From a bacterium (lineage in GTDB: Bacteria; Myxococcota_A; UBA9160; UBA6930): 64,000 nt of DNA. Below, piece by piece: positions 1 to 64,000 of this stretch. Where the stretch lies: positions 1 through 64,000 of the forward strand of contig JAAETT010000135.1 of the NCBI GenBank assembly GCA_024228115.1. The letters are read 5' to 3'. Below the pieces are notes generated by a model. It saw nothing but the letters and a program-made list of their open reading frames with translations, made no database searches and was not told the DNA's origin. A program made the position numbers and the translations under genes. How positions within the stretch are numbered: position 1 is the stretch's first letter; each line of letters starts with the position of its first letter.

Positions 1-144
1 CCGGTCGAGCCGGGAGGGCGTTCGCCCTGGGTCAAGGACCTTTCGACCCGGAAGATCTGAATCGGAATCCGGAACGGCGGGCTGCGTCGCCCCCCGGCCA
101 AATGATCAGATTTCTACGCTTCTGAGTGAGCGTCTACAAACTAC

Positions 145-834
145 GTGACTGCACTGATGAGGTTCGAGGAGACATCGGTGCCTGGCGCGGCGCGAGAGCT
201 TGCCGTTCTCGATGATCGCGTCGCAGATCTCCTCGACAGTCTCGAGCGCACCGCTGCTTTGTCACAAAGCCAGGCAGATCAGCTGCGACATGCGGCTGCG
301 AGCTATGCCCAGGCATTCGACGAAGAATTCGGCTGTTCCCATGACACGTTCCGACTCATCGGCCAGGACAATATTCGTCGCTATCGCCCCATTGAGCGCC
401 TTCGAATCCGCATCCACGAGAAAGATGAGCCCTTCGACATCCTTGCTCGGGTCCTCGCGGGCCGGTCTGTCTCATGCGCGATGGCGATCAGCACCCCGCC
501 CGGCAGCGTGTTTCCATTCATCGATGCGCTTCATGATGCGACGGAAGACTGGGCCGCCGCCATCGAGTTCGTCGAAGAAGATGACGCAACCCTTGCCGCG
601 GCCATCCGGTTCGGACAGGTCGACCGCGTTCGCTTCGCGGCGCCGGATCGGGTTCCCGAACTCGTACAGCAAGCAGCGGCGGAAGTCGGATCGTTTCTGG
701 CGACCGAGCCCCCCCTTGGCGTGGGCCGAATCGAACTCCTCCACGTCGTGCGCGAACAGAGCTTGTGCATCGACTACCACCGCTATGGAAACCTGGGCGT
801 GCGAGCTGCGGAGAGGCGCGATTTCTTGGACTGA
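145..834 (+). pseudogene. putA: C-terminal remnant of bifunctional proline dehydrogenase/P5C dehydrogenase (PutA)
   Basis: The 229 codons match only the C-terminal part of PutA, the enzyme that oxidises proline to glutamate. The match includes the GQDN..RYRP segment near residues 74-82 and the closing REQS...YHRYGNLG signature near residues 208-222. Similarity appears to begin at codons reading TNYV-TALMRF just before the GTG at 145, where intact PutA has the end of its aldehyde dehydrogenase domain (GGPNYV...). The codons immediately upstream do not continue that domain and hit stops at 127-129 and 103-105. There is no convincing ribosome binding site. A truncated 3' remnant left by a deletion or insertion is the most likely reading. 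A free-standing C-terminal domain protein, or a frameshifted gene starting outside the window, are alternatives. Confidence 0.55.
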
Positions 835-1022
835 CGGATCGCGGCTCTCGAATCTTGCGCTCGAATGGCGTTCGGATCGGAGTTCTTGGAACTCGAGTTC
901 CTTCGAATCGCGCTTGGCTCGGGGTCGCGACTCGCCAGAGATCGATCCGACACGATGCAACCTATCAGATGCGACGATTCAGTGTTCTTCTTGCTGTCGA
1001 TGTCCGGGAATCGGGCTGTGCG

Positions 1023-2393
1023 CTATCCAATTCTCCGAGCGTATTCGTCGACACGTTTCCAGACCGTGAGATGACGCTCTGCGAGATCAGTGAGCGTCGT
1101 ATCCGAAAAACCGATCATCGCCGGTTTGACGAGATCATTGAGTGGCGCTGCGAATGACTCGTCGAATGCGCTTCGGCCCGCGGCCGCACCGACGATCGAC
1201 CCGACCGTCGCACCATTGCAGTCCGTATCGAGCCCCGCCATCACTGCGATCGTCGTGCTGATGCGTGAATCCATCTGCCCGTAGAAGAGCGAAAGAACGC
1301 AGATCAGCGCATTGTTGATCGTATGCACCGGGCTCATCCCGGGGTAGCGCGCCTCGAGGCGCTCCATGCACGCCTCCCAATCCGAACACGTTTCGATCCA
1401 CGTGAGACACTGCCGAACACCCTCGGCGAGCCGGCACTCCGCCGGGATCTGAGAGAGCCCGATATCGACGAGCTTCTGCGAATCGTCTTCTACGAATGCG
1501 GCCGCTTGCATTGCCGCGCAGAACATCTCGCCGTAGATGCCATTGCGGGTGTGGGTCCAGTGGGCGTCCCGCCAGGCGAACTCGGCTGCGAGCCCCGGCT
1601 TTCCCGCACATGCCCAGGCCCAGCCATCCGAGCGAATCTGGGCACCGATCCACTCCCGGTAGGGGTTCCGGTGCATGCGGGTCACTTCCGGAGTGGTATT
1701 GATCCGATTGTGAGCCAGGCGTGCCGAGCCGTTCCAGAAGTTCAAGACGGCTTGGGTCTCAGCAGTACAGATCGCCATGAACGGAATGCGCGCGGTCCAA
1801 CATGTGGCGACGTCATGCCAGCGAAATTCCGGGCCGTATTGTTCGAGCACAGCGAGGCCGACCAGCGAGTAGTGGATGTCATCATCCGGCTCCATGAAGG
1901 CGATATTCTCGCGGGTCGAGAGTTTGCACAGCGCCTGCACTTCTCCCGAACGCTCTGGGATGTAGTCCTGCAGCGGCCAGGCGTCCGCGCCTTGCAGATA
2001 GGACTTGATGGCCTTTCGGCCACCCTGCATCCCCATCAGTTCCACCGGCTTGCCGGATGCGCAACCACAACAACGTCCCGTCCATGCGCCGTGCAATCGA
2101 TCGCGCAAGGCTGCTTCGCTCATCACCCACGGGAGGATCTCGATCGGATCGCTCGGCCGCAGGCTGCGAATGGCTTCGAGATCGTTGGGCTCCCGCGCCT
2201 CGAGTTCCGGGTCGGCCGAAAGAGCCAGGAGCTCATCGTAGAGAGGGTCGATGGCCTCCGAATTCCAGGCGTCTTCGATGGGATCGAGCGCATCGATTCG
2301 GGCCAGGAGGTCATCCCCGATCGAGCACCCCTCGTCGATGCGCTGCTTCCTTTCTTCCAACAACAATCCGAGATCCGAAGCCCAGCCCGCCAT
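1023..2393 (-). CDS. ADP-ribosylglycohydrolase family protein
   Basis: The 456-residue protein carries the two acidic motifs of the ADP-ribosylglycohydrolase (DraG/ARH) fold: EPDDDIHY in the middle and GLDTDCNGATVG near residue 395. In the family these bind two divalent metals and remove ADP-ribose from proteins or small molecules. It is longer than DraG (about 300 residues) because of a roughly 100-residue N-terminal extension rich in acidic residues, with no recognisable domain. The ATG is preceded by AGGAGA at good spacing. It lies downstream of, and in the same direction as, the hydrolase at 2464 with a 70-base gap. No ADP-ribosyltransferase partner is nearby, so the substrate is unknown. 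Confidence 0.85.
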   Translation of the reverse strand: MAGWASDLGLLLEERKQRIDEGCSIGDDLLARIDALDPIEDAWNSEAIDPLYDELLALSADPELEAREPNDLEAIRSLRPSDPIEILPWVMSEAALRDRLHGAWTGRCCGCASGKPVELMGMQGGRKAIKSYLQGADAWPLQDYIPERSGEVQALCKLSTRENIAFMEPDDDIHYSLVGLAVLEQYGPEFRWHDVATCWTARIPFMAICTAETQAVLNFWNGSARLAHNRINTTPEVTRMHRNPYREWIGAQIRSDGWAWACAGKPGLAAEFAWRDAHWTHTRNGIYGEMFCAAMQAAAFVEDDSQKLVDIGLSQIPAECRLAEGVRQCLTWIETCSDWEACMERLEARYPGMSPVHTINNALICVLSLFYGQMDSRISTTIAVMAGLDTDCNGATVGSIVGAAAGRSAFDESFAAPLNDLVKPAMIGFSDTTLTDLAERHLTVWKRVDEYARRIG

Positions 2394-2463
2394 TCGTTCT
2401 CCTCTCTAGGAGCCGAACGATAGGTGCCCATGGGTCGCCCCGTCCATGGCGGAAGAGAAGAGG

Positions 2464-3324
2464 CTAGCCCGCAGCACTGACGTCGGGGTTCCGATACCAC
2501 CCTCGCAGATACGGCTCGTCGTTCTCGTTCCACGGATGAAAGCCCGGACGGAAGTACTTGCCGATCATTCGCAACTGAGGGCCGGCGATCTTTCGGTTGA
2601 GTTCACGCGCGCTCTTTCGCATGTCTTCGCTGACCGGTTGGGGATCTTCCCGCGACATGCGAACGACGAGCCGGTTGAGCGGGACCGCCAACAGCGCGAT
2701 GGCCGCGACAGCCGACAGCACCCGCAGCCAATACCCTCCCCCTACCTCGCGAAAGAGGTCGAAGGCTACGGCCTTGTGCTCGAGCTCCTCGGCAGCGTGC
2801 CAGCGCCAGAACCGGAGCGCCTCGGGGTGCATGCTCTCCGCGACCACAGGCTCAGAAAATACCGTGTGCGCGCCAACGGCCGTCAGGTGCTCCAGAAAGA
2901 CGGTCACTCCCAACCTCATCTTCTTCGGCAGGAACTTCTCCATCCGCGCGACGGTCCGTCTGGCATACGCGGTCTCGCGCGCAACGTCCACACCGAACCG
3001 AGCAAGCGATGCGTTGAACTCATTGTGGGCCCTGGTGTGCAGTCCTTCCTGTTGAACGAAGGCTTCGATCAGCGCCTTCTGCGCGGGATCCTTGGCACGG
3101 TCCTGGTAGTTCCGGACCGACCGAATGAAGAATGCTTCTCCGGGGGGGATCAGAAACGAAAAAGCGTTCTCCATATGGGTGATGATCGCGTTGTCGGCGA
3201 ACCAGTACTTCGGGATCGCGTCGAGATCGCGAAAGTCGAAACGACGGGGTTCCACGACAACTCCAGCCGGAACCGAGAACGGAGCGGCCGCTCGAGAGCT
3301 GGCAGTTCGAGTCGATAGATTCAT
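2464..3324 (-). CDS. Predicted metal-dependent hydrolase (PF10118-type)
   Basis: The 286-residue product resembles the COG3687/PF10118 predicted metal-dependent hydrolases, alpha-helical proteins with conserved Glu and His. Visible landmarks are RRFDF near the N-terminus, FIRSVRNYQD, a QQEGLHTRAHN metal-site-like segment, and HAAEELEHKAVAFD in the second half, arranged like a di-metal ferritin-like site. A hydrophobic stretch (AVAAIALLAVPL) follows. The start at 3324 is chosen because GGAGA lies just upstream on the coding strand; the open frame continues upstream but that part looks non-coding. The biochemical role of the family is not established. Confidence 0.75.
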   Translation of the reverse strand: MNLSTRTASSRAAAPFSVPAGVVVEPRRFDFRDLDAIPKYWFADNAIITHMENAFSFLIPPGEAFFIRSVRNYQDRAKDPAQKALIEAFVQQEGLHTRAHNEFNASLARFGVDVARETAYARRTVARMEKFLPKKMRLGVTVFLEHLTAVGAHTVFSEPVVAESMHPEALRFWRWHAAEELEHKAVAFDLFREVGGGYWLRVLSAVAAIALLAVPLNRLVVRMSREDPQPVSEDMRKSARELNRKIAGPQLRMIGKYFRPGFHPWNENDEPYLRGWYRNPDVSAAG

Positions 3325-3414
3325 GATCGCGTCTCCTGCCGGGCGCGCCCTGGAATGTACACCATGGGAGATCCGATTTCGTTGTCCGCACGCCATACCC
3401 CCTACCCTCTCTGG

Positions 3415-3438
3415 CTGATCCGCTGATCCGCTGATCCG
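3415..3438. repeat. Three tandem copies of the octamer CTGATCCG
   Basis: Three perfect, contiguous copies of CTGATCCG lie between the divergent hydrolase gene (start 3324, minus) and the PEBP gene (start 3520, plus). The array is short and could be slippage-generated or part of a regulatory region. No partner protein can be assigned. Confidence 0.8.
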
Positions 3439-3519
3439 GATAGAGCATGGCGTGCTTGTGCTGAAGCGGAAATCGGTGCAGGCTCCCAACCGCGGACGAC
3501 TACAAGAGAGGAGAAGCCC

Positions 3520-3996
3520 ATGAAATTCGCACTTTCAGACCTGCAGCTATCGAGTTCGGCCTTCAAAGAGGGAGGACCCATTCCGACGAGGCACAGCGGG
3601 GAGGGGGACGACACTTCCCCGGCGCTCGATTGGAGCACCGTTCCCGACGGAACCCGTTCGTTCGCAGTGATCTGTCACGATCCCGATGCGCCGGTCGTCT
3701 CGTCCGGAGGCTACGGATTCGTCCATTGGGTGCTCTACAACATTCCGGGCACGGCGACGAGCCTGCCGGAGGGCGTAGCTGAGCATGCGACAGGGCCAAC
3801 GGACTTCGGCAAGCCGGGCTATGGCGGTCCGATGCCCCCGGAGGGCCACGGGACGCACCGCTACTTCTTCTGGCTGCTTGCGCTCAGCCGCGAACCCGAT
3901 CTCGAGGCGGGCCTCACGCTGCGGGAGTTGCTCGACACGATCGAGCCGGATGTGCTCGGGATGAATCGTCTGATGGGCACCTACGAGCGCGCGTAG
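3520..3996 (+). CDS. YbhB/YbcL family PEBP (Raf-kinase-inhibitor-like) protein
   Basis: The 158-residue protein is full length for the bacterial phosphatidylethanolamine-binding protein family. The ligand-pocket motif DPDAP occurs near residue 54, followed by VHWVLYNIP and the second pocket motif GHGTHRYFFWLLAL. It should fold as a cytosolic beta-barrel with an anion-binding pocket; the bacterial ligand is unknown. The start is supported by AGAGGAGAAG eight bases upstream of the ATG. It stands alone, divergent from the metal hydrolase and convergent with the thiolase-like gene. Confidence 0.92.
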   Translation: MKFALSDLQLSSSAFKEGGPIPTRHSGEGDDTSPALDWSTVPDGTRSFAVICHDPDAPVVSSGGYGFVHWVLYNIPGTATSLPEGVAEHATGPTDFGKPGYGGPMPPEGHGTHRYFFWLLALSREPDLEAGLTLRELLDTIEPDVLGMNRLMGTYERA

Positions 3997-4030
3997 GGCC
4001 TCCGCTCGCTGATCCCAGCGCCGAAACTCG

Positions 4031-5566
4031 CTAGGCGGGTTCGAACTGTTGAAGTCCCGCCACGTCCTTGAGGATTCCGGGGCGGCCCACCTGCTCGCTG
4101 GAGACGAAGGCCTCCAGAAGTCCTCGATCGGTGGGTGTGTTGGCCAGGAAGCGAGCGCCCCCTTCGGCGGCACCGAGCACGATGCCCCGTTCCGGCGAAC
4201 CATCCTTGCCGTACACCACGGTGTAGGCTTCGACGACGGCATCGCCTTGTACATCGGGCACCACCGGGCGCGGGGTACAGTCCTGCTCTGCAGAGGGCAG
4301 ATCGTCGCAGAGGCCGCGCGTGGGCACACTTCCCGTCTTGGGTGAGGACGCCCAGAGACTCGCCGCATGCTTGGTCAGATACCAGCCATTGCCCGTCACC
4401 AGGCCGATCGTGTCACTCCCGCCGCGAATACGCTCGGCCATGGTCGCCAGCGAGTGAAGTGTGTAGGCGCTGGCAGGCCCGCCCGCGTAGGGCAGTCCGC
4501 CCGTCACGGTGAATCCGCGCGGATCGTCTTCACTCAATCCCAGCTGGCGAATGGCCGTCTCGACCGCGACCGGGAAACAGCTGTAGAAATCGATCAGATC
4601 GACGTCTGAGATCTGAATACCCGCGTTTTGAAGCGCACTCTGAGAGGCGTCCAGCATGGCAGGACAGCTGGCGAAATCGGGCCGTTCGCTGGAATTCCAT
4701 GCCTTCTCGACGGCCTCCGCCCCGCCCCACCAGTAGACCAGCTTTTCTCGCGGAACACCGGCCTCCAGAGCCGCGCTCTCGGACATGATCAGTAGCGCGG
4801 CTGCCTGATCGGTGTTCAAGATCGCGTTCAGATACTTCGGATAGGGAAACGCGATCATGCGATTCTTCGCCGTCGGAGTCGTGAGTTCGGCAGCATCCCG
4901 GAACGTGGGAAACCAGGCATGCGGATTTGCGGCTGCGACCTTCGAGAAGGCGCTGAACAGCTCTCCCATTTTCTGGGCGTGCTCGCTCAGACTGAGTCCA
5001 CGGCGCGCACGCAGTGCATTTTCGAAGATCGGATAGATATCTGGCGGCGTCTCCATGCCGTATTGGCGCTCGAGATCCGTGTTTCCTGGACGAACTTCGC
5101 CGATGCATTCGGGTGCTGGGCCGCCTCCCTTCACCCAGCCGAGATCCCGCTTGATGGCGATCGCCCGACGAAGCGTGCGCAGATTGTTGCAGCCCGCGAG
5201 CAGTCCGATCTTCGTCTCGCCGCGCGTGATTCGTTCCGCCAGCTGGTTGGCAGCCGTGACGCCGATCTGGCCACCGAGTTCGGTCGTGAACTCGGCACTG
5301 GGCTTCGCGCCGATCACGTCACTGAGCAGACGAGCCGGATTCGTTGCGCGCCAACCGGCCACGCTCACGACGGCGACGGTATCGAGACCGGCGAGGGTCG
5401 CGTCAGTGATCTCCGCGTCCTGCGCAGCCTGACGCGTCACCTGCTCGAGCATCTTCAACGGTTCGAGAGCGTCACCCAGTTCGGCGTCGCGCTGAACCAG
5501 CTGACCAACACCGACGATTACGGGGCGCTTGGATGCAGCCAGGGACTTCTCCGTGATGGAATTCAT
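4031..5566 (-). CDS. Thiolase-like acetyl-CoA acetyltransferase family protein (about 510 aa)
   Basis: This belongs to the SCP2/thiolase-fold family often annotated acetyl-CoA acetyltransferase. VIVGVGQL opens the first thiolase half, and DLIDFYSCFPVAVE and GGLPYAGGPASAYTLHS lie in the second. The position normally holding the nucleophilic cysteine reads ELGGQIGVTAANQ, without Cys, as in many long family members, so classical thiolysis is uncertain. A TTG eight codons upstream (5590) is an alternative start; the ATG at 5566 is preferred. It follows the TetR gene closely in the same direction and is probably co-transcribed with it. The substrate is unknown, likely an acyl-CoA. Confidence 0.82.
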   Translation of the reverse strand: MNSITEKSLAASKRPVIVGVGQLVQRDAELGDALEPLKMLEQVTRQAAQDAEITDATLAGLDTVAVVSVAGWRATNPARLLSDVIGAKPSAEFTTELGGQIGVTAANQLAERITRGETKIGLLAGCNNLRTLRRAIAIKRDLGWVKGGGPAPECIGEVRPGNTDLERQYGMETPPDIYPIFENALRARRGLSLSEHAQKMGELFSAFSKVAAANPHAWFPTFRDAAELTTPTAKNRMIAFPYPKYLNAILNTDQAAALLIMSESAALEAGVPREKLVYWWGGAEAVEKAWNSSERPDFASCPAMLDASQSALQNAGIQISDVDLIDFYSCFPVAVETAIRQLGLSEDDPRGFTVTGGLPYAGGPASAYTLHSLATMAERIRGGSDTIGLVTGNGWYLTKHAASLWASSPKTGSVPTRGLCDDLPSAEQDCTPRPVVPDVQGDAVVEAYTVVYGKDGSPERGIVLGAAEGGARFLANTPTDRGLLEAFVSSEQVGRPGILKDVAGLQQFEPA

Positions 5567-5599
5567 GTCGAGCGTCGCAGAGACGTTCAACAGCGTGCG

Positions 5600-6244
5600 T
5601 CAGCCTTCCTCGTCTCGAAGTTCGTCGATCAGCACGCGCTTCAGGATATCGAGATCACGCGCCAACGAGTCGGCCGGATCGCCCGAGAGAAGCAGCAGGC
5701 TGCCGAGCCCGGAGAGCGTTGCGAGGGCGTATCGGGCGGTGAGAACGAGGTGCCGACGCGAAACCGTCGTGTCGAAGAAGATCTCACGCCAGACTTCGTT
5801 CCACGCCTTGGCCATGATGGCCGACCAGGTCGGTGCTTCCTCGATGTCTTCCCGAGCGCGAAAGTACAGCAGGATTTCGTGCGTGGTCTGGTAGTCGGTG
5901 CTCGAGTAGTGCTCCCAGGCCCGGTCGACGAAGAGCGACACCCGCTTTTCGAGCGGGCCCTCTCGCGGAACGCTCTCGACTCGCTCCACGAAGCGGTTGA
6001 AGGAGTCCTCGAGGACGGCCCTCAGCATGCCGTCCTTGCCCCCAAAGTGGTGCTGGACCGCACCCCAGGTGACGCCGGCCCGGCGCGCAATCTCGGCCGC
6101 GGTCGTCCGCGTGAAACCCACCTCTACAACGCTCTCGCTCACCGCCTGGAGGATCGCGGCGCGCGTTTCGGCCCGGCGCTCGGCGTGCGGGCGGGGCCTG
6201 GCGGGCGGGGCAGGCAGCTTGATACGGCGCGGTGAGTCACCCAC
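5600..6244 (-). CDS. TetR/AcrR family transcriptional regulator
   Basis: The 214-residue protein has a TetR N-terminal helix-turn-helix at about residues 28-75 (ILQAVSESVVEVGF, IARRAGVTWGAVQHHFGGKDGML) and a helical ligand-binding C-terminus. Translation probably begins at GTG 6244, abutting an AGGTGG sequence. It is upstream of the thiolase-like gene on the same strand and divergent from the sterol-desaturase-family gene. The 28-base palindrome between them is its likely operator. The inducer is unknown; lipid or acyl-CoA ligands are common in this group. Confidence 0.9.
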   Translation of the reverse strand: MGDSPRRIKLPAPPARPRPHAERRAETRAAILQAVSESVVEVGFTRTTAAEIARRAGVTWGAVQHHFGGKDGMLRAVLEDSFNRFVERVESVPREGPLEKRVSLFVDRAWEHYSSTDYQTTHEILLYFRAREDIEEAPTWSAIMAKAWNEVWREIFFDTTVSRRHLVLTARYALATLSGLGSLLLLSGDPADSLARDLDILKRVLIDELRDEEG

Positions 6245-6261
6245 CTGGAAAGACTAGGTGG

Positions 6262-6289
6262 ATTTTACATTGCACACAATATGCAAAAT
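6262..6289. promoter_or_regulatory. Palindromic candidate TetR operator
   Basis: An AT-rich inverted repeat has 9-base arms, ATTTTACAT and ATGCAAAAT (8 of 9 complementary), separated by 10 bases. It lies 17 bases upstream of the TetR start and about 85 bases upstream of the membrane hydroxylase start. Size, symmetry and divergent location fit a TetR-family operator controlling both directions. Confidence 0.5.
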
Positions 6290-6373
6290 GAATTAGGCTT
6301 TCGCTCACACTCGCTGAAGCCGAGGGAGCACGATCCCGTCCCTCGGCGCCCCGCTCAACCCAAGGAGATCGAC

Positions 6374-7048
6374 ATGGGAATCTTCATCATCATCCTCCTG
6401 GGATACACGGCCTCCTATCTGACCTTCCGGGGGCTGAAGCTCGCCTTCAATTCGCCGGCCATGAAGGACGCCATCATCAGCGAGGACCCCGAGCGAGGCG
6501 TCGACGGCGCCGCGTTGCAGCGCTCGGTCAAGCTCAACTCCGCAGTTTCGGTGGGGTTCATGTTCACATGCGCGTTCTTCTTCTCCGACTATCTCATGTA
6601 CACAGGCGATGTCGCGCTCTGGCGCATCCCCCTGGAGATCGTCGGGGTCGTGATCATCTACGACTTCATCTACTACGGCGTTCATCGCTACCCCTTCCAC
6701 GAGTGGAAGATCCTCCGCGCCGTCCATGAAGTCCACCACCAGACGAGGCATCCGCGCGGGGTCGATAGTCTGCTCCTTCATCCGCTGGAGACCTGCCTCG
6801 GTCTCGGGGCGTTCCTCGTCTCCATTGCGTTGGTGGGTGGCGTCAGCGTCCCGAGCTTCGCGGTGGTCTTCATTGGCTACACCGTGCTGAACGTGGTCAA
6901 CCACGCAGGGCTGAACTTCCAGCACTTTCCCCTGCGGACCATGGGGTGGTTGGCGGTGAAGCACGACAAGCACCACCGCAGAGATCTCGCGGGCAACTAC
7001 GCCTTCCTCACCACGATTCCGGACACCCTCTTCGGTACGGCGGAGTAG
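6374..7048 (+). CDS. Sterol desaturase/fatty acid hydroxylase family membrane protein
   Basis: The 224-residue integral membrane protein carries the histidine clusters of the di-iron fatty acid hydroxylase superfamily: HRYPFH, HEVHH, NHAGLNFQHF and HDKHH. About four hydrophobic spans surround them (MGIFIIILLGYTASYL, VGFMFTCAFFFSDYL, IVGVVIIYDFIYYG, LGAFLVSIALVGG). Family members insert oxygen or a double bond into lipid chains or sterols using O2. The ATG at 6374 has AAGGAG six bases upstream; the in-frame ATG at 6281 lies inside the operator palindrome and is rejected. It is probably controlled by the divergent TetR. The precise substrate is unknown. Confidence 0.88.
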   Translation: MGIFIIILLGYTASYLTFRGLKLAFNSPAMKDAIISEDPERGVDGAALQRSVKLNSAVSVGFMFTCAFFFSDYLMYTGDVALWRIPLEIVGVVIIYDFIYYGVHRYPFHEWKILRAVHEVHHQTRHPRGVDSLLLHPLETCLGLGAFLVSIALVGGVSVPSFAVVFIGYTVLNVVNHAGLNFQHFPLRTMGWLAVKHDKHHRRDLAGNYAFLTTIPDTLFGTAE

Positions 7049-7183
7049 CGGATCCGCGGAGTGTCACGAGGGCTGACCCCTTGAAGCCGATGGCAGTGGG
7101 TGCGCGAAGGGCCGTATGATGAGGGACCCCTCCCGACGAGGAGTGGGTAGAGGTCCGGGTTGGGCGAGACGTGGGAGGAAACC

Positions 7184-8053
7184 GTGGGATTCGAAAGAGC
7201 GACGCTGGGACGCACGGGACTCTCGGTGACCCGTCTCGGGGTCGCCGCAAGCTACGGCACCGACGAGGCCATGCTCGAGGAGGCCGTCGAGCGGGGCGTC
7301 AACTACCTCTGGTGGGGCGCGTTGCGCACGAAAGCGATGGCCCGGGGGATTCGGGCCGTTGCGCGCAAGGGTCGAGAGGATCTCGTCATCGTCATGCATG
7401 CCGTCACGCGCAAGCCGGCTTCGATCTCGAACGGCGTCGAAGATGCACTTCGTCAGCTCGGGCTGGAGTACCTCGACGTGCTGCTCCTCGGAAACCACAC
7501 GAAGGCGCCAGCCCCCGAGCTGGTGGAGCAGGCCATGAAGCTCCGGGAGCAAGGGAAGCTCCGCTTTCTGGCCCTCTCCACACATCGACGCACGCTGATT
7601 CCCGAGCTCGAAAAGGATGGTCACCCGATCGACATCTATCACCTGCGCTACAACGCGGCCCATCGGGGAGCCGAGACGGAGGTCTTCGACCACCTGCCCG
7701 ACGAAGGGGGGCCGGGGATCGTCAGCTTCACGAGCAACCGCTGGGGAAGCCTGATGGATCCCGGGCGGATGCCGCCGGGGGAGGCCCCTCCAACCGCCGC
7801 AGACTGCTGCCGCTTCGTCCTCTCCCACCCCCGAGTCCACCTCACGTGCTGTGGGCCCGCGAACATGGAGGAACTCAGGCAGAACCTCGACTGCCTCGAG
7901 AAGGGTCCGATGAGTGACGAGGAGCTGGAGCGCATGCACCGTATCGGCCGTCACGTGTATGAGAGCGGTGCTCCCTGGCGGGCCCAGCTCGGGTCCATTG
8001 CCCGTTTGCTGGCGCGACGTCTCCGAGGCCGAGGAAGCACCCCTGCGTCCTGA
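7184..8053 (+). CDS. Aldo/keto reductase-like protein with degenerate catalytic site
   Basis: The 289-residue protein has an aldo/keto reductase (beta/alpha)8 pattern: LGRTGLSVTRLG at the start, LRQLGLEYLDVLLL in the middle, and a C-terminal helix that reads like a 4Fe-4S-free AKR. The active-site strand normally holding Asp and Tyr (NFFDTA..YG) reads NYLWWGALRTK, and the Lys position falls in VIVMHAVT, so Asp, Tyr and Lys of the usual tetrad are not evident. Either the enzyme acts differently or it is non-catalytic. The start is GTG 7184, preceded by GGAGG at ideal spacing; a TTG at 7160 is less likely. It stands alone downstream of the membrane hydroxylase. Confidence 0.78.
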   Translation: MGFERATLGRTGLSVTRLGVAASYGTDEAMLEEAVERGVNYLWWGALRTKAMARGIRAVARKGREDLVIVMHAVTRKPASISNGVEDALRQLGLEYLDVLLLGNHTKAPAPELVEQAMKLREQGKLRFLALSTHRRTLIPELEKDGHPIDIYHLRYNAAHRGAETEVFDHLPDEGGPGIVSFTSNRWGSLMDPGRMPPGEAPPTAADCCRFVLSHPRVHLTCCGPANMEELRQNLDCLEKGPMSDEELERMHRIGRHVYESGAPWRAQLGSIARLLARRLRGRGSTPAS

Positions 8054-8286
8054 TGCGCGGTGCGGCCTGGCCGCCGGGTGGGAGTCCGAATCAGCTGAAG
8101 TACGTCGGTGAACTCGTCGAAGGCGTCGGGTTCGTCCCACGAGCCGTGGAGATCAACCGCCTTCTGGCACGTTACCTGGGAACGACCTCACGCCGCTGCG
8201 CAACCGCCTGAGACTCCGGCGCCGGTAGCGACTCTGGGAGTCTGTCGTGCCACGGTGTACCGGCCCAGCATTCTGCGCCAGGTACG

Positions 8287-8943
8287 TTATTTCCCTCCCA
8301 TGGCCTTGAGTCCGGCCTGTTCTTCCTCGATCAGTGCCTTGAAGCTGGGCCGCCCATGCACGCGTTCGACCCAGGCGGCGAGGCTCGGCCAGCGGCCCGC
8401 GTCCACGTCGCCTTTACCGTGGCGGAGGTTCACGACCTGAGATCCGACGGCGATGTCGGCGATCGAGAACGTGTTTCCCACCAGGTAGTCTTGTTCTACG
8501 AGTTCTGCTTCGAGGTAGTCGAAGAGCGGCGGCAGGATCTCGTCGCGGGCGTGATCGACTGTTTCCTGGTCGGTCTCGCGTTCGAACATGAGGGGCGCGA
8601 GCAGGTTCTCGCGGAAGAACGCACCGGCACCCGCGCTGATGGGTTCATCGGCCAACTCCTCGTACCAGATCGCGCGCGCCAGGTCATAGGCATCACCCGG
8701 GTAGAGAGCCGGGGTCGGTGCAATGGCCTCGAGGTAGGCGCAGATGGCCGACGAGTCCGGGATCACCTTGTCGCCGTCCTCGAGCAGCGGGATCTTCTTG
8801 AGCGGATGCTTGGCCACGTACTCGGCGGGCAGACCGAAGGGCATCACGGGTTCGTGTTCGTAGGCGAGGCCCTTCTCGGCCAACGCCACGCGCACTTTGC
8901 GCACGAAGGGGGACAGATTGACTCCGGATAGCTTGAGATTCAT
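8287..8943 (-). CDS. Glutathione S-transferase family protein
   Basis: This is a 218-residue GST. The thioredoxin-like N-terminal domain begins LKLSGVNLSPFVRKVRVALAEKG, with the active-site Ser in the SPFVRK segment, followed by KIPLLEDG and the glutathione-binding PDSSAICAYLE motif. The helical C-terminal domain contains the N-capping SIADIAVGSQV. Length and motif order are normal. It likely conjugates or reduces electrophiles in the cytoplasm. It is a monocistronic minus-strand gene. The preceding 233 bases (8054-8286) show no gene that I can support. Confidence 0.92.
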   Translation of the reverse strand: MNLKLSGVNLSPFVRKVRVALAEKGLAYEHEPVMPFGLPAEYVAKHPLKKIPLLEDGDKVIPDSSAICAYLEAIAPTPALYPGDAYDLARAIWYEELADEPISAGAGAFFRENLLAPLMFERETDQETVDHARDEILPPLFDYLEAELVEQDYLVGNTFSIADIAVGSQVVNLRHGKGDVDAGRWPSLAAWVERVHGRPSFKALIEEEQAGLKAMGGK

Positions 8944-9062
8944 GCGGGGGCTCCTCGCCAGATCGGGTTTTCGGGTGCTGGCAGGATGGTAGGTCCGGGG
9001 CAGCCGGTTGCAGCCGCGCCGTCGGATGATTTGCGGGTGGGTGTCTTCTCGTGATATTGTTT

Positions 9063-9076
9063 ATCAATCGTTTGAT
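9063..9076. promoter_or_regulatory. Short inverted repeat upstream of the PLP lyase gene
   Basis: ATCAA and TTGAT arms are separated by four bases within an AT-rich patch, about 40 bases before the GTG of the PLP-dependent lyase gene. The downstream gene of that operon encodes a TetR regulator, so this is a possible autoregulatory operator. The arms are short and chance occurrence is possible. Confidence 0.22.
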
Positions 9077-9114
9077 GGAAGCACTGAATCGGTACGAACC
9101 AGGAGGAAGCCGCC

Positions 9115-10542
9115 GTGGGAGCGTTGAAACGCGATGGGCAGACCCGTGATCAGGTCATGGCCAGTCTCGAAGAACTGACCGAGGGTGACGTCGATTGGCA
9201 CAGCGGACGCGTCCTCACCGGCCTCTACGATCCCGGAGAGGAGGCCTACCGGCTCACCGCCGAGGCCTACACCCGCTTCCTCACCCAGAACGCGCTCTAC
9301 ATCAACATGTACCCGAGTGCGGGGCACCTGGAACGGGACGTCGTCCGATCCGTCGCCGATCTGCTCCAGGGCGATGCGGAGGTCGTGGGCAACATGACGA
9401 GCGGCGGTACCGAGAGCATCCTGCTCGCGGTCAAGACGGCCCGGGATCACGCGCGAGTGCATCGCCCGGAAATCGTGGATCCGGAAATCGTTCTCCCGGT
9501 GACAGCTCACCCTGCCTTTCACAAGGCCGCCCACTACCTGGGGCTGCGCGCCGTCATGACACCGGTTCATCGCGAGGACTTCCGCGCCGACGCGCAGGCG
9601 TTCCAGGCTGCGCTCGGGCCGAACACCATCCTCGGAGTTGGCTCGGCACCGAACTTCTCCCATGGCACGATCGATCCCATTGTCGAGATGGCGGCCGAGG
9701 CCAGTGCGCGCGGAATCCTGTTTCACGTCGATGCCTGCGTAGGCGGGATCTACCTTTCGTTCATGCGCCGCCTCGGCGAAGTCTCGCACGCCTTCGATTT
9801 CTCCATTGAGGGCGTAACGAGCATCTCCGCTGACATGCACAAATACGGCTACGCGCCGAAGAACGCTTCAGTGCTCCTCTATCGGAACCGGGAGCTGCGC
9901 AAGCATGCCCTCTTCGTCTGTAGTGGCACGACCGAATACGCCGTCATCAACCCCACCGTTCTGAGCAGCAAATCGACGGGGCCGATCGCGGCTTCGTGGG
10001 CCGTGATGCGCCATCTCGGGGAAAAGGGTTACGAGCAGATCGTACGAGAGAGCTGGGATGCCACACGTGCGCTCCTCGACGGCATCGAAGAGATCGATGG
10101 GATCGAGGCCCTTGCCGTTCCCGATATGTGCATGTTCACTTTGGGCTCCGAAGAGATCAACATCTTCGAGCTCGATGACGAAATGCAAGCACGAGGTTGG
10201 GCCCTGCTTCCCCAGTTCGCGTGCGGCGGAGGCCCCGCCAACCTCCACGTGAGCGTGACGAGCTCGAATGTGCCCCATATCGATCAGCTGCTTCAGGACC
10301 TTCGCCAAGCGGTGGCGACCCTCCGCGAGCGCGGCCCCGGCTTCGATCGGGCGGCCATGGCGGAGAAGGTCAACGCCATCAAGGATCAGCCCCTCGAGCA
10401 GATCTTCGTGCAGCTCGCGGGCCTGGCAGGCCTCACCGGCGACGGGCTGCCGAAGCAGATGGCGCGGATGAACTCCCTGCTCGATCTCCTCCCAGTGGAA
10501 AAGCGCGACGCGCTCATCAACACATTCGTGAACGCGAGCTGA
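9115..10542 (+). CDS. PLP-dependent lyase/decarboxylase, sphingosine-1-phosphate lyase-like
   Basis: The 475-residue fold-type I PLP enzyme belongs to the group II decarboxylase/sphingosine-1-phosphate lyase family. SGGTESILLAVKTAR marks the phosphate cup, HVDACVGG carries the PLP-binding Asp, and SADMHKYGYAPKNAS contains the Schiff-base Lys (about residue 243), closely matching S1P lyases. Those enzymes cleave phosphorylated long-chain bases to an aldehyde and phosphoethanolamine, but amino acid decarboxylases share the fold. The GTG start has AGGAGG eight bases upstream. Its stop overlaps the ATG of the downstream TetR gene by one base, so the two are co-transcribed. There is no N-terminal membrane anchor. 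Confidence 0.85.
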   Translation: MGALKRDGQTRDQVMASLEELTEGDVDWHSGRVLTGLYDPGEEAYRLTAEAYTRFLTQNALYINMYPSAGHLERDVVRSVADLLQGDAEVVGNMTSGGTESILLAVKTARDHARVHRPEIVDPEIVLPVTAHPAFHKAAHYLGLRAVMTPVHREDFRADAQAFQAALGPNTILGVGSAPNFSHGTIDPIVEMAAEASARGILFHVDACVGGIYLSFMRRLGEVSHAFDFSIEGVTSISADMHKYGYAPKNASVLLYRNRELRKHALFVCSGTTEYAVINPTVLSSKSTGPIAASWAVMRHLGEKGYEQIVRESWDATRALLDGIEEIDGIEALAVPDMCMFTLGSEEINIFELDDEMQARGWALLPQFACGGGPANLHVSVTSSNVPHIDQLLQDLRQAVATLRERGPGFDRAAMAEKVNAIKDQPLEQIFVQLAGLAGLTGDGLPKQMARMNSLLDLLPVEKRDALINTFVNAS

Positions 10543-11219
10543 TGGGGAGGCCCAGGGATCCCGCCTCCCGTGAACGCATTCTCGCGGTAGCGGCCCGGTT
10601 GTTTGCGGAACGCGGATTCGAGGGGACGACGACGCGGGCGATCGCCGCGGAGGTCGGAGCCAACATCGCCACCGTCCACTACCACGTCGGCTGCAAGGCC
10701 GATCTTTTCCGCCTCGTGCTCGAAGACTTCTATCGGGAGGAGATGGAGGTTCTCAAGGAACAGCTCCAGGTGCTCGAGGAGCCGGAGATCATCGAGGTCG
10801 GACAGGTCGTCCATGTCCTGAAAGGCATGGCCAACGCGATGATCGACCTGATGGTCCTTCGCCCCGAGCGACCACGACTCTACCTGCGACGTTGGCTCGA
10901 TCCCGCGGACGAGATCCGATCCCTCGAGATCAGGACTTCCCTGGAGATCCATGCTCCCCTACGCGCCCTCCTCGAAGATGCCCAGAAGAAGGGCATCGTG
11001 GATCCGGCTCTTCCGGCGACGACATTTCTGCGAAGCTTCATGTGGATGATCTTCGGCTACTTCGCCACGGGCCCGATCGATTGGGAACGTTGGTTCTCGG
11101 ATCCTCTGGAGCCTTCGCACCTGGAAGATCTGCGCCTGCTCGTCGAGCACTTCATCCAACACAGCCTCGAGCAACCGTGGCCGACCCCCTTCACTCGAGA
11201 CCGCGCAGGAAGCGAATGA
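10542..11219 (+). CDS. TetR/AcrR family transcriptional regulator
   Basis: The 225-residue protein starts MGRPRDPASRERILAVAARLFAERG, a textbook TetR N-terminus. Its helix-turn-helix is TTTRAIAAEVGANIATVHYHVGCKADLF at about residues 30-57. The ATG overlaps the stop of the PLP-lyase gene (TGATG), indicating translational coupling. It probably regulates its own operon in response to the lyase substrate or product; the operator is not proven. Confidence 0.9.
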   Translation: MGRPRDPASRERILAVAARLFAERGFEGTTTRAIAAEVGANIATVHYHVGCKADLFRLVLEDFYREEMEVLKEQLQVLEEPEIIEVGQVVHVLKGMANAMIDLMVLRPERPRLYLRRWLDPADEIRSLEIRTSLEIHAPLRALLEDAQKKGIVDPALPATTFLRSFMWMIFGYFATGPIDWERWFSDPLEPSHLEDLRLLVEHFIQHSLEQPWPTPFTRDRAGSE

Positions 11220-11385
11220 CCGCGGCCCGATCCAGGAAACGTCGGCGACTTGACCACCGCTCTGGTTCGAACCCCCTGTCGAGCTGCGAACCCCGGCGAA
11301 GTGGCATCATCAAGGCTAACAACTCTGCCGTGCGGATCGATTGACGTAGAACCAGACACATCGCCCGCGAACTCCGGAGGATCTC

Positions 11386-12021
11386 ATGCCGACCGAATTT
11401 GCTAGTCAAGCCCTCGATCGGTTGCGCGATGGCAGCCATTTCGAGTGGTACGTGATTCCGATTCTCGTCCTCGTGTTCTACGTCTACTCCGTCGAGGTCG
11501 AGCGCCGGAACTGGAACGTCCTCTTCGCGGGGCTCGCGTTCTGGGGGATGGATTGGTTCAACGAGATCTGGAACGGGCTCGTCTTCCACTTCACGCAATT
11601 CGCGCCCATGTGGGCCACCCCCGGCGACAGCGCCTTCGTGATCTTGATCGGCCTCAACATCGAGATCTGCCTGATGTTCGCGATCATGGGAATCTACGGC
11701 GCAAAGCTGCTGCCGAAAGACAAGTCGGTCAAGATCCTCGGTATTCCCAATCGGCTCTTCCTGGCAGCCGTGAATTCATTTCTCTGCGTGGTCGTCGAGA
11801 TCTTCCTGAACGCCGTCGATGCATTGACGTGGGATTGGAGTGGGTGGAGTGCGCACAGCCCCATTCCCATATTCTTGTTTGGCTACCTGCATTTCTACCT
11901 CATCGCCTATTGGGTTCACGATATGCGAGACGTCCGCCGACAGGCCAAGACCGTCGGCGCGATCTTCGCGTTCGACGCTCTCTGCCTCCTGGTATTCGGA
12001 GCCTGGCTGGGCTGGATTTGA
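11386..12021 (+). CDS. Multi-pass integral membrane protein of unknown function
   Basis: The 211-residue protein has about five or six hydrophobic segments, including WYVIPILVLVFYVYSV, VLFAGLAFWGMDWF, AFVILIGLNIEICLMFAIMGIYG, FLAAVNSFLCVVVEIF and a C-terminal AIFAFDALCLLVFGAWLGW. Polar or charged residues sit within membrane spans (FNEIWNG, NIEIC, VEIFLN). GGAGGA precedes the ATG at good spacing. I do not recognise the family. It is followed by the gene at 12083 with a 61-base gap and may be co-expressed with it. The 166 bases before it hold nothing I can assign. Confidence 0.75.
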   Translation: MPTEFASQALDRLRDGSHFEWYVIPILVLVFYVYSVEVERRNWNVLFAGLAFWGMDWFNEIWNGLVFHFTQFAPMWATPGDSAFVILIGLNIEICLMFAIMGIYGAKLLPKDKSVKILGIPNRLFLAAVNSFLCVVVEIFLNAVDALTWDWSGWSAHSPIPIFLFGYLHFYLIAYWVHDMRDVRRQAKTVGAIFAFDALCLLVFGAWLGWI

Positions 12022-12082
12022 TTCCGCGGTCAGCAGGAGCGACATCGCGACCATCGCACCACGTTCGGAAAGGGAATCGGAG

Positions 12083-13036
12083 ATGATCGAAGAACGTGAT
12101 GAGTGGCTGCACGAGGTCGGGCCCGACCCCGCCTGGCAGGAAAGCTTCTACTTCAACTGGGCAGATCCCGAGCACCGGAGTTTCACACTCGCGCGCACCG
12201 GATACCGCTTCCATGCCCGCAAAACCGACGGCCTGGCGATCTCGTTGAGGGACGGCAAACTGGAGCTCTTCTACGGGCCCTCCGATCTCGATCACGAAGG
12301 AGATTGTCGCGAAGAGGATCCGGGCCGAGGCATGCGAGCCGGTGATCTCGTCGTCACGATGCTCGAGCCGTTGCGAAGCTGGCGGCTGCAGATCGAAGGA
12401 GAGCGGGGAATGGACGTGATCTTCGAAGCTCACACCCCCGCCTTCGACTACGGTGCCCATGGGGCGAAGCTGGCCCGGACGATGACCGGCGCACACTTCG
12501 AGCAGTCGGGGCGCGTGACGGGCTGGACGCATTTCGGTTCGGAACGCCACGAGATCAATGCTCTCGGCCAGCGCGACAAGTCATGGGGTGTACGCAATTG
12601 GGAGCAACTGGAGGGCTGGGAATGGCTCGCGGGGCAGATCGGTCCCGATTGGAGCTTCAACCTCATGCAGACGATTGAAAACGGTGAGCGGCTCGACAAT
12701 GGTTTCGTGTTCCGGGACGGTGCCAACCATCCGATCGAGCGTGCCCGCATCCAGTACTCGTGGGGCCGCCGGGAACATCAGACGCGACGAGCCGAGATCG
12801 AGCTGATCGAATCGAGCGGTCGGACCCACCGCCTTCACGCTGAAGCCCTGGGTGCCTTTCCGATCCTGCGCGATCAGGTCTGGATCGAGGAGACCCACGT
12901 GGCGTACACGCTCCACGCGGAGGGAGAAGAGCGGCGCGGCCAGGGTGTGGTGGAACACGTCTGGCGCGCGACACGGGGACAGATCATTGCCCGTGGCGGC
13001 AGGCTGGCGAAGATCCTTCCCGCATTGCGTCGATGA
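12083..13036 (+). CDS. Conserved protein, DUF7064/AttH-like beta-barrel family (tentative)
   Basis: The 317-residue protein has an N-terminal WADPEHRSFTLARTGYR segment and a later GQRDKSWGVRNW motif followed by a Trp-rich stretch. This pattern appears in uncharacterised DUF7064/7065 proteins, whose fold resembles AttH/CrtC lipocalin-like barrels. In that superfamily members bind or hydrate hydrophobic, often isoprenoid, ligands. There is no signal peptide. The ATG at 12083 has a GGGAATCGGAG leader; upstream codons overlap the previous gene and are not credible. It could be a lipid-modifying or lipid-binding protein. The family assignment is from motif memory and is tentative. Confidence 0.6.
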   Translation: MIEERDEWLHEVGPDPAWQESFYFNWADPEHRSFTLARTGYRFHARKTDGLAISLRDGKLELFYGPSDLDHEGDCREEDPGRGMRAGDLVVTMLEPLRSWRLQIEGERGMDVIFEAHTPAFDYGAHGAKLARTMTGAHFEQSGRVTGWTHFGSERHEINALGQRDKSWGVRNWEQLEGWEWLAGQIGPDWSFNLMQTIENGERLDNGFVFRDGANHPIERARIQYSWGRREHQTRRAEIELIESSGRTHRLHAEALGAFPILRDQVWIEETHVAYTLHAEGEERRGQGVVEHVWRATRGQIIARGGRLAKILPALRR

Positions 13037-13135
13037 GGTGTCCAGGTGAACCGCACACGTTCCCGGGGGTAGCGTCTCTCTTCACCGCCTTACCTGACTT
13101 GTGGCAGACTGGGTCGGCACAGCGAGAGGGAAGCC

Positions 13136-14224
13136 ATGATTCGCGTCTTCGGCTCACGGATCTCCTACTACACGGGCAAACTCGAGACGTATCTCCGCTT
13201 CCGGTCGCTCGAGTACCAACTCCTTCCGACGGTCGGGAATGAACCCGAACTTCTCGCCGGGGCTGGTGTAGTCCAGATGCCCGTCCTCCAACTCGAGGAC
13301 GGGCGCTGGCTCTCGGATTCGACACCCGTGCTGGCGTGGTTCGAAACCCAACAGGAAGCGCCATCGATCTACCCGAGTGACCCGGCGATGCGTTTCATCG
13401 CCCTCCTATTGGAGGACTACGCGGACGAATGGCTCTGGCGTCCTGCGATGCACTATCGCTGGAGCTACGTCCAGGATCACCAGTACGCGAGCGGCGTGCT
13501 GGCCGACGAACTCACCACCCACATGTGGTGGCTCCCGCGCTTTCTCAGGCGCTCGATGATCACGCGACGGCAGTACGGTGGGTTCGTCAAAGGCGACGGT
13601 GTCGATGGTTCTACACGGGCTCACGTGGAGCAGGCCTACCTGACCGCGCTCGACCAGCTCGAAGCCATCTTCGCCCAGCGGTCGTTCGTGCTCGGCCACG
13701 CGCCGACGATCGCCGACTTTGCGCTCATGGGACCGATGTTCCGGCACTTCGGGCAAGACCCGACGCCAGAAGAGATCATGCGAACCCGGGCGCCGCGCGT
13801 CTACGAATGGGTGGCACGTATGTGGAACCTCCGCGCCACGGCGAACACACCCGAACTCCTCGAGAAAGCCGACGCGCCACTCGCCGCGTTTCTCGTGGAA
13901 GCCTGCGAAACCCACCTTGTGCAACTTCGTGAGAACGCCATCGCCTACGGACAAGGGTTGAAACACTACGACCAGGAGATCCAGGGCTGTCGCTACACCC
14001 GCCTCCCGACATCGCGTTACCGGGTCTGGTGCCTCGAGGAACTCTCGAGAGCGTGGCGCGCGCTCGATGACGACGCCCGCCGGGAGCTTCGAGTTCTGCT
14101 CCCGGAACCAAACGCTGCAGTGCTCTGGGACGAAACGGTCCCCGCGAAATCCGGATACGATCCCGAGCATCGCGCACCGTTCAACCGCGCGATTAACGTT
14201 TTCGGTACGGGCGTGCCGGGCTGA
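13136..14224 (+). CDS. Glutathione S-transferase-like protein with long C-terminal extension
   Basis: The N-terminal 75 residues form a thioredoxin-like GST domain (RVFGSRISYYTGKLETYLRF, VVQMPVLQLEDG, SDSTPVLAWFE), followed by a helical GST C-terminal domain with APTIADFALMGPMFRHF. At 362 residues it is about 140 longer than a normal GST. The extra C-terminal region (CRYTRLPTSRYRVWCLEEL...) has no recognised domain. GAGAGGGAAG precedes the ATG. Likely cytosolic, substrate unknown. It converges with the chaperone gene at 14252. Confidence 0.8.
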   Translation: MIRVFGSRISYYTGKLETYLRFRSLEYQLLPTVGNEPELLAGAGVVQMPVLQLEDGRWLSDSTPVLAWFETQQEAPSIYPSDPAMRFIALLLEDYADEWLWRPAMHYRWSYVQDHQYASGVLADELTTHMWWLPRFLRRSMITRRQYGGFVKGDGVDGSTRAHVEQAYLTALDQLEAIFAQRSFVLGHAPTIADFALMGPMFRHFGQDPTPEEIMRTRAPRVYEWVARMWNLRATANTPELLEKADAPLAAFLVEACETHLVQLRENAIAYGQGLKHYDQEIQGCRYTRLPTSRYRVWCLEELSRAWRALDDDARRELRVLLPEPNAAVLWDETVPAKSGYDPEHRAPFNRAINVFGTGVPG

Positions 14225-14251
14225 AGCGGGACTCGCCGCCTCCCGATCCCG

Positions 14252-14917
14252 TCAGGCCTCTGCGGCGACTCGTCCGATTTGTTGGGCCTCGGCCCCCAGG
14301 AACGCCGTGAGCCTGGCGACGAGTTCGCGGAAGAAGGGCATCGGCTCCTCCTTCGCGAGGCGTTTCTGAAGCTCGGGGACCCAGCGTCCAGGGTGCCGTT
14401 CGACGAAATCACGCTCCGCCTTCTGCCACGGTCCCGGATCGGTGCCCGCATCGAGCGCCTCCGCCTCGCGGAAGGCGAGGAAGTGGAGGAACTCGAGCTG
14501 GGTGGTGAGATGGTCCGGAAGTTCGCGGGGCGCTTCTGACAGAGTCAGGCCGAAGAAGTTGTAGAAGCGCAGCGCCTCTTCCATCGTCTTCATCCGATTC
14601 CCGAAATACAGACCGCCGTGAAGGGGGCAAGGAGGAGCCCCGGCTCCCACATCGAAGAGCCGCGTGAATTCCACGGGGAGGTCGTCTTCGCCGCCCACAT
14701 CACGCAGGGCCTGCCAGTCCGCCACTTCGTCCACGGCCGGATCCAGGACGAGCAAGGCGTCTCGCAGTTGCGTTGCGAGCGAGCCCGAGCTGATCGCGTC
14801 GTGCTGCTCGCCATCCGGATACTCGAGCATTCGGGCAAACACGCTGTAGGCGAGGCTGCGCGCAACCGCATGCTTCACCTCGGCGGTCTCGGCCGTCTTC
14901 AGGCTCTCGTCGGTCAT
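14252..14917 (-). CDS. TorD/DmsD-type chaperone for the molybdenum dehydrogenase
   Basis: The 221-residue helical protein resembles the redox enzyme maturation chaperones TorD, DmsD and EbdD. It shows VEFTRLFDVGAGAPPCPLHGGLYFG, the typical [YF]..LF...[GA]..P.P..., and LPDHLTTQLEFLHFLAFREAEA, matching the family's LPDHL..ELEFM motif. These cytoplasmic chaperones bind the Tat signal of molybdoenzymes and help cofactor insertion before export. As the last gene of the 23142-to-14252 operon, 16 bases after the second alpha subunit, it is expected to serve one or both alpha subunits, and possibly the third at 41736. Confidence 0.9.
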   Translation of the reverse strand: MTDESLKTAETAEVKHAVARSLAYSVFARMLEYPDGEQHDAISSGSLATQLRDALLVLDPAVDEVADWQALRDVGGEDDLPVEFTRLFDVGAGAPPCPLHGGLYFGNRMKTMEEALRFYNFFGLTLSEAPRELPDHLTTQLEFLHFLAFREAEALDAGTDPGPWQKAERDFVERHPGRWVPELQKRLAKEEPMPFFRELVARLTAFLGAEAQQIGRVAAEA

Positions 14918-14933
14918 GCAGGCACTCCTCGCT

Positions 14934-17894
14934 TCACGAATGCACCGACGCCTTGGACGGCGGCAGCGTACTTATCTCTTTCCCGGCGGGAAGCCGCTCC
15001 ACCTCAACGGGCGCTCCGCGTGGCGCGTGACTTGGAGAACCGTAGAACATCCGATAGTGGATGTGCCCGTATCCCCCTGCCATGTGGATCGGCTTCCAGG
15101 GAGCCTCGACCGGTTCCTGTTGGCCTTTCCAGCCCTTGAACTGATGGGGTTCCCAGGCGTGGTAGATGATCACCTCGCCCGGCTGCACCCCGGGCGCCAC
15201 CTTGGCGTTGGCCTCGAAGGCGCCTGCATCATTGAACACCCGCACCCCGTCACTGTCGGCGATTCCGCGCGGCTCGCAATCCGTGGGACTCAGGAAGCAG
15301 ACCGGCTCCCCTCGCTGGAGGCGCAGCATCAACTCGTGATCCCGCCAGATCGCGTGAATGCTCCAGCGGGTATGGCCCCCGTTGATGCGCAGCGGGTAGG
15401 GGCTTCCCGCACTCGGCGGATCCTTGTGAACGGGCAGGTGCTCACCGGCCTCCATGTACCAGGGGTGATCCAGATAGAACTGCTGGCGCCCGGTCAGCGT
15501 AGGCCAGGCCACCTTGTCCTCGACGAACCAGCGGTGGGGCCAGTGGGTGTCCTTCGGGTCGAAGTCGCTGCTCGTCGCATAGATCGGTGTGGGCCGTGCG
15601 GGCCCGGTGATCGGGACCGCGCCCAGACGTAGTGCCTCCTTCGCACGGACGCCTCCGACGCTCGGGCTCGCCTTGAAGATATCGTCCATCAGCTTGATCG
15701 GATCTTCGGGATCATGGGGATCGTAGTGCCGATCGGTGGTGTAGACCTCGTAGGCCTGGGTGAGATCGTGAGGACGATCGTGGAGTCCACGGACGCTCTT
15801 CACCCCGCGTTCGGTCGCACGGGCAGCCACGCGCTCGGAAAGAAGACCAAAGATCTCCCACTCAGACTTGGCTTCGCCCTCGGGCTCGGTGGCCTTGTCG
15901 GAGACCACGATGTAGGGCAGATACGTCTGGGCGTACTTGATGCCATGCTTCTCATAGTAAGCGGCTGCAGGCAGCACATAGTCGGCGAAGCGAGCGGTCG
16001 TGCTCATCCTGAAGTTCACGGCCACCGTGAGATCGAGCTTCGGCCACAGATGTTTGAGCGCATGCTGCGGCGCAGGCCAGCGCCGCAACGGGTTCGAGCC
16101 GGTGAAGATCAGCGCGCGCGGCTCCCGGTCCTCCGGCGGATGGATCCGGGTCCAGCCCTGGTCGATCGACTGGCGCACGTAGTCGTCGAAGGGCCGGGGC
16201 AGCGCGGGGTCGGCGAGATCCGGGCGCGACCACATCTCGCGGTAGCCGCCGTGGACGTAGAGGAACGGCATCAGCGGAGTATTGGGTGCCTTCTCGCTGT
16301 ACTCGGTGAAGATGTCCTCGTAGTCACGCGGGGTGAGTCCACGAATGGCTTTCGGCAGGATCTTCACGATGTCCAGGATTCCCGGAGGCGCCCCGCCCAT
16401 GCGATCGAGTCCATCCAGGCCCCACCAAGCCGCCACCCGCAGGCCGCCGCCGGGCTTTCCCTGGTTTCCCGTGAGCGCCATGAGCAGGATCATCGCCCGC
16501 TGGAAGAGATCGCTGTGGTGATGCTTGCAGGCACCCCACGATGCGAAGATCATCGCGGTCGGAGCATCTGCCAGATCTCGCGCGAAGCGTTGGATCAACG
16601 CGGGCGGGAGCCCGGTGATCTCGGCCGCTTTGTCCGGCGTGTATTCGGCCAACCGTTCTCGAAGTTGCTCGAAGACCGGCCGCACCTCCACCTCTTGTCC
16701 ATCAGCCAGGCGAACCTTGAAGCTCCCTGCCAGCGCCGGACGCAACTTGCCGAGCGCCAGCGAGCGCCCTCCTTCCCCGTCGCCGGCACAACCCGGAGCC
16801 ACGGCCAGTTTGCCCTTGGCTTCGTCCCAGACGTAGAAGCGGCTGTCGTCGCCACCCTTCTCGAGGTCCGCGTGACGCAGGAAGCGCCCATCGTCCCGCC
16901 GAATGAGCAACGGGAGATCCGTCTGCTCACGTACGTACTCCTCGTTGTATCGGTCCTCCGCAACGATGACCTGCGCCGCCGCGAGGCCGAGCGCAGCATC
17001 CGTCTCGGGCTTCGGGTTGATCCACAGGTCCGCGTGCACACTGGTCGCGTTGTAGTCCGGCGCGATCACCACGAGCTTGGCGCCCTTGTAGCGCGCCTCG
17101 TGCATGAAGTGGATCTCGGGGATACGCGTGTAGGCCGGGTTCCCCACCCAGACCACGATGTAGTCGGAGCGGAACCAATCGTCCGAGGTTCCCTCGCAGT
17201 TGTACATTCCCCAGGTCTGCACCGCGCCCATGGGCATGTCACCCACACCGGACCAGGAGTCCAGAATCGTGGCACCGACCGCCTCGGTGAAGCGAATCTC
17301 ACCGGCAGTCTCCGGGCCGTAGCCCGCGTTGGTGGTGCCGTGGTCGTAGATGATCGACTCGGTGCCCTGGTCGATCGCCGCATCGATCAACTTGTCCGAA
17401 ATCTCGTCCAGGGCCTGATCCCAGGAGATCCGTTTCCACTTGCCCTGCCCGCGCGGCCCGACCCGTTTGAGCGGATGGACCACGCGGGAACTGGCCAGTT
17501 GCAGATCCGTGTAGCAGGCGCCCTTCTGGCAACCGCGGGGATTGCCGTCGGGCACGTCGTCGCGCGGCGCCTCATAGACAGCATGCTGCTCCTCGCGCCA
17601 CGCAATTCCGTCCTTGACGAACACATCCCACGAGCACGCGGCGATGCAGTTGGCCCGAGTATGGGTCCCCTTGGCAACGCGGTCCCAGGTCCAACGCTCG
17701 CGCCAGACATCGGTGTAGTCGCCGTACTGAACGACATCGACGGGCGACCTCGGCTCGGGCGCAGGGCCCATCGGTAGTTCGCTGCCCTCTCGCTGACGCA
17801 AATGACAAAGGCCAAGACCCACGGCTGCCGCGCCGACTCCGGTCCCCACCATGAACTTCCGCCTCGACATCCCTCGGGAAACTGCATCACTCAT
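14934..17894 (-). CDS. Molybdopterin oxidoreductase alpha subunit, class II DMSO reductase family (divergent paralogue)
   Basis: This 986-residue Mo-bisMGD catalytic subunit begins with a twin-arginine signal (MSRRKFMVGTG plus a hydrophobic run), so it is exported folded. The FS0 cluster region is H78-x4-C83-x3-C87...C122, where ethylbenzene dehydrogenase and the two sister subunits have H-x3-C-x5-C. The Mo-ligand region reads VGDMPMGAVQTWG (Asp219), closer to the SerA/ClrA/DdhA/NarG pattern. The molybdopterin domains continue to an RINGGHTRWSIH segment and a VEVERLP tail. Its ATG overlaps the preceding alpha gene's stop by 4 bases. It probably uses the same beta, gamma and chaperone. The substrate is unknown. 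Confidence 0.9.
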   Translation of the reverse strand: MSDAVSRGMSRRKFMVGTGVGAAAVGLGLCHLRQREGSELPMGPAPEPRSPVDVVQYGDYTDVWRERWTWDRVAKGTHTRANCIAACSWDVFVKDGIAWREEQHAVYEAPRDDVPDGNPRGCQKGACYTDLQLASSRVVHPLKRVGPRGQGKWKRISWDQALDEISDKLIDAAIDQGTESIIYDHGTTNAGYGPETAGEIRFTEAVGATILDSWSGVGDMPMGAVQTWGMYNCEGTSDDWFRSDYIVVWVGNPAYTRIPEIHFMHEARYKGAKLVVIAPDYNATSVHADLWINPKPETDAALGLAAAQVIVAEDRYNEEYVREQTDLPLLIRRDDGRFLRHADLEKGGDDSRFYVWDEAKGKLAVAPGCAGDGEGGRSLALGKLRPALAGSFKVRLADGQEVEVRPVFEQLRERLAEYTPDKAAEITGLPPALIQRFARDLADAPTAMIFASWGACKHHHSDLFQRAMILLMALTGNQGKPGGGLRVAAWWGLDGLDRMGGAPPGILDIVKILPKAIRGLTPRDYEDIFTEYSEKAPNTPLMPFLYVHGGYREMWSRPDLADPALPRPFDDYVRQSIDQGWTRIHPPEDREPRALIFTGSNPLRRWPAPQHALKHLWPKLDLTVAVNFRMSTTARFADYVLPAAAYYEKHGIKYAQTYLPYIVVSDKATEPEGEAKSEWEIFGLLSERVAARATERGVKSVRGLHDRPHDLTQAYEVYTTDRHYDPHDPEDPIKLMDDIFKASPSVGGVRAKEALRLGAVPITGPARPTPIYATSSDFDPKDTHWPHRWFVEDKVAWPTLTGRQQFYLDHPWYMEAGEHLPVHKDPPSAGSPYPLRINGGHTRWSIHAIWRDHELMLRLQRGEPVCFLSPTDCEPRGIADSDGVRVFNDAGAFEANAKVAPGVQPGEVIIYHAWEPHQFKGWKGQQEPVEAPWKPIHMAGGYGHIHYRMFYGSPSHAPRGAPVEVERLPAGKEISTLPPSKASVHS

Positions 17895-20791
17895 AGGGTC
17901 TCGACCTCCACGCGCGTGTCGCGATCGGTGTGGCTCGGCTGCAAGGCGATTACCATGGGGCGCAAGTGGTACTGCCCTCCGGCGAGTTCGACCGGGTTGA
18001 GCGGGCTCGGAATCAGATTCTGGAAGCCCTTGCCGTTCTTGAACTGGAAGTTCTCCCACGCGTGGTACACGATCAGCTGCCCCTTGCGGACGCCCGGTGT
18101 CACCTTCGCCATGATCTGGAACTCGTCGAGATCGTTGAAGACGCGAACCTGCACCCCGTCGCGAATCCCTCGATCCACCGCGTCTTCGGTACCGATGATG
18201 ATCACCGGCTCGCCCCGCTGCTGCTGGAGCATCAGCTTGTCATCCCGCCAGCTCGAGTGGATGCTCCAACGGGCGTGGCCGCCGGTGAGCATCAGCGGGT
18301 AGTTCCCACCCGCCATCGGAGGATCCTTGTGCACCGGGAGTTCCTCGCCCATCTCGAGGTACAGCTCCTGGTCGAGGTAGAACTGCATGCGCCGTGAGAG
18401 CGTGAGATACGGCACCTTGTCGAATACGTGATCGGTCAGGGGCGTAATGGTGTCGTCAGCCGGGATCGACGTGGCGTTGCCGACGCTCCCAGGGCTCTTC
18501 CCGATTCCCTCGAAGCGCGCGAAACCCTTCTTCTTCAGCTCGGGCCATTTCAAGCCGCCGAGATTGGTGGCTTTGTCCAGCAGGTCCGCGCAGACCTCTT
18601 CGTCGTCGGTGGGGCCGAAGCGACCGCCCTGGGAGTACTTGTCGTAGAGGTTGTGGAGTGGCCTCTCGTCTCCCCGACGGTCGACGAAGCTCTCCGTTCC
18701 CCGGGCCTTCGCCCGCTCGTCGACGGCCTTGGCCAGGCGGGAGATGATCTCCCAATCGGACTTCGCCTCGTAGTAGGAAGTCGCCTTCTCGCCGGAGTGG
18801 ATGTAGGGCATCAGCGGAGTCGCCCACTTGTGCTCGCTTCGCTCGTACCAGCCGGCCGCCGGAAGCACGTAGTCGGACTGGAGCGCGGTCGACGTCATGC
18901 GGAAATCGAGCGTCACGACCGTGTGTAGCTTCGGCCAGAGGTGCTCCAGGATTCGCGGGTAGCTCCGGATCCTGCGAAGCGGGTTGCTCCCCATGACCAA
19001 CATCATCCTGGGATCGTTCCCGGGTTTCGGCCAGACGTACTGCCACTCCTTCTCCAGGGATTCCTCGAGCACCTCCCGCACCGGCCGCTTCAGGTAGGGA
19101 TCCCACTGGTCGAACTTCTCGCTCGCACCGAGCAGGCCCCCGTGCACGTACCAGAACATCGCCCCCGAGGTCATTCTTCCTTCGGAGATCACGCTGCGGC
19201 TGTGCTCGTGGACGATCATCTCCTCGCTGTAGCCGTCGAGCTTCATGCGCGCCGTATCGACGACCATGCCCCCGATGATCTTGAGGGCCGTCGTGTTCAT
19301 CATGTCCGAGAGCGAGAACATGTCGCGCACGAAGGGCTCGATGGAATCGTGATCGAGCCAGGGGAAGCCGACGAAGCCACTGCCCTTCTTGCCGTAGTTG
19401 CCCGTGAGTACGAAGACCAGGGCCTGCACGCGCTCCATCAGGTTGCCGTGGTAGTACTTCGCCATGTTGCTGGTGGTGACCATGGCCGCTGATTTTGCGT
19501 GTCCAAGCTGAAGGGCGAGCTTGCGGATGAGCGCAGGCGGCGTCCCGCAGATCTTCGAGGCGTCTTCCGGACGGAAGCCCGCGAGGCGCTCGCGAAACAG
19601 CGAGAAGACCGTCGAGACACCGACCCGACTGCCGTCCTTCAGCGTTACCTCGAAACGACCTTCCAGCTCCGGGTGGAGCCCATCGAGGCGCAGGCTCCTT
19701 CTCGGCGCAGCCACCGCTCCCCGCTCCCGGTCCCAGAGGTAGAGCTCTTCGTCGCTTCCGCTCTCCTCCAGATCGGCCGTGCGAAGCAGGCGGCGCGTAT
19801 CATCACGCACGAGCATCGGGAAATCGGTCTGCTCGACCAGGAAGTCCCGGTCGATCAATTCTTCCTCGACGAGCACCTGGGCGACGGAGAGACCGAGCGC
19901 CGCGTCGGTGCCGGGTTCCACGGGTACGAAGAAATCGGAGTGGATCGACGAGGCGCTGTAGTCGGGTGCGATGCAGACGACGCGGGCGCCCTTGTAGCGC
20001 GCCTCCGTTAGGTAGTGGGCATTGGGAATCTGGGTGTAGAGAGGATTGCTCCCCCAGATCAGGATCAGATCCGAGTAGAAGTAGTCGTCGGCCGATCGCT
20101 CGAAGGAGATCTTCCCGAAGGTCTCGGCCGCACCCCGATGCCCGTCACCGATCTCGGTGTTCATGTCCAGGTTGGTGGAGTCCATCAACACCGAGAGACG
20201 CTGATGCCCCGCGGTCATCGTGCCCTCGGTATACAGGGGACCCAACTCCCAGATCACGCGGTCCGAGCCGTCTTGCTCGATCGTGTCGAGCATGGCGTCC
20301 GCCACCTCATCGGTGGCCTGCTCCCAGGAGATCCGCTTCCACCGGCCGGATCCGCGCGGCCCCACGCGCTTCAGTGGATGGCGAACCCGCCCGGGGTCGT
20401 ACATGCGTTCGCTGAAGCAGGCCCCCTTCTGGCAGCCGCGGGGATTCGGGTCCGGCACGGAGGCGTTCGTCTGGGGATAGTCGGCCACCTGCTCTTCACG
20501 CCAGACCATTCCCTCCTTTACGTACACGTTCCAGGCGCAGTGGGCCTGGTACCAGCAGTTCACGAAGTGGCTGCTTCGGACCACCTTGTCCCAGCGCCAG
20601 CGTTCCTGGTAGACATCGCGCCAGTCGCCGTAGGGAGGCGGCGCCGGCGCACCGGGCGAACCGGCCGGGGCCGGGGCGTCGCCGGGTTTGAGGCAGCGAA
20701 GCCCCAGGGCGAGGCTCGCGGTACCCGCTGTACCGGCGATCAGGAACCGGCGCCGGCTGATGCCGGCCCGGTGTTTCAGCTCTTGACCCAT
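17891..20791 (-). CDS. Ethylbenzene/steroid C25 dehydrogenase-like molybdopterin alpha subunit
   Basis: The 966-residue catalytic subunit has a Tat signal (ISRRRFLIAGTAG at residues 11-23), an FS0 motif H75-x3-C79-x5-C85...C120 and a Mo-ligand Asp216 in EIGDGHRGA. Spacing and flanking sequence (WDKV, VYVKEGMVWREEQ, NPRGCQKG) closely follow the alpha subunit of Aromatoleum ethylbenzene dehydrogenase and its steroid C25 dehydrogenase relatives. The C-terminal domain has GGHARWSIHSSWR. These periplasmic enzymes hydroxylate benzylic or tertiary carbons with water and pass two electrons via FeS clusters to haem b. Its start overlaps the beta gene by 16 bases. The exact substrate cannot be read from sequence; a steroid side chain is favoured by context. 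Confidence 0.93.
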   Translation of the reverse strand: MGQELKHRAGISRRRFLIAGTAGTASLALGLRCLKPGDAPAPAGSPGAPAPPPYGDWRDVYQERWRWDKVVRSSHFVNCWYQAHCAWNVYVKEGMVWREEQVADYPQTNASVPDPNPRGCQKGACFSERMYDPGRVRHPLKRVGPRGSGRWKRISWEQATDEVADAMLDTIEQDGSDRVIWELGPLYTEGTMTAGHQRLSVLMDSTNLDMNTEIGDGHRGAAETFGKISFERSADDYFYSDLILIWGSNPLYTQIPNAHYLTEARYKGARVVCIAPDYSASSIHSDFFVPVEPGTDAALGLSVAQVLVEEELIDRDFLVEQTDFPMLVRDDTRRLLRTADLEESGSDEELYLWDRERGAVAAPRRSLRLDGLHPELEGRFEVTLKDGSRVGVSTVFSLFRERLAGFRPEDASKICGTPPALIRKLALQLGHAKSAAMVTTSNMAKYYHGNLMERVQALVFVLTGNYGKKGSGFVGFPWLDHDSIEPFVRDMFSLSDMMNTTALKIIGGMVVDTARMKLDGYSEEMIVHEHSRSVISEGRMTSGAMFWYVHGGLLGASEKFDQWDPYLKRPVREVLEESLEKEWQYVWPKPGNDPRMMLVMGSNPLRRIRSYPRILEHLWPKLHTVVTLDFRMTSTALQSDYVLPAAGWYERSEHKWATPLMPYIHSGEKATSYYEAKSDWEIISRLAKAVDERAKARGTESFVDRRGDERPLHNLYDKYSQGGRFGPTDDEEVCADLLDKATNLGGLKWPELKKKGFARFEGIGKSPGSVGNATSIPADDTITPLTDHVFDKVPYLTLSRRMQFYLDQELYLEMGEELPVHKDPPMAGGNYPLMLTGGHARWSIHSSWRDDKLMLQQQRGEPVIIIGTEDAVDRGIRDGVQVRVFNDLDEFQIMAKVTPGVRKGQLIVYHAWENFQFKNGKGFQNLIPSPLNPVELAGGQYHLRPMVIALQPSHTDRDTRVEVETL

Positions 20792-21804
20792 TCGATCGTC
20801 GCCGGATCGCGATCGAAGCCGCCAAACATGTCCTTCCAGCGGTAGGCGATCAGCAGATCCATCAGCTCGGACTTCTCGCCCGCCCGGGTCTTCGCCATCT
20901 CCGATTTCATCAACGCGAGAACATCCAGAACCTTCGGGCCGAAGAGCGACACCAGGTATTCATCCGGAATTCGCGGCTTCGATTCGTCGACGTCACCCTT
21001 CTCATCGAAGCGAGGTGGTGCCAGAGGAGGCACGTAGAAGACGTTCGGATCCGTGCCGTACTCCGGATGCAGGGGAAGAGCAGCCTTCCACTTGTCGACG
21101 AGCTTCCAGATCGGGCCTTCCTCGTCGTCGCGATAGCCGACGAAGCGGACGCGACCCGGACACTGCCGAGCGCACGCATTGGCCACGCCCTGCTCGATGC
21201 GCGGAAAACAGAAGATGCACTTCTGGGAGACCTTCTCCGCGTGGTTGAAATAGATCTTCTTGTAAGGGCAGGCCTCCATGCAGAAGCGGTATCCGCGGCA
21301 GCGGTCCTCGTTGATCAGGACGACGCCGTCCTCCTGCCGCTTCTCGATCGCCTTGCGGGGGCAGGCTTCCAGGCAGGCGGGATGCGTACAGTGATTGCAG
21401 ATCCGGGGCAGGTAGAAGTAGTAGGCGTTGGGGTATTCGCCCGCGCCCTGATCCTCATCCCAGTTCGGGCCCCAATCCGGCTCCTCGCCCTTCACCTGCA
21501 GGTGAACGGAATCGCCCTTGCCGCCGTGGAAGACCTCCTCGTGGTTGAACTCCCAGGCCTCACCGAAATCGCGTCGCGACGGAAGCTTTCCCGGCCGGGC
21601 TTTGCCGTCTTGAAAGCCCCCGCCCATCTGCTCCCAGTCTCGCGGTGTACCGCGACCCGGCATGGTATTGACCGTGTTCCACCACTGGTAGTCCATGCCC
21701 TCGTCGCGGGTCCAGAGCCGCTTGCAGGCGATCGTGCAGGTCTGGCAGCCGATGCACTTGTTCAGGTCCATCACCATTGCGAGTTGACGGTCGGGCTTGT
21801 CCAT
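20776..21804 (-). CDS. Iron-sulfur beta subunit of the ethylbenzene/steroid C25 dehydrogenase-like complex
   Basis: The 342-residue electron-transfer subunit carries four FeS sites. The first motif is C17-x2-C20-x2-C23-x3-C27 (KCIGCQTCTIACK), then CNHCTHPACLEAC, CRGYRFCMEAC and CIFC...CARQC. In the third motif the middle Cys is Tyr (C-x2-Y-x2-C), as in EbdB and analogous to Trp in NarH, which gives a [3Fe-4S] cluster. There is no signal peptide, so it should be co-exported with a Tat-tagged alpha subunit. It follows the gamma gene by 3 bases and overlaps the alpha gene. It is the only beta gene for the three alpha genes in the window. Confidence 0.94.
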   Translation of the reverse strand: MDKPDRQLAMVMDLNKCIGCQTCTIACKRLWTRDEGMDYQWWNTVNTMPGRGTPRDWEQMGGGFQDGKARPGKLPSRRDFGEAWEFNHEEVFHGGKGDSVHLQVKGEEPDWGPNWDEDQGAGEYPNAYYFYLPRICNHCTHPACLEACPRKAIEKRQEDGVVLINEDRCRGYRFCMEACPYKKIYFNHAEKVSQKCIFCFPRIEQGVANACARQCPGRVRFVGYRDDEEGPIWKLVDKWKAALPLHPEYGTDPNVFYVPPLAPPRFDEKGDVDESKPRIPDEYLVSLFGPKVLDVLALMKSEMAKTRAGEKSELMDLLIAYRWKDMFGGFDRDPATIEWVKS

Positions 21805-21807
21805 GAC

Positions 21808-22479
21808 TTACCTCGTGGTCTCGGGAACGGCGTCGAGTTGGAGTTCCAGCCAAAGTGGTCCGGAGAAGGCCTTGATCCCGGCCCGCTCGCCTTGAGTCCC
21901 ATCCCACACCGCAACGCCGAAACCCGTTTCGGTACCGGGCTCGAGCTGTGCGATGGGCTCCGGCGTATCGACGCGCAAGGCACGGGCGATCACCACCCGC
22001 CAACGTCCGTCCTTCCAGGCTCCCCGGCCCCGCACGAGTTCGACGTCAAGGGTGCGACTCGAGCCGAGGCCCTCGGCGACGACGTGCCGGGCGCCCTCGC
22101 CGTCGGCCCGCCAGTACCAGGCATTCACCGCCACGCCGGGAGCTCCCATCGTGATGATCGGAGCCTCTGGGCTGCTCGGCAGAACCACGGCCGCCCCGTC
22201 CGGAAACTCGTGATTGTCGCTGGGTTCCACGCCCCCGTTGGCTGCGCTCCATTCGAGGCGAAAGGCGAGAACCTGCCCATCGTGAACCGCTGCGACGGAA
22301 ACCTGCTCGACGGAGCCGATCTTCCGACCCGCCCACGCTGCGCGGATGTGAGCGGTGAGCTGCATGCCGAGGGGTGTTCCCTCGAGCTTCAGCTCCTCGC
22401 CGCCCGCGCTCTTCCACGCGGTTGCGTCCGGATCGAGGAGCACCTCGAGTTCGGCGGAAGGGACGTGGTGGGCTCGCAT
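21808..22479 (-). CDS. Haem b-binding gamma subunit of the ethylbenzene dehydrogenase-like complex
   Basis: The 223-residue protein matches the ethylbenzene dehydrogenase-type haem-binding domain (EbdC/SerC/DdhC/ClrC). Landmarks are HEFPDGAAV, MGAPGVAVNAWYWRAD (candidate axial Met111) and FGVAVWDGTQGERAGIKAFSGPLWL (candidate axial Lys203), followed by a short tail. In homologues this subunit takes electrons from the beta subunit and delivers them to a soluble cytochrome. I see no N-terminal signal peptide, which is odd for a periplasmic partner and suggests co-export or a missed start. It lies 15 bases after the TetR gene and 3 before the beta gene. Confidence 0.9.
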   Translation of the reverse strand: MRAHHVPSAELEVLLDPDATAWKSAGGEELKLEGTPLGMQLTAHIRAAWAGRKIGSVEQVSVAAVHDGQVLAFRLEWSAANGGVEPSDNHEFPDGAAVVLPSSPEAPIITMGAPGVAVNAWYWRADGEGARHVVAEGLGSSRTLDVELVRGRGAWKDGRWRVVIARALRVDTPEPIAQLEPGTETGFGVAVWDGTQGERAGIKAFSGPLWLELQLDAVPETTR

Positions 22480-22494
22480 GTCGAGTTCTCCTCG

Positions 22495-23142
22495 TCAGCG
22501 CGACGAATCCCCTCTCTTGGGGTTCCGTCGGGGAGTGCGTGGCTCGATCGCTTCACAGACGAACGCGGCGGCCTGGCAAATCCACTCTTCGAGCGGAAAC
22601 TCCGGGTCGTTCATCCAGTGCCCGAGCGCCACGTTCAACGCGCCAAGGGCCATCTCGGCCAGGAAGGTCGCCTCGAGATCCGTGCGCACCTCGCCGGCGG
22701 CCTGCCCCTCGCGGATCACCACGGCGAAGGGCTCGTGGACCGCGGATAGATAGGGAGCATCCTCTCCGGGGCGCGTGCGGCCCCGCATGAGTTCGAGCAG
22801 GACCTCCCGCGCGAGGCCACGGGCTTCGGAAACATCCGTGGCCACGGCCCCGGCGAAGCCCTGGATGCGCTCGGAGGCCGAGACGGGGCGCTTGAGCTGC
22901 TGATCGACGAGGGTCAGGAGGTGCTCGGAGACCTCGCTCGTCATCTCGGCGAGGACGGCGGACTTGTTGTCGAAGTGGTTGAAGAAGGTGGCCGGCGCGA
23001 CATCCGCCGTCTCGGCGATCTGCGCCACGGTCGTCGCGTCGTAGCCGTTCTTCAGGAAGAGCTGGCGCGCCGTCTCGTAGATATGGAGACGCAACTGGCG
23101 CTTCTTTCGCTCGCGGCGTCCTTCACTGGCGGTTTCCGACAC
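22495..23142 (-). CDS. TetR/AcrR family regulator heading the molybdenum dehydrogenase operon
   Basis: The 215-residue protein has a TetR DNA-binding domain at residues 15-60 (YETARQLFLKNGY, TVAQIAETADVAPATFFNHFDNKSAVL) and a helical sensor domain. It is the first gene of a six-gene minus-strand run and is followed after 15 bases by the gamma subunit gene, so it probably autoregulates the whole operon. The start is GTG 23142. The 118 bases upstream contain a direct repeat ACAATC-ACAATC at 23164-23175 but no clear palindrome. The ligand is probably the hydrocarbon/steroid substrate or a CoA derivative. Confidence 0.9.
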   Translation of the reverse strand: MSETASEGRRERKKRQLRLHIYETARQLFLKNGYDATTVAQIAETADVAPATFFNHFDNKSAVLAEMTSEVSEHLLTLVDQQLKRPVSASERIQGFAGAVATDVSEARGLAREVLLELMRGRTRPGEDAPYLSAVHEPFAVVIREGQAAGEVRTDLEATFLAEMALGALNVALGHWMNDPEFPLEEWICQAAAFVCEAIEPRTPRRNPKRGDSSR

Positions 23143-23260
23143 GATTGCCCCTGCACCATCGAGACAATCACAATCTTAGATGACGATCCAAGTTTAATGC
23201 AAGGTCAAAGTTGAGATTTCACCCTACAAGTTCGTCAACAGCCCCATAAAGAATGGGAGA

Positions 23261-24526
23261 TCAGGGTTCATCCGCGGGCTCGATGGCGCCAGCCGCCACG
23301 GCCCGCTCGACCTCGTCTGGCGTCATGCCGAGCAGCGAGCCAAAGACGAAATCGTTGTCCTCGCCTACTCCGGCGCCTGCCCTTCCACTGTGCCCTGGCG
23401 TTCCTCTCAAGCCGAGCGGAATGCCGGTGGCCGTCACCACCCCCTTCGCCATGTGCTCGATCTGCTCGAAGAAGTCTCGGGCAGCAAGGTGCGCATCGTG
23501 CCGGGCCAGGTCCTCTACGTTCTGGACCACGCCGGCCGCAACTCCGGCCTCCTGGAGCGCAGTCATCAACTCGTAGTCCTTGCGCACGCGGGTGCGTGCG
23601 GCGATCACGTCGTCCAGCGCCTGGGCATGCTCCATCCGTGCGGCGAGCGACGCGAAGCGCGGCTCGCTCTGCCACTCCGGCTTGCCCAACACGCGGCAGA
23701 GGTGCTCCCATTCGGAGTCCGTCGCAACAGAGATGGCGCACCAGCGATCCTCGCCGCGACACGGGTAGCAGCCATGGGGCGCGGCACTCCGGGAGCGATT
23801 GCCCATCCTCTCCGGTTCCTGGCCCAGGGCGAGATACTCCATCATCACGTGACCGAAGCCGGCCACGGTCGCCTCGTATTGGGAGAGGTTGATGTACTGC
23901 CCTCCGCCCCCCCGACGCCGATGGTCGAGGGCGGCCAGCACGGCGACCAATCCATGCAGGGCGCTGATCGCGTCGGGGTACGCGTACTGGGTCAGCGTGC
24001 ACTCCCGGGAGGGGAATCCGGAGAGTCGGCTCATTCCCGACAGGGCCTCGATGTTAGGCCCCCAGGTCACGTAGCGTCTGCACGGGCCCGTATCGCCAAA
24101 GCCAGACGAACTGAGCATGACGAGCTCGCCATTCCCTTGCTGGAGTTCTTCATAGCCCAGCCCGAGCTTGTCCATGACACCTGCGCTGTAGTTCTCGATC
24201 GCGATGTCGCTGCGAGCTACGAGGCGCTTGGCCAATTCCACAGCGAGAGGCTGGCGGAGATCCAGGGTCACGAAGCGTTTCCCCGCGTTCCAATCGGTGA
24301 ACCAGGGCGACAGCCGCGGCTGGATGCCCAGCTCGCGATCCCAGGGCGGAACGTAGAGCCGCACCACGTCGGGACGTTTCCTGGATTCCACCCGGATCAC
24401 CTCGGCACCGCACCAGGCCAGGAATCGGCCGATCCACGGACCCGCCATGGCGGCGGAGAACTCGACGACGCGCAGACCTGCAAGCGCCTGGCGCGGCTCG
24501 TTCGAGGGTCGATCGCCCTGGGACAT
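23261..24526 (-). CDS. Family III CoA-transferase (CaiB/BaiF), catalytic Asp present
   Basis: The 421-residue CoA-transferase opens with LAGLRVVEFSAAMAGPWIGRFLAWCGAEVIRVE, the family's N-terminal CoA-binding segment. The catalytic aspartate position is occupied in YAYPDAISALHG, and the second domain has PHGCYPCRGEDRWCAISV. Members move CoA between carboxylates without ATP. Its ATG overlaps the stop of the upstream CoA-transferase gene by one base (TGATG), and that neighbour lacks the Asp, suggesting a heteromeric enzyme like benzylsuccinate CoA-transferase BbsEF. It lies just upstream of the molybdenum dehydrogenase operon but is separated by a 118-base gap. Confidence 0.9.
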   Translation of the reverse strand: MSQGDRPSNEPRQALAGLRVVEFSAAMAGPWIGRFLAWCGAEVIRVESRKRPDVVRLYVPPWDRELGIQPRLSPWFTDWNAGKRFVTLDLRQPLAVELAKRLVARSDIAIENYSAGVMDKLGLGYEELQQGNGELVMLSSSGFGDTGPCRRYVTWGPNIEALSGMSRLSGFPSRECTLTQYAYPDAISALHGLVAVLAALDHRRRGGGGQYINLSQYEATVAGFGHVMMEYLALGQEPERMGNRSRSAAPHGCYPCRGEDRWCAISVATDSEWEHLCRVLGKPEWQSEPRFASLAARMEHAQALDDVIAARTRVRKDYELMTALQEAGVAAGVVQNVEDLARHDAHLAARDFFEQIEHMAKGVVTATGIPLGLRGTPGHSGRAGAGVGEDNDFVFGSLLGMTPDEVERAVAAGAIEPADEP

Positions 24527-25749
24527 CAGATCACGCCTCCGGCCTGGAGCGTTCGCAACTTCGCCTCGGAGAGGCCGAGTTCGTCGCAGTAGACCTCCCG
24601 GTTGTGCTGCCCCGGAGACGGGGCTGGGCGGTAGATGCGCCACGGCGTCTCGGAGTGCCGATAGGGCGCGCCCGGATAGGTAAGACGACCCACGGTTGGA
24701 TGGTCGACCTCCTCGAAGAACCCCCGCGAGGCGAGATGGGGATCCTTCGCCACCGCAGCGGCGGAATGAACGGGCGTAACGGCGATGTGCCGGTTCTGTC
24801 CCTCGCGGTAGGCCTCCTCGACGCGGAGTCGCGACATCAGATCCGAAATGAACAAATCCAGGAACTCGCGGTAGGGCAACCGATTCGAAGAAGGCCCCTC
24901 GAACATCGGATCGAGGATCTCCTCGTTGCCGGTCACCTCGTGGACCCACTCCGCCAGGGCGGTCCAGTGCAGCGGTCGATTCACCATCAGGTAGATGCTT
25001 CCGTCCCTGCACGGATAGGCACCGGAGGGGACCGAGGCGAACAGGCCGGTTCCCTGGCGCTTGGAGACGATCCCGTCGTCGAGCCACTTCCCGACGCCGC
25101 AAATGTGCGAGACCGAGGCGACCACCTCCTGTACGGAGATGTCGACGTGCTGCCCCTCGCCGCGCCCCGAACTAGCGAGCAGGGCAATCAAGCTGCTGGC
25201 CGCCGCCACAGTGGCCGCCGCCACGTGCGCCTGGCTGCCAGCCATGCGCACCGGCGGATCTGCCTCCTCTCCGGTGACATGCATCGCCCCGCCCTGGGCG
25301 CTGGCCACGAGATCCGAGGAGCGGAAGCCCCGATGCGGGCCCGTCTGCCCGAACCCGGAGATCGAAGTGAGGACCAGGCGGGCATTCGCCTGGCGGAGGT
25401 TCTCATAGCCCAGCCCCAGACCCTCGAGGGTGCCCGGCGCGAGGGTCTCGATGACGAGATCCGCGCTGCTCGCGAGCTTCTCGAAGAGCGCACGTCCCTC
25501 CGGCTGCTGCAGGTCCAGCGCCACACCGCGTTTGCTGGTGTTCATGTAGAGGAAGGAGAGGCTCTCCTCGCGACCGGACCCGGCCTGGATCCGGGGAGGC
25601 GTGCCTCGACTCGGGTCGCCGCCGGGGGGCTCCAACTTGATGACGTCAGCGCCCAGATCCGCCAGCAGCTTTCCGCAGTAGGCGCCCTCTTCGCCGGCGA
25701 GTTCCAGGACTCGCCGCCCGCTCAGCGCGCCGTTGGGCCCGCTCGGCAT
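24526..25749 (-). CDS. Family III CoA-transferase homologue lacking the catalytic Asp
   Basis: The 407-residue CaiB/BaiF-family protein begins LSGRRVLELAGEEGAYCGKLLADLGADVIKLEPPGGD. At the catalytic position the sequence reads MAGSQAHVAAATVAA, giving His where active members have Asp. It is translationally coupled to the Asp-containing paralogue at 23261, so the two may form a heterodimer with one catalytic chain. The ATG at 25749 is preceded by GGGGGAA; a start 14 codons upstream is possible. It is divergent from the TetR gene at 25835, sharing an 85-base intergenic region that contains the operator described there. Confidence 0.87.
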   Translation of the reverse strand: MPSGPNGALSGRRVLELAGEEGAYCGKLLADLGADVIKLEPPGGDPSRGTPPRIQAGSGREESLSFLYMNTSKRGVALDLQQPEGRALFEKLASSADLVIETLAPGTLEGLGLGYENLRQANARLVLTSISGFGQTGPHRGFRSSDLVASAQGGAMHVTGEEADPPVRMAGSQAHVAAATVAAASSLIALLASSGRGEGQHVDISVQEVVASVSHICGVGKWLDDGIVSKRQGTGLFASVPSGAYPCRDGSIYLMVNRPLHWTALAEWVHEVTGNEEILDPMFEGPSSNRLPYREFLDLFISDLMSRLRVEEAYREGQNRHIAVTPVHSAAAVAKDPHLASRGFFEEVDHPTVGRLTYPGAPYRHSETPWRIYRPAPSPGQHNREVYCDELGLSEAKLRTLQAGGVI

Positions 25750-25800
25750 GAATTCCCCCTGACCTTCGAAGCTCCTCGTCTCGCCGCACAACGACCGGCC

Positions 25801-25831
25801 TTGACGTATCCTAACTCAAGAGTAAGCTACT
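25801..25831 (+). promoter_or_regulatory. Promoter with embedded inverted-repeat operator, shared with 57392-57422
   Basis: TTGACG (-35) is followed by a 16-base spacer and TAAGCT (-10). Between and across them lies CTAACTC, two bases (AA), then GAGTAAGCTACT at 25811-25831. ACTC and GAGT form the core dyad. The same arrangement, 19 of 21 bases identical, occurs on the minus strand at 57392-57412 with its own TTGAC box at the same distance. The -10 ends only 6 bases before the TetR ATG. Confidence 0.65.
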
Positions 25832-25834
25832 AGC

Positions 25835-26503
25835 ATGAGAGTCAGCTCCCCCGCTGCTCCCCGCCGCACCGCCCAGGTCACCGAAGAGACCCGGGGTCTG
25901 ATCTTGGCGGCAGCGGAGGCCGAGTTCGCCGGCAGCGGTTTTGCGGCAGCGCGCCTGGCGGATATCGCGGAGCGCGTCGGGATCACCCGCGCGGCCATCA
26001 TCTACCACTTCCGCGACAAGAGAGCACTCTACGACGCCGTCCTCGAGGCGGCCTTCGGGCCCCTCACCGAGCAGATCCAGGCGTCCGTGAGCGTGCCAGG
26101 CTCCAACGCCGAGCGGATCGAGCGGGTCATCCAGGCGTGGTTCGAGTGCGCTGCAGAGCGCCCCACGTTGGGTCGGCTGTTCATACGGGAGGTCGCTTCG
26201 GCGGAGGATACGCTGCGCCCCGAGGTCGATCGCCTGGCGGCGCCCATGTACGCGGCCTTCCTGGACGCCATCGAGCAGGGGCAGCGCGACGGCGAGTTCC
26301 GCCCGATCAGCGCCGTCCATGTCGCGAACATCCTTTCGGGCGCCGCGATCTGGCTGACCAGCGGAGCGCACCTGACAGGTGGACAAGAAACCGAACCCCC
26401 CGCCGAACGCCTCGCGCAATATCGGGACGAGTTGGCAGGCGTCGCACGTCACCTGCTGGGAATCCAGCCGCATGACGGGCAAGGCGAAAACGATCACGAG
26501 TGA
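25835..26503 (+). CDS. TetR/AcrR family regulator, candidate island-wide repressor
   Basis: The 222-residue TetR protein has its helix-turn-helix at about residues 24-66 (ILAAAEAEFAGSGFAAARLADIAERVGITRAAIIYHFRDKRALY). Its promoter overlaps a dyad operator that recurs before the coxG/CoA-transferase operon at 57355. No ribosome binding site precedes the ATG and the -10 is 6 bases away, so the mRNA is probably leaderless. It heads the plus-strand catabolic run (KstD-like, LLM, etfBA, thiolase) and is divergent from the CoA-transferase pair. Inference: it binds the shared operator and responds to a pathway CoA ester or steroid. Confidence 0.9.
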   Translation: MRVSSPAAPRRTAQVTEETRGLILAAAEAEFAGSGFAAARLADIAERVGITRAAIIYHFRDKRALYDAVLEAAFGPLTEQIQASVSVPGSNAERIERVIQAWFECAAERPTLGRLFIREVASAEDTLRPEVDRLAAPMYAAFLDAIEQGQRDGEFRPISAVHVANILSGAAIWLTSGAHLTGGQETEPPAERLAQYRDELAGVARHLLGIQPHDGQGENDHE

Positions 26504-26553
26504 TCCGCTCCCGGGGCGGCGAGCTCCGGAAGGGACATGGGACGAACGAGGTC

Positions 26554-28260
26554 ATGATGGAAGCCAGATCGACGAGCTTTGATCACACTGTCGACGTCCT
26601 GGTCATCGGCTCAGGTGCCGGGGCCATGACGGCGGCTCTGCGGGCTCACGACCAGGGGGCCAACGCGCTCCTGATCGAGAAGACCGACCGCTACGGCGGC
26701 TCTTCCGCGATGTCGTCCTGCCTGCTGTGGATCCCGAACAACCACCTGATGGCGGACGCCGGTGTTCCGGATACCCGAGAGGAGGCCTGGAGCTACCTGA
26801 AGGGCACGACCGCCGGTGCTGTTTCCGACGATCGACTGAACGCCTACCTGGACAATGGCCCCGAAGCACTCAAGTACCTCGTCGATCGAACGCGCGCGAA
26901 GTTCATCTCCCTGCCCGAATACTGCGACTACTATCCCCGGGTTCCGGGTAGCAAGCCGGGCGGGCGCTCGGTCGAACCGGAGCACTTCGACGCCCGCCAG
27001 CTGGGCGAAGATTTCGTCAACATGCGCAACCAGAACCCGCAGATGCAGATCTTGGGACGTCTCGGGATGACGGCCGTCGAGGCGCGCATGACCATGACCG
27101 GACAGCCGGGCGGAATGATGCTCTTCGCGAAGCTCATCCTCAAGTACCTCACGGACTTCCGCTGGCGCCTGCGATCTCCGCGTGACCGGAATCCGTCGGG
27201 TGGCAACGCGCTGATCGGGATGCTTCGCCTCTCGCTGATGGATCGGGACATCCCGCTCTGGCTGAAGACGCCCGCACGCGAGCTGATCGTCGAAGATGGA
27301 CGCGTGACAGGCGTCGTTGTGGAAAAGGACGGCCAGCAGACCCGCATCGGAGCGACCCGCGGCGTGATCCTCGGCGCGGGTGGCTTCGAGGGCAACCAGG
27401 CCATGCGCGAGAAGTACCTGCCGGGTCCCACCCGCAAGGAGTGGACCTGCGGCAACCCGCATAACACCGGGGACGCGATCGAGATGGGCAGGAAGATTGG
27501 CGCCGGAGTCGACCTGATGGACGACGCCTGGTGGGGGCCGACCACCGTCGTCCCTGGCGAGGATCTGGCGCGTTTTCTCGTGATCGAGAAGTCCCTGCCC
27601 GGAAGCATCCTGGTGGACAAGGCGGGCCGCCGGTTCACGAACGAAGCGGCCCCCTACCTCGACATCGTGAATGCCATGTACGAAAAGGACAGCCCCGAAT
27701 CCCCCTGCGTACCGGCCTATTTCGTGTTCGACGCCACCTATCGGAAGAACTACATCTGTGGCCCGCTCTTGCAGGGCTCCGCACACCCGGACTGGATGGC
27801 ACGCAAGCTCTTCGAAAATGGCTACCTCAAGAAGGCAAAGACGCTCGATGATCTCGCAGCGCAGCTCGGTGTGAACGCCGAGGGGCTCAAGGAGTCCGTG
27901 GCGAGGAACAACGAGTACGCCCGCACGGGGGAGGATCCCGAGTTCGGCCGCGGCGAAACGATCTACGACCGCTACTACGGCGATGCCAAGGTCGAGCCGA
28001 ACCCGTGCATCGGTCCGATCGAGAAAGGCCCCTTCTACGCGATCGAAGCCTTCCCCGGCGAACTCGGCACGAAGGGTGGACTCACGGTCGACGCTCGGGC
28101 ACGCGTGCTCACCGAGGCGGGGGACGTGATCCCGGGGCTCTACGCGATTGGCAACTGCTCGTCATCCATGATGGGCCGCAGCTATCCCGGAGCTGGTGCC
28201 ACGATCGGGCCGGCGACCACCTTCGGATACATCGCCGCCACCGATGCGACGGAGGACTGA
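26554..28260 (+). CDS. kstD: 3-ketosteroid delta1-dehydrogenase-like FAD oxidoreductase
   Basis: The 568-residue flavoprotein has a GSGAGAMTAALRAHDQG dinucleotide-binding motif (residues 19-35) ending in IEK, then GGSSAMSSCLLWIPNN, characteristic of KstD. Near the C-terminus lie KGPFYAIEAFPGELGTKGG (candidate catalytic Tyr495) and GNCSSSMMGRSYPGAGATIGPATTFGY, the KstD-type closing FAD motif. KstD enzymes introduce the C1-C2 double bond into 3-ketosteroid ring A. Other FAD dehydrogenases of the fumarate reductase superfamily are an alternative, but length and motifs favour KstD. The start is one of two adjacent ATGs at 26554/26557. The next gene begins two bases after its stop. Confidence 0.85.
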   Translation: MMEARSTSFDHTVDVLVIGSGAGAMTAALRAHDQGANALLIEKTDRYGGSSAMSSCLLWIPNNHLMADAGVPDTREEAWSYLKGTTAGAVSDDRLNAYLDNGPEALKYLVDRTRAKFISLPEYCDYYPRVPGSKPGGRSVEPEHFDARQLGEDFVNMRNQNPQMQILGRLGMTAVEARMTMTGQPGGMMLFAKLILKYLTDFRWRLRSPRDRNPSGGNALIGMLRLSLMDRDIPLWLKTPARELIVEDGRVTGVVVEKDGQQTRIGATRGVILGAGGFEGNQAMREKYLPGPTRKEWTCGNPHNTGDAIEMGRKIGAGVDLMDDAWWGPTTVVPGEDLARFLVIEKSLPGSILVDKAGRRFTNEAAPYLDIVNAMYEKDSPESPCVPAYFVFDATYRKNYICGPLLQGSAHPDWMARKLFENGYLKKAKTLDDLAAQLGVNAEGLKESVARNNEYARTGEDPEFGRGETIYDRYYGDAKVEPNPCIGPIEKGPFYAIEAFPGELGTKGGLTVDARARVLTEAGDVIPGLYAIGNCSSSMMGRSYPGAGATIGPATTFGYIAATDATED

Positions 28261-28262
28261 GC

Positions 28263-29330
28263 GTGGCCTTCCGCGTCCAGACCGTGATTCTGGGGCCCGA
28301 CACCGACCAGTACGCCGGTGATGGCCAGGGGATGACCGACATCCGGGGCATCGCGGCAGCGGCCCGCCGATGCGAAGAACTGGGCTTCGACGGCTTGACT
28401 GCGCCGGAGGCCGGCCATGACCCTTTTCTTCCGTTGGTCGTCGCGGCGGAGCACACCGAGAACATCCAACTCGGCACCAACGTCGCCATCGCCTTTCCGC
28501 GCAGCCCCATGGTGACGGCACAGCTCGCCTGGGACCTGCAGAACCTCTCCGGCGGGCGCTTCCAACTCGGGCTGGGCACCCAGGTGAAGGGCCACGTCGA
28601 GCGGCGCTACGCGTCGAACTGGACCGAGGCCCCCGGCCCTCGTCTACGCGAGTACCTGCTCTGCGTGAAGGCGATGTTCGAGACTTTCCAGACCGGCGCC
28701 AAACCCGATTTCGAGGGCGAGCATTACCGCTTCTCGCTGATGAACCCCTTCTTCAACCCGGGCCCGATCGAGCATCCAAACGTCCCGATCCACCTGGCCG
28801 CCGTCAATCCCTACATGGCTCGCCTCGCGGGTGAATTGGGCGACGGCCTGCGTCTTCACCCCATTGCCACCTTCCGCTACACGCGGGAGGTCGTCCTGCC
28901 GGCGATCGAGGACGGTGCCAGGAAAGCCGGTCGTAAGCCTTCCGAGATCGACCTGATCGGGGCGCCCTTCCTTGCGATCGCCAACGACGCGGCCGGCGTC
29001 GAGGCGGCCAAGCAGGCACTCAAGCAACACATCGCCTTCTATGCCTCCACGCCTACCTACCACGCCGTACTCGAATTCCACGGCTGGGAGGGCGTCGGCC
29101 AGGAGCTCCACCGGCTGTCCCGAGCTGGCGGGTGGAAGGAAATGCCGAACCAGATCACCGACGAAATGCTCGAGGAGTGGGCCATCGTTGGCACGCGCGA
29201 CGAGTTGGTGCCCCGGATTCGAGAGCGCTGCTCCGACATCTTCTCGACCGTCCTGCTGGATCTCTCGGCCGAGCTGCGGCGGGATGAGGCCTGGCTCAAA
29301 GAAACCATCGCGGCACTGCATCAGGCGTAG
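28263..29330 (+). CDS. LLM class (luciferase-like) F420-type oxidoreductase
   Basis: The 355-residue protein has the bacterial luciferase-like TIM-barrel pattern: LGFDGLTAPEAGHDPFLPLVVAAEHT, IQLGTNVAIAFPRSPMVTA, LSGGRFQLGLGTQVKGH and NPYMARLAGELGDGLRLHP. It fits the F420-dependent subgroup better than FMN monooxygenases, although the cofactor cannot be proven from sequence. It starts at GTG 28263, two bases after the KstD-like gene, so they are co-translated. A role in hydride transfer to or from a ring or side-chain intermediate is plausible; the substrate is unknown. Confidence 0.87.
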   Translation: MAFRVQTVILGPDTDQYAGDGQGMTDIRGIAAAARRCEELGFDGLTAPEAGHDPFLPLVVAAEHTENIQLGTNVAIAFPRSPMVTAQLAWDLQNLSGGRFQLGLGTQVKGHVERRYASNWTEAPGPRLREYLLCVKAMFETFQTGAKPDFEGEHYRFSLMNPFFNPGPIEHPNVPIHLAAVNPYMARLAGELGDGLRLHPIATFRYTREVVLPAIEDGARKAGRKPSEIDLIGAPFLAIANDAAGVEAAKQALKQHIAFYASTPTYHAVLEFHGWEGVGQELHRLSRAGGWKEMPNQITDEMLEEWAIVGTRDELVPRIRERCSDIFSTVLLDLSAELRRDEAWLKETIAALHQA

Positions 29331-29364
29331 ACGGCGTGACATCGCAACAGAAAAGGCGAACACC

Positions 29365-30189
29365 ATGACATCCGAGGATCACCTCCTCTTCGAAGTCGAC
29401 GAGGGCGTCGGCATCGTCACCTTGAATCGTCCGGAGCGCTTGAACGCCATCAGCTGGGAGCTGGGCCGGGATCTCGTCGAACTCTTCCGTGAGGTGCGGC
29501 ATCGCGACGACGTGCGGGTCCTGGTGCTGACCGGCGCCGGCAGAGCCTTCTCATCCGGCGGCGACGCAGAGTGGATCAGCGGCGGATCGGAGGATCGCGG
29601 CCTGCCGGGGCTCTCGGATCTTCCGCTGGAGCGCTATCAGCGCAAGACGCCCGCCGGCCCGCTGGGAGAATTCACCCGTATGATCGTCGAAGTAGACAAG
29701 CCGGTGATCGCGGCTTGCTCGGGCCCTGTCATTGGCGCCGGCCTCGCCTTCGCTCTCGCCTGCGACCGCCGCATCGCGGACACCACCACACGCTGGTGCG
29801 CTGCCATGGTTCGGCTCGGCTTCGCCCCGGACTGCGGCATCACCTACTTCCTTCCGCGCGTCACGCGATTGTCCACGGCGCTCATGATGGTCGAGACAGG
29901 CCGGAGCCTGAAGGCCGAAGAGGCGCACCGCGAAGGCCTCATCGACGAGCTCGTCGAGGAGGGACAGGCGCTACCGAAGGCCCTCGAGTACGCGAAGACG
30001 CTCGCCGAAGGGCCGAGCGTCGCCATCGACCTCGCGCGCCGCTTCATCCACAAGTCCCTCAACTCGACACTGGACGAGATGATCGACTACGAGGCCGTGG
30101 CCGCGACCATGTCCGCGCACACAGCCGACGCGCGGGAGGGCACGAGTGCCTTTCTGGAGAAGCGCAAGGCGAAATTCAAGGGCTACTAG
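29365..30189 (+). CDS. Enoyl-CoA hydratase/isomerase family protein
   Basis: This 274-residue crotonase has the oxyanion-hole segments GAGRAFSSGGDAEWI (about residue 60) and CSGPVIGAGLAFALACDRRI (about residue 117). It ends REGTSAFLEKRKAKFKGY, typical of the family. The glutamates of a classical hydratase are not both obvious: the second segment runs LGFAPDCGITYFL, which may indicate an isomerase or hydrolase variant. It lies 34 bases after the LLM gene in the plus-strand run and probably acts on a beta-oxidation intermediate. Confidence 0.9.
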   Translation: MTSEDHLLFEVDEGVGIVTLNRPERLNAISWELGRDLVELFREVRHRDDVRVLVLTGAGRAFSSGGDAEWISGGSEDRGLPGLSDLPLERYQRKTPAGPLGEFTRMIVEVDKPVIAACSGPVIGAGLAFALACDRRIADTTTRWCAAMVRLGFAPDCGITYFLPRVTRLSTALMMVETGRSLKAEEAHREGLIDELVEEGQALPKALEYAKTLAEGPSVAIDLARRFIHKSLNSTLDEMIDYEAVAATMSAHTADAREGTSAFLEKRKAKFKGY

Positions 30190-30216
30190 CGGCGCGTCGG
30201 AGAGCCCGGCGCGCGA

Positions 30217-30540
30217 ATGGAGAGGACGAGAACATTGGCGATGCCTACGAGTCACGGCGTAGAACCGTCGCTTGCGGGGGCACGTGCGGAATGCGACGGC
30301 GGCGGAATGATTCCGGGCACGCGCTACGCCGGCCGGGAGGAATTCGCAGGAAGCCTCACCGGCGAGTACGTCGACCACGGCGATCCGCCCTGGCGTTGGT
30401 ATCTCCTGACCGACCTCTCACACAAGCCGCCCGACTACCCGGCGGATGCGGTGTGGTGCGAATCCGAAAGCCTGTTTCTAATCGACGCGGAGGGCAGGAC
30501 CCTGCCGGACTGCCTCCCGGGCGGACAAAGGAAGAAGTGA
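30217..30540 (+). CDS. Small hypothetical protein between enoyl-CoA hydratase and etfB
   Basis: The 107-codon frame ends one base before the etfB ATG. The product has a Trp-rich centre (GDPPWRWYLLTDLSHKPPDYP, VWCESESLF) and a basic tail. I do not recognise a family and see no signal peptide or membrane span. Tight packing against etfB and the same direction favour a real gene. Against it are a weak ribosome binding site and competing start codons (ATG 30241). If not real, 30190-30541 is a 352-base gap with no other gene. Confidence 0.4.
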   Translation: MERTRTLAMPTSHGVEPSLAGARAECDGGGMIPGTRYAGREEFAGSLTGEYVDHGDPPWRWYLLTDLSHKPPDYPADAVWCESESLFLIDAEGRTLPDCLPGGQRKK

Positions 30541-30541
30541 G

Positions 30542-31357
30542 ATGCGAATCGTCGTCTGCGTGAAGGAAGTACTCGACCCCGATGCGGTCAACAACTACGC
30601 CCTGGCCGGGCGCCTCGAGATCGGTGAGGACGGAAAGTCCCTGACCCAGACCACGATTCCGCGTCTGATGAACGGTTTCGACGAGCAAGCACTGGAGGCC
30701 GCGCTCCGACTGCGCGACGCCGGCGCCGAATGTCGCATCGGTGCGGTCTCGGCAGGCCCGGATTCCACGACCATCCTGAAGCACGCCGCAGCCCTTGGGG
30801 TCGACGAGATCGCCTCCCTCCCGATGGAAGAGCCCTCGCCCGACTACCATGTCGTCGCAGCGTTGCTGGCCGCCTATGTTCGCTCGAGCGGCGATGCGGA
30901 CCTCGTCCTTTGCGGAAGACAGGCCTCCGACGATGATCAGGGCGTGGTACCCGCTCTGATCTGCGAAGCCCTCGGGATGCCGCTCGTGACCAACGCGCGT
31001 GCAATCGAGCTCGCACCGGCGTCCGACGAACCCACGCTTCGGATCACCCGGGTCACCCCGGACGGTGACGAAGTCGTCGAGGTGTCCTGCCCGGCCGTCG
31101 TCACCGTGAGCAACGAGCTCGGAGAGCCGCGCTACCCGACGGCGGCCAAGAAGATGGCGGCGCGGCGGATGAAGCCCGAGATCATCACAGCGGAAGGTCT
31201 CTCCCTCTCCCCGGAGGCGCTCCAACCCCGGGTCGCGGCCCAGCGCCAGTTCGTCCCGACCGTCTCTGGCGACTGCGAGTTCCTGCCGGGCGAGACACCA
31301 GCCGCGCTGGCCGAAGCCCTGATCGCGCGCCTGCGACAGGAGAGCGTGATCAGCTGA
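30542..31357 (+). CDS. etfB: Electron transfer flavoprotein beta subunit
   Basis: The 271-residue ETF beta subunit starts MRIVVCVKEVLDPDAV and contains the diagnostic GRQASDDDQGVVPALICEALG, followed by PAVVTVSNELGEPRYPT. Together with EtfA it carries electrons from acyl-CoA dehydrogenases and similar flavoenzymes to a membrane quinone reductase. The ribosome binding site (AGGAAG) lies inside the end of the preceding small frame. EtfA follows after a 52-base gap. The membrane iron-sulfur protein at 57563 is a likely electron acceptor. Confidence 0.95.
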   Translation: MRIVVCVKEVLDPDAVNNYALAGRLEIGEDGKSLTQTTIPRLMNGFDEQALEAALRLRDAGAECRIGAVSAGPDSTTILKHAAALGVDEIASLPMEEPSPDYHVVAALLAAYVRSSGDADLVLCGRQASDDDQGVVPALICEALGMPLVTNARAIELAPASDEPTLRITRVTPDGDEVVEVSCPAVVTVSNELGEPRYPTAAKKMAARRMKPEIITAEGLSLSPEALQPRVAAQRQFVPTVSGDCEFLPGETPAALAEALIARLRQESVIS

Positions 31358-31409
31358 CGCGCGGGAACCCGAAGCAAAACGACAGCAAGCCAAGGAAGAG
31401 AAGAAGGTC

Positions 31410-32393
31410 ATGGAAACGAAACCGGTTGTGGTGTGCATGTGGAACCTGGGCCAGGGAGGACTCCCTGTAGGTACAGAGGAAGCGCTCACCCTTGGCCGAA
31501 AGGTGGCAAGCGCCACAGGAGCAAGGCTCCACTTGCTGGTGCTCGGTCCGCTCCCCGAGGAATGCCTGGAGACGGCCGGACGCTTCGGCGCGGACGACGT
31601 CGACCAGATCGAAGACGCGGCGCTCGAAGGTTTCGCACCGGACGCCTATGTGGATGCCCTCGCTGGCTACTGCCAGCAGGAGTCGCCGGCGCTCATACTC
31701 TTCAGCCAGGCGGCAGACACCCGTCTCGTGGCCCCGCGACTGGCCGGACGCGTGGGCGCCGGCGTCTTGATGAACGGTGTCGACATCTCCGTCGGCGAAA
31801 GCGGAGGCCTCCAGGCCACCGCCTCGGCCTACGGTGGCGATACCCAGATGGTCTACGAGCTGTCCGGCGCAGCGTCGTATGTGGTGGCGCTCAGCGCCAA
31901 TGCGCTGCTTCCCGAGCCTGCCGAGGGGGGGCCGACCCAGCCAGGGTGTCGATCGATCCAGGTCGACCTCAGCGGAGTCAACGAGCGCATCCGCGTGATC
32001 GAGCAGGCCCGAACCGAAGGCCCACGCCTCGAGGACGCCGACATCATCGTCTCCGGCGGGCGCGGCCTGGGCGGGCCCGAGAACTACAAGTTGATCGAGC
32101 AACTCGCCGAGGCGCTCGGCGGGCTGGCCGGCGCATCTCGGCCCATCGTGGACGAGGGCTGGGTGGACTCCTCCCAGCAGGTGGGCCTGACTGGCAAGAT
32201 CACCCGGCCGGCTCTGTATCTCGCCGCCGGCATCTCGGGTGCGAGCCAGCACATGGCCGGATGCTCGGCCGCCAAGACGATCGTTGCGATCAACAAGGAT
32301 CCGGACGCTGCGATCTTCCGCTACGCCAGCTACGGCCTCGTGGGCGATTGCTTGGAGATCCTCCCCGAGCTGATCCGGGCGGCAAGGCAATGA
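31410..32393 (+). CDS. etfA: Electron transfer flavoprotein alpha subunit
   Basis: The 327-residue ETF alpha subunit has the C-terminal FAD domain intact: IVSGGRGLGGPENYKLIEQLAEALGG, VDEGWVDSSQQVGLTGK, YLAAGISGASQHMAGC and IVAINKDPDAAIFRYASYGLVGD. This is the signature order of the family. The N-terminal domain (VVVCMWNLGQGGLPVGTEEAL) is also recognisable. It overlaps the DUF35 gene by 4 bases (ATGA). It partners EtfB as the soluble electron carrier for dehydrogenations encoded in the island. Confidence 0.96.
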   Translation: METKPVVVCMWNLGQGGLPVGTEEALTLGRKVASATGARLHLLVLGPLPEECLETAGRFGADDVDQIEDAALEGFAPDAYVDALAGYCQQESPALILFSQAADTRLVAPRLAGRVGAGVLMNGVDISVGESGGLQATASAYGGDTQMVYELSGAASYVVALSANALLPEPAEGGPTQPGCRSIQVDLSGVNERIRVIEQARTEGPRLEDADIIVSGGRGLGGPENYKLIEQLAEALGGLAGASRPIVDEGWVDSSQQVGLTGKITRPALYLAAGISGASQHMAGCSAAKTIVAINKDPDAAIFRYASYGLVGDCLEILPELIRAARQ

Positions 32394-32830
32394 CGACGCA
32401 CGAGCAGATTCCCGTGACGGAAGGGCTGTTCGCCGAAACGCCGGCGGGCCCGCGCCTGCTGGGCTCGCGTTGCGCGACGTGCAGCACGCCCTATTTCCCT
32501 CGATCGGCCGCCTGTCACAACCCGGTGTGCGACGAGAGCCGAATGGAAGACGCCGACTTCGGCCCCAGGGGCCGGCTCTGGAGCTGCGCGATCCAGAACT
32601 ACCCGCCGCCGCTACCCGCTCGCTACGAGGAGCCCTACACGCCCTACGCCGTGGGCGTCGTCGATCTCGATGAGGGCCTCCGGGTGGTCGCGCGCATGAG
32701 TGTCGATGACCCAGATTCCCTGCAGCTGGACGCCGAGGTGGAACTCACGATCGAGCCCATCTACCAGGATGACGAGGGACGCGACGTGACGACCTGGAAG
32801 TTCAAGCCACTCGAGTCGGGCGGCAGTTGA
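32390..32830 (+). CDS. DUF35 OB-fold/zinc-ribbon protein, partner of the adjacent thiolase
   Basis: The 146-residue protein has a rubredoxin-like zinc ribbon (GSRCATCSTPYFPRSAACHNPVC) followed by an OB-fold domain (GRLWSCAIQNYPPPLP, PYTPYAVGVVDLDEGLRVVARM). DUF35 proteins bind thiolase-fold enzymes as acyl-CoA-binding or scaffold subunits, as in the Ltp2-ChsH2 steroid aldolase. Its ATG overlaps the etfA stop by 4 bases, and the thiolase gene follows after 28 bases, so a stable complex with that product is expected. Confidence 0.9.
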   Translation: MTTHEQIPVTEGLFAETPAGPRLLGSRCATCSTPYFPRSAACHNPVCDESRMEDADFGPRGRLWSCAIQNYPPPLPARYEEPYTPYAVGVVDLDEGLRVVARMSVDDPDSLQLDAEVELTIEPIYQDDEGRDVTTWKFKPLESGGS

Positions 32831-32858
32831 AGCCGCGCAGTCGGAGAGAGGACTCGCC

Positions 32859-34040
32859 ATGAGAGACGTAGCAGTGCTGGGCGTGGGGATGCATCCCTGG
32901 GGCAAGTTCGCGGACCGGTCCGTCACCTCGATGTGCCGTGTGGCGACCGACGCCGCGCTCGCAGACGCCGGCGTGGAATGGCGCGAAGTGGAGGCCGTCG
33001 CCGCAGCGAGTTCCCGCTTCTCCGGTGGAAAAGGATGGGGCCTCAACGGCAACGATGTCGTCGAAGAGATGGGATCCACCGGCATTCCCGTCTACAACCT
33101 TTCAGCGGGATGCGCGGCTGGCGGCAATGCGTTCAACATCGGTTGGACCCTGGTCGCCAGTGGCGTGCACGATTGCGTCCTGGTCGTCGGTGGCGAGAAG
33201 ATGCCCAAGGGCTTCATCCAGACCTCCGGCCTCGAGGAGGACACCGATCCCGAGCACTTGCGACAGCTCTGCGTGGGCATGCCCGGCCCCGCCTTCTGGG
33301 CCGCTCTCTGCCGGCGACGCATGCAGGACTTCGGAACCAGCGAGGAGGATCTGGCCCGGATCGCCGTCAAGGCCCACCAGATCGGCAAGCACAATACGAA
33401 CGCCCGCTTTCGGCAGGAGTTCAGCATGGAGGACGTGCTCAACTCCAACATGGTGAGCTTCCCGCTGCGGCTCTACGAAATCTGTCCCGTGAGCGACGGC
33501 GCGGCCGCCGTGGTCATCTGCTCTGCAGACGTGGCCCGGAAGCGCACCTCGCGGCCCGTCTGGGTGGCATCGAGCAGCGTCGCCACGGCGCGCTTCGACG
33601 ACGGCCTCCCGCGCGGACTCGGCACCGTGGTGCCTCAGGCGGGACCGACCTGCCACAGTGAAGCCAGCCTGGCCGTGGGCAAGGCGCTGGAGTCGGCAGC
33701 AGTGGCTCCGACGGAACTCGACCTCGTGGAGCTGCAGGACAACACTGTCTTCTACGAACTCGCCTTCCCCGAGGACTGGGGCCTGTGCCAGCCCGGTGAG
33801 GCAGAGCGTCTCGTAGAGAAGGGAGAAACCCTTCCCACGGGCAAGCTGCCGATCAACCCCAGTGGCGGCTTCCTCTGCTTCGGAGAGGCAACCACCGCCA
33901 TGGGCGTGTTCCAGATCTGCGAGCTCACCTGGCAGCTCCGAGAACAGGCCGGGGCCAGACAGGTCCCCGGCGCAAAGATCGCCCTGGCACAGACCCTCGG
34001 CCTGGGTGGCAACGCCACCGCCGCGGTTCTCAAGAATTAA
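32859..34040 (+). CDS. SCP2-type thiolase with conserved nucleophilic Cys
   Basis: The 393-residue thiolase-superfamily protein begins DVAVLGVGMHPWGKF and carries LSAGCAAGGNAFNIG with Cys85 at the nucleophile position. It also has ICPVSDGAAAVVIC, CHSEASLAVGKALESA and NPSGGFLCFGEATTAMG in the second half. Retention of Cys suggests thiolytic chemistry, in contrast to the paralogue at 45922. Pairing with the DUF35 protein indicates a bulky acyl-CoA substrate such as a steroid or isoprenoid thioester. GGAGAGAGG precedes the ATG. Confidence 0.88.
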   Translation: MRDVAVLGVGMHPWGKFADRSVTSMCRVATDAALADAGVEWREVEAVAAASSRFSGGKGWGLNGNDVVEEMGSTGIPVYNLSAGCAAGGNAFNIGWTLVASGVHDCVLVVGGEKMPKGFIQTSGLEEDTDPEHLRQLCVGMPGPAFWAALCRRRMQDFGTSEEDLARIAVKAHQIGKHNTNARFRQEFSMEDVLNSNMVSFPLRLYEICPVSDGAAAVVICSADVARKRTSRPVWVASSSVATARFDDGLPRGLGTVVPQAGPTCHSEASLAVGKALESAAVAPTELDLVELQDNTVFYELAFPEDWGLCQPGEAERLVEKGETLPTGKLPINPSGGFLCFGEATTAMGVFQICELTWQLREQAGARQVPGAKIALAQTLGLGGNATAAVLKN

Positions 34041-34066
34041 CGAAAGTGAATGAGGAGGAACCCCCA

Positions 34067-35167
34067 ATGGCCAAGGATCCGCTGCGAACGAAGCTATGCG
34101 ACATGCTGGAGGTCGAGTACCCGATCATCTCCTTCACCCATTGCAAGGATGTCGCGGTCTCGGTCATCAACTCCGGCGCCTTTGCGGTGCTCGGTGAGGC
34201 CATGCACACGCCGGACGAGATCTCGGCCGACATCAAGTGGATCCGTGACCGGGTGGACGGCAAGCCCTTCGGAGTCGACCTGGTGCTGCCCGCCTCGGTT
34301 CCATCATCGGGCAGCCTGGAGGATCTGGAGAAGAACATCCCGGAGACGCATCGGGCCTTCGCTCAGCAGATCAAGGAGAAGTACGACGTCCCGGATCCCA
34401 AGGGGGCGATCGCACTTCATCAGTGGGGCGGTCTGAACCAGGAGATGGCGCGCAGCCAACTCGAGGTACTGCTCGAAGAGCGCGTGCCCGTGATCTGCTC
34501 GGGCCTGGGTAGCCCGGCCTTCATGCTCGACGCCGCCCGGGAGCGCAACATCAAGATCTTCGGCCTGATTGGCAAGACGCGGCAGGCCAAGCGCCAGATC
34601 GAAGCCGGCGTGGACGCCGTCATCGCCCAGGGATACGACGCGGCGGGCCACACTGGAGCGATGGGGACCTTCTCGATCGTCCCGGAAGTCGTCTCCATTG
34701 CCGGCGACATTCCCGTCATCGCCGCTGGCGGCATCACCACCGGCCGTCACCTGGCAGCCGCCTTGTGCCTGGGCGCCTCCGGAGTCTGGACGGGAACCCT
34801 GTGGCTTGCCTCACGGGAATCCGACGTGGACATGATCGTCAAGGAGAAGCTCCTCGCCGCAACGGCCGACGACACCTCCTACTCCCGCTGCATTTCGGGC
34901 ATGACCATGCGCACCCTGAAATGCCCCTGGACCGAAGAGTGGGCGAAGCCCGAGGCGCCGCCGGTGCTGCCCGCGCCTTATCAGATGCTCCTCAGCTCCG
35001 ACTACATCCAGGGTGCCAACGACAACCGCCGGGAGGATTTGATGACCGAGGCGGCCGGTCAGGGCGTGGGCTTCGTCACTGCGATGAAGCCGGCCCGCCA
35101 GATCGTCTTCGACCTGGTCGAGGAAGCCCTCACCGCCATCGAGGAAGTCACCGGCGAGCTTCCGTGA
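34067..35167 (+). CDS. Nitronate monooxygenase-family FMN oxidoreductase
   Basis: The 366-residue protein has the NPD/2-nitropropane dioxygenase TIM-barrel landmarks: YPIISFTHCKDVAVSVINSGAFAVLG at the start, GVDAVIAQGYDAAGHTG for the FMN phosphate and catalytic His region, and VIAAGGITTGRHLAAALCLGASGVWTGT for FMN binding. In steroid catabolism a protein of this superfamily, IpdC, acts on ring-derived CoA esters, so the annotation as nitronate monooxygenase need not reflect function. The ATG at 34067 is preceded by GAGGAGGAA. It lies between the thiolase and the double CoA-transferase. Confidence 0.85.
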   Translation: MAKDPLRTKLCDMLEVEYPIISFTHCKDVAVSVINSGAFAVLGEAMHTPDEISADIKWIRDRVDGKPFGVDLVLPASVPSSGSLEDLEKNIPETHRAFAQQIKEKYDVPDPKGAIALHQWGGLNQEMARSQLEVLLEERVPVICSGLGSPAFMLDAARERNIKIFGLIGKTRQAKRQIEAGVDAVIAQGYDAAGHTGAMGTFSIVPEVVSIAGDIPVIAAGGITTGRHLAAALCLGASGVWTGTLWLASRESDVDMIVKEKLLAATADDTSYSRCISGMTMRTLKCPWTEEWAKPEAPPVLPAPYQMLLSSDYIQGANDNRREDLMTEAAGQGVGFVTAMKPARQIVFDLVEEALTAIEEVTGELP

Positions 35168-35183
35168 CGCGGAGCGAGGCAAG

Positions 35184-37616
35184 ATGAGCCGGGGGGCTCT
35201 CGAGGGAATCAAGGTCGTCGAGCTGGGTCAGCGTGTGGCGGCGCCCTACTGCGCAAAGCTCTTCGCCGACTACGGAGCCGACGTCATCAAGGTGGAGCCT
35301 CCCGCGGGCGACACCGCCCGATGTTGGGGCCCATTCCCGAACGACGAACCCCACCCCGAGAAGAGCGGCCTCTTCCACTTCCTCAACACCAACAAGCGCA
35401 GCGTCACCCTCGACATCGCCCGTTCCGACCAACGGGATCTCTTGCTCCAGCTCATCGCCGGCGCCGACGTCCTGATCGAGGACAACGCGCCTCAGCGGAT
35501 GCAGGAGTGGGGCCTCGACTACGGCACGCTCTCGGCCCTGAACCCGGATCTGGTGATGATCTCGATCACGCCCTTCGGCCAGACCGGCCCCTATTCCGGG
35601 TGGAAGGGCTACGACCTGAACGCGTTCCACCTCACCGCAGCTGGCCACCGCTATTGCGGGACGCCGGGAAACCCACCGCTCGAGCACGGCACCTTCGCCG
35701 CGGATTTCTTCGGTGCAGCCACGGCCTCGGCATGGGGACTGGCAGCGCTCTACGGCCGACAGCAGGCGGGGGGTGGGCAACAGCTCGATGTGTCTTGTGC
35801 CGAGGCGATCACCGCGACCTTCGTCGGCGGCCAGAACATCGGAGCCTACGTCCAGAACGGGGAGTTCGGCCACCGGACCGGCGTAGGGATGCCGCTGGGT
35901 GCGCCCGCCACCATCGTACCGTGCAAGGACGGCCACGTCTGGATGCTGGCGCTCGAGCCCGGCCAGTGGAACGGACTCGCGAGCGTGATGGGGAATCCCG
36001 ACTGGATGCAACTCGAGATGTTCCAGGACATGGCGACACGTGCCCAGAACGCCGATGCGATCTACCCCATGATCGAAGCGTGGACCGGCGAACACGGCAA
36101 GCAGGAGATCATGGACCGATGCCAGGAGGCCGGTTGCCCGATCACCGCGGTCTTCGACGTGGCCGAAGCGGTGCAGCATCCACACCTCGCTGAGCGGGGC
36201 TATCTCGTCGATCTCGAGCACGCCGAACTGGGCCGGATCCGCAGTCTCGGCGCCCCCTTCAAACTGCCGGACTGCCCAGGCGGACCCGAGCGCGCCGCGC
36301 CCCTGCTAGGCCAGCACAACAGTGATGTGCTCGCCGACTTGCCCGCGGTAGCTATCGGGAAACCCACGGTCGACTCCGGACCGGCGACGAAGGGCGCGGG
36401 TGCCCCGCTACCCCTGGAGGGAATCCGCGTTGCGAACTTCGGCTGGGTGTGGGCAGGCCCGGTGACCGGCCAGACCCTGGGATTCCTCGGCGCCGAGGTC
36501 TACAAGATCGAATCCCGTAGTCGGGTGGACCTGCTCCGGACCCTGCCTCCTTTCGCCGGGGGTGTTCGCGACCCGGATCGGAGCCTCTCGAACCACGCCT
36601 GCTGGGCGGGCAACGGCAGCGTGACACTCGACCTCAAACGCGAAGAGGCCCGAGATCTCGCCCGCCAACTCGTCGCAGAGTCGGATGTGGTGATCGAGAA
36701 CTTCGGACCCGGCGTGATCGACCGGCTCGGCCTCGGCTACGACGATCTCCGCAAGGTCAAACAAGACATCGTCATGTTCTCGATGCCAGCGGCGGGCTTG
36801 TTCGGCCCCCTCAAGGACATCCGAACCTACGGCCTCAGCCTGACCAGCACGACAGGCCTCGACAGCTTGACCGGCTACTTCGGCGGCCCGCCGGTGCCGG
36901 TCGAGAACGCGTTCTCGGACCCGTACAACGGCATCATGGGCGCCTTTGCCGTCCTCACCGCGCTACGACATCGCGACCGGACTGGTCGAGGCCAGCACGT
37001 GGACTACTCCCAGCAGGAAGCCGTGATGCAGATGGTCGGACCGGCCTTCATGGACTACGAGATGAATGGAAGGGTGGCAGCGACGCTGGGCAACCGGCAC
37101 CCCCTCGGCGCGGCTGCGCCTCATGGCGTGTTCCCCTGTGCAGGTGAAGATCGCTGGATCAGCATTGCCGTGCACGAGGACGAAGAATGGCGCGGCCTCG
37201 TTCGGGCCATGAACAAGCCCGAATGGGCCCGGGCTCCCGAACTCGACAGCGGCGCGGGAAGGCTCGAGCGGCTGGAAGCGATCCACGAGGAGCTGGCCGC
37301 GTGGACTCCCGGCTTCGACGATCGCGAGTTGGCGGAGAGGCTCCAACGAGAAGGCGTCCCCGCCGCACCGGTACTGAACGTCGCCGACCTCCTCGATGAT
37401 CCACACTACCAGGAACGCGGCACCTTCCTATCGGTCCGGCATCCGCTGGGCTTCGACGAGACGATCTACGGCGCCTACGTGAAGATGAGTCGCACCCCGG
37501 CACGGGTAGAGACCGGCCCCATCATGGGCAGAGACAACGACTTCGTTTTCAAGGAACTGCTCGGTCTTCCCGAGAACCGCTACCGCGAGCTCGTCGAAGA
37601 GCAGATCATCCACTGA
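35184..37616 (+). CDS. Tandem-fused double-domain family III CoA-transferase
   Basis: The 810-residue protein is two complete CaiB/BaiF domains in one chain. Domain 1 (residues 1-385) starts LEGIKVVELGQRVAAPYCAKLFADYGADVIKVEPP and has Asp174 in TFAADFFGA. A linker around 390-408 leads to domain 2 (residues 409-810), starting LEGIRVANFGWVWAGPVTGQTLGFLGAEVYKIE with Asp579 in FSDPYNGIMG. Both catalytic aspartates are present. CaiB enzymes work as interlocked dimers, so the fusion could form that dimer intramolecularly. It ends the plus-strand operon, converging with 37626 after 9 bases. The transferred acyl group is unknown. Confidence 0.92.
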   Translation: MSRGALEGIKVVELGQRVAAPYCAKLFADYGADVIKVEPPAGDTARCWGPFPNDEPHPEKSGLFHFLNTNKRSVTLDIARSDQRDLLLQLIAGADVLIEDNAPQRMQEWGLDYGTLSALNPDLVMISITPFGQTGPYSGWKGYDLNAFHLTAAGHRYCGTPGNPPLEHGTFAADFFGAATASAWGLAALYGRQQAGGGQQLDVSCAEAITATFVGGQNIGAYVQNGEFGHRTGVGMPLGAPATIVPCKDGHVWMLALEPGQWNGLASVMGNPDWMQLEMFQDMATRAQNADAIYPMIEAWTGEHGKQEIMDRCQEAGCPITAVFDVAEAVQHPHLAERGYLVDLEHAELGRIRSLGAPFKLPDCPGGPERAAPLLGQHNSDVLADLPAVAIGKPTVDSGPATKGAGAPLPLEGIRVANFGWVWAGPVTGQTLGFLGAEVYKIESRSRVDLLRTLPPFAGGVRDPDRSLSNHACWAGNGSVTLDLKREEARDLARQLVAESDVVIENFGPGVIDRLGLGYDDLRKVKQDIVMFSMPAAGLFGPLKDIRTYGLSLTSTTGLDSLTGYFGGPPVPVENAFSDPYNGIMGAFAVLTALRHRDRTGRGQHVDYSQQEAVMQMVGPAFMDYEMNGRVAATLGNRHPLGAAAPHGVFPCAGEDRWISIAVHEDEEWRGLVRAMNKPEWARAPELDSGAGRLERLEAIHEELAAWTPGFDDRELAERLQREGVPAAPVLNVADLLDDPHYQERGTFLSVRHPLGFDETIYGAYVKMSRTPARVETGPIMGRDNDFVFKELLGLPENRYRELVEEQIIH

Positions 37617-37625
37617 GGCCGGGGA

Positions 37626-39089
37626 TCACCCGCCCTCCCCTGCGGCCGCGCGGCCGGCACGGCGGCCGAAGAAGGTGCCGTCTGCGAGAGACAGCCCACT
37701 GCTGTAACCCTGGGCGGCCAGGCCCGAGGTCGTCCGACCCGCGGCAAAGAGCCCCGAGATGACATCCCCATCCGGAGTGAGGACGGCCCCGTCGGGCGTC
37801 GTGCGCAGCCCCCCCATGGTGAAGACGGCCCAGATCGCCGTTTCGGTGGAGTAGTCGAGAGCCGCGAACGGCGGGTGGACCAGCGGGACCAGGTGAGCCG
37901 CAGCTTTCTGGTAGACCGGATCCTCCCCTCGCTGGGCACCGCGGTTGTAGAGTTCGAGCGTGCTCTGGAGACTTCCCTCCGCAAAGCCAAGCTCTCGCTC
38001 CAGCTCCTCGAAGGTCTCACCTACGGCAGCGATCTCCGTCGGCGGGAACGGTGTCTCGTAGATGGCGTCATCGACGATCAAGTAGACCTGCCCGCCTTGA
38101 CCGTGAAGCGCCGCCTCACCGACGACGGTCTGATAGGCGTCTTCGTTGATGAAGCGCTGGCCCTGGCGGTTCACCATCACACCCTGGATCAGGGATTTGG
38201 GCACCGTGAACGGCAGCACGATGCTGGCGGTCTCCATGCGAATGACATCCGCTCCTGCGCCCATTCCCATGCGGATGCCCCGCCCGTCGTCGCCATCGCA
38301 GGCCAGACGCATCTTGCACTTCCGGAGGAGCGGCGCGTAGCGCTCGACCATCTCGGTGTTGTTGATGAAGCCGCCTGCGGTGAGGATCACGCCACGGCGA
38401 GCCCGGTAGTGGCGAAGGCTTCCATCCACCCGCGCCACCACGCCCACGACCCTGTGCTCCTCATCCAAGATCAGCGTCTCGCATAACGTATCCACCTGGA
38501 TCCGCGCGCCGCAGCCATTCACGGCATCGAGCAGCCGTCGCATCAACATGCCCCCTGCCTCGATGGTCTCCTGCTGCACGGTGTGGCCGCGGGGCGCCGG
38601 CCTCGCAATGTCCGGGTAGGGGTGCGCGAGTTCGCTTCCCGAGTAGCTCAAGCAATCGTCGGTCGGCGTGTAGGATCCGTCGCCGTAGAAGGATTCCTTG
38701 AACGGGACGCCCTGGCCGACGAGCCAGTGAAAGTGCTCCACGCAATCGTCACAGAAGAGCCGGATCTTCCTTTCGTCGGCGCCGGGGCCGCATGACGCCA
38801 TCAGGTACGCGTACATCTCGTCCGGCGAATCCTCGAATCCGCACTTCTCCTGGATCGGCGTGCCACCACCCAGGTAGATCTGGCCGGTGGAGAGCGCCGA
38901 CGTACCCCCTCCTCCACTGGCCCGCTCGAGCACCAGGGTGTCGGCGTCGGCGCTCCTCGCCTCGAGCGCCGCACAGGCCCCGGCGGCACCGAGCCCCACC
39001 ACGATGACGTCGGCCTCGTCGTCCCACGCGGGTATGTCGCGCAGCGGCCGAACGGCTGCGGCGCGTCCCATGTCCCGTCGTCGGCTCAT
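37626..39089 (-). CDS. FAD-dependent dehydrogenase of the KstD/Kst4D/fumarate reductase superfamily
   Basis: The 487-residue flavoprotein has an N-terminal FAD motif VIVVGLGAAGACAALEARS...LVLER, then GGGGTSALSTGQIYLGGGTPIQ. The C-terminal FAD contact region is SGLFAAGRTTSGLAAQGYSSGLSLADGTFFG. It is shorter than KstD and the segment GQIYLGGGTPIQ resembles ketosteroid 4-dehydrogenase-type enzymes, but I cannot decide between delta4- and other double-bond oxidoreductases. It follows the alpha/beta hydrolase gene by 8 bases and is the last gene of the long minus-strand run from 51949. Confidence 0.8.
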   Translation of the reverse strand: MSRRRDMGRAAAVRPLRDIPAWDDEADVIVVGLGAAGACAALEARSADADTLVLERASGGGGTSALSTGQIYLGGGTPIQEKCGFEDSPDEMYAYLMASCGPGADERKIRLFCDDCVEHFHWLVGQGVPFKESFYGDGSYTPTDDCLSYSGSELAHPYPDIARPAPRGHTVQQETIEAGGMLMRRLLDAVNGCGARIQVDTLCETLILDEEHRVVGVVARVDGSLRHYRARRGVILTAGGFINNTEMVERYAPLLRKCKMRLACDGDDGRGIRMGMGAGADVIRMETASIVLPFTVPKSLIQGVMVNRQGQRFINEDAYQTVVGEAALHGQGGQVYLIVDDAIYETPFPPTEIAAVGETFEELERELGFAEGSLQSTLELYNRGAQRGEDPVYQKAAAHLVPLVHPPFAALDYSTETAIWAVFTMGGLRTTPDGAVLTPDGDVISGLFAAGRTTSGLAAQGYSSGLSLADGTFFGRRAGRAAAGEGG

Positions 39090-39097
39090 CTAGGCGT

Positions 39098-40018
39098 TCA
39101 ACTCGCTTTGCGGTTCGGCCACAGGCCGAGAATCGCATCGAGGATCTCATCCGCTGCGTCCAGGCTTCCCATATGGCCCTCCCGCGGACGGACCCTGAGT
39201 TCCGAATCGGGAACGAGTTCCGCCTGGTGCTCGCCGTGATCCAACGGCACGAGGTGGTCGGCGTCACCGTGCCAGAACCGGATCGGCACCTGGATGTCCC
39301 GCAGCGAGAAACCCCACGGCCTCGAGAAGAGCACCGCATCGTAGATCGGAGCGTGCAGCTGCGATTGCCCGGCGCGAAGCATGTCGTCGAGAAACATCTG
39401 CTTCATCTCGGGGCGGCTCATGACCTCCTGGTCGCCTTCGGGCATGGTGCCGATGAATAGTTCGAAGGCCTGGGAAGCCAGCGGACGGAGGGCGAAGGCG
39501 GTGGCCCAGACCAGGTGACCTAGCGGTTGATGGAGCGCCTCCAACAACGGGGCGAAACGGCCGGCGAGAGCCACCGCCCCACCGGAGGGAGCCTCATCAC
39601 CACAGACGGGCGCGACGCCGCCCAGCACGGCCCCCGCGACGACCCGCTCCGGAAGCTCGTGTGCGCAAGCCAACACGTAGGGACCACCCCCGGACAAACC
39701 GATCGCGCCGAAGCGGTCGATGTTGAGCCGGTCGGCGATGTGTTCGATGTCGCGGGCACCTTCGGCGACGCTTCCGTGCAGATGGGGTGTCGAGCTTCCC
39801 ACGCCCGGGCGTTCCACACCGATCAAACGGACACCGCGCTCCGAGGCGAGTTCACGTGCGCGCGGCGGAACCTGTCGGCGCCCGCCCGGCGTGCCGTGAA
39901 ACCAGAAGATGGCTTCGCCTTCCGGGTCGCCGTACTCGGCCACTCCGATCGAGCGGCCATCACCTACTTCGATCGTTCCTTCCATTCGTGCATCTGCAAT
40001 CGGCGCATGCGTTTCCAT
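39098..40018 (-). CDS. Alpha/beta hydrolase
   Basis: The 306-residue protein has the alpha/beta-hydrolase order: oxyanion WFHGTPGG, nucleophile elbow GLSGGGPYVLA (catalytic Ser), acid strand FWHGDADHLVPLDHG, and the terminal His in REGHMGSL. There is no signal peptide, so it is cytosolic. An esterase, lactonase or C-C bond hydrolase acting on a pathway intermediate is plausible; the GxSxGG elbow does not identify the substrate. The ATG at 40018 is chosen over more distant starts because AGAGGTC precedes it and upstream codons look non-coding. Confidence 0.88.
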   Translation of the reverse strand: METHAPIADARMEGTIEVGDGRSIGVAEYGDPEGEAIFWFHGTPGGRRQVPPRARELASERGVRLIGVERPGVGSSTPHLHGSVAEGARDIEHIADRLNIDRFGAIGLSGGGPYVLACAHELPERVVAGAVLGGVAPVCGDEAPSGGAVALAGRFAPLLEALHQPLGHLVWATAFALRPLASQAFELFIGTMPEGDQEVMSRPEMKQMFLDDMLRAGQSQLHAPIYDAVLFSRPWGFSLRDIQVPIRFWHGDADHLVPLDHGEHQAELVPDSELRVRPREGHMGSLDAADEILDAILGLWPNRKAS

Positions 40019-40088
40019 GTTGACCTCTGTCGTGTTCCGTTCAGTTCTGCAGTTCGTGGGTTGAAATCTGAAGGTCGCCGACGCCGTT

Positions 40089-41708
40089 TCACGGATCCCG
40101 ACGGCAGACGCCCGCAGCGTGCGGCTCGAAGCGATCGAGCAGAATGCGTTCCTGGGGCTTCTCGGATGCGGTCTTCGGAATCTCGTCCACGAGTTGGAAA
40201 TAGCTGGGGACGAAGTTGGGCTCCAGGCCGGCACGGCAATGGGCAAACAACGCGGCCGGGTCGAAGGCCTCCGCATTCCCCGGCACGATCGCAGCGACGA
40301 CATCCTTCTCGCCGGGAGCCTGAGAGGCGGCGGGCACGCCATAGACGAATACGTCGGACACCTGAGCGTCTTCGGCGATCAGCTTCTCCACGAACCCGGG
40401 ATTCACGAAATCACCGTTGTGCCGGATCCCGCCGCCGGCTCGATAATCGAAGTAGAGCCAACCCTCGGCGTCCCGGTGTCCCATGTCTCCGCTGCGGTTC
40501 CAGCCGTCCCGGATCTTCTTGCGCGACGCATCCGGATTCTCGAAGTACTCGACGCTCGCCTCCCCTGCACCTTCGGGTCGACAGCAGATCTCACCGATTT
40601 CGCCGGGTGCGCACTCCTTGCCATGCTCATCGAGCACGCGCATGTCGAGACCGCTCATCGGTTTTCCAAAAGAGCCTACCGGACCGACGCCGGGCGGCTT
40701 GTAGGCCATGCCACCGCCGTCGCTGGCGCCGTAGAACTCGAAGATCTGGACGCCGAAGCGACGCTCGAAGGCCTCCCAGATCGCGGCGGGCATGCCGCCA
40801 CTCACCACCAGGCGCACCGGGTTGTCCGCATCATCTTCTCGCGGCGGCTCGCTGTAGATCGCCGTGGCCATGCCGCCGACCAGGGAGAAGCTCGTGCAGC
40901 CGTACCTGCGACAGACCTCCCATAGCTTCGACTTGCTGAAGCGCCGACTGAACACGGCCCGGTAGCCGGACATCAGTGCCGGAGCCAGGGCCGTCGCCTG
41001 CGCGTTGTTGTGGGTGAAGGAAAGCCCGGTGTAGGGACGCTCGTCTTCGCCATAACCGAAGATCCCTCCCAACATGCCGGTTCCACCGAAACGCATGTGA
41101 TCGCCTACGATCCCCTTCGGATCCCCGGTCGTCCCCGAGGTGTAGATGATCTGGAGCGGTTGCGAGACGTCCTCGACTCGCGTCTTCACAGTGTCCGCAG
41201 GCATCGACAGGACGGCGTCGAGCGATTCCGCGTCCGGCAGATCCGAAAGCGGTGCTGCGCCCTCACCGCCAGCTTCCAGTACGAGCAGCCACTCCAGGTT
41301 CCCAGCCTGCCCGCGCACCTCCTGCAGCGCGGGCGCGCTGTAATCCGCACAGATCACGCCACGGCAACCCGAGTTGCGCATCAGGAAGGCCAGCTTTTCG
41401 CCCCGGGTCCGAGGATCGATCGGGACGAAGATGCAGCCGGTGATCGAGGCAGCGATCATGGCTTCGACGAATTCGGGATGGTTGCGCATCATGATCGCGA
41501 AGCGATCGCCCGGCTCCATACCGCCTTTGACCAGTTTCGCAGCGATCCGGTTGGCGTTGATCTGGAGGTCCGCATAGGTGCGCACCGCGTCCGGTGTCGC
41601 GCCGCCGTCGAGGCTGAAATGCTCGAAGGTCAGTACATCCAGATCCGGCTTCTCCTCGGCGCGGGTCTGCACCAGGTCTGCCAGGATGAAGGGATTTCGA
41701 TCGCGCAT
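40089..41708 (-). CDS. AMP-forming acyl-CoA synthetase
   Basis: This 539-residue ANL-superfamily ligase has the P-loop-like IYTSGTTGDPKGI (about residue 190), EFYGASDGGGMAY as the A5 motif, WNRSGDMGHRDAEGWLYFDYRAGG as the hinge, and a C-terminal PKTASEKPQERIL carrying the likely catalytic Lys. It activates a carboxylic acid to its CoA thioester with ATP. Next to a molybdenum dehydrogenase alpha subunit and beta-oxidation genes, a steroid- or isoprenoid-derived side-chain acid is a reasonable substrate. GAGGAG precedes the ATG. Confidence 0.93.
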   Translation of the reverse strand: MRDRNPFILADLVQTRAEEKPDLDVLTFEHFSLDGGATPDAVRTYADLQINANRIAAKLVKGGMEPGDRFAIMMRNHPEFVEAMIAASITGCIFVPIDPRTRGEKLAFLMRNSGCRGVICADYSAPALQEVRGQAGNLEWLLVLEAGGEGAAPLSDLPDAESLDAVLSMPADTVKTRVEDVSQPLQIIYTSGTTGDPKGIVGDHMRFGGTGMLGGIFGYGEDERPYTGLSFTHNNAQATALAPALMSGYRAVFSRRFSKSKLWEVCRRYGCTSFSLVGGMATAIYSEPPREDDADNPVRLVVSGGMPAAIWEAFERRFGVQIFEFYGASDGGGMAYKPPGVGPVGSFGKPMSGLDMRVLDEHGKECAPGEIGEICCRPEGAGEASVEYFENPDASRKKIRDGWNRSGDMGHRDAEGWLYFDYRAGGGIRHNGDFVNPGFVEKLIAEDAQVSDVFVYGVPAASQAPGEKDVVAAIVPGNAEAFDPAALFAHCRAGLEPNFVPSYFQLVDEIPKTASEKPQERILLDRFEPHAAGVCRRDP

Positions 41709-41735
41709 TCGACTACTCCTCGCGGAACGAAACCG

Positions 41736-44660
41736 TCACGCGGGTTCTCCTGTGTGCCCGGGGCCGTCCGGCAGGCGCTCGACTTCTACACGGGTTCCGC
41801 GGTCGGGGCAGCCGGGCTCTCCCATCAGCAGCGTGGGTTGAAGCTGGAAGTAGCCGCCTGCCAGGTGGATCGGGTTCATGGGACTCGGAATCAGTGACTG
41901 ATGGGACTTGCCACGTTTGAACTGGAAGGGCTCCCAGCCGTGGTAGACCACCACCTGTCCCGAGCGCACGGACGGCGTGACCTTGGCCTGGATCTCGAAC
42001 GAGCCCACGTCATTGTGGACACGCACCGAGTTGCCGTCCTGGATTCCGCGCTCGGCAGCATCCTCCTCGCCGAGGAAGATGAGCGGCTCACCGCGCTGCA
42101 ACTGAAGCAGGGGTTTGTTGTCCCGCCATGAGGCGTGAATGGACCAACGATCGTGGCCCCCGGTCATCTCCAGCGGGTACTCCCCACCGAGCTTCGGGTT
42201 GTCCTTGTGGATGGGCAGCTCCTCCCCCATCTCCAGGAAATACGGATGATCGATGTAGAACTGCATCCTTCGCGTGAGTGTCGGCCAGGGCTGCTTCTTC
42301 TGAACCTGCCAGGTGTTCGCCGTGATGGTCTGGTCCGGTTCGATATCGGTGGCGTGGTTGATCTGGGAGGGGCTCATGCCCACGCCCGTGTAGCGCGCAT
42401 AGCCCTTCTCCTTGATCTCCTCCCATCCCACGCCACCCAGGTTCGTGGTCACGCCGAGCATCTCGTCGAGAAACTCCTCGGTGTTCTCCTCCGTGAAACG
42501 TCCGCCGAACGTGAACTCGTCGTATACCTGATCGAGACGCCGGGTCTTTCCGGCGCGGTCCACGAATTCCGAGATACCCCGCTCGATCGCGCGCTGTTGC
42601 AGCGTCTTCAGGAAGAGGCAGTGGAATTCCCAGTCCGGCTTCGACTCGCCGAGCGGCTCGACCGCGCGGGTGGTCACGTGACAGAAGGGAGTGATGGGGG
42701 AGCCCCAGGTGAGATCGTCCTTCTCGTACCAGCCCGCCGCCGGGAACACGTAGTCGCTGAAGCGCGCCGTGTTGCTCATCCGCCAATCGACCGTCACGAG
42801 CAGATCGAGCTTCGGCAGGAGCCCGTCGACCATCCGATCGTAGCCCCGCACGCGACGCAGCAGATTGCCACCGACTTCAAAGACGATGCGCGGGGGCGTG
42901 GTGGGGACCACCTGCCATCCCTTTTCCACGGCTTCGTCGAAGTACTCCTTGAACTCCCGGGGTAGCGAGGAATCCCAACGTTTGGCGCTTCCGTAGAGTT
43001 CTTCGAGCCCCCCATACTTGTAGAGCCACAGCGGAGTGGCGAGATAACGCCCGGATTTGTACTCCAGCCGGCTCAAGGCGGAGATCATCATCTCCTCCGA
43101 GAAGCCGTCCAGCTTCATCCTCGCCATCGCCGGAAGCGATTGAAGGCCGAGTGCGGCGAGGCCGAGCTTTGGAGGAAGCCTGCCGTCCGCCACGGCGAGC
43201 GCATCCGGGCCCGCAATGGAGAGGTAGGGAAAGGCGGCGATTCCGGCGCCCTTCTTCCCGATCTGGCCCGCCAGGGTGAAGGCCAGGATCAAGCCGCGTT
43301 CCATTTCCATGCCGTGGTAGTACTTGGAGAAATTCGTCTGGGTGATGGCGCTGGCCGCCTTGGCCTTCGCCAACGCCCGCGCCAGTTTGCGGATCTGCTT
43401 CGGAGGCGTCCCGGTGATCTTCGATGCGGCCTCCGGGGTGTACTCCGCGAGGCGTTTCTTCAGTAACGCGAAGACCGGCGTCACACCGACCTCACCTGCC
43501 GGCGTCTGCACCCGGTATTCCCCGTCGAGGCTGGGCTCGAGTTCGCCGAGAGACAGGCTCGATCGCGGTGCCGGCACCACCTTTCCCGCCTTCTGATCGA
43601 AGAGGTAGAAGGCGTCTTCCCGGCCGCCCTCCTCCAGATCGCTCTCGCGCAGGAAGAGGCCGGTGTCCTGGCGAACCAGGAACGGGAGGTCGGATTGCTC
43701 GACGACGAAACGACGGTCGTAGATCCCTTCCTCGACCATCACCTGCGCCAACGCCATCCCCAGGGCTGCGTCCGTTCCCATCTGCACCGGGACCCACTCG
43801 TCCGTGTGGACACAGGAGGCGTTGTAGTCCGGTGTGATCGCTACGACACGCGCACCGTGGTAGCGCGCCTCGTTGATGAAGTGGACGTTCGGGATCTGGG
43901 TGTAGTTGGGATTGCCGCCCCAGATCAGGATCAGATCGGAGTAGAAGAGATCGTCGAAGGAACCCGTGAAGCAGATCTTCCCGGTCGTGACGGTGGCGCC
44001 GGGATAGTGATCGCCGATCTCCGTGTTCGTCTCGAGCATCGGCGTGTCGAGCACGGAAACCGTGCGCGTCAGTCCGAGACCATGGCAACCGTTGGTGACG
44101 GCGCTTCCCATGTCCCAGATCAAGGAGCCGGGCCCATCCTCGATCAGGGCGTCGATGGCGGAATCGGCCACCTCGCGCAGCCCCTCCTCCCAGGAGATGC
44201 GCTTCCAGCGCCCCTCGCCACGCTCCCCGACGCGCTTCAGCGGGTGCAGCATGCGCGACGGATCGTGCATGCGGTCGCTATAACACGCCCCCTTCTGGCA
44301 ACCGCGCGGGTTGAAATCGGGCACTTCGGAGTTGGTCTGCGGATAGTCACCTACCTGCTCTTCGCGCCAGACCACACCCTCCTTGACGTAGACATTCCAC
44401 GCGCAGCCTCGCTGGTAGGCGCAGTTCACGTAGTGGGTGCTCTTGGAGATGGAATCCCAGGTCCAACGCTCGCGGTAGAGATCCCGCCAGTCCCCGTACT
44501 TCGGCGTGGGGGTCGGCACCGCGGGAGAAACGGAATCGACGAGTTCCGAATCTCGACAGCGGAGCTGGGTGAGAGCGAGCACGACGGTCGCTGCGGATCC
44601 CCAGAGAAACTCCCTTCGATTGATGCCTGGAGTTCGCGCGCGGTCGACGTCGGTTTCCAT
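41736..44660 (-). CDS. Third ethylbenzene/steroid C25 dehydrogenase-like molybdopterin alpha subunit
   Basis: The 974-residue catalytic subunit has a Tat signal (INRREFLWGSAATVV at residues 13-27), FS0 motif H76-x3-C80-x5-C86...C121 and Mo-ligand Asp217 in EIGDHYPGA. It is much closer to the 17891 subunit than to 14934, sharing for example YGDWRD, WREEQVGDYPQTN and NPRGCQKGACYSDRM. No beta, gamma or chaperone gene is adjacent, so it presumably borrows those at 20776-22479 and 14252. The start ATG is one base after the stop of the enoyl-CoA hydratase gene. It probably hydroxylates a related position or substrate. Confidence 0.93.
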   Translation of the reverse strand: METDVDRARTPGINRREFLWGSAATVVLALTQLRCRDSELVDSVSPAVPTPTPKYGDWRDLYRERWTWDSISKSTHYVNCAYQRGCAWNVYVKEGVVWREEQVGDYPQTNSEVPDFNPRGCQKGACYSDRMHDPSRMLHPLKRVGERGEGRWKRISWEEGLREVADSAIDALIEDGPGSLIWDMGSAVTNGCHGLGLTRTVSVLDTPMLETNTEIGDHYPGATVTTGKICFTGSFDDLFYSDLILIWGGNPNYTQIPNVHFINEARYHGARVVAITPDYNASCVHTDEWVPVQMGTDAALGMALAQVMVEEGIYDRRFVVEQSDLPFLVRQDTGLFLRESDLEEGGREDAFYLFDQKAGKVVPAPRSSLSLGELEPSLDGEYRVQTPAGEVGVTPVFALLKKRLAEYTPEAASKITGTPPKQIRKLARALAKAKAASAITQTNFSKYYHGMEMERGLILAFTLAGQIGKKGAGIAAFPYLSIAGPDALAVADGRLPPKLGLAALGLQSLPAMARMKLDGFSEEMMISALSRLEYKSGRYLATPLWLYKYGGLEELYGSAKRWDSSLPREFKEYFDEAVEKGWQVVPTTPPRIVFEVGGNLLRRVRGYDRMVDGLLPKLDLLVTVDWRMSNTARFSDYVFPAAGWYEKDDLTWGSPITPFCHVTTRAVEPLGESKPDWEFHCLFLKTLQQRAIERGISEFVDRAGKTRRLDQVYDEFTFGGRFTEENTEEFLDEMLGVTTNLGGVGWEEIKEKGYARYTGVGMSPSQINHATDIEPDQTITANTWQVQKKQPWPTLTRRMQFYIDHPYFLEMGEELPIHKDNPKLGGEYPLEMTGGHDRWSIHASWRDNKPLLQLQRGEPLIFLGEEDAAERGIQDGNSVRVHNDVGSFEIQAKVTPSVRSGQVVVYHGWEPFQFKRGKSHQSLIPSPMNPIHLAGGYFQLQPTLLMGEPGCPDRGTRVEVERLPDGPGHTGEPA

Positions 44661-44661
44661 C

Positions 44662-45471
44662 TCAGCTTCCCTTGAAGCGCGGCTTGCGTTTTTCGGCGAA
44701 GGCGGCCGGTCCCTCTTTCGCGTCCTCGGACCCGAGCACGCGAGCGCCGAGGGCCTTCTCCAACACGAATCCCGACTCGAGCTCCAGGCCGCGAACGGCA
44801 ATCTCCTTGGCCGTGCGCATCGCGAGCGGTCCGTTCCTGCAGAGATTCTCCGCCCACTTCATCGCCGTGGGCATGAGTTGATCCGAAGGCACGACCTCGT
44901 TGATCAGCCCCACTTCGTAGGCGCGTTGCGCACTGATCGGTTTGCCGGTCAGCAGGAGCTGCATCGAGATGGCCCAGGGGATCTGGCGTGGAAGCCGGAT
45001 ATGAGTGCCACCGAGCGGCACGAGGCCCCAACGGACTTCTCCCAGGCCGAAGGTGGCGTGCTCGGCGGCGATCCGGAGGTCTGTCCCCAGGAGCATTTCC
45101 ATACCGCCCGCAATACAGAAACCGTTGACCGCGCAAATGATCGGCTTGAAGACATCGGAGAACTGGCGCTTGGTCGTGTCATCGAATCCGAGGGTGTCGC
45201 CACCCGTCAACATGGGTGCGGCCTCCTTCAGGTCGAGCCCCGAGGAGAAGGCCTTATCGCCAGACGCGGTGAAGACGGCCACCCAGAGATCGGGATCGTC
45301 CTGGAACGCACGCATCGCATCCTCGATGCCGGTGAGCATCTCCGCAGTGAGCGAGTTGAGCGCATCGGCACGGTCGATGGTGATGACCGCGACGTGGTCC
45401 TTGCGCTCGAAGGAAAGGGTGGAAGGTAACTCCAATGGATTGACTCCCTCGCTGTTGCTGACGTCTTGCAT
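44662..45471 (-). CDS. Enoyl-CoA hydratase/isomerase family protein
   Basis: The 269-residue crotonase has the oxyanion segments SGDKAFSSGLDLKEA (about residue 68) and CAVNGFCIAGGMEMLLGTDLRIAAEHATFGLGEVRWGL (about residues 106-143), with Glu in the second typical of active hydratases. It ends KEGPAAFAEKRKPRFKGS. The ATG at 45471 is preferred; upstream in-frame codons overlap the DUF35 gene. It lies between the DUF35 and third alpha-subunit genes on the same strand, suggesting beta-oxidation of the side chain generated after hydroxylation. Confidence 0.9.
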   Translation of the reverse strand: MQDVSNSEGVNPLELPSTLSFERKDHVAVITIDRADALNSLTAEMLTGIEDAMRAFQDDPDLWVAVFTASGDKAFSSGLDLKEAAPMLTGGDTLGFDDTTKRQFSDVFKPIICAVNGFCIAGGMEMLLGTDLRIAAEHATFGLGEVRWGLVPLGGTHIRLPRQIPWAISMQLLLTGKPISAQRAYEVGLINEVVPSDQLMPTAMKWAENLCRNGPLAMRTAKEIAVRGLELESGFVLEKALGARVLGSEDAKEGPAAFAEKRKPRFKGS

Positions 45472-45482
45472 ACCGGTCCGGA

Positions 45483-45908
45483 TCAGGACGTACTGCGCCG
45501 GAACTTGGGCAGCGCGACTTCCTCGCTCGCGTCTTCGAATACCACCTCGACAGGCATGTCGATCTGCAACTGGTCGGGCGAACAATCCGTCACCTGGCTC
45601 AGGATCCGGACGCCCTCATCCATCTCGATCACGGCCGGTGCGTAAGGACACGCATCCTGGAAAGCCGGGTGAAGCGCACGCGTGACCACGGTCCAGGTGA
45701 ACACCCTTCCCCGGCCGGAAGAGCGCTCCCACTCCCAATTCCACGAGCCGCAGTCGGCGCACATCTCCCTGGGCACGTGTCGCCAGCTACCGCAATCGCT
45801 GCAGCGCTGGAAACGAAGCTCGCCCTTCCTGCAATACCCGTAGAACTCGCCGGCAAGGCCCTCGAGTTCGGGGAGCGGCATGGGAACGGCGGTTTCGGCC
45901 TGACTCAT
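45483..45908 (-). CDS. DUF35 OB-fold/zinc-ribbon protein, partner of the Ltp2-like protein
   Basis: The 141-residue protein has a four-Cys zinc ribbon (FQRCSDCGSWRHVPREMCADCGSW) and an OB-fold (GRVFTWTVVTRALHPAFQDACPYAPAVIEMDEGVRILSQV). In steroid side-chain degradation the DUF35 domain binds the thiolase-fold aldolase Ltp2 and presents the CoA thioester. Here the domain is free-standing, not fused to MaoC as in ChsH2. GAGGAG precedes the ATG at 45908. The thiolase-fold partner gene ends 13 bases upstream. Confidence 0.9.
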   Translation of the reverse strand: MSQAETAVPMPLPELEGLAGEFYGYCRKGELRFQRCSDCGSWRHVPREMCADCGSWNWEWERSSGRGRVFTWTVVTRALHPAFQDACPYAPAVIEMDEGVRILSQVTDCSPDQLQIDMPVEVVFEDASEEVALPKFRRSTS

Positions 45909-45921
45909 GGATTCCCGCTCC

Positions 45922-47082
45922 TCACGCGCGCCGCAGGATCGCGATGCTGCCATCGCCGAAATCGCCCCAACCCGTCACGACGCCGATCTCGGCGTCGGCA
46001 ACCTGGCGCTGGCCTGCATCGCCGCGCAGCTGTCGAACCGCCTCGACGATGTGGTTCATGCCCAGGACGTGCGCCTCCGAAAGAAGCCCGCCGTGGGTGT
46101 TGACCGGCAGCTCGCCGCCGAGTTCGATGCGGCCTCCTTCGACGAAGGCACCGCCCTCGCCGCGTTTGCAGAAGCCAGCCTCCTCCAACTGCTGCAGCAC
46201 CTCGAACGTGAAGCAATCGTAGATCTGGGCGAAATCCACGTCGCCGGGTGAAATCCCGGCCTGTCCGAAGGCTTCGGGTGCAGCGAGGCTCAGGCCCGTC
46301 TGGAAGATGTCCTTCCGGTTGGTGATCTCATCGGCGGGCCGAGGTTGTCCGGATGCTGCACCCATGATGAAGACCGGCTCCTTGCCGAGATCGCGCGCCC
46401 GCTCGGGCGTGGTCACCACGACGGCCGCCGCCCCATCGGTCTCGAGACAGCAGTCGAACAAGCGGTAGGGATCCGCCAGCATCGGCGAGGCCATGTAATC
46501 CTCGAGGGTCATGGCGCGACCCTTCATCACTGCGTTGGGATTCGTCTGGGCATGCTTGCGCATCGCCACGGCGATGCACCCGAGTTGCTCGGGCCGTGTC
46601 CCGAACTCGTGCATGTGCCGGCGGGCCATCACCGAGTACCACTGGGGCGGAGCGGAGAAGCCGAAGGGCAGATAGAAATCGCGTGCGATGGCCCCGCCGG
46701 GGAGCGACGAAACATCCTCGGCGACCGTCTGGCGCGCCCGTGCCCCCGAGTAGCCATTCCAACCGGCCGGGATCAACACGTAGTTGGCGAGGCCTTGCCG
46801 GACGGCGGCACCGGCCACCCGAAGCGAAGCCACGGGGGCGGCGCCGCCCATCCAGACGATGGACTGGAAGCGCAGGTTCTCGCAGCCGAGATTGGCGGCG
46901 AAGCTCTCGGCGTGGCCCAGGTTCGGGAACGGCATGATCCCGTCGATCTGCCGGCCCGTGAGCCCCGCGTCCTCGATGGCGCGCACCGCGGCCTGCAGCT
47001 GGATTCCCAGCGCGCTCAGCCCCGAGCCGGGCTTCCGCACGTAGGCGGTCTCCCCGATCCCGACGATGCAGGCCTCGTCCAT
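45922..47082 (-). CDS. Thiolase-fold protein lacking nucleophilic Cys, Ltp2-type aldolase candidate
   Basis: The 386-residue SCP2-thiolase-family protein begins CIVGIGETAYVRKPG. The nucleophile position reads VWMGGAAPVASL, with no Cys. The second half carries QIYDCFTFEVLQQLEEAGFCKRGEGGAFV and GELPVNTHGGLLSEAHVLGMNH, the pattern seen in Ltp2-type lipid-transfer proteins, which cleave a beta-hydroxyacyl-CoA side chain by retro-aldol chemistry. Loss of Cys and pairing with a DUF35 protein support aldolase over thiolase function, but this is inference. The ATG at 47082 has GGAGGA nine bases upstream. Confidence 0.85.
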   Translation of the reverse strand: MDEACIVGIGETAYVRKPGSGLSALGIQLQAAVRAIEDAGLTGRQIDGIMPFPNLGHAESFAANLGCENLRFQSIVWMGGAAPVASLRVAGAAVRQGLANYVLIPAGWNGYSGARARQTVAEDVSSLPGGAIARDFYLPFGFSAPPQWYSVMARRHMHEFGTRPEQLGCIAVAMRKHAQTNPNAVMKGRAMTLEDYMASPMLADPYRLFDCCLETDGAAAVVVTTPERARDLGKEPVFIMGAASGQPRPADEITNRKDIFQTGLSLAAPEAFGQAGISPGDVDFAQIYDCFTFEVLQQLEEAGFCKRGEGGAFVEGGRIELGGELPVNTHGGLLSEAHVLGMNHIVEAVRQLRGDAGQRQVADAEIGVVTGWGDFGDGSIAILRRA

Positions 47083-47102
47083 GGCGCCCAATCCTCCCCC
47101 CA

Positions 47103-48071
47103 CTACACCCGTTTTGTGGGCTCGATCTTCGCAAGCCGCGCCAGGTTCAGACCGAGGAAGCCTGCCCGCATCTCATCGGTGATCTCCGGGTAGCCGTAGT
47201 TCTTCTGCAACTCCTCGGGGATCTGCAGGTTGCGAGCCCAGTCGACCACCCGCTTGGTGTCGTCGAAGGGCAAGTCGAGGCCCATCACGATCTTGCTCGG
47301 ATCCACCCACTGGAGCGCGGTACCGATTGCGTGGTAGCCCCGATACCTGGAACGCTCGTACCAACCCGCAATCCCCGACATGCTCAGGTACAGGTTCTGA
47401 TGTTTGCCCGCGAGTCCGATCAGTTCCTCGGTATTCGGCCAACCCATGTGGTAGGCGATGATCTTCAGCTCGGGAAAATCGAGCAGCACCCGATCGAGGG
47501 TGCCCGGGAGGGTGTGGTTGTTGGGCTGCGGCACCACGTAGGACATGCCGGTGTGCATGGTCAATGCGATGTCCAGCTCGCAGGCCTTCTCGTAGAACGG
47601 CCACATCCGCCGGTCGTCGAGGGGCCCGTCGTCCTCGGGCTGATACACCTTGCAAAGCTTGGCGTTGCCCTCCTTGACCAGGTACTCGAGCTCCCAGATG
47701 GCGTTGTCGAGGCCGCGCCGGATGATGGGGCCCACCATGGCTTCGAGGTACATGCGATCCGGGTACGGCTCGATCTGCTGCATCATGAACGCGTTGGTGG
47801 ACATGGCGACCGTGTGCCCGCTGATGTCCATCATCCCTTCGCGCAGAGCAAAGCAGACGTCGACGCCCGCCTCGTCCATGTACTTGATCAGCTCGCTCGC
47901 GATCGGATGGGGCCACTCGCCCTGGAGATCGCGACCCGACCAGGCGCGCATCACACCATCGACACTCGCCCACCAGCGTTGGGTGTTCGGGTAGTAGCTG
48001 ATTTCGGCCATGGTGACCGGATTCATGAAATGGCACTCGGATAGCGCTACGAAATAATCATCACTCGCCAT
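47103..48071 (-). CDS. Amidohydrolase family (ACMSD-like TIM barrel) protein
   Basis: The 322-residue protein resembles the amidohydrolase 2 family, which includes ACMSD-type decarboxylases. It has LEAMVGPIIRRGLDNAIWELEYLVKEGNAKLCKVYQPEDD, the metal-binding-like TMHTGMSY, YHMGWPN and a GLDLPF segment near the C-terminus where the acidic ligand is expected. The N-terminal HxH metal pair is not obvious (SECHFMNP). It could hydrolyse or decarboxylate a ring-derived acid. AAGGAGG precedes the ATG. It sits between CoxL-like and thiolase-like genes in the same operon. Confidence 0.82.
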   Translation of the reverse strand: MASDDYFVALSECHFMNPVTMAEISYYPNTQRWWASVDGVMRAWSGRDLQGEWPHPIASELIKYMDEAGVDVCFALREGMMDISGHTVAMSTNAFMMQQIEPYPDRMYLEAMVGPIIRRGLDNAIWELEYLVKEGNAKLCKVYQPEDDGPLDDRRMWPFYEKACELDIALTMHTGMSYVVPQPNNHTLPGTLDRVLLDFPELKIIAYHMGWPNTEELIGLAGKHQNLYLSMSGIAGWYERSRYRGYHAIGTALQWVDPSKIVMGLDLPFDDTKRVVDWARNLQIPEELQKNYGYPEITDEMRAGFLGLNLARLAKIEPTKRV

Positions 48072-48092
48072 GTCGTCCTCCTTGTGACGGGT

Positions 48093-50519
48093 TCATTCGC
48101 TCGCAGCGGGTTGCTGCGCGTTGCGGATCAGCGTCCATAGCCGGTTCGGGCTCGCCGGCACCTCGGTTGCTAGGGCACCCATGGGGGCCAGGGCGTCGTT
48201 GATCGCCGAGAGAATGGCGGCGGGGGTCGTGTGCATCGCACCCTCGCCGCAACCCTTGGCACCGAGTGGCGTGAAGGGCGAAGGCGTCACGACGATATCC
48301 TTCTTCGTGGCCGGCACCTCGTAGACGGTCGGGAGCAGGTAGTCCATGAAGCTCGAGGTGAGGATCTGCCCCTGCTCGTCGTAGACATACTCCTCGAGGA
48401 GCGCTGCGCCGATGCCCTGGGCGATGCTACCCTCGGTCTGCCCCTCCACCGTGGCGGGATTGAGACGCGTCCCGCAATCGTCCACGACGCAGTACTCGAG
48501 GATCTCCACGAGGCCCGTGTCGGGATCCACCTCCAGCATCACGATGTGCACGGCCTGGGCGGCGGTGAGGTAGCTCTTCGCCCTGCCCTCTTCGTCCGCC
48601 TCCGTGCGGCCGGGCGCCGTCCAGACATGGGTTGCCTCGGGGCGCGGGTCCATGTCGGGAGGCAGGAGGTCACTTCGCGCCAGCATGGTGCCGGCGACTT
48701 GAGCCATCGGCATCTCGACGCCAGGCACCCCTCTTGCCACGAGCTTCCCGTCCACGAGATCGACCTGCTCAGGGTCCATCTGGAAGAGCCCGGCTGCCAC
48801 CTTGGCGAGTTTCAGCCTGAGCTTCTCGCAAGCGCCTAGCACCGCACCCGTGAGTGCGACACCCAGACGGCTTCCACCCGGTCCGAATGCCGGGGGCGCC
48901 GAATGCGTATCCAGGGGGACGATCGTGATGTCCTCGAACCCCACGTTGAAGTAGTCGGCCACCAGTTGGGTGGCCAGGGTGTACTGGCCCTGCCCCTCCA
49001 GGGCGAAGCCCACCCGCACGCTGATCTTCCCCATGATGTCGATACTGACGGTGGCGCCCTCCGGCACTCCGGTCCCCTGCATTCCCACGATCGCGTAAGC
49101 GTTCCAGTCGAAGACACCGGGCTCGATCGCGCTTACCACGCCAATGCCGACGCAACGTCCCTCTGCCCGGGCCTGCTCTTGCCGTTCGCGGAGCTTCCCG
49201 TAGTCCGCGAGCGCAAGCGCCTTGTCGAGCACGGCCTCGTAGTCGCCGCTGTCGTACTCGTTGCCGCTGGCGATCGTGTAGGGGAAGGCATCCTTCGGAA
49301 TGAAGTTCGTGCGTCGGATCTCCGCGGGGTCGATGTCGAGTTCGCGTGCCGCGATGTCCATCATCTGTTCCAGCACGCAGTTGTGCGGCGGCGGCCCCAT
49401 TCCACGGTACGGACCCTGGGGAAGCTTGTTGGTAGCAACGATCGTCAGGTCGTAGCGTGCAACCGGGATCGCATAAGGCCCGGTGAACGAAGCCAGCGGC
49501 TTCGCCGTGTTGATGGCGCCGAAGGCCTCACCCGTGGCCCCCATGTCGTCGAGCAGCTTGACGTCGAGGCCCGTGACGCGGCCGTCGTTCTTCACCGCAA
49601 GGGAAACTTCGTAGTGGCGATCCCAGGATTGGCTTCCACCGCCCGTCAGATACTCCGCGCGATCCTCGATCCACTTCACCGGCCGACCGCCGGCCTTGCG
49701 GCTGAGGAGCGCCGCTACATCGGTACCTCGCGTGCCGCCTTTACCGCCAAAACTCCCGCCATGGGGATGGGCGATCACGCGCACCTTGTTGGACGGAAGC
49801 CCCAGAACGGCGGCCCGGCCCAGCCCGAAGTGGGTGGCGGATTGGACACTCGCCCGGAACGTGATGCTTTCCTCCATCGGATCCCATTGGGCGATCACCC
49901 CGAACGTCTCGAGAGGATTGGCGCCCAGGCGATTCCAACGGAACTTTTCCTTGAAGACACGATCCGCGCCGTCGAACGCCTCCTCGACATCGCCCCAGGT
50001 GAAGACCCGTTGGAGCATGACGTTGGTGCCCTTCTCCTCGATCACGAGGGGGCTGTCCGGCTCCTTCGCCTTCGCAGCGTCGACCACGGCCTCGAGAGGC
50101 TCGTAGTCGACAGCGATCAGCTCGATGGCATCCTCGGCGACATAGCGGTTCACCGCCGCCACCGCGGCCACGGGCTCACCCACGTAGCGCACCTTGTCAC
50201 CCGCCATGCAGAGGGTGCCCCATTCCTCGGGCGCCGTGGGCCCGGGATGACTCCATCTCTTCGCGTCGTCTCCCGTCACTACCGCGAAGACGCCAGGCAG
50301 CTTCTCGGCTTCGCTGGTGTCGATCGAGGCGATCCGAGCGTGGGCTACCGGACTGCGCAGGATGGCGGCGTGCAGCATTCCTGGCAGGACCACGTTGTCG
50401 ATGAACTCCGTGCGCCCGGTGACGAGATGCGGATCCTCCACACGCGGGACGCCACGGCCCACCCAGCGCGGCGCGCTGTTGGGAAGATCTTCGAGGGACT
50501 TGGGAATCTGGATGGACAT
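48093..50519 (-). CDS. Xanthine dehydrogenase-family molybdopterin-binding subunit (CoxL-like)
   Basis: This 808-residue large subunit of a molybdenum hydroxylase shows GRGVPRVEDPHLVTGRTEFIDN at the start, GGSFGGKGG in the Mo-cofactor region, and GAKGCGEGAMHTTPAAILSAI near the end with the catalytic Glu. The active-site loop reads LPQGPYRGMGPPPHN, lacking the CSFR of true CO dehydrogenase, so CO is not the expected substrate. Such enzymes hydroxylate aromatic, N-heterocyclic or CoA-thioester carbons with water. The ATG at 50519 has GGAGA upstream; an ATG at 50543 abuts the small-subunit stop. Confidence 0.93.
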   Translation of the reverse strand: MSIQIPKSLEDLPNSAPRWVGRGVPRVEDPHLVTGRTEFIDNVVLPGMLHAAILRSPVAHARIASIDTSEAEKLPGVFAVVTGDDAKRWSHPGPTAPEEWGTLCMAGDKVRYVGEPVAAVAAVNRYVAEDAIELIAVDYEPLEAVVDAAKAKEPDSPLVIEEKGTNVMLQRVFTWGDVEEAFDGADRVFKEKFRWNRLGANPLETFGVIAQWDPMEESITFRASVQSATHFGLGRAAVLGLPSNKVRVIAHPHGGSFGGKGGTRGTDVAALLSRKAGGRPVKWIEDRAEYLTGGGSQSWDRHYEVSLAVKNDGRVTGLDVKLLDDMGATGEAFGAINTAKPLASFTGPYAIPVARYDLTIVATNKLPQGPYRGMGPPPHNCVLEQMMDIAARELDIDPAEIRRTNFIPKDAFPYTIASGNEYDSGDYEAVLDKALALADYGKLRERQEQARAEGRCVGIGVVSAIEPGVFDWNAYAIVGMQGTGVPEGATVSIDIMGKISVRVGFALEGQGQYTLATQLVADYFNVGFEDITIVPLDTHSAPPAFGPGGSRLGVALTGAVLGACEKLRLKLAKVAAGLFQMDPEQVDLVDGKLVARGVPGVEMPMAQVAGTMLARSDLLPPDMDPRPEATHVWTAPGRTEADEEGRAKSYLTAAQAVHIVMLEVDPDTGLVEILEYCVVDDCGTRLNPATVEGQTEGSIAQGIGAALLEEYVYDEQGQILTSSFMDYLLPTVYEVPATKKDIVVTPSPFTPLGAKGCGEGAMHTTPAAILSAINDALAPMGALATEVPASPNRLWTLIRNAQQPAASE

Positions 50520-50543
50520 GCGGTCTCCAGGGTCGGAAGGCAT

Positions 50544-51053
50544 CTAGGAGTGCTGGGGGGTGCCTGCGACGTGCGCATTCCGGAGCTTGGTCGCCGCCAA
50601 CCTCACCGAACGCAGGATCGACTGGTAGCCGGTGCAGCGACAGAGCTGCCCTCCGAGCGCGTCTCGGATCTCGTCCTCGCTCGGGTCCGGGCTCTCGCGG
50701 AGCAACTCGTGGACGGTCATCAGGAAGCCGGGTGTGCAGAAGCCGCATTGGAGGCCGTGCTCTTCCACGAAGGCCTGCTGGATCGGGTGGAGTTCTCCGT
50801 CCTGCTCCAGGCCTTCCACTGTGGTCAAGTTTGCCCCGTCGACCTGCACTGCCAATGTCAGGCACGAGCGCACGGCTCGGCCCTCCAGCAACACGGTGCA
50901 CGCTCCGCACACGCCGTGCTCGCAACCCACATGCGTCCCGGTCAACGCGAGTTCGCCGCGCAGGAGGTCGGCCAGGGTCGTGCGCGGCTCGACCTGCGCT
51001 TCGTGCGTGGTGCCGTTGACCGTCAGCGTGATCTTCTGCGGCGTCGTCATCAT
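50544..51053 (-). CDS. [2Fe-2S] small subunit of molybdenum hydroxylase (CoxS-like)
   Basis: The 169-residue protein has both [2Fe-2S] domains of the family: plant-type GCEHGVCGACTVLLEG...SC near residues 44-64, and the C-terminal four-helix type CGFCTPGF and CRCTGYQSI. It passes electrons from the Mo centre of the large subunit to FAD on the medium subunit. It overlaps the medium-subunit gene by 4 bases. There is no signal peptide, so the complex is cytoplasmic, unlike the Tat-exported DMSO-reductase-family enzymes in the same island. Confidence 0.95.
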   Translation of the reverse strand: MMTTPQKITLTVNGTTHEAQVEPRTTLADLLRGELALTGTHVGCEHGVCGACTVLLEGRAVRSCLTLAVQVDGANLTTVEGLEQDGELHPIQQAFVEEHGLQCGFCTPGFLMTVHELLRESPDPSEDEIRDALGGQLCRCTGYQSILRSVRLAATKLRNAHVAGTPQHS

Positions 51054-51949
51054 CGTTCCTCCTGGCCCGGCTCGCGGCCTCCAGCCCTCGTCACGGCTTC
51101 ACCCAGGGCTCGCACCGTCAGGACCCCTGCCAGATTGCGCCGGTACTCCGCGGAAGCATGAACGTCCGACAGGGGATCCTCGATGTCCTGGCTGGCGCAA
51201 GCGCCGGCCTCCTGGAAGACCGCCTCGCCCGGGCCCTGCCCGACGAGCTGTTGTTCGACCGCACCGAGCCGAGCCGCGGCTCCGCTGATGCCGAACAACA
51301 CGATGCGTACCTCCGAGAAGTTTCCGCTCCCGTCGAGTCGGACGGTGGCCGCCGCGCCGCCCAATGCGAAATCCCCATGTCGGCGCGCCACCTCCACGAA
51401 CGACCAGCCGGTGCCCGGAGCAAGAACTGGAACCCGCACTTCAGTAAGAACTTCAGTGGGTTCCAGGGCCGTCATCAGGTAACCCATGAAGAAATCATCC
51501 GCGCCAATCGTGCGCTCTCCGCCGGGACCCACCACCCGTAGCTCTGCGCCAAGCACGAGGGCCAGCGCCGGGTATTCCGCGGCCGGATCGGCATGGGCCA
51601 TCGAGCCTCCCACGGTGCCGCGGTTGCGGATCTGCGGGTGCCCCACGAGCTGGGTTGCGGCGAGCAGGGCCGGTTGGCGCCCTCGCACGAGGTCCGATTT
51701 CTCCACTGCGCGCTTGGTGGTCATCGCGCCGATGGCCAGCCAGTCGCCTTCCTCCCGGATGTACTGAAGCTCGGCGACCCGGCTCAGATCGACCAGCAAC
51801 TCGGGACGTGCCATGCGCATGTTCAGCAACGGAACCAGGCTCTGGCCGCCCGCAAGGATCTTGACGTCGTCGTCCGCGTGGCGCTCCAGCAGAGAGACCG
51901 CCTCGCCGAGCGTGTCCGGAGCCGCGTATTCGAAGCGAGCGGGCTTCAT
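51050..51949 (-). CDS. FAD-binding medium subunit of molybdenum hydroxylase (CoxM-like)
   Basis: The 299-residue flavin subunit has KILAGGQSLVPLLNMRMARP (residues 30-49) and the second FAD motif GHPQIRNRGTVGGSMAHADPAAEYPA (about residues 103-128), then a C-terminal CO-dehydrogenase flavoprotein domain. It accepts electrons from the 2Fe-2S subunit. It is the first gene of the long minus-strand run and is divergent from the MenB/BadI-like gene across 119 bases. That gap contains a TATGAT box at 52008-52013 but no clear -35. Gene order M-S-L is typical. Confidence 0.95.
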   Translation of the reverse strand: MKPARFEYAAPDTLGEAVSLLERHADDDVKILAGGQSLVPLLNMRMARPELLVDLSRVAELQYIREEGDWLAIGAMTTKRAVEKSDLVRGRQPALLAATQLVGHPQIRNRGTVGGSMAHADPAAEYPALALVLGAELRVVGPGGERTIGADDFFMGYLMTALEPTEVLTEVRVPVLAPGTGWSFVEVARRHGDFALGGAAATVRLDGSGNFSEVRIVLFGISGAAARLGAVEQQLVGQGPGEAVFQEAGACASQDIEDPLSDVHASAEYRRNLAGVLTVRALGEAVTRAGGREPGQEER

Positions 51950-52068
51950 GCAAACGCCTCCGCCACGACGGGAGCGGGACTCGCGGGCCCCCTCTCCGGC
52001 CGTAGCGTATGATGGTCTCCCCGAAGCTGGCAGCGATCGCGAGCACGGAGCGAGGAGAACGATTCCAC

Positions 52069-52950
52069 ATGAGTTGGAGCAACTGGCAGGAGGTCGAGGG
52101 CGAAGGGCTCGAGTTCGACGAGATCCTCTACGAGAAGAAGTGGCATGAGGAGCTGGAAGGAGGCGTGGCTCGGGTCACCATCAACAAGCCCGAGAAGTAC
52201 AACGTCATGACCCTCGCCACGGTCGACGAAATGTTCCGCGCTTTCTACGACGCCAACCATGACACGTCGATCGGTGTGATCGTGGTTGCCGGCAAAGGGA
52301 AGCATTTCGGCGTTGGGGGAGATGTCGATTGGGAGAAGTGGGGCCTGCGCGAGGCCTTCTACAACCGATATCCCCACAACCGATTGATCCGTCTGTCCCG
52401 CAAGCCGATCCTCGCCGCCGTGCAGGGCTACTGCCTGGGCGGGCATAACCACATGGCCTACTGCTGCGACTTCACCATCGCTGCGGACAACGCCAAGTTC
52501 GGCCAGGCCGGGCCCAAGGTGTCGAGCCCCGCGGACGGCTTCTTCGTGCCGTATCTCACCAAGGTGGTCGGCGCCAAACGGGCGCGCGAGATGTGGATGC
52601 TCTGCCGGCGCTATCCCGCAGAACAGGCCCTCGAAATGGGATTGGTCAACAAGGTCGTTCCTCTCGACAGCATGGAGGAGGAGATCGACGGCTGGTGCGA
52701 GGAACTCCTCTCCGTGAGCCCCGGCTGCCTCGAGATCCTCAAGGCGAGCTTCGACCAGGAAATGGACGGGTACGCCGAGATGGGAGTGATCTCCAGCCAG
52801 TTCTACCCGGACTGGTTCGACATGCCTGAAGGGAAGGAAGGCGGGGCCTCCTTCACCGAGAAACGCCCTCCCCGCTTCTGGAGCCTTCGCAAGAACGAAA
52901 GCAAGGCGCGTCAACAGCTCATCGATGACTACGAGGGAGAGAAAGATTAG
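52069..52950 (+). CDS. MenB/BadI-like crotonase, candidate ring-forming or ring-opening hydrolase
   Basis: The 293-residue crotonase resembles naphthoyl-CoA synthase MenB and 2-ketocyclohexanecarboxyl-CoA hydrolase BadI more than ordinary hydratases: HFGVGGDVDW, VQGYCLGGHNHMAYCCDFTIAADNAKFGQAGPKVSSPADGFF and GAKRAREMWMLCRRYPAEQALEMGLVNKVVP. In BadI-type enzymes this scaffold hydrolyses a beta-keto ring C-C bond. EchA20 is a crotonase performing ring opening in steroid degradation. The usual GGGN reads GGHN here. GAGGAG precedes the ATG at 52069. Divergent from the coxMSL genes; a single-gene transcript. Confidence 0.85.
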   Translation: MSWSNWQEVEGEGLEFDEILYEKKWHEELEGGVARVTINKPEKYNVMTLATVDEMFRAFYDANHDTSIGVIVVAGKGKHFGVGGDVDWEKWGLREAFYNRYPHNRLIRLSRKPILAAVQGYCLGGHNHMAYCCDFTIAADNAKFGQAGPKVSSPADGFFVPYLTKVVGAKRAREMWMLCRRYPAEQALEMGLVNKVVPLDSMEEEIDGWCEELLSVSPGCLEILKASFDQEMDGYAEMGVISSQFYPDWFDMPEGKEGGASFTEKRPPRFWSLRKNESKARQQLIDDYEGEKD

Positions 52951-52988
52951 GCGGAAGGCGACCGCCCGATCGTGAGGGTGGAAATGCG

Positions 52989-54218
52989 TCACCGCCTTCG
53001 CGCCTCCTCGATCTCCACATGGGTAGCGACGACGTCGTTCGAGACGAGATCCTCGATCTCACCCGACGCGTAGCCCAGCTCGCGCAACAACTCCTCGCTG
53101 TGCTCGCCCTGAAGCGGCGGCGGCTGGCGGACCTCGCAGGGCGTCCCGTGGAAGTGAATCGGCACTCCGGTGACGTCCACGGGCCCGAGCTTGGGGTGGT
53201 CCACGCTGACGATCATCCGGTTGTGCCGGACCTGAGGGTCCTCCGCAACCTCGACCGCCCCGTTGACCGGGGCGCAGAGCACGTCCGCAGCGACCAGCCG
53301 TTTCTGCAATTCATCGACCGTGAAGTCCTTGCAGCGCGCATCGATCAAGCGATCCAGCTCATCCTCGTTGGCGAGGCGTTGGTCGATGCTCTCGAAGCGC
53401 GCATCCTCCGCCCACTCGACGTCCAGGGCCGTACACAGGTTGCGGAAGAACTTCTCCGAGGGACACGTGATGACCGCCTTGCGATCGTCACCGCAGGTGT
53501 AGATGCCCGAAGGCGCGAAATAGAGGCTGCGGTTTCCCGTTCGCGGCGTCGGCTCCCGGGCGATGAGATAGGTGCCCAGGGAGCTGGCCTGGGCGTGGAG
53601 GAGCGCGTCGAGGAGCGAGATGTCAATGCGCTGCCCCTCGCCTGTCTCATCCCGTGTTCGGAGTGCCGTGAGCGCGGCCGTGCTGACGAGCAGGGAGGTC
53701 ATCACGTCGATCATGGGAACGGTGACCCTCACCGGTTCTCCCGTGCGCTCTCCGTTCAGCGCCAGCAGCCCGCCGAAGCCCTGGGCCAGGAAGTCGATCC
53801 CGGGACGGCCCGCGTAGGGCCCGTCGGCACCGAAGGCCGTGACGCCGATCCAGATGATGTCCGGGCGGTGCTTCCGCACCTGCTCGTAGTCGAGGCCCAG
53901 CTTGGAGAGCGCGGGCTCCCGGATGTTCGTGATCAGGACGTCCGTCGTCGCTGCGAGGCGCGCGAAGACCGCTCGGCCTGCTTCAGTCTTCAGCTCGAGG
54001 ACCATCGCCCTCTTACTCCGGTTGAGGCTGAGAAAGGGCGAATGCTCTCCGTCGCGTTCGGGACCCAGATGGCGGCTGTCGTCACCCCGATGGGATTCCA
54101 CCTTGATCACATCCGCACCGAGATCCCCCATCAGCGTCGCGCCATAGGGCCCCGCCAGCATGGTGGCCATGTCGAGTACGCGAATTCCCGCGAGCGGGCC
54201 CTTCGTGGTTTCGCTCAC
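52989..54218 (-). CDS. Family III CoA-transferase (CaiB/BaiF), third of a tandem trio
   Basis: The 409-residue CoA-transferase starts LAGIRVLDMATMLAGPYGATLMGDLGADVIKVESHRGD, with the catalytic Asp in VPMIDVMTSLLVS and a later YFAPSGIYTCGDDRKAVI segment. It begins at GTG 54218, sharing GTGA with the stop of the preceding CoA-transferase (4-base overlap). It is the last gene of the coxG-headed operon (57355 to 52989). Like its neighbours it should transfer CoA between a pathway acid and a donor such as succinyl-CoA. The substrate is not identifiable. Confidence 0.9.
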   Translation of the reverse strand: MSETTKGPLAGIRVLDMATMLAGPYGATLMGDLGADVIKVESHRGDDSRHLGPERDGEHSPFLSLNRSKRAMVLELKTEAGRAVFARLAATTDVLITNIREPALSKLGLDYEQVRKHRPDIIWIGVTAFGADGPYAGRPGIDFLAQGFGGLLALNGERTGEPVRVTVPMIDVMTSLLVSTAALTALRTRDETGEGQRIDISLLDALLHAQASSLGTYLIAREPTPRTGNRSLYFAPSGIYTCGDDRKAVITCPSEKFFRNLCTALDVEWAEDARFESIDQRLANEDELDRLIDARCKDFTVDELQKRLVAADVLCAPVNGAVEVAEDPQVRHNRMIVSVDHPKLGPVDVTGVPIHFHGTPCEVRQPPPLQGEHSEELLRELGYASGEIEDLVSNDVVATHVEIEEARRR

Positions 54219-55426
54219 GGGATGACTCCCTGCTCCTTGAGTTCGCTGATGCGATCCCATTCCATCTCGAGCAGGTCCATGAGGATGAGTTCAGTGTCCT
54301 GGCCCAGTTCAGGGCCGAGGCTCTCGACCCGTCCCGGGGTCTTGCTCAGCGTGATGGGCAGCCCGCGAACGTCCACCTCACGATTCACCTCGCCGCAGTG
54401 CACCTTGAGCAGGTAGTCGTTTTCCCAGGCCTGGGCGTCCCCGGAAACATCCTTCAGGTTCTGGATCGGGGCAGCGGGGATGCCGGACGACCTGCAGCGA
54501 CCGATCCACTCCTCCGAGTCCTGCTCCTGCAGGATGCTGTCGAGGACCGCAACCAACTCGGCATTGTGCTCCGTCCGCTTCGCCGCGCTATCGAACCTCA
54601 CGTCGCTAGCCAGTTCCGGCCGTTCGAAGCTCTCGCATAGCGCAGCCCAATTCTCGTCGGTGTCTTCGAGGCACAGGAAGACCCACTTGTCCTTTACCTG
54701 GTAGCGGTTCCAGAGCGGATTCCCGGCCTGACTCCTCGCCTGCTGCTCCGAGTAGAGCGAGTTCGCCGAAGCCAGGAAGGGCTGGAGTGTCGGGGCGGCC
54801 ATGAAGAGCTGTGCGCCGTAGAGAGACGCGTCGAGGAATTGTCCGCGGCCCGTTCGCCGACGCTCGTGAAGCGCCAGCATGATTCCCAGAGCCGACATGA
54901 GGCCACCGTAGGTATCCCCGGAGCCCATGCCGAGATAGATCGGAGGCTCGCCAGGCTCGCCCTGCCGGGTCATCAAGCCGGTCAGCGCCTGAACGTTGAT
55001 GTCGTAGGATGGCCGGTTGATCTCGCGAGCATGGCCGTAGCCACTGTTGGTGGCGAAGATGAGGCGGGGATTGATATCCCGGAGCTTCTCCCAGGTGAGC
55101 CCCCAGGCATCGAGATTCTGGCGCTGGAAGTTCGACAGGAAGACATCCGACTTGCGCACCAACTCGTAGAAAAGTTCCTGCCCTTCCGGCTTCTTGAGGT
55201 CGACCGCGAGGCTCTTCTTGTTGCGGTTGATGACCAGGAAGTATTGGTTCCAATCGCCGATGGCCAAGGCCTTGATGCTACGCACGCCGCGCGCACCGTC
55301 GCCGCCCTTGGGACGCTCGACGTGGATGACCTCGGCACCGAAGTCCGCAAGATATTGCGCGCAGACCGGCCCCTGCAGCCACTGGCTCAGATCGAGAACA
55401 CGGATGCCTTCGAGTGCCTGCTTCAT
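54215..55426 (-). CDS. Family III CoA-transferase, catalytic Asp present
   Basis: The 403-residue CaiB/BaiF protein begins LEGIRVLDLSQWLQGPVCAQYLADFGAEVIHVERPKGGDGARG and has the catalytic Asp in GMGSGDTYGGLMSALG. It overlaps both neighbours by 4 bases. The upstream paralogue at 55423 lacks the Asp, so these two are a natural candidate pair for a heteromeric CoA-transferase comparable to BbsEF. The function in the pathway is inferred only from family and context. Confidence 0.9.
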   Translation of the reverse strand: MKQALEGIRVLDLSQWLQGPVCAQYLADFGAEVIHVERPKGGDGARGVRSIKALAIGDWNQYFLVINRNKKSLAVDLKKPEGQELFYELVRKSDVFLSNFQRQNLDAWGLTWEKLRDINPRLIFATNSGYGHAREINRPSYDINVQALTGLMTRQGEPGEPPIYLGMGSGDTYGGLMSALGIMLALHERRRTGRGQFLDASLYGAQLFMAAPTLQPFLASANSLYSEQQARSQAGNPLWNRYQVKDKWVFLCLEDTDENWAALCESFERPELASDVRFDSAAKRTEHNAELVAVLDSILQEQDSEEWIGRCRSSGIPAAPIQNLKDVSGDAQAWENDYLLKVHCGEVNREVDVRGLPITLSKTPGRVESLGPELGQDTELILMDLLEMEWDRISELKEQGVIP

Positions 55427-56643
55427 GCCAAAGGCTCCGCGCCCAGGATCCCCTCGGCTTCGAGTTCCTGGATCCGGGCATCCGCATAGCCCAGCCGTTC
55501 CTGCAGGATCTCCGCGGTGTGCTGCCCCACGCAGGGAGCCATGCGGCGAAGACGTGCCGGGCTCTCGCTCATGTGGATCGGGAAGCCCAGGCTCTGGACC
55601 GCGCCGTGGGTGGGGTGTTCCAGGTTCAGGATGTAGCGATTGGCTTCGGCGTTGGAATCCGCGGCCGGGTAGTCGTACTTCTCGATGACGTCGGCGGGAA
55701 GCTGTTTCTCATCGAGCGCCTGCTTCCAATGGGAGCCCGGCCTGGTTCGGAAACGCTCGTCGAGGACCTGCATCATCTCGAGCCGACTCTCCCCGCAGCG
55801 TTTCTCGTGGCTGTCGAAGCGGGGGTCGGTGACGTCGAGGCCCATGATCTCGGCGAAGGCGGGCCAGTACTTGTCCGTATCCGGCATCGCCAGCGTGACC
55901 CAGCGGCCGTCGGAACTCGGATACATCGGACCGCTCATGGGGTTGCCGGAATCGAGACGTGAGAGCGGTTCGAGGAAGCGATCGTCGCGGATCGCGAGAT
56001 AGGCCTGCATGTCGAGGCTCTGCGAATACATGTTCCCGCCGAAGAGGGACGCGTCGACCACCTGCCCTTCCCCGCACTCTTCGCGGTGGTGAAGGGCAAT
56101 CATCGTGCCGAGCGCGAGCATCACGGCCGTGTGCATCTGGCCGACACCGGTGTAGACGGGAGGCTGTCCCGGCTGGGGCAGGGTCGGCATCACACCGGTA
56201 CGGGCCGCCGCCAACTCATCGTAGGCGGGCAGATCGCGATCCGGCCCCTTCGGGCCGAAGCCGCTCGCCCGGGTGAGCACGATGTCCGGCTTGAGGGCAC
56301 ATAGGCTCTCGTAGTCGCAGCCCTCGTTGTCCAAGGTCGCCGACGGTGCGTCCGTCAGGAAGACATCCGCCCCCGCAACGAGCTTCTCCAGGATCTCGCG
56401 ACCCGCAGGCTCAGCGAGGTTCACGGCGAGGCTCTGCTTGTTGCGATGAGCGAGTTCGTCGAGGGAGTTCCAGCGCTCCGGTGGATGCATGCCGTCCCGG
56501 CCGTGATCGACCGTTCGGGCGTCGGAGATATCCACGACTCGGATCACGGTCGCGCCGAAATCACCCAACAGCGCTCCGGCCAATGAGGCATAGAACTCTC
56601 GGGTCGTCTCGATGACGACGACATCCTGAAGCGCACCGCTCAT
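55423..56643 (-). CDS. Family III CoA-transferase homologue lacking the catalytic Asp
   Basis: The 406-residue CaiB/BaiF-family protein starts LQDVVVIETTREFYASLAGALLGDFGATVIRVVD. At the active-site position it reads GVGQMHTAVMLALG, with Gln where the sister at 54215 has Asp (GMGSGDTYGGLMSALG). It is therefore probably a non-catalytic or structural subunit. The ATG at 56643 follows GAGG; in-frame codons further upstream are outside the family alignment. It lies 130 bases after the coxG-like gene and overlaps the next gene by 4 bases. Confidence 0.87.
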   Translation of the reverse strand: MSGALQDVVVIETTREFYASLAGALLGDFGATVIRVVDISDARTVDHGRDGMHPPERWNSLDELAHRNKQSLAVNLAEPAGREILEKLVAGADVFLTDAPSATLDNEGCDYESLCALKPDIVLTRASGFGPKGPDRDLPAYDELAAARTGVMPTLPQPGQPPVYTGVGQMHTAVMLALGTMIALHHREECGEGQVVDASLFGGNMYSQSLDMQAYLAIRDDRFLEPLSRLDSGNPMSGPMYPSSDGRWVTLAMPDTDKYWPAFAEIMGLDVTDPRFDSHEKRCGESRLEMMQVLDERFRTRPGSHWKQALDEKQLPADVIEKYDYPAADSNAEANRYILNLEHPTHGAVQSLGFPIHMSESPARLRRMAPCVGQHTAEILQERLGYADARIQELEAEGILGAEPLA

Positions 56644-56773
56644 GCCAACCTCGCCGGGGCTAGCCCGGCCGGGCCGCGATCGGTTCCTACGCCGGATCCC
56701 TGAACACCACCCCATCCGACGGGGGCCGCCGCCTCACAAGCAACCCGGTAGCGGGGCATCGCTCGTCCCTCTC

Positions 56774-57355
56774 TCAGCCCGTCTGCCGACCGAAGAGCCG
56801 GCGGAAGAAGCGTGCAACGGGTGCCCAGATGACGCCAAGGATCACGCGCAGCAGGGGAACAGAATCGTCCGCGACCGGGGCCTCGGGCGAAGCGTCCGAC
56901 GCGGTCACTTCCAGCGCCTGCCGCGTCCGGGTAACGAATTGCCCGAAGAGTTGGCTCGAGACGCCCTGGATCATTCCGCGTCCGACCTGCATCACGCGAC
57001 CGGTAAGGTCCACTTCGGCCGAGGTGACCACTTCGGTCTGCCCGTCCGGGAGGGTCGACAGCTCGGCCGTGACCGTGCCCTTGGCGGTGCCGCCGCCGGT
57101 CTCTCGCCCCTCGGCCACCATGCACACGCGCCGTGCCTGTTCATCGACATCGCTGAGATGCACCCGCCCACGGTACTTGGTGGTGATCGCGCCGAGCTTG
57201 ATCTTCACCGCGCCATTGAAGGTGCGTTCATCGACCACTTCCTCCAGCACGGCGCCCGGCATGCAGGTGACGACGCGGTGCGGGTCCAGCAGGAATTGCC
57301 AGACGGTCTCGATGGGAACCGAGACCTGGAAGGTCTCCTCGATCTGGATCGACAT
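56774..57355 (-). CDS. CoxG family SRPBCC protein
   Basis: The 193-residue protein has a SRPBCC/CoxG domain in residues 1-150: FQVSVPIETVWQFLLDPHRVVTCMPGAVLEE, FNGAVKIKLGAITTKYRGRVHL and GGGTAKGTVTAEL. A variable C-terminal tail follows with a hydrophobic, basic end (LLRVILGVIWAPVARFFRRLFG) that could anchor it at the membrane. CoxG recruits or matures molybdenum hydroxylases, so it probably serves the coxMSL-type complex at 48093-51949 although it lies in a different operon. Its promoter carries the operator shared with the TetR gene at 25835. Confidence 0.9.
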   Translation of the reverse strand: MSIQIEETFQVSVPIETVWQFLLDPHRVVTCMPGAVLEEVVDERTFNGAVKIKLGAITTKYRGRVHLSDVDEQARRVCMVAEGRETGGGTAKGTVTAELSTLPDGQTEVVTSAEVDLTGRVMQVGRGMIQGVSSQLFGQFVTRTRQALEVTASDASPEAPVADDSVPLLRVILGVIWAPVARFFRRLFGRQTG

Positions 57356-57391
57356 GGGAGGTACTGTCGCCCCGCTATTAACTCACAAGAA

Positions 57392-57422
57392 AGTAGCTTA
57401 CTCGAGAGTTAGCACGAGTCAA
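57392..57422 (-). promoter_or_regulatory. Promoter with embedded operator for the coxG/CoA-transferase operon
   Basis: Read on the minus strand: TTGACT (-35, 57422-57417), a 16-base spacer and TAAGCT (-10, 57400-57395). The span CTAACTC, TC, GAGTAAGCTACT covers 57412-57392 and differs from the copy at 25811-25831 in only two central bases. The -10 ends 39 bases before the coxG ATG. A partial further half-site, TTAACTC, lies at 57378-57384. Confidence 0.65.
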
Positions 57423-57562
57423 GCTCGTTCCTCCACCCGAGCGACGGGATTCCCCCAGGGGGAGCAGCTTCGAGCCTTGCTGTGCGACGACGACCGAGCA
57501 GCGGCGTACCGTACCGGCCGTTAGCTTGCGATCCCCTCCCGTAGGAGCGAGAAGGAACCGCG

Positions 57563-59632
57563 ATGGAGCCCACGCGCGAGATCTATTGGAACATCGTCGG
57601 TGGCGCGCTGATGTACGTGCTCGCACTCGTCGCCGTCGCCTTCTTCGCCTGGGGTGTGTTTCGCCGTGTCCGGCTGTGGCGCCTCGGAAACCCCGATGCA
57701 CGGTGGGACCGCATCGGAGAGCGCGTGGGTGGGCTCCTTATGGAAGTCCTCGGCCACCGCCGACACCGGCGACGGTCGTTCCCGGCCCTCATCCATCTGC
57801 TGATCTTCTACGGCTTCCTGGCGCAGTTCGCAGCGACTTCCTTGGTTTCGCTGCAGGAGTGGTCGGGCATTCATTTCCTGCGAGGCTCCTTCTACCTGGG
57901 CTACTCGCTGCTGAGCGACGTCTTCGGGTTCCTCGCCATCGTCGGCCTGTGCATGGCGCTCTGGCGACGGCTGGTTCTGCGTCCGGCCCATCTCCACTCC
58001 TTCATGGATGACTGGTTCAGCCTGGGCCTCCTGCTGGTTCTCTTCGTCCAGGGCTTCGTGCTCGAGGGGTGCCGCATCGCCGTCACCGAGTTGCACCAAC
58101 AACCCGACCTCGCGCCCTGGTCTCCCGGAGGTTATGCGGTGGCGTTGCTGCTCGACGGCCTCGGCAACGCCCAGTTGAGCGCGATTCACCGCTCCCTCTG
58201 GTGGATCCACGCAGCGACGGCCTTCCTCTTCATCGGCTACCTGAGTCACGGGAAGCTGGGTCACGTCCTCTACGGCCCCCTCAACATCTTCCTGCGCGAT
58301 CTCGGCGGCAGCGGCAAGCTCTCGCACCCGGACATCGAAGCCGTGCTGGAGAGCGACCCGGACGCGCTCGAGAACCTGGGGGTGGCACGACTCGACCAGT
58401 TCACGTGGAAGCAGCTGCTCAACATGGACGCCTGCGTGAACTGCGGCCGCTGTGAAGAGGTTTGCCCGGCCCACTTGAGCGGCGCCGCCCTCAGTCCGCG
58501 GAAGCTGGTCCAGGATCTGAAGCAACACCTGCACGAAGCCGGCCCCGCATTTCTCGACGCCTCATCCGTTGCGGAGACCGAGGCTGCGCCCGACCTGCCT
58601 ACGCTCATCGAGCTGGCCTCCGGGGCCGCAGCTCGATCGGCCGTGACGGAAGAGGAGATCTGGGGCTGCCGCACCTGCGGCGCCTGTCAGACGGAATGCC
58701 CGGTCTTCGTCGAACACATCCCGACCATCATCGACATGCGGCGCAACCTGGTCATGACCGAGGCGCGCATGGGCGAGGAAACCCAACAGTTCCTGAAGAA
58801 CATCGAAGACCGGGCGCATCCCTGGGTGGGGACGGCCCATGACCGCGAGGGCTGGTTCGCCGATCTCGACATCAAGGTATTGGGACGAGGTGACACGGCG
58901 GAGTACCTCTTCTGGGTCGGCTGCACCGGGGCCCTGGTCGACCGCAACATCAAGGTCACCCGCGCCATGGTCCGGGTGCTGCAGGCAGCAGGCGTAGACT
59001 TCGCCGTGCTCGGTGCCGAGGAATCCTGCACCGGTGACCCGGCGCGGCGGGCCGGCGACGAGCTCAGCTTCCAGACCTGCGCCAAGACGAACGTCGAGAC
59101 GTTCGAGAGATACGGCGTGGAGAAGATCATCACGACCTGCCCCCACTGCTTCAACAGCTTCAAGAACGAGTACGCGGATTTCGACGGGCGTTACGAGGTC
59201 GTCCACCACACCGAGCTGATCGCCGAGCTGGTTCGCAGCGGCCGTCTACGGCTTCGCAAAGAGATCCCGTCCCTCACCTACCACGACCCCTGCTATCTCG
59301 GCCGCCACAACGAAGTCTACGATGAGCCGCGCGAGATCCTCGGGGGCCTCGCCCAACCGGGAGGCTTCCGGGAGATGGAGCGAAGCCGTTCCCGCGCGCT
59401 CTGTTGCGGGTCCGGAGGAGGCTACGCCTGGATGGACGATTCGGCACCGGAGCGGATCAACCATCAACGCCTGGAGGACGTACGCGCCTCCGAGGCGGGC
59501 ACGGCCGCCGTTTCGTGCCCCTTCTGCATGCAGATGTTCGACGAAGCCCTGGCCGCCAAGGATCCCGAGGGCAGCATGCGTGTGGCCGACATCGCAGAAC
59601 TGGTGGCCGACGCCCTGGACGAGGAAACGTGA
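57563..59632 (+). CDS. Membrane-bound iron-sulfur ETF:quinone oxidoreductase-like protein
   Basis: The 689-residue protein has an N-terminal cytochrome b-like membrane domain of five or so spans (NarI-like; residues 10-245). Two 4Fe-4S motifs follow, CVNCGRCEEVCP and CRTCGACQTECP (about residues 293 and 372), then two heterodisulfide reductase-type CCG domains (VGCTG...SCTGDP; HDPCYLG...CCGSGGG). This architecture matches the EMO/FadF-type enzymes that pass electrons from ETF to menaquinone. EtfBA at 30542-32393 is the probable donor. It stands divergent from coxG; the 207-base intergenic region holds the operator. Confidence 0.88.
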   Translation: MEPTREIYWNIVGGALMYVLALVAVAFFAWGVFRRVRLWRLGNPDARWDRIGERVGGLLMEVLGHRRHRRRSFPALIHLLIFYGFLAQFAATSLVSLQEWSGIHFLRGSFYLGYSLLSDVFGFLAIVGLCMALWRRLVLRPAHLHSFMDDWFSLGLLLVLFVQGFVLEGCRIAVTELHQQPDLAPWSPGGYAVALLLDGLGNAQLSAIHRSLWWIHAATAFLFIGYLSHGKLGHVLYGPLNIFLRDLGGSGKLSHPDIEAVLESDPDALENLGVARLDQFTWKQLLNMDACVNCGRCEEVCPAHLSGAALSPRKLVQDLKQHLHEAGPAFLDASSVAETEAAPDLPTLIELASGAAARSAVTEEEIWGCRTCGACQTECPVFVEHIPTIIDMRRNLVMTEARMGEETQQFLKNIEDRAHPWVGTAHDREGWFADLDIKVLGRGDTAEYLFWVGCTGALVDRNIKVTRAMVRVLQAAGVDFAVLGAEESCTGDPARRAGDELSFQTCAKTNVETFERYGVEKIITTCPHCFNSFKNEYADFDGRYEVVHHTELIAELVRSGRLRLRKEIPSLTYHDPCYLGRHNEVYDEPREILGGLAQPGGFREMERSRSRALCCGSGGGYAWMDDSAPERINHQRLEDVRASEAGTAAVSCPFCMQMFDEALAAKDPEGSMRVADIAELVADALDEET

Positions 59633-60078
59633 GCCGCACGCGGCCCGAAGCGATGATCCAGGAGCTCGCCGATCGGGAGGCCATTCGGGATCTCGCTTGC
59701 CGCTATGCCCACCACGTCTGGCAGAAGCAGGCCGCTGCTGCCGCCAGCCTCTTCACCGAAGACTGCGAAATGGATACGGGCGAGCCGCCGGTGCTCCGAG
59801 GTCGGGCGGCGCTGCGCGAGACCTACGAACGCGTGCTAGGCGACGGCGCCTTCCAACCCTTCGTCTCCAATCACGTCATCACTCTCGCCGGGGACGAGGC
59901 GAGCGGGACCTGTTACCTCGACCTGCGAGCCACCACCGATGGTCGCAGCATGATCGGATCGGGCTACTACGAGGATCGCTACCAGCGGATCGATGGTGAA
60001 TGGAAATTCCGGGCACGGAAGCTCCACATGTCCTGGCTCGTGCCTCTCGAGCAGGGCTGGGCCGATCAGGAGTCCTGA
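59629..60078 (+). CDS. SnoaL/NTF2-like protein
   Basis: The 149-residue protein fits the SnoaL-like polyketide-cyclase/ketosteroid-isomerase fold: ELADREAIRDLACRYAHHVWQKQ, AAASLFTEDCEMD, LRGRAALRETYERVLG and GYYEDRYQRIDGEWKFRARKL. The fold includes delta5-3-ketosteroid isomerase, dehydratases and cyclases, but no specific catalytic set is clear. It starts at GTG 59629, overlapping the upstream stop by 4 bases (GTGA); ATG 59653 is a weaker alternative. Its 3' end overlaps the convergent MFS gene by 13 bases. Confidence 0.83.
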   Translation: MSRTRPEAMIQELADREAIRDLACRYAHHVWQKQAAAAASLFTEDCEMDTGEPPVLRGRAALRETYERVLGDGAFQPFVSNHVITLAGDEASGTCYLDLRATTDGRSMIGSGYYEDRYQRIDGEWKFRARKLHMSWLVPLEQGWADQES

Positions 60079-61355
60079 ACTGCGGCCCGCTGCGCCGCAT
60101 CCAGGTCATCGCGCAGGCTCCGGCCGGCCAGGTAGAACAAGATGCTGGAGCCGCCACCCACGATGCCGACGAAGAGCATCGACCAGCGGATCGCCGCCTG
60201 TCCGTAGTCGGCGGCCAACAGATCGTTCAGGAACCCCATCAAGAGCGGCCCGATTCCGAGCCCGACCAGGTTCACGACGAAGAGATTGACCGCTGAGGCC
60301 GTCGCCCGCATGTGCGGAACGACCAGGTTCTGGATCGTCGAGAGCATGGGGCCGAGGTACATGCTCGCGAGGAGATGAAACGGAATGAAGCAGAGGAGTG
60401 CAGCAACCCTGCTCTCGAGCAGGACGAAGCCTGCCACGAAGGGGACGGCGGCTGCGAGCTCGCACGCCGGCAACCAGACGTACCAGCGTCGATCCCGGCG
60501 CCCCAAGGCATCGGCCCAGCGCCCGCCCAGATAGGCGCCAAGGCCACCGGTGATGCCAATGGCAAGGCCGAGCCACACACCGACCTCCACCATTCCCATG
60601 CCGTGGACACGCATGAGGAAGGTCGCTCCCCAGGTCAGCACCCCGTAGCCGGACAGGGACATGACCGAGGTCGCGAGCACGACCAGCACGAACGAGCGGT
60701 TGCGCACGAGCACACGAAGCACCTGCCGCAAGGAGACAGCCTCATCCCTCTCGGAAGACATGGCTGCGTCCGAGTAGCCGCGCGGCAGCTCCCGGATGCT
60801 GAAGCGAACCAGCGCGGCCAGGGGGAAGCCCGCCAATCCGATCACCAGATAGACCGTTCGCCAGCCGAAGTGGTGCCCGATGTAGCCACCGCCGAGGTAG
60901 GCCGCCGCCACACCGAGATAGACTCCGGCACCATAGATGGAAAGCGCCGTGGCACGCCGTTCGGGCGGGAAGTAGTCGGCGAGTAGCGAGTGGGCCGGCG
61001 GGCTTCCTGCGGCCTCACCGATCCCGACGCCGACCCGGGCCGCTGCCAGTTGCCAGAAATTCCGGACGAATCCGGAGGCGGCGGTCATGGCAGTCCAGAT
61101 CACCAGCCCCACGGCGATCACCGTACGACGCGAGGTGCGATCCGCGAACCGCGCGATGGGAATCCCCGCGAACGTGTAGAAGAGGACGAAGGCGGGCCCG
61201 GTGAGGAATCCCATGTAGGTATCCGAAACGTCCAGCTCCGCCTTGATCGAGGGGAGCAGGATCGAGAGCACCTGCCGGTCGATGAAGTTGAAGACGTAGA
61301 CGACGAACAACAGGCCGAGGACGTAGTTCGAGTAACCGCTCGAGATCCGGGTCAT
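60066..61355 (-). CDS. Major facilitator superfamily transporter
   Basis: The 429-residue protein shows 12 hydrophobic spans. The loop 2-3 MFS signature is recognisable as GIPIARFADRTSRRTVIAVGL, and a second-half counterpart is GGRWADALGRRDRRWYV. The N-terminus has YVFNFIDRQVLSILLPSIKAEL, common in the anion:cation symporter/Spinster-like group. VGIGEAAGSPPAHSLLADYFPPERRATALSIY also matches Spns-like lipid or organic-acid transporters. Its ATG overlaps the LLM gene's stop by 4 bases, so it is co-transcribed. Likely uptake or efflux of the pathway substrate. Confidence 0.92.
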   Translation of the reverse strand: MTRISSGYSNYVLGLLFVVYVFNFIDRQVLSILLPSIKAELDVSDTYMGFLTGPAFVLFYTFAGIPIARFADRTSRRTVIAVGLVIWTAMTAASGFVRNFWQLAAARVGVGIGEAAGSPPAHSLLADYFPPERRATALSIYGAGVYLGVAAAYLGGGYIGHHFGWRTVYLVIGLAGFPLAALVRFSIRELPRGYSDAAMSSERDEAVSLRQVLRVLVRNRSFVLVVLATSVMSLSGYGVLTWGATFLMRVHGMGMVEVGVWLGLAIGITGGLGAYLGGRWADALGRRDRRWYVWLPACELAAAVPFVAGFVLLESRVAALLCFIPFHLLASMYLGPMLSTIQNLVVPHMRATASAVNLFVVNLVGLGIGPLLMGFLNDLLAADYGQAAIRWSMLFVGIVGGGSSILFYLAGRSLRDDLDAAQRAAVQDS

Positions 61356-62263
61356 TCGGTCGAGGCAGGGAACTTGGCGATGACATCTTCGGCGTAGCGC
61401 TCGATGGCTGCCTGCTTCACGGCCAGCGATGGCTGCTGCTGCATGATGGCGCCCACACCCATCTCGGCCAGGACGCGCTCGCTCCATGGGGTGACCTGGA
61501 GATCGGTGACCCCCAGATCCTCGAGGCGACGGATATCGTCCACGCTCTCGGCGTCGGGGCAATGCATCATGACGTCGAAGGGCTCGTTTTCGCGCCCGAA
61601 CTCCCGACGAAATCTGTTCAGCTCCGCCATCAGCCCCTCGACCTCATCCATGGAGTGAATGACGCTGATCCAGCCGTCGCCGAATCGCGCGGCGCGCCGA
61701 AGGGCGGGCTTCGTCGTACCCCCGACATAGATGGGGATTCGCTTCTTCGGCACCGGCGCCATCGTCAGGCGATCGAAGTCGTAGTACTCGCCGTGGAATT
61801 CCACCATGCCACCTCCCATGAGGAGGCGGAGGATCTGGATGGCCTCATCCTGGCGGGCGCCGCGGGTCTTCTTGTCCTGGCCGAGCCACTTGAACTCCTC
61901 GGGCATCCAGGCCAGTCCGACTCCGAGGGCAACGCGATCGTCCGACATCGCTGCCACCGAGCACAGGCTCTTGGCTTCGAGCAGCGGTTGGCGGACGGCC
62001 AGCCTGAGTACGGACGGGATGAAGCGAATGCGCTTCGTCACCGTGGCCATGGCCGTGATGGCCACCCACGGGTCGAGGACCGGCTGATCGAGCGGCCAGA
62101 AGCGCGTGCCGTCCGGCGTATAGGGATAGGGGACGGAGATCACCTCTGGAAAGAACGGGGCATCAGCTACCTGGATGCTGTCCCAGCCCGTGCCATCGGC
62201 GGTGCGGGCGAGATCCAGGAACTCGGCGGGATCGACCATGAACATGTGGAATCCGAACCTCAA
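61352..62263 (-). CDS. LLM class F420-type oxidoreductase
   Basis: The 303-residue luciferase-like protein contains FGFHMFMVDPAEFLDLARTADGTGWDSIQVAD, KRIRFIPSVLRLAVRQPLLEAKSLCSVAAMSDDRVALGVGLAWMPEEF and PIYVGGTTKPALRRAARFGDGWI. These are typical of the TIGR03619-like F420-dependent group. It is one of two LLM enzymes in the window. It is coupled to the MFS transporter and divergent from the Old Yellow Enzyme gene across 163 bases. The substrate is unknown; a steroid, terpenoid or CoA-ester reduction is plausible. Confidence 0.88.
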   Translation of the reverse strand: MRFGFHMFMVDPAEFLDLARTADGTGWDSIQVADAPFFPEVISVPYPYTPDGTRFWPLDQPVLDPWVAITAMATVTKRIRFIPSVLRLAVRQPLLEAKSLCSVAAMSDDRVALGVGLAWMPEEFKWLGQDKKTRGARQDEAIQILRLLMGGGMVEFHGEYYDFDRLTMAPVPKKRIPIYVGGTTKPALRRAARFGDGWISVIHSMDEVEGLMAELNRFRREFGRENEPFDVMMHCPDAESVDDIRRLEDLGVTDLQVTPWSERVLAEMGVGAIMQQQPSLAVKQAAIERYAEDVIAKFPASTE

Positions 62264-62380
62264 GGATCTTCTCCTCCTTCACCCGCGAGTTCACTCGTCG
62301 ATGCGGTCCTGGCCCTCTGGGAAGTGGGCCAGTTGTCCATGTTTCCGCGAAGTCGTACCGTATCGCGAATCGTAATCGCT

Positions 62381-62397
62381 GGCACTTTCAATGTGCC
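62381..62397. promoter_or_regulatory. Inverted repeat GGCAC-N7-GTGCC in divergent promoter region
   Basis: Perfect 5-base arms are separated by seven bases, 30 bases before the GTG of the OYE-type gene and in the region divergent from the LLM/MFS operon. It is a possible regulator site; arms this short can occur by chance. Confidence 0.25.
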
Positions 62398-62426
62398 GTC
62401 GCCAGGACAACGAGAGGAAGAACTCC

Positions 62427-64000
62427 GTGAGCAAGACGCAGTTCGAGCACCTGTTCGCGCCCTTGCAGGTAGGACCGATGCAGGTGCCCAACCGGATTTG
62501 CGAGACGACCAACACCATCAACTCCTCGATGATTCCGGGTGAAGTCGATGACAACTTCATCGCGCATCACGGTGCCAAGGCTCGGGGCGGTGTCGGCTGG
62601 ATCGGTAGCGAAACCTGGCTTCTCAATCTCCCGTTTCCCCCGGATTCGCCGGACGAAGTCGGCCTCTCGGTAGGCTTTGCCGCGCATTTCGCCGCCTATC
62701 AAAACCCGCCCTGGGTCGAAGGGATGAAGAAATTCTACGAGGAGGTCCACGCCGCAGGATCCGTGGCCATCGCCCAGTTGACCCACCTCAGCTCGGTGTG
62801 GGCTCCTTCGGCCGTGCCCGTCATCGGGGCCCAGGACTACGTGCCCCATGAGATGGGCGAAGAAGAGATCGAGTGGTGCATCAATTCCTACGCCGACGCG
62901 GCAGCGGTCGCCAAGGAGATCGGCGCGGACGGAGTCCAGATCCACTGCGCTCACGAAACCCTGGCCTACAGCTTCTTGTCTCCGGTGACGAACAGGCGCA
63001 CGGACCGCTGGGGTGGTGGGGCTGAGGAGCGCACCCGTTTCCCGATCGCCGTGCTGGAGCGCGTCCGCGAACGGATCGGTGACTCGCTCGCGCTCGGTAT
63101 CCGCATTTCCGGCAAGGAGTTCAGGCAAGGAGGCGCCGAGCATCTCGAGATGCGCGAAATGACCTGTCACATCGGAGATTCCGGTCTGATCGATTTCGTG
63201 GACATCGATGTCGGACACTGCTGGGGCGCACCGTCCTACGTTCCGTCGTCCTACTACGACCATGCAGAGTTCCGTGAAGTCGGAAAAGCGGCGCGCACCG
63301 ATCTGGATGAAAACGTCTCCGTCCTGTTCTCCGGACGCGTCAACGACCCCGTGGTGGCGGAACGGCTCCTGAAGGAGGGGTACTGCGACCTGATCGGCAT
63401 GGTGCGGGCAGGTATTGCCGATGCCGATTTCGCCAACAAGGCTCGCGAGGGTCGCCTATCGGAAATCCGGCGCTGCATCAGCTGCACGCGTTGCATCGAC
63501 GAGGCATCGGAGCCCAGGACCTTTCCCTACGCACCCACGTGTTCGATCAATCCGGTCATCGGCCACGAGTTGCGGTGGGAAGAGGAGTTCAAGCCGGCGG
63601 CGACTCCGAAACGGGTCGTGGTCGTCGGCGCTGGGCTTGCTGGCTGCGAAGCCGCACGTTGGGCGGCGATGCGTGGTCACCAGGTGACCCTGCTCGAGCA
63701 GGGCGAACGGCTGGGCGGGCAATTGAGAATCGCCGCCAAGGCCCCTGGGCGCGACGACTTCGAAGACCAGATCTACTTCGAGGAAAACGAAATGGTTCGC
63801 CTGGGAGTCGATCTACGACTGAAGACCCATGCGGACATCGACGCGATCAAGGCGCTCTCACCAGATGCCGTAGCCATCGCAACGGGGTCGATCCCGCGCG
63901 TACCTCATGACCTCCCGGGTATCGACCTGCCCCATGTCGTGCAGGGTTGGGATGTGATGCAGGGGAAGGTCTCGACCGGAGACCGCGTCGCCGTCGTATC
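62427..64000 (+). CDS. Old Yellow Enzyme/2,4-dienoyl-CoA reductase-type FMN-FeS-FAD reductase (truncated by window end)
   Basis: At least 524 codons run off the window. The N-terminal FMN TIM barrel starts FEHLFAPLQVGPMQVPNRI and holds the active-site segment IHCAHETLAYSFLSPVTNRRTDRWGG. The iron-sulfur ligands are CISCTRCIDE with a later PTCSINP, and a FAD/NAD domain begins VVVVGAGLAGCEAARWAAMRGHQVTLLEQG. BaiCD/BaiH bile acid oxidoreductases share this architecture and act on 3-oxo-delta4-steroids; trimethylamine dehydrogenase and enoate reductases do too. The usual HG in the barrel motif reads HE. The GTG is preceded by AGAGGAAG. Confidence 0.9.
   Translation, partial: MSKTQFEHLFAPLQVGPMQVPNRICETTNTINSSMIPGEVDDNFIAHHGAKARGGVGWIGSETWLLNLPFPPDSPDEVGLSVGFAAHFAAYQNPPWVEGMKKFYEEVHAAGSVAIAQLTHLSSVWAPSAVPVIGAQDYVPHEMGEEEIEWCINSYADAAAVAKEIGADGVQIHCAHETLAYSFLSPVTNRRTDRWGGGAEERTRFPIAVLERVRERIGDSLALGIRISGKEFRQGGAEHLEMREMTCHIGDSGLIDFVDIDVGHCWGAPSYVPSSYYDHAEFREVGKAARTDLDENVSVLFSGRVNDPVVAERLLKEGYCDLIGMVRAGIADADFANKAREGRLSEIRRCISCTRCIDEASEPRTFPYAPTCSINPVIGHELRWEEEFKPAATPKRVVVVGAGLAGCEAARWAAMRGHQVTLLEQGERLGGQLRIAAKAPGRDDFEDQIYFEENEMVRLGVDLRLKTHADIDAIKALSPDAVAIATGSIPRVPHDLPGIDLPHVVQGWDVMQGKVSTGDRVAVV

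Follow-up and report, generated by a model that had tools for sequence, protein, structure and literature searches.

A probable palindromic operator in the promoters of a TetR-family gene and a distant coxG operon within a steroid-type degradation cluster

Two promoters that lie 32 kb apart in the genome of an uncultured 'Deltaproteobacteria' member contain nearly the same palindrome, and the question raised by this locus is whether one repressor acts on both. The window (the whole 64-kb stretch of DNA analyzed) is a steroid-type degradation cluster that includes ethylbenzene-dehydrogenase-type molybdenum enzymes, thiolases, a ChsH2-like OB protein, and a CO-dehydrogenase-like hydroxylase. Breakdown of sterols or other isoprenoids without oxygenases is a reasonable reading of these gene families (compare PMC6016249 and PMC11061730). 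Three molybdopterin oxidoreductase alpha subunits are encoded (14934-18059, 17891-20791, 41736-44801 (-)), two of which closely match the alpha subunit of DMSO-reductase type II/ethylbenzene dehydrogenase. An 810-aa protein (35184-37616, +) carries a tandem pair of class III CoA-transferase domains.

The operator pair and its promoters

The extended O1 site upstream of the tetR1 gene (25811-25831, +; CTAACTCAAGAGTAAGCTACT) and that upstream of coxG (57392-57412, -; CTAACTCTCGAGTAAGCTACT) were identical at 19 of 21 positions, in agreement with the initial annotation of this DNA. The window holds exactly two copies of the 21-mer CTAACTC-NN-GAGTAAGCTACT. No third copy with up to three mismatches was found in the window, where none was expected from 100 dinucleotide shuffles, and these shuffles rule out a chance origin of the pair, which the initial annotation had already judged very improbable. 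The initial annotation had also proposed a genome-wide search, with a dispersed repeat as the outcome that would speak against a regulon. Pattern searches of the whole genome (6,414,368 bases, or 6.41 Mb, in 700 contigs) detected the same two copies and no third with up to three mismatches. Exact matches to the bare 16-bp palindrome (CTNACTCNNGAGTNAG) occurred genome-wide at the same two places only, and matches with one mismatch were as frequent as those of a reversed-pattern control, which is the background level. The palindrome is therefore not a dispersed repeat.

As previously described, both copies are set identically between a TTGAC and a TAAGCT box, and the arrangement in each promoter is TTGAC(G/T), 16 bp and TAAGCT (Table 1). 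O1 is not fully symmetric, having GAGTAAG instead of GAGTTAG; the asymmetry puts an A at position 2 of the -10 box, so that some bases belong to the operator and the promoter alike. With three to four of six consensus bases, the -10 box is weak, and a consensus promoter/terminator scan, which was uninformative, missed the tetR1 promoter. The distance from the end of the -10 box to the ATG was 6 nt in eight of nine TetR1 orthologues and 8 nt in G089, a genome from another family of the class. This spacing predicts a leaderless tetR1 mRNA, a layout that the initial annotation overlooked, and the leader of the coxG mRNA is predicted to be about 33 nt.

Table 1. Positions of the regulatory elements and genes of the two operons in the window
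Feature	Position	Strand	Sequence or evidence
-35 box, tetR promoter	25801..25806	+	TTGACG; TTGAC in 9/9 TetR orthologue promoters
O1 (tetR)	25811..25826	+	CTAACTC-AA-GAGTAAG; inside -35/-10 spacer; kept in 9 orthologues
-10 box, tetR promoter	25823..25828	+	TAAGCT; overlaps O1 right arm; TAAGAT in some relatives
Putative weak O2 (tetR)	25830..25845	+	CTAGCAT-GA-GAGTCAG; rank 5, score 5.5; over start codon
TetR1, TetR_N + TetR_C_24/29; predicted leaderless mRNA	25835..26503	+	Pfam; orthologues; AlphaFold pLDDT 85
KstD-like 3-ketosteroid Delta1-dehydrogenase	26500..28260	+	Overlaps tetR stop; PDB 7p18, E 4e-172
F420-type LLM oxidoreductase	28290..29330 (start approximate)	+	TIGR03617 above cut-off
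Enoyl-CoA hydratase/isomerase (ECH)	29350..30189 (start approximate)	+	Pfam ECH_1
107-aa protein (orf107), between ECH and ETF beta	30217..30540	+	74-85% identity in relatives
ETF beta	30542-31357	+	Pfam ETF
ETF alpha	31410-32393	+	Pfam ETF_alpha
Class III CoA-transferases (three), operon with coxG	55423-56715, 54215-55426, 52989-54260	-	Pfam CoA_transf_3
CoxG family protein	56774..57355	-	Pfam COXG, E 1e-18
Putative O2 (coxG)	57378..57393	-	CTTTCTT-GT-GAGTTAA; rank 3, score 11.5; over predicted start site
-10 box, coxG promoter	57395..57400	-	TAAGCT; sequence
O1 (coxG)	57397..57412	-	CTAACTC-TC-GAGTAAG; kept in G001, G002, G003, G017, G021, G089
-35 box, coxG promoter	57417..57422	-	TTGACT; sequence
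FeS/CCG membrane oxidoreductase (ETF:quinone-oxidoreductase-like)	57563-59632	+	Divergent to coxG

The closest solved relative of the KstD-like protein was 7p18, a 3-oxosteroid 1-dehydrogenase, and its score against NCBIfam PRK12844 was below the cut-off. The 107-aa protein had no match in Pfam or NCBIfam.

Conservation of the sites and the protein that would bind them

A pattern scan that covered 14 family-level and 80 order-level genomes detected the operator pair in G000-G003, G017 and G021. In the five relatives, which belong to three genera, one site precedes the tetR-kstD-LLM-ECH-ETF operon and the other precedes the coxG operon. A single contig carries the two sites in G002, at a distance of 46 kb; G001, G003, G017 and G021 each have them on separate contigs. 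In G089, CTGACTC-CC-GAGTAAG precedes a TetR with 53% identity, and CTGACTC-AT-GAGTAAG, 33.5 kb away, precedes a CoxG with 49% identity. Distant relatives thus keep both copies at the same two genes, which makes it very probable that one repressor serves both. The consensus for O1 is CTnACTC-NN-GAGTAAG.

The similarity between the tetR1 and coxG promoters spans the boxes, O1 and a second palindrome, O2 (see below), at equal offsets, as it would in a copied promoter, and the coxG site could accordingly be a recent duplicate or translocated tetR1 promoter, or a shared repeat without regulatory meaning. This reading is very improbable, since each copy keeps its own center in the six order-level genomes carrying the pair (AA at tetR1; TC or TT at coxG), which indicates that the copies are old and have been held separately. 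Moreover, the flanks have drifted and the operators have not, and the genome holds no further copies of the operator. Among the nine TetR promoters, O1 and the boxes were nearly invariant and the 29 columns upstream varied.

The operator at coxG co-occurs with TetR1. CoxG matches were detected in 35 order-level genomes, 29 of them without the site pair; these counts are not independent events because the compared genomes share ancestry. The CoxG homologs of the 29 genomes had 43-62% identity, the genome-wide pattern scan found no operator at their coxG genes, and a TetR1 ortholog was absent from 28 of them. The exception, G015, encodes a TetR with 48-52% identity whose operator is diverged (TTTACTC-AC-GAGTATG), and no operator was found at the coxG of this genome. 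G004, which belongs to the same genus as the window, had no TetR1 ortholog, coxG match or site. G019 has the tetR1 site only, and its acetone-carboxylase-like genes fall on a 6.4-kb contig fragment in which coxG had no match. The TetR1 gene of G019 (L007; G019:C74:3970-4560) seems interrupted, with one TGA and one TAG in the match; its operator is intact, and the interruption could be an assembly error.

The order of coxG and the CoA-transferase genes was kept in G001, G002, G003, G017 and G021. In G089, coxG has genes for hydantoinase A/B, acetone-carboxylase gamma and CoA-transferase after it. In G017 and G089, hydantoinase A/B and acetone-carboxylase-gamma-like genes lie between coxG and the CoA-transferases, and the same arrangement was assigned to G021 from a gamma-subunit match and the gap size (L138:11789-16699, L139:3138-8035 and L185:6798-11722 in the three genomes). 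No acetone-carboxylase gamma gene was found anywhere in G000-G003.

TetR1 has an N-terminal TetR helix-turn-helix and a helical C-terminal ligand domain (PF00440, 1.7e-12; PF17932, 2e-9; PF17938, 6e-7), and its AlphaFold model is all-helical. The fold matches of the model were TetR proteins, including structures of DarR, FasR, RutR, KstR2 and FadR. Several of these sense acyl-CoA or nucleotide ligands; fold matches to a model do not identify the ligand of TetR1. The recognition helix, GITRAA[IV]IYH, was invariant among the TetRs with an O1-type operator. Paralogs of the subfamily with a GIRRAS[IL][VF]Y helix carry CTACCTGCGCGCAGGTAG, and Binatota-type relatives with a GV[KR]APSLLHH helix carry CTAACG-NN-CGTTAG. 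A TetR paralog in the same genome (at C428) has a single site of its own, of the CTACCTGC type. Many TetR paralogs of the class have a near-perfect CTACCTGCGCGCAGGTAG, or a variant, right before the start codon (upstream regions L083-L103 and L148), and the changes in their recognition helices match those in their operators. No plasmid copies of TetR1 were found.

The O1 sites could instead be bound by another TetR, for example TetR2 (22495-23142, -), whose gene belongs to the same cluster, at a distance of 2.7 kb, and heads an ethylbenzene-dehydrogenase-like operon; the tetR1 operon would then be a target. We regard this as improbable. G001 and G021 have both sites, yet neither has a close TetR2 ortholog (best match, 32% identity). 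O1 occupies the autoregulatory position of TetR1, the -35/-10 spacer, in all nine orthologs, in keeping with the TetR-family trait of a palindrome in the regulator's own promoter, and paralogs of the same subfamily also have their palindromes in the autoregulatory position.

A second palindrome downstream of O1

The initial annotation overlooked O2. A matrix made from eight O1 sequences, rendered symmetric, was run over the whole window; it included the O1 sites of the window itself and no O2 sequence. The two O1 sites ranked first, with scores of 27.6 and 27.1. The O2 candidates (Table 1) were exactly 19 bp downstream of O1 at both tetR1 and coxG; their scores alone are within the range of random sequence, and the evidence for O2 is thus its fixed position and conservation. 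In all 14 order-level promoters (8 tetR1 and 6 coxG), the next-best palindrome within 60 bp was at +19. O2 was the best second match within 60 bp in eight of the nine tetR1 orthologs and was kept in all six order-level coxG promoters, being near-perfect in G017 (CTAACACCTGAGTTAG). A matrix scan within 60 bp found no O2 in G089, so O2 is not essential across the class. The score was higher at coxG than at tetR1 in each of the six genomes with both, and the tetR1 O2 covers codons 1-4.

These patterns would suit a lineage-wide two-dimer switch, with O1 in the spacer and O2 placed over the transcription start, 19 bp further downstream, to which we give an even chance. If this is true, the better match of O2 at coxG would mean tight control of coxG and leakier control of the repressor's own leaderless operon, and the tetR1 O2 would constrain the initial codons of the repressor.

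Extent of the regulon and comparison with known systems

We consider it highly likely, from sequence comparison, that TetR1 is an autorepressor with a two-operon regulon. A TetR1 dimer would bind O1 in the -35/-10 spacer, and a second dimer, binding more weakly or cooperatively, would occupy O2 over the transcription start. Bound TetR1 would block RNA polymerase at both promoters and repress its own tetR-kstD-LLM-ECH-orf107-ETF operon, predicted to be leaderless, and the remote coxG-CoA-transferase operon. Release by a steroid-like pathway intermediate, plausibly a CoA thioester or ketosteroid, would switch on the dehydrogenase/ETF and CoxG/CoA-transferase modules together.

The regulon proposed in the initial annotation stands in its core, the shared operator of these two operons; its additional members are not supported, as the genome has only two operators. 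Control by TetR1 of both divergent neighbors, a CoA-transferase (24526-25750, -) and the FeS/CCG membrane oxidoreductase, would be an addition to the two-operon regulon, and a doubtful one. Each operator is located between divergent genes, in a gap of 84 bp at tetR1 and 207 bp at coxG. The CoA-transferase, which had been named as a possible member and keeps that status here, is the divergent neighbor of tetR1, and so adjoins its operator, in all six order-level genomes with the upstream side mapped. However, the gap between the two genes contains almost no conserved sequence besides O1 and the boxes, no conserved promoter directed toward the CoA-transferase was found there, and no CoA-transferase homolog was mapped upstream of tetR1 in G089. 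Membership of the ETF:quinone oxidoreductase-like gene was unsupported, its homolog being parted from the operator by xdhC-mocA in G017 and by mocA in G021. In these two genomes, the left arm of the coxG operator and the -35 box extend over the end of mocA, covering its final codons and its stop (L138:11154-11174; L139:2491-2511). The idea that the genus of the window retains a remnant of mocA upstream of coxG was unsupported, only a few residues being alike.

The regulator and its operators add a new case to a familiar type of control. KstR2 of mycobacteria is a TetR-family autorepressor of a small local steroid-catabolism regulon and uses a 14-bp palindrome with a 2-bp center (AnCAAGnnCTTGnT) at a few genomic sites, all near the regulator (PMC3068626). 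TetR1 shares the 2-bp center and would resemble it in having a small steroid regulon, and the KstR2 structure 4w97 was one of those that the TetR1 model matched in fold. However, identity is about 21%, the target genes differ, and the TetR1 sites have CTnACTCnnGAGTAAG rather than the KstR2 motif. TetR1 also scored far below the NCBIfam cut-off for KstR (31.1 vs. 280 bits) and for AcuR (19.5 vs. 247 bits). AcuR of Rhodobacter sphaeroides is a TetR-family autorepressor whose operon has a leaderless mRNA that starts at the acuR ATG (PMC3017554). An inverted repeat overlaps the promoter in both systems, and the predicted leaderless, autoregulated layout of tetR1 would resemble that of acuR; the AcuR operator is TAATAGAC-n6-GTCTATTA, and TetR1 would additionally control a second, remote operon. 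EdcR of Caenibius tardaugens represses an estradiol gene cluster through a palindrome that overlaps the -10 box of several promoters (PMC8700777). The steroid cluster and the palindromes over -10 boxes are alike in TetR1; the EdcR operator is TnnCnnTACnAnTnGTAnnGnnA, and the EdcR gene itself has the weaker site. The best fold matches of the TetR1 model were DarR structures (8sua and 8svd; about 24% identity), which are c-di-AMP/cAMP complexes and not steroid-linked. The title of entry 8svd reports DNA binding by a dimer of dimers, which sets a precedent for a promoter occupied by two dimers.

One repressor thus very probably controls itself and one remote operon. For a lineage known from metagenomes only, this provides a regulator and operator that are sharply defined, together with a regulon of two operons. 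The subfamily pairs different recognition helices with different palindromes, making it useful for studies of TetR specificity. Shared control would tie the KstD/ETF module to the CoxG/CoA-transferase module, which includes acetone-carboxylase-like genes in relatives, and so points to one pathway; both modules may be tested through a single repressor in a heterologous host.
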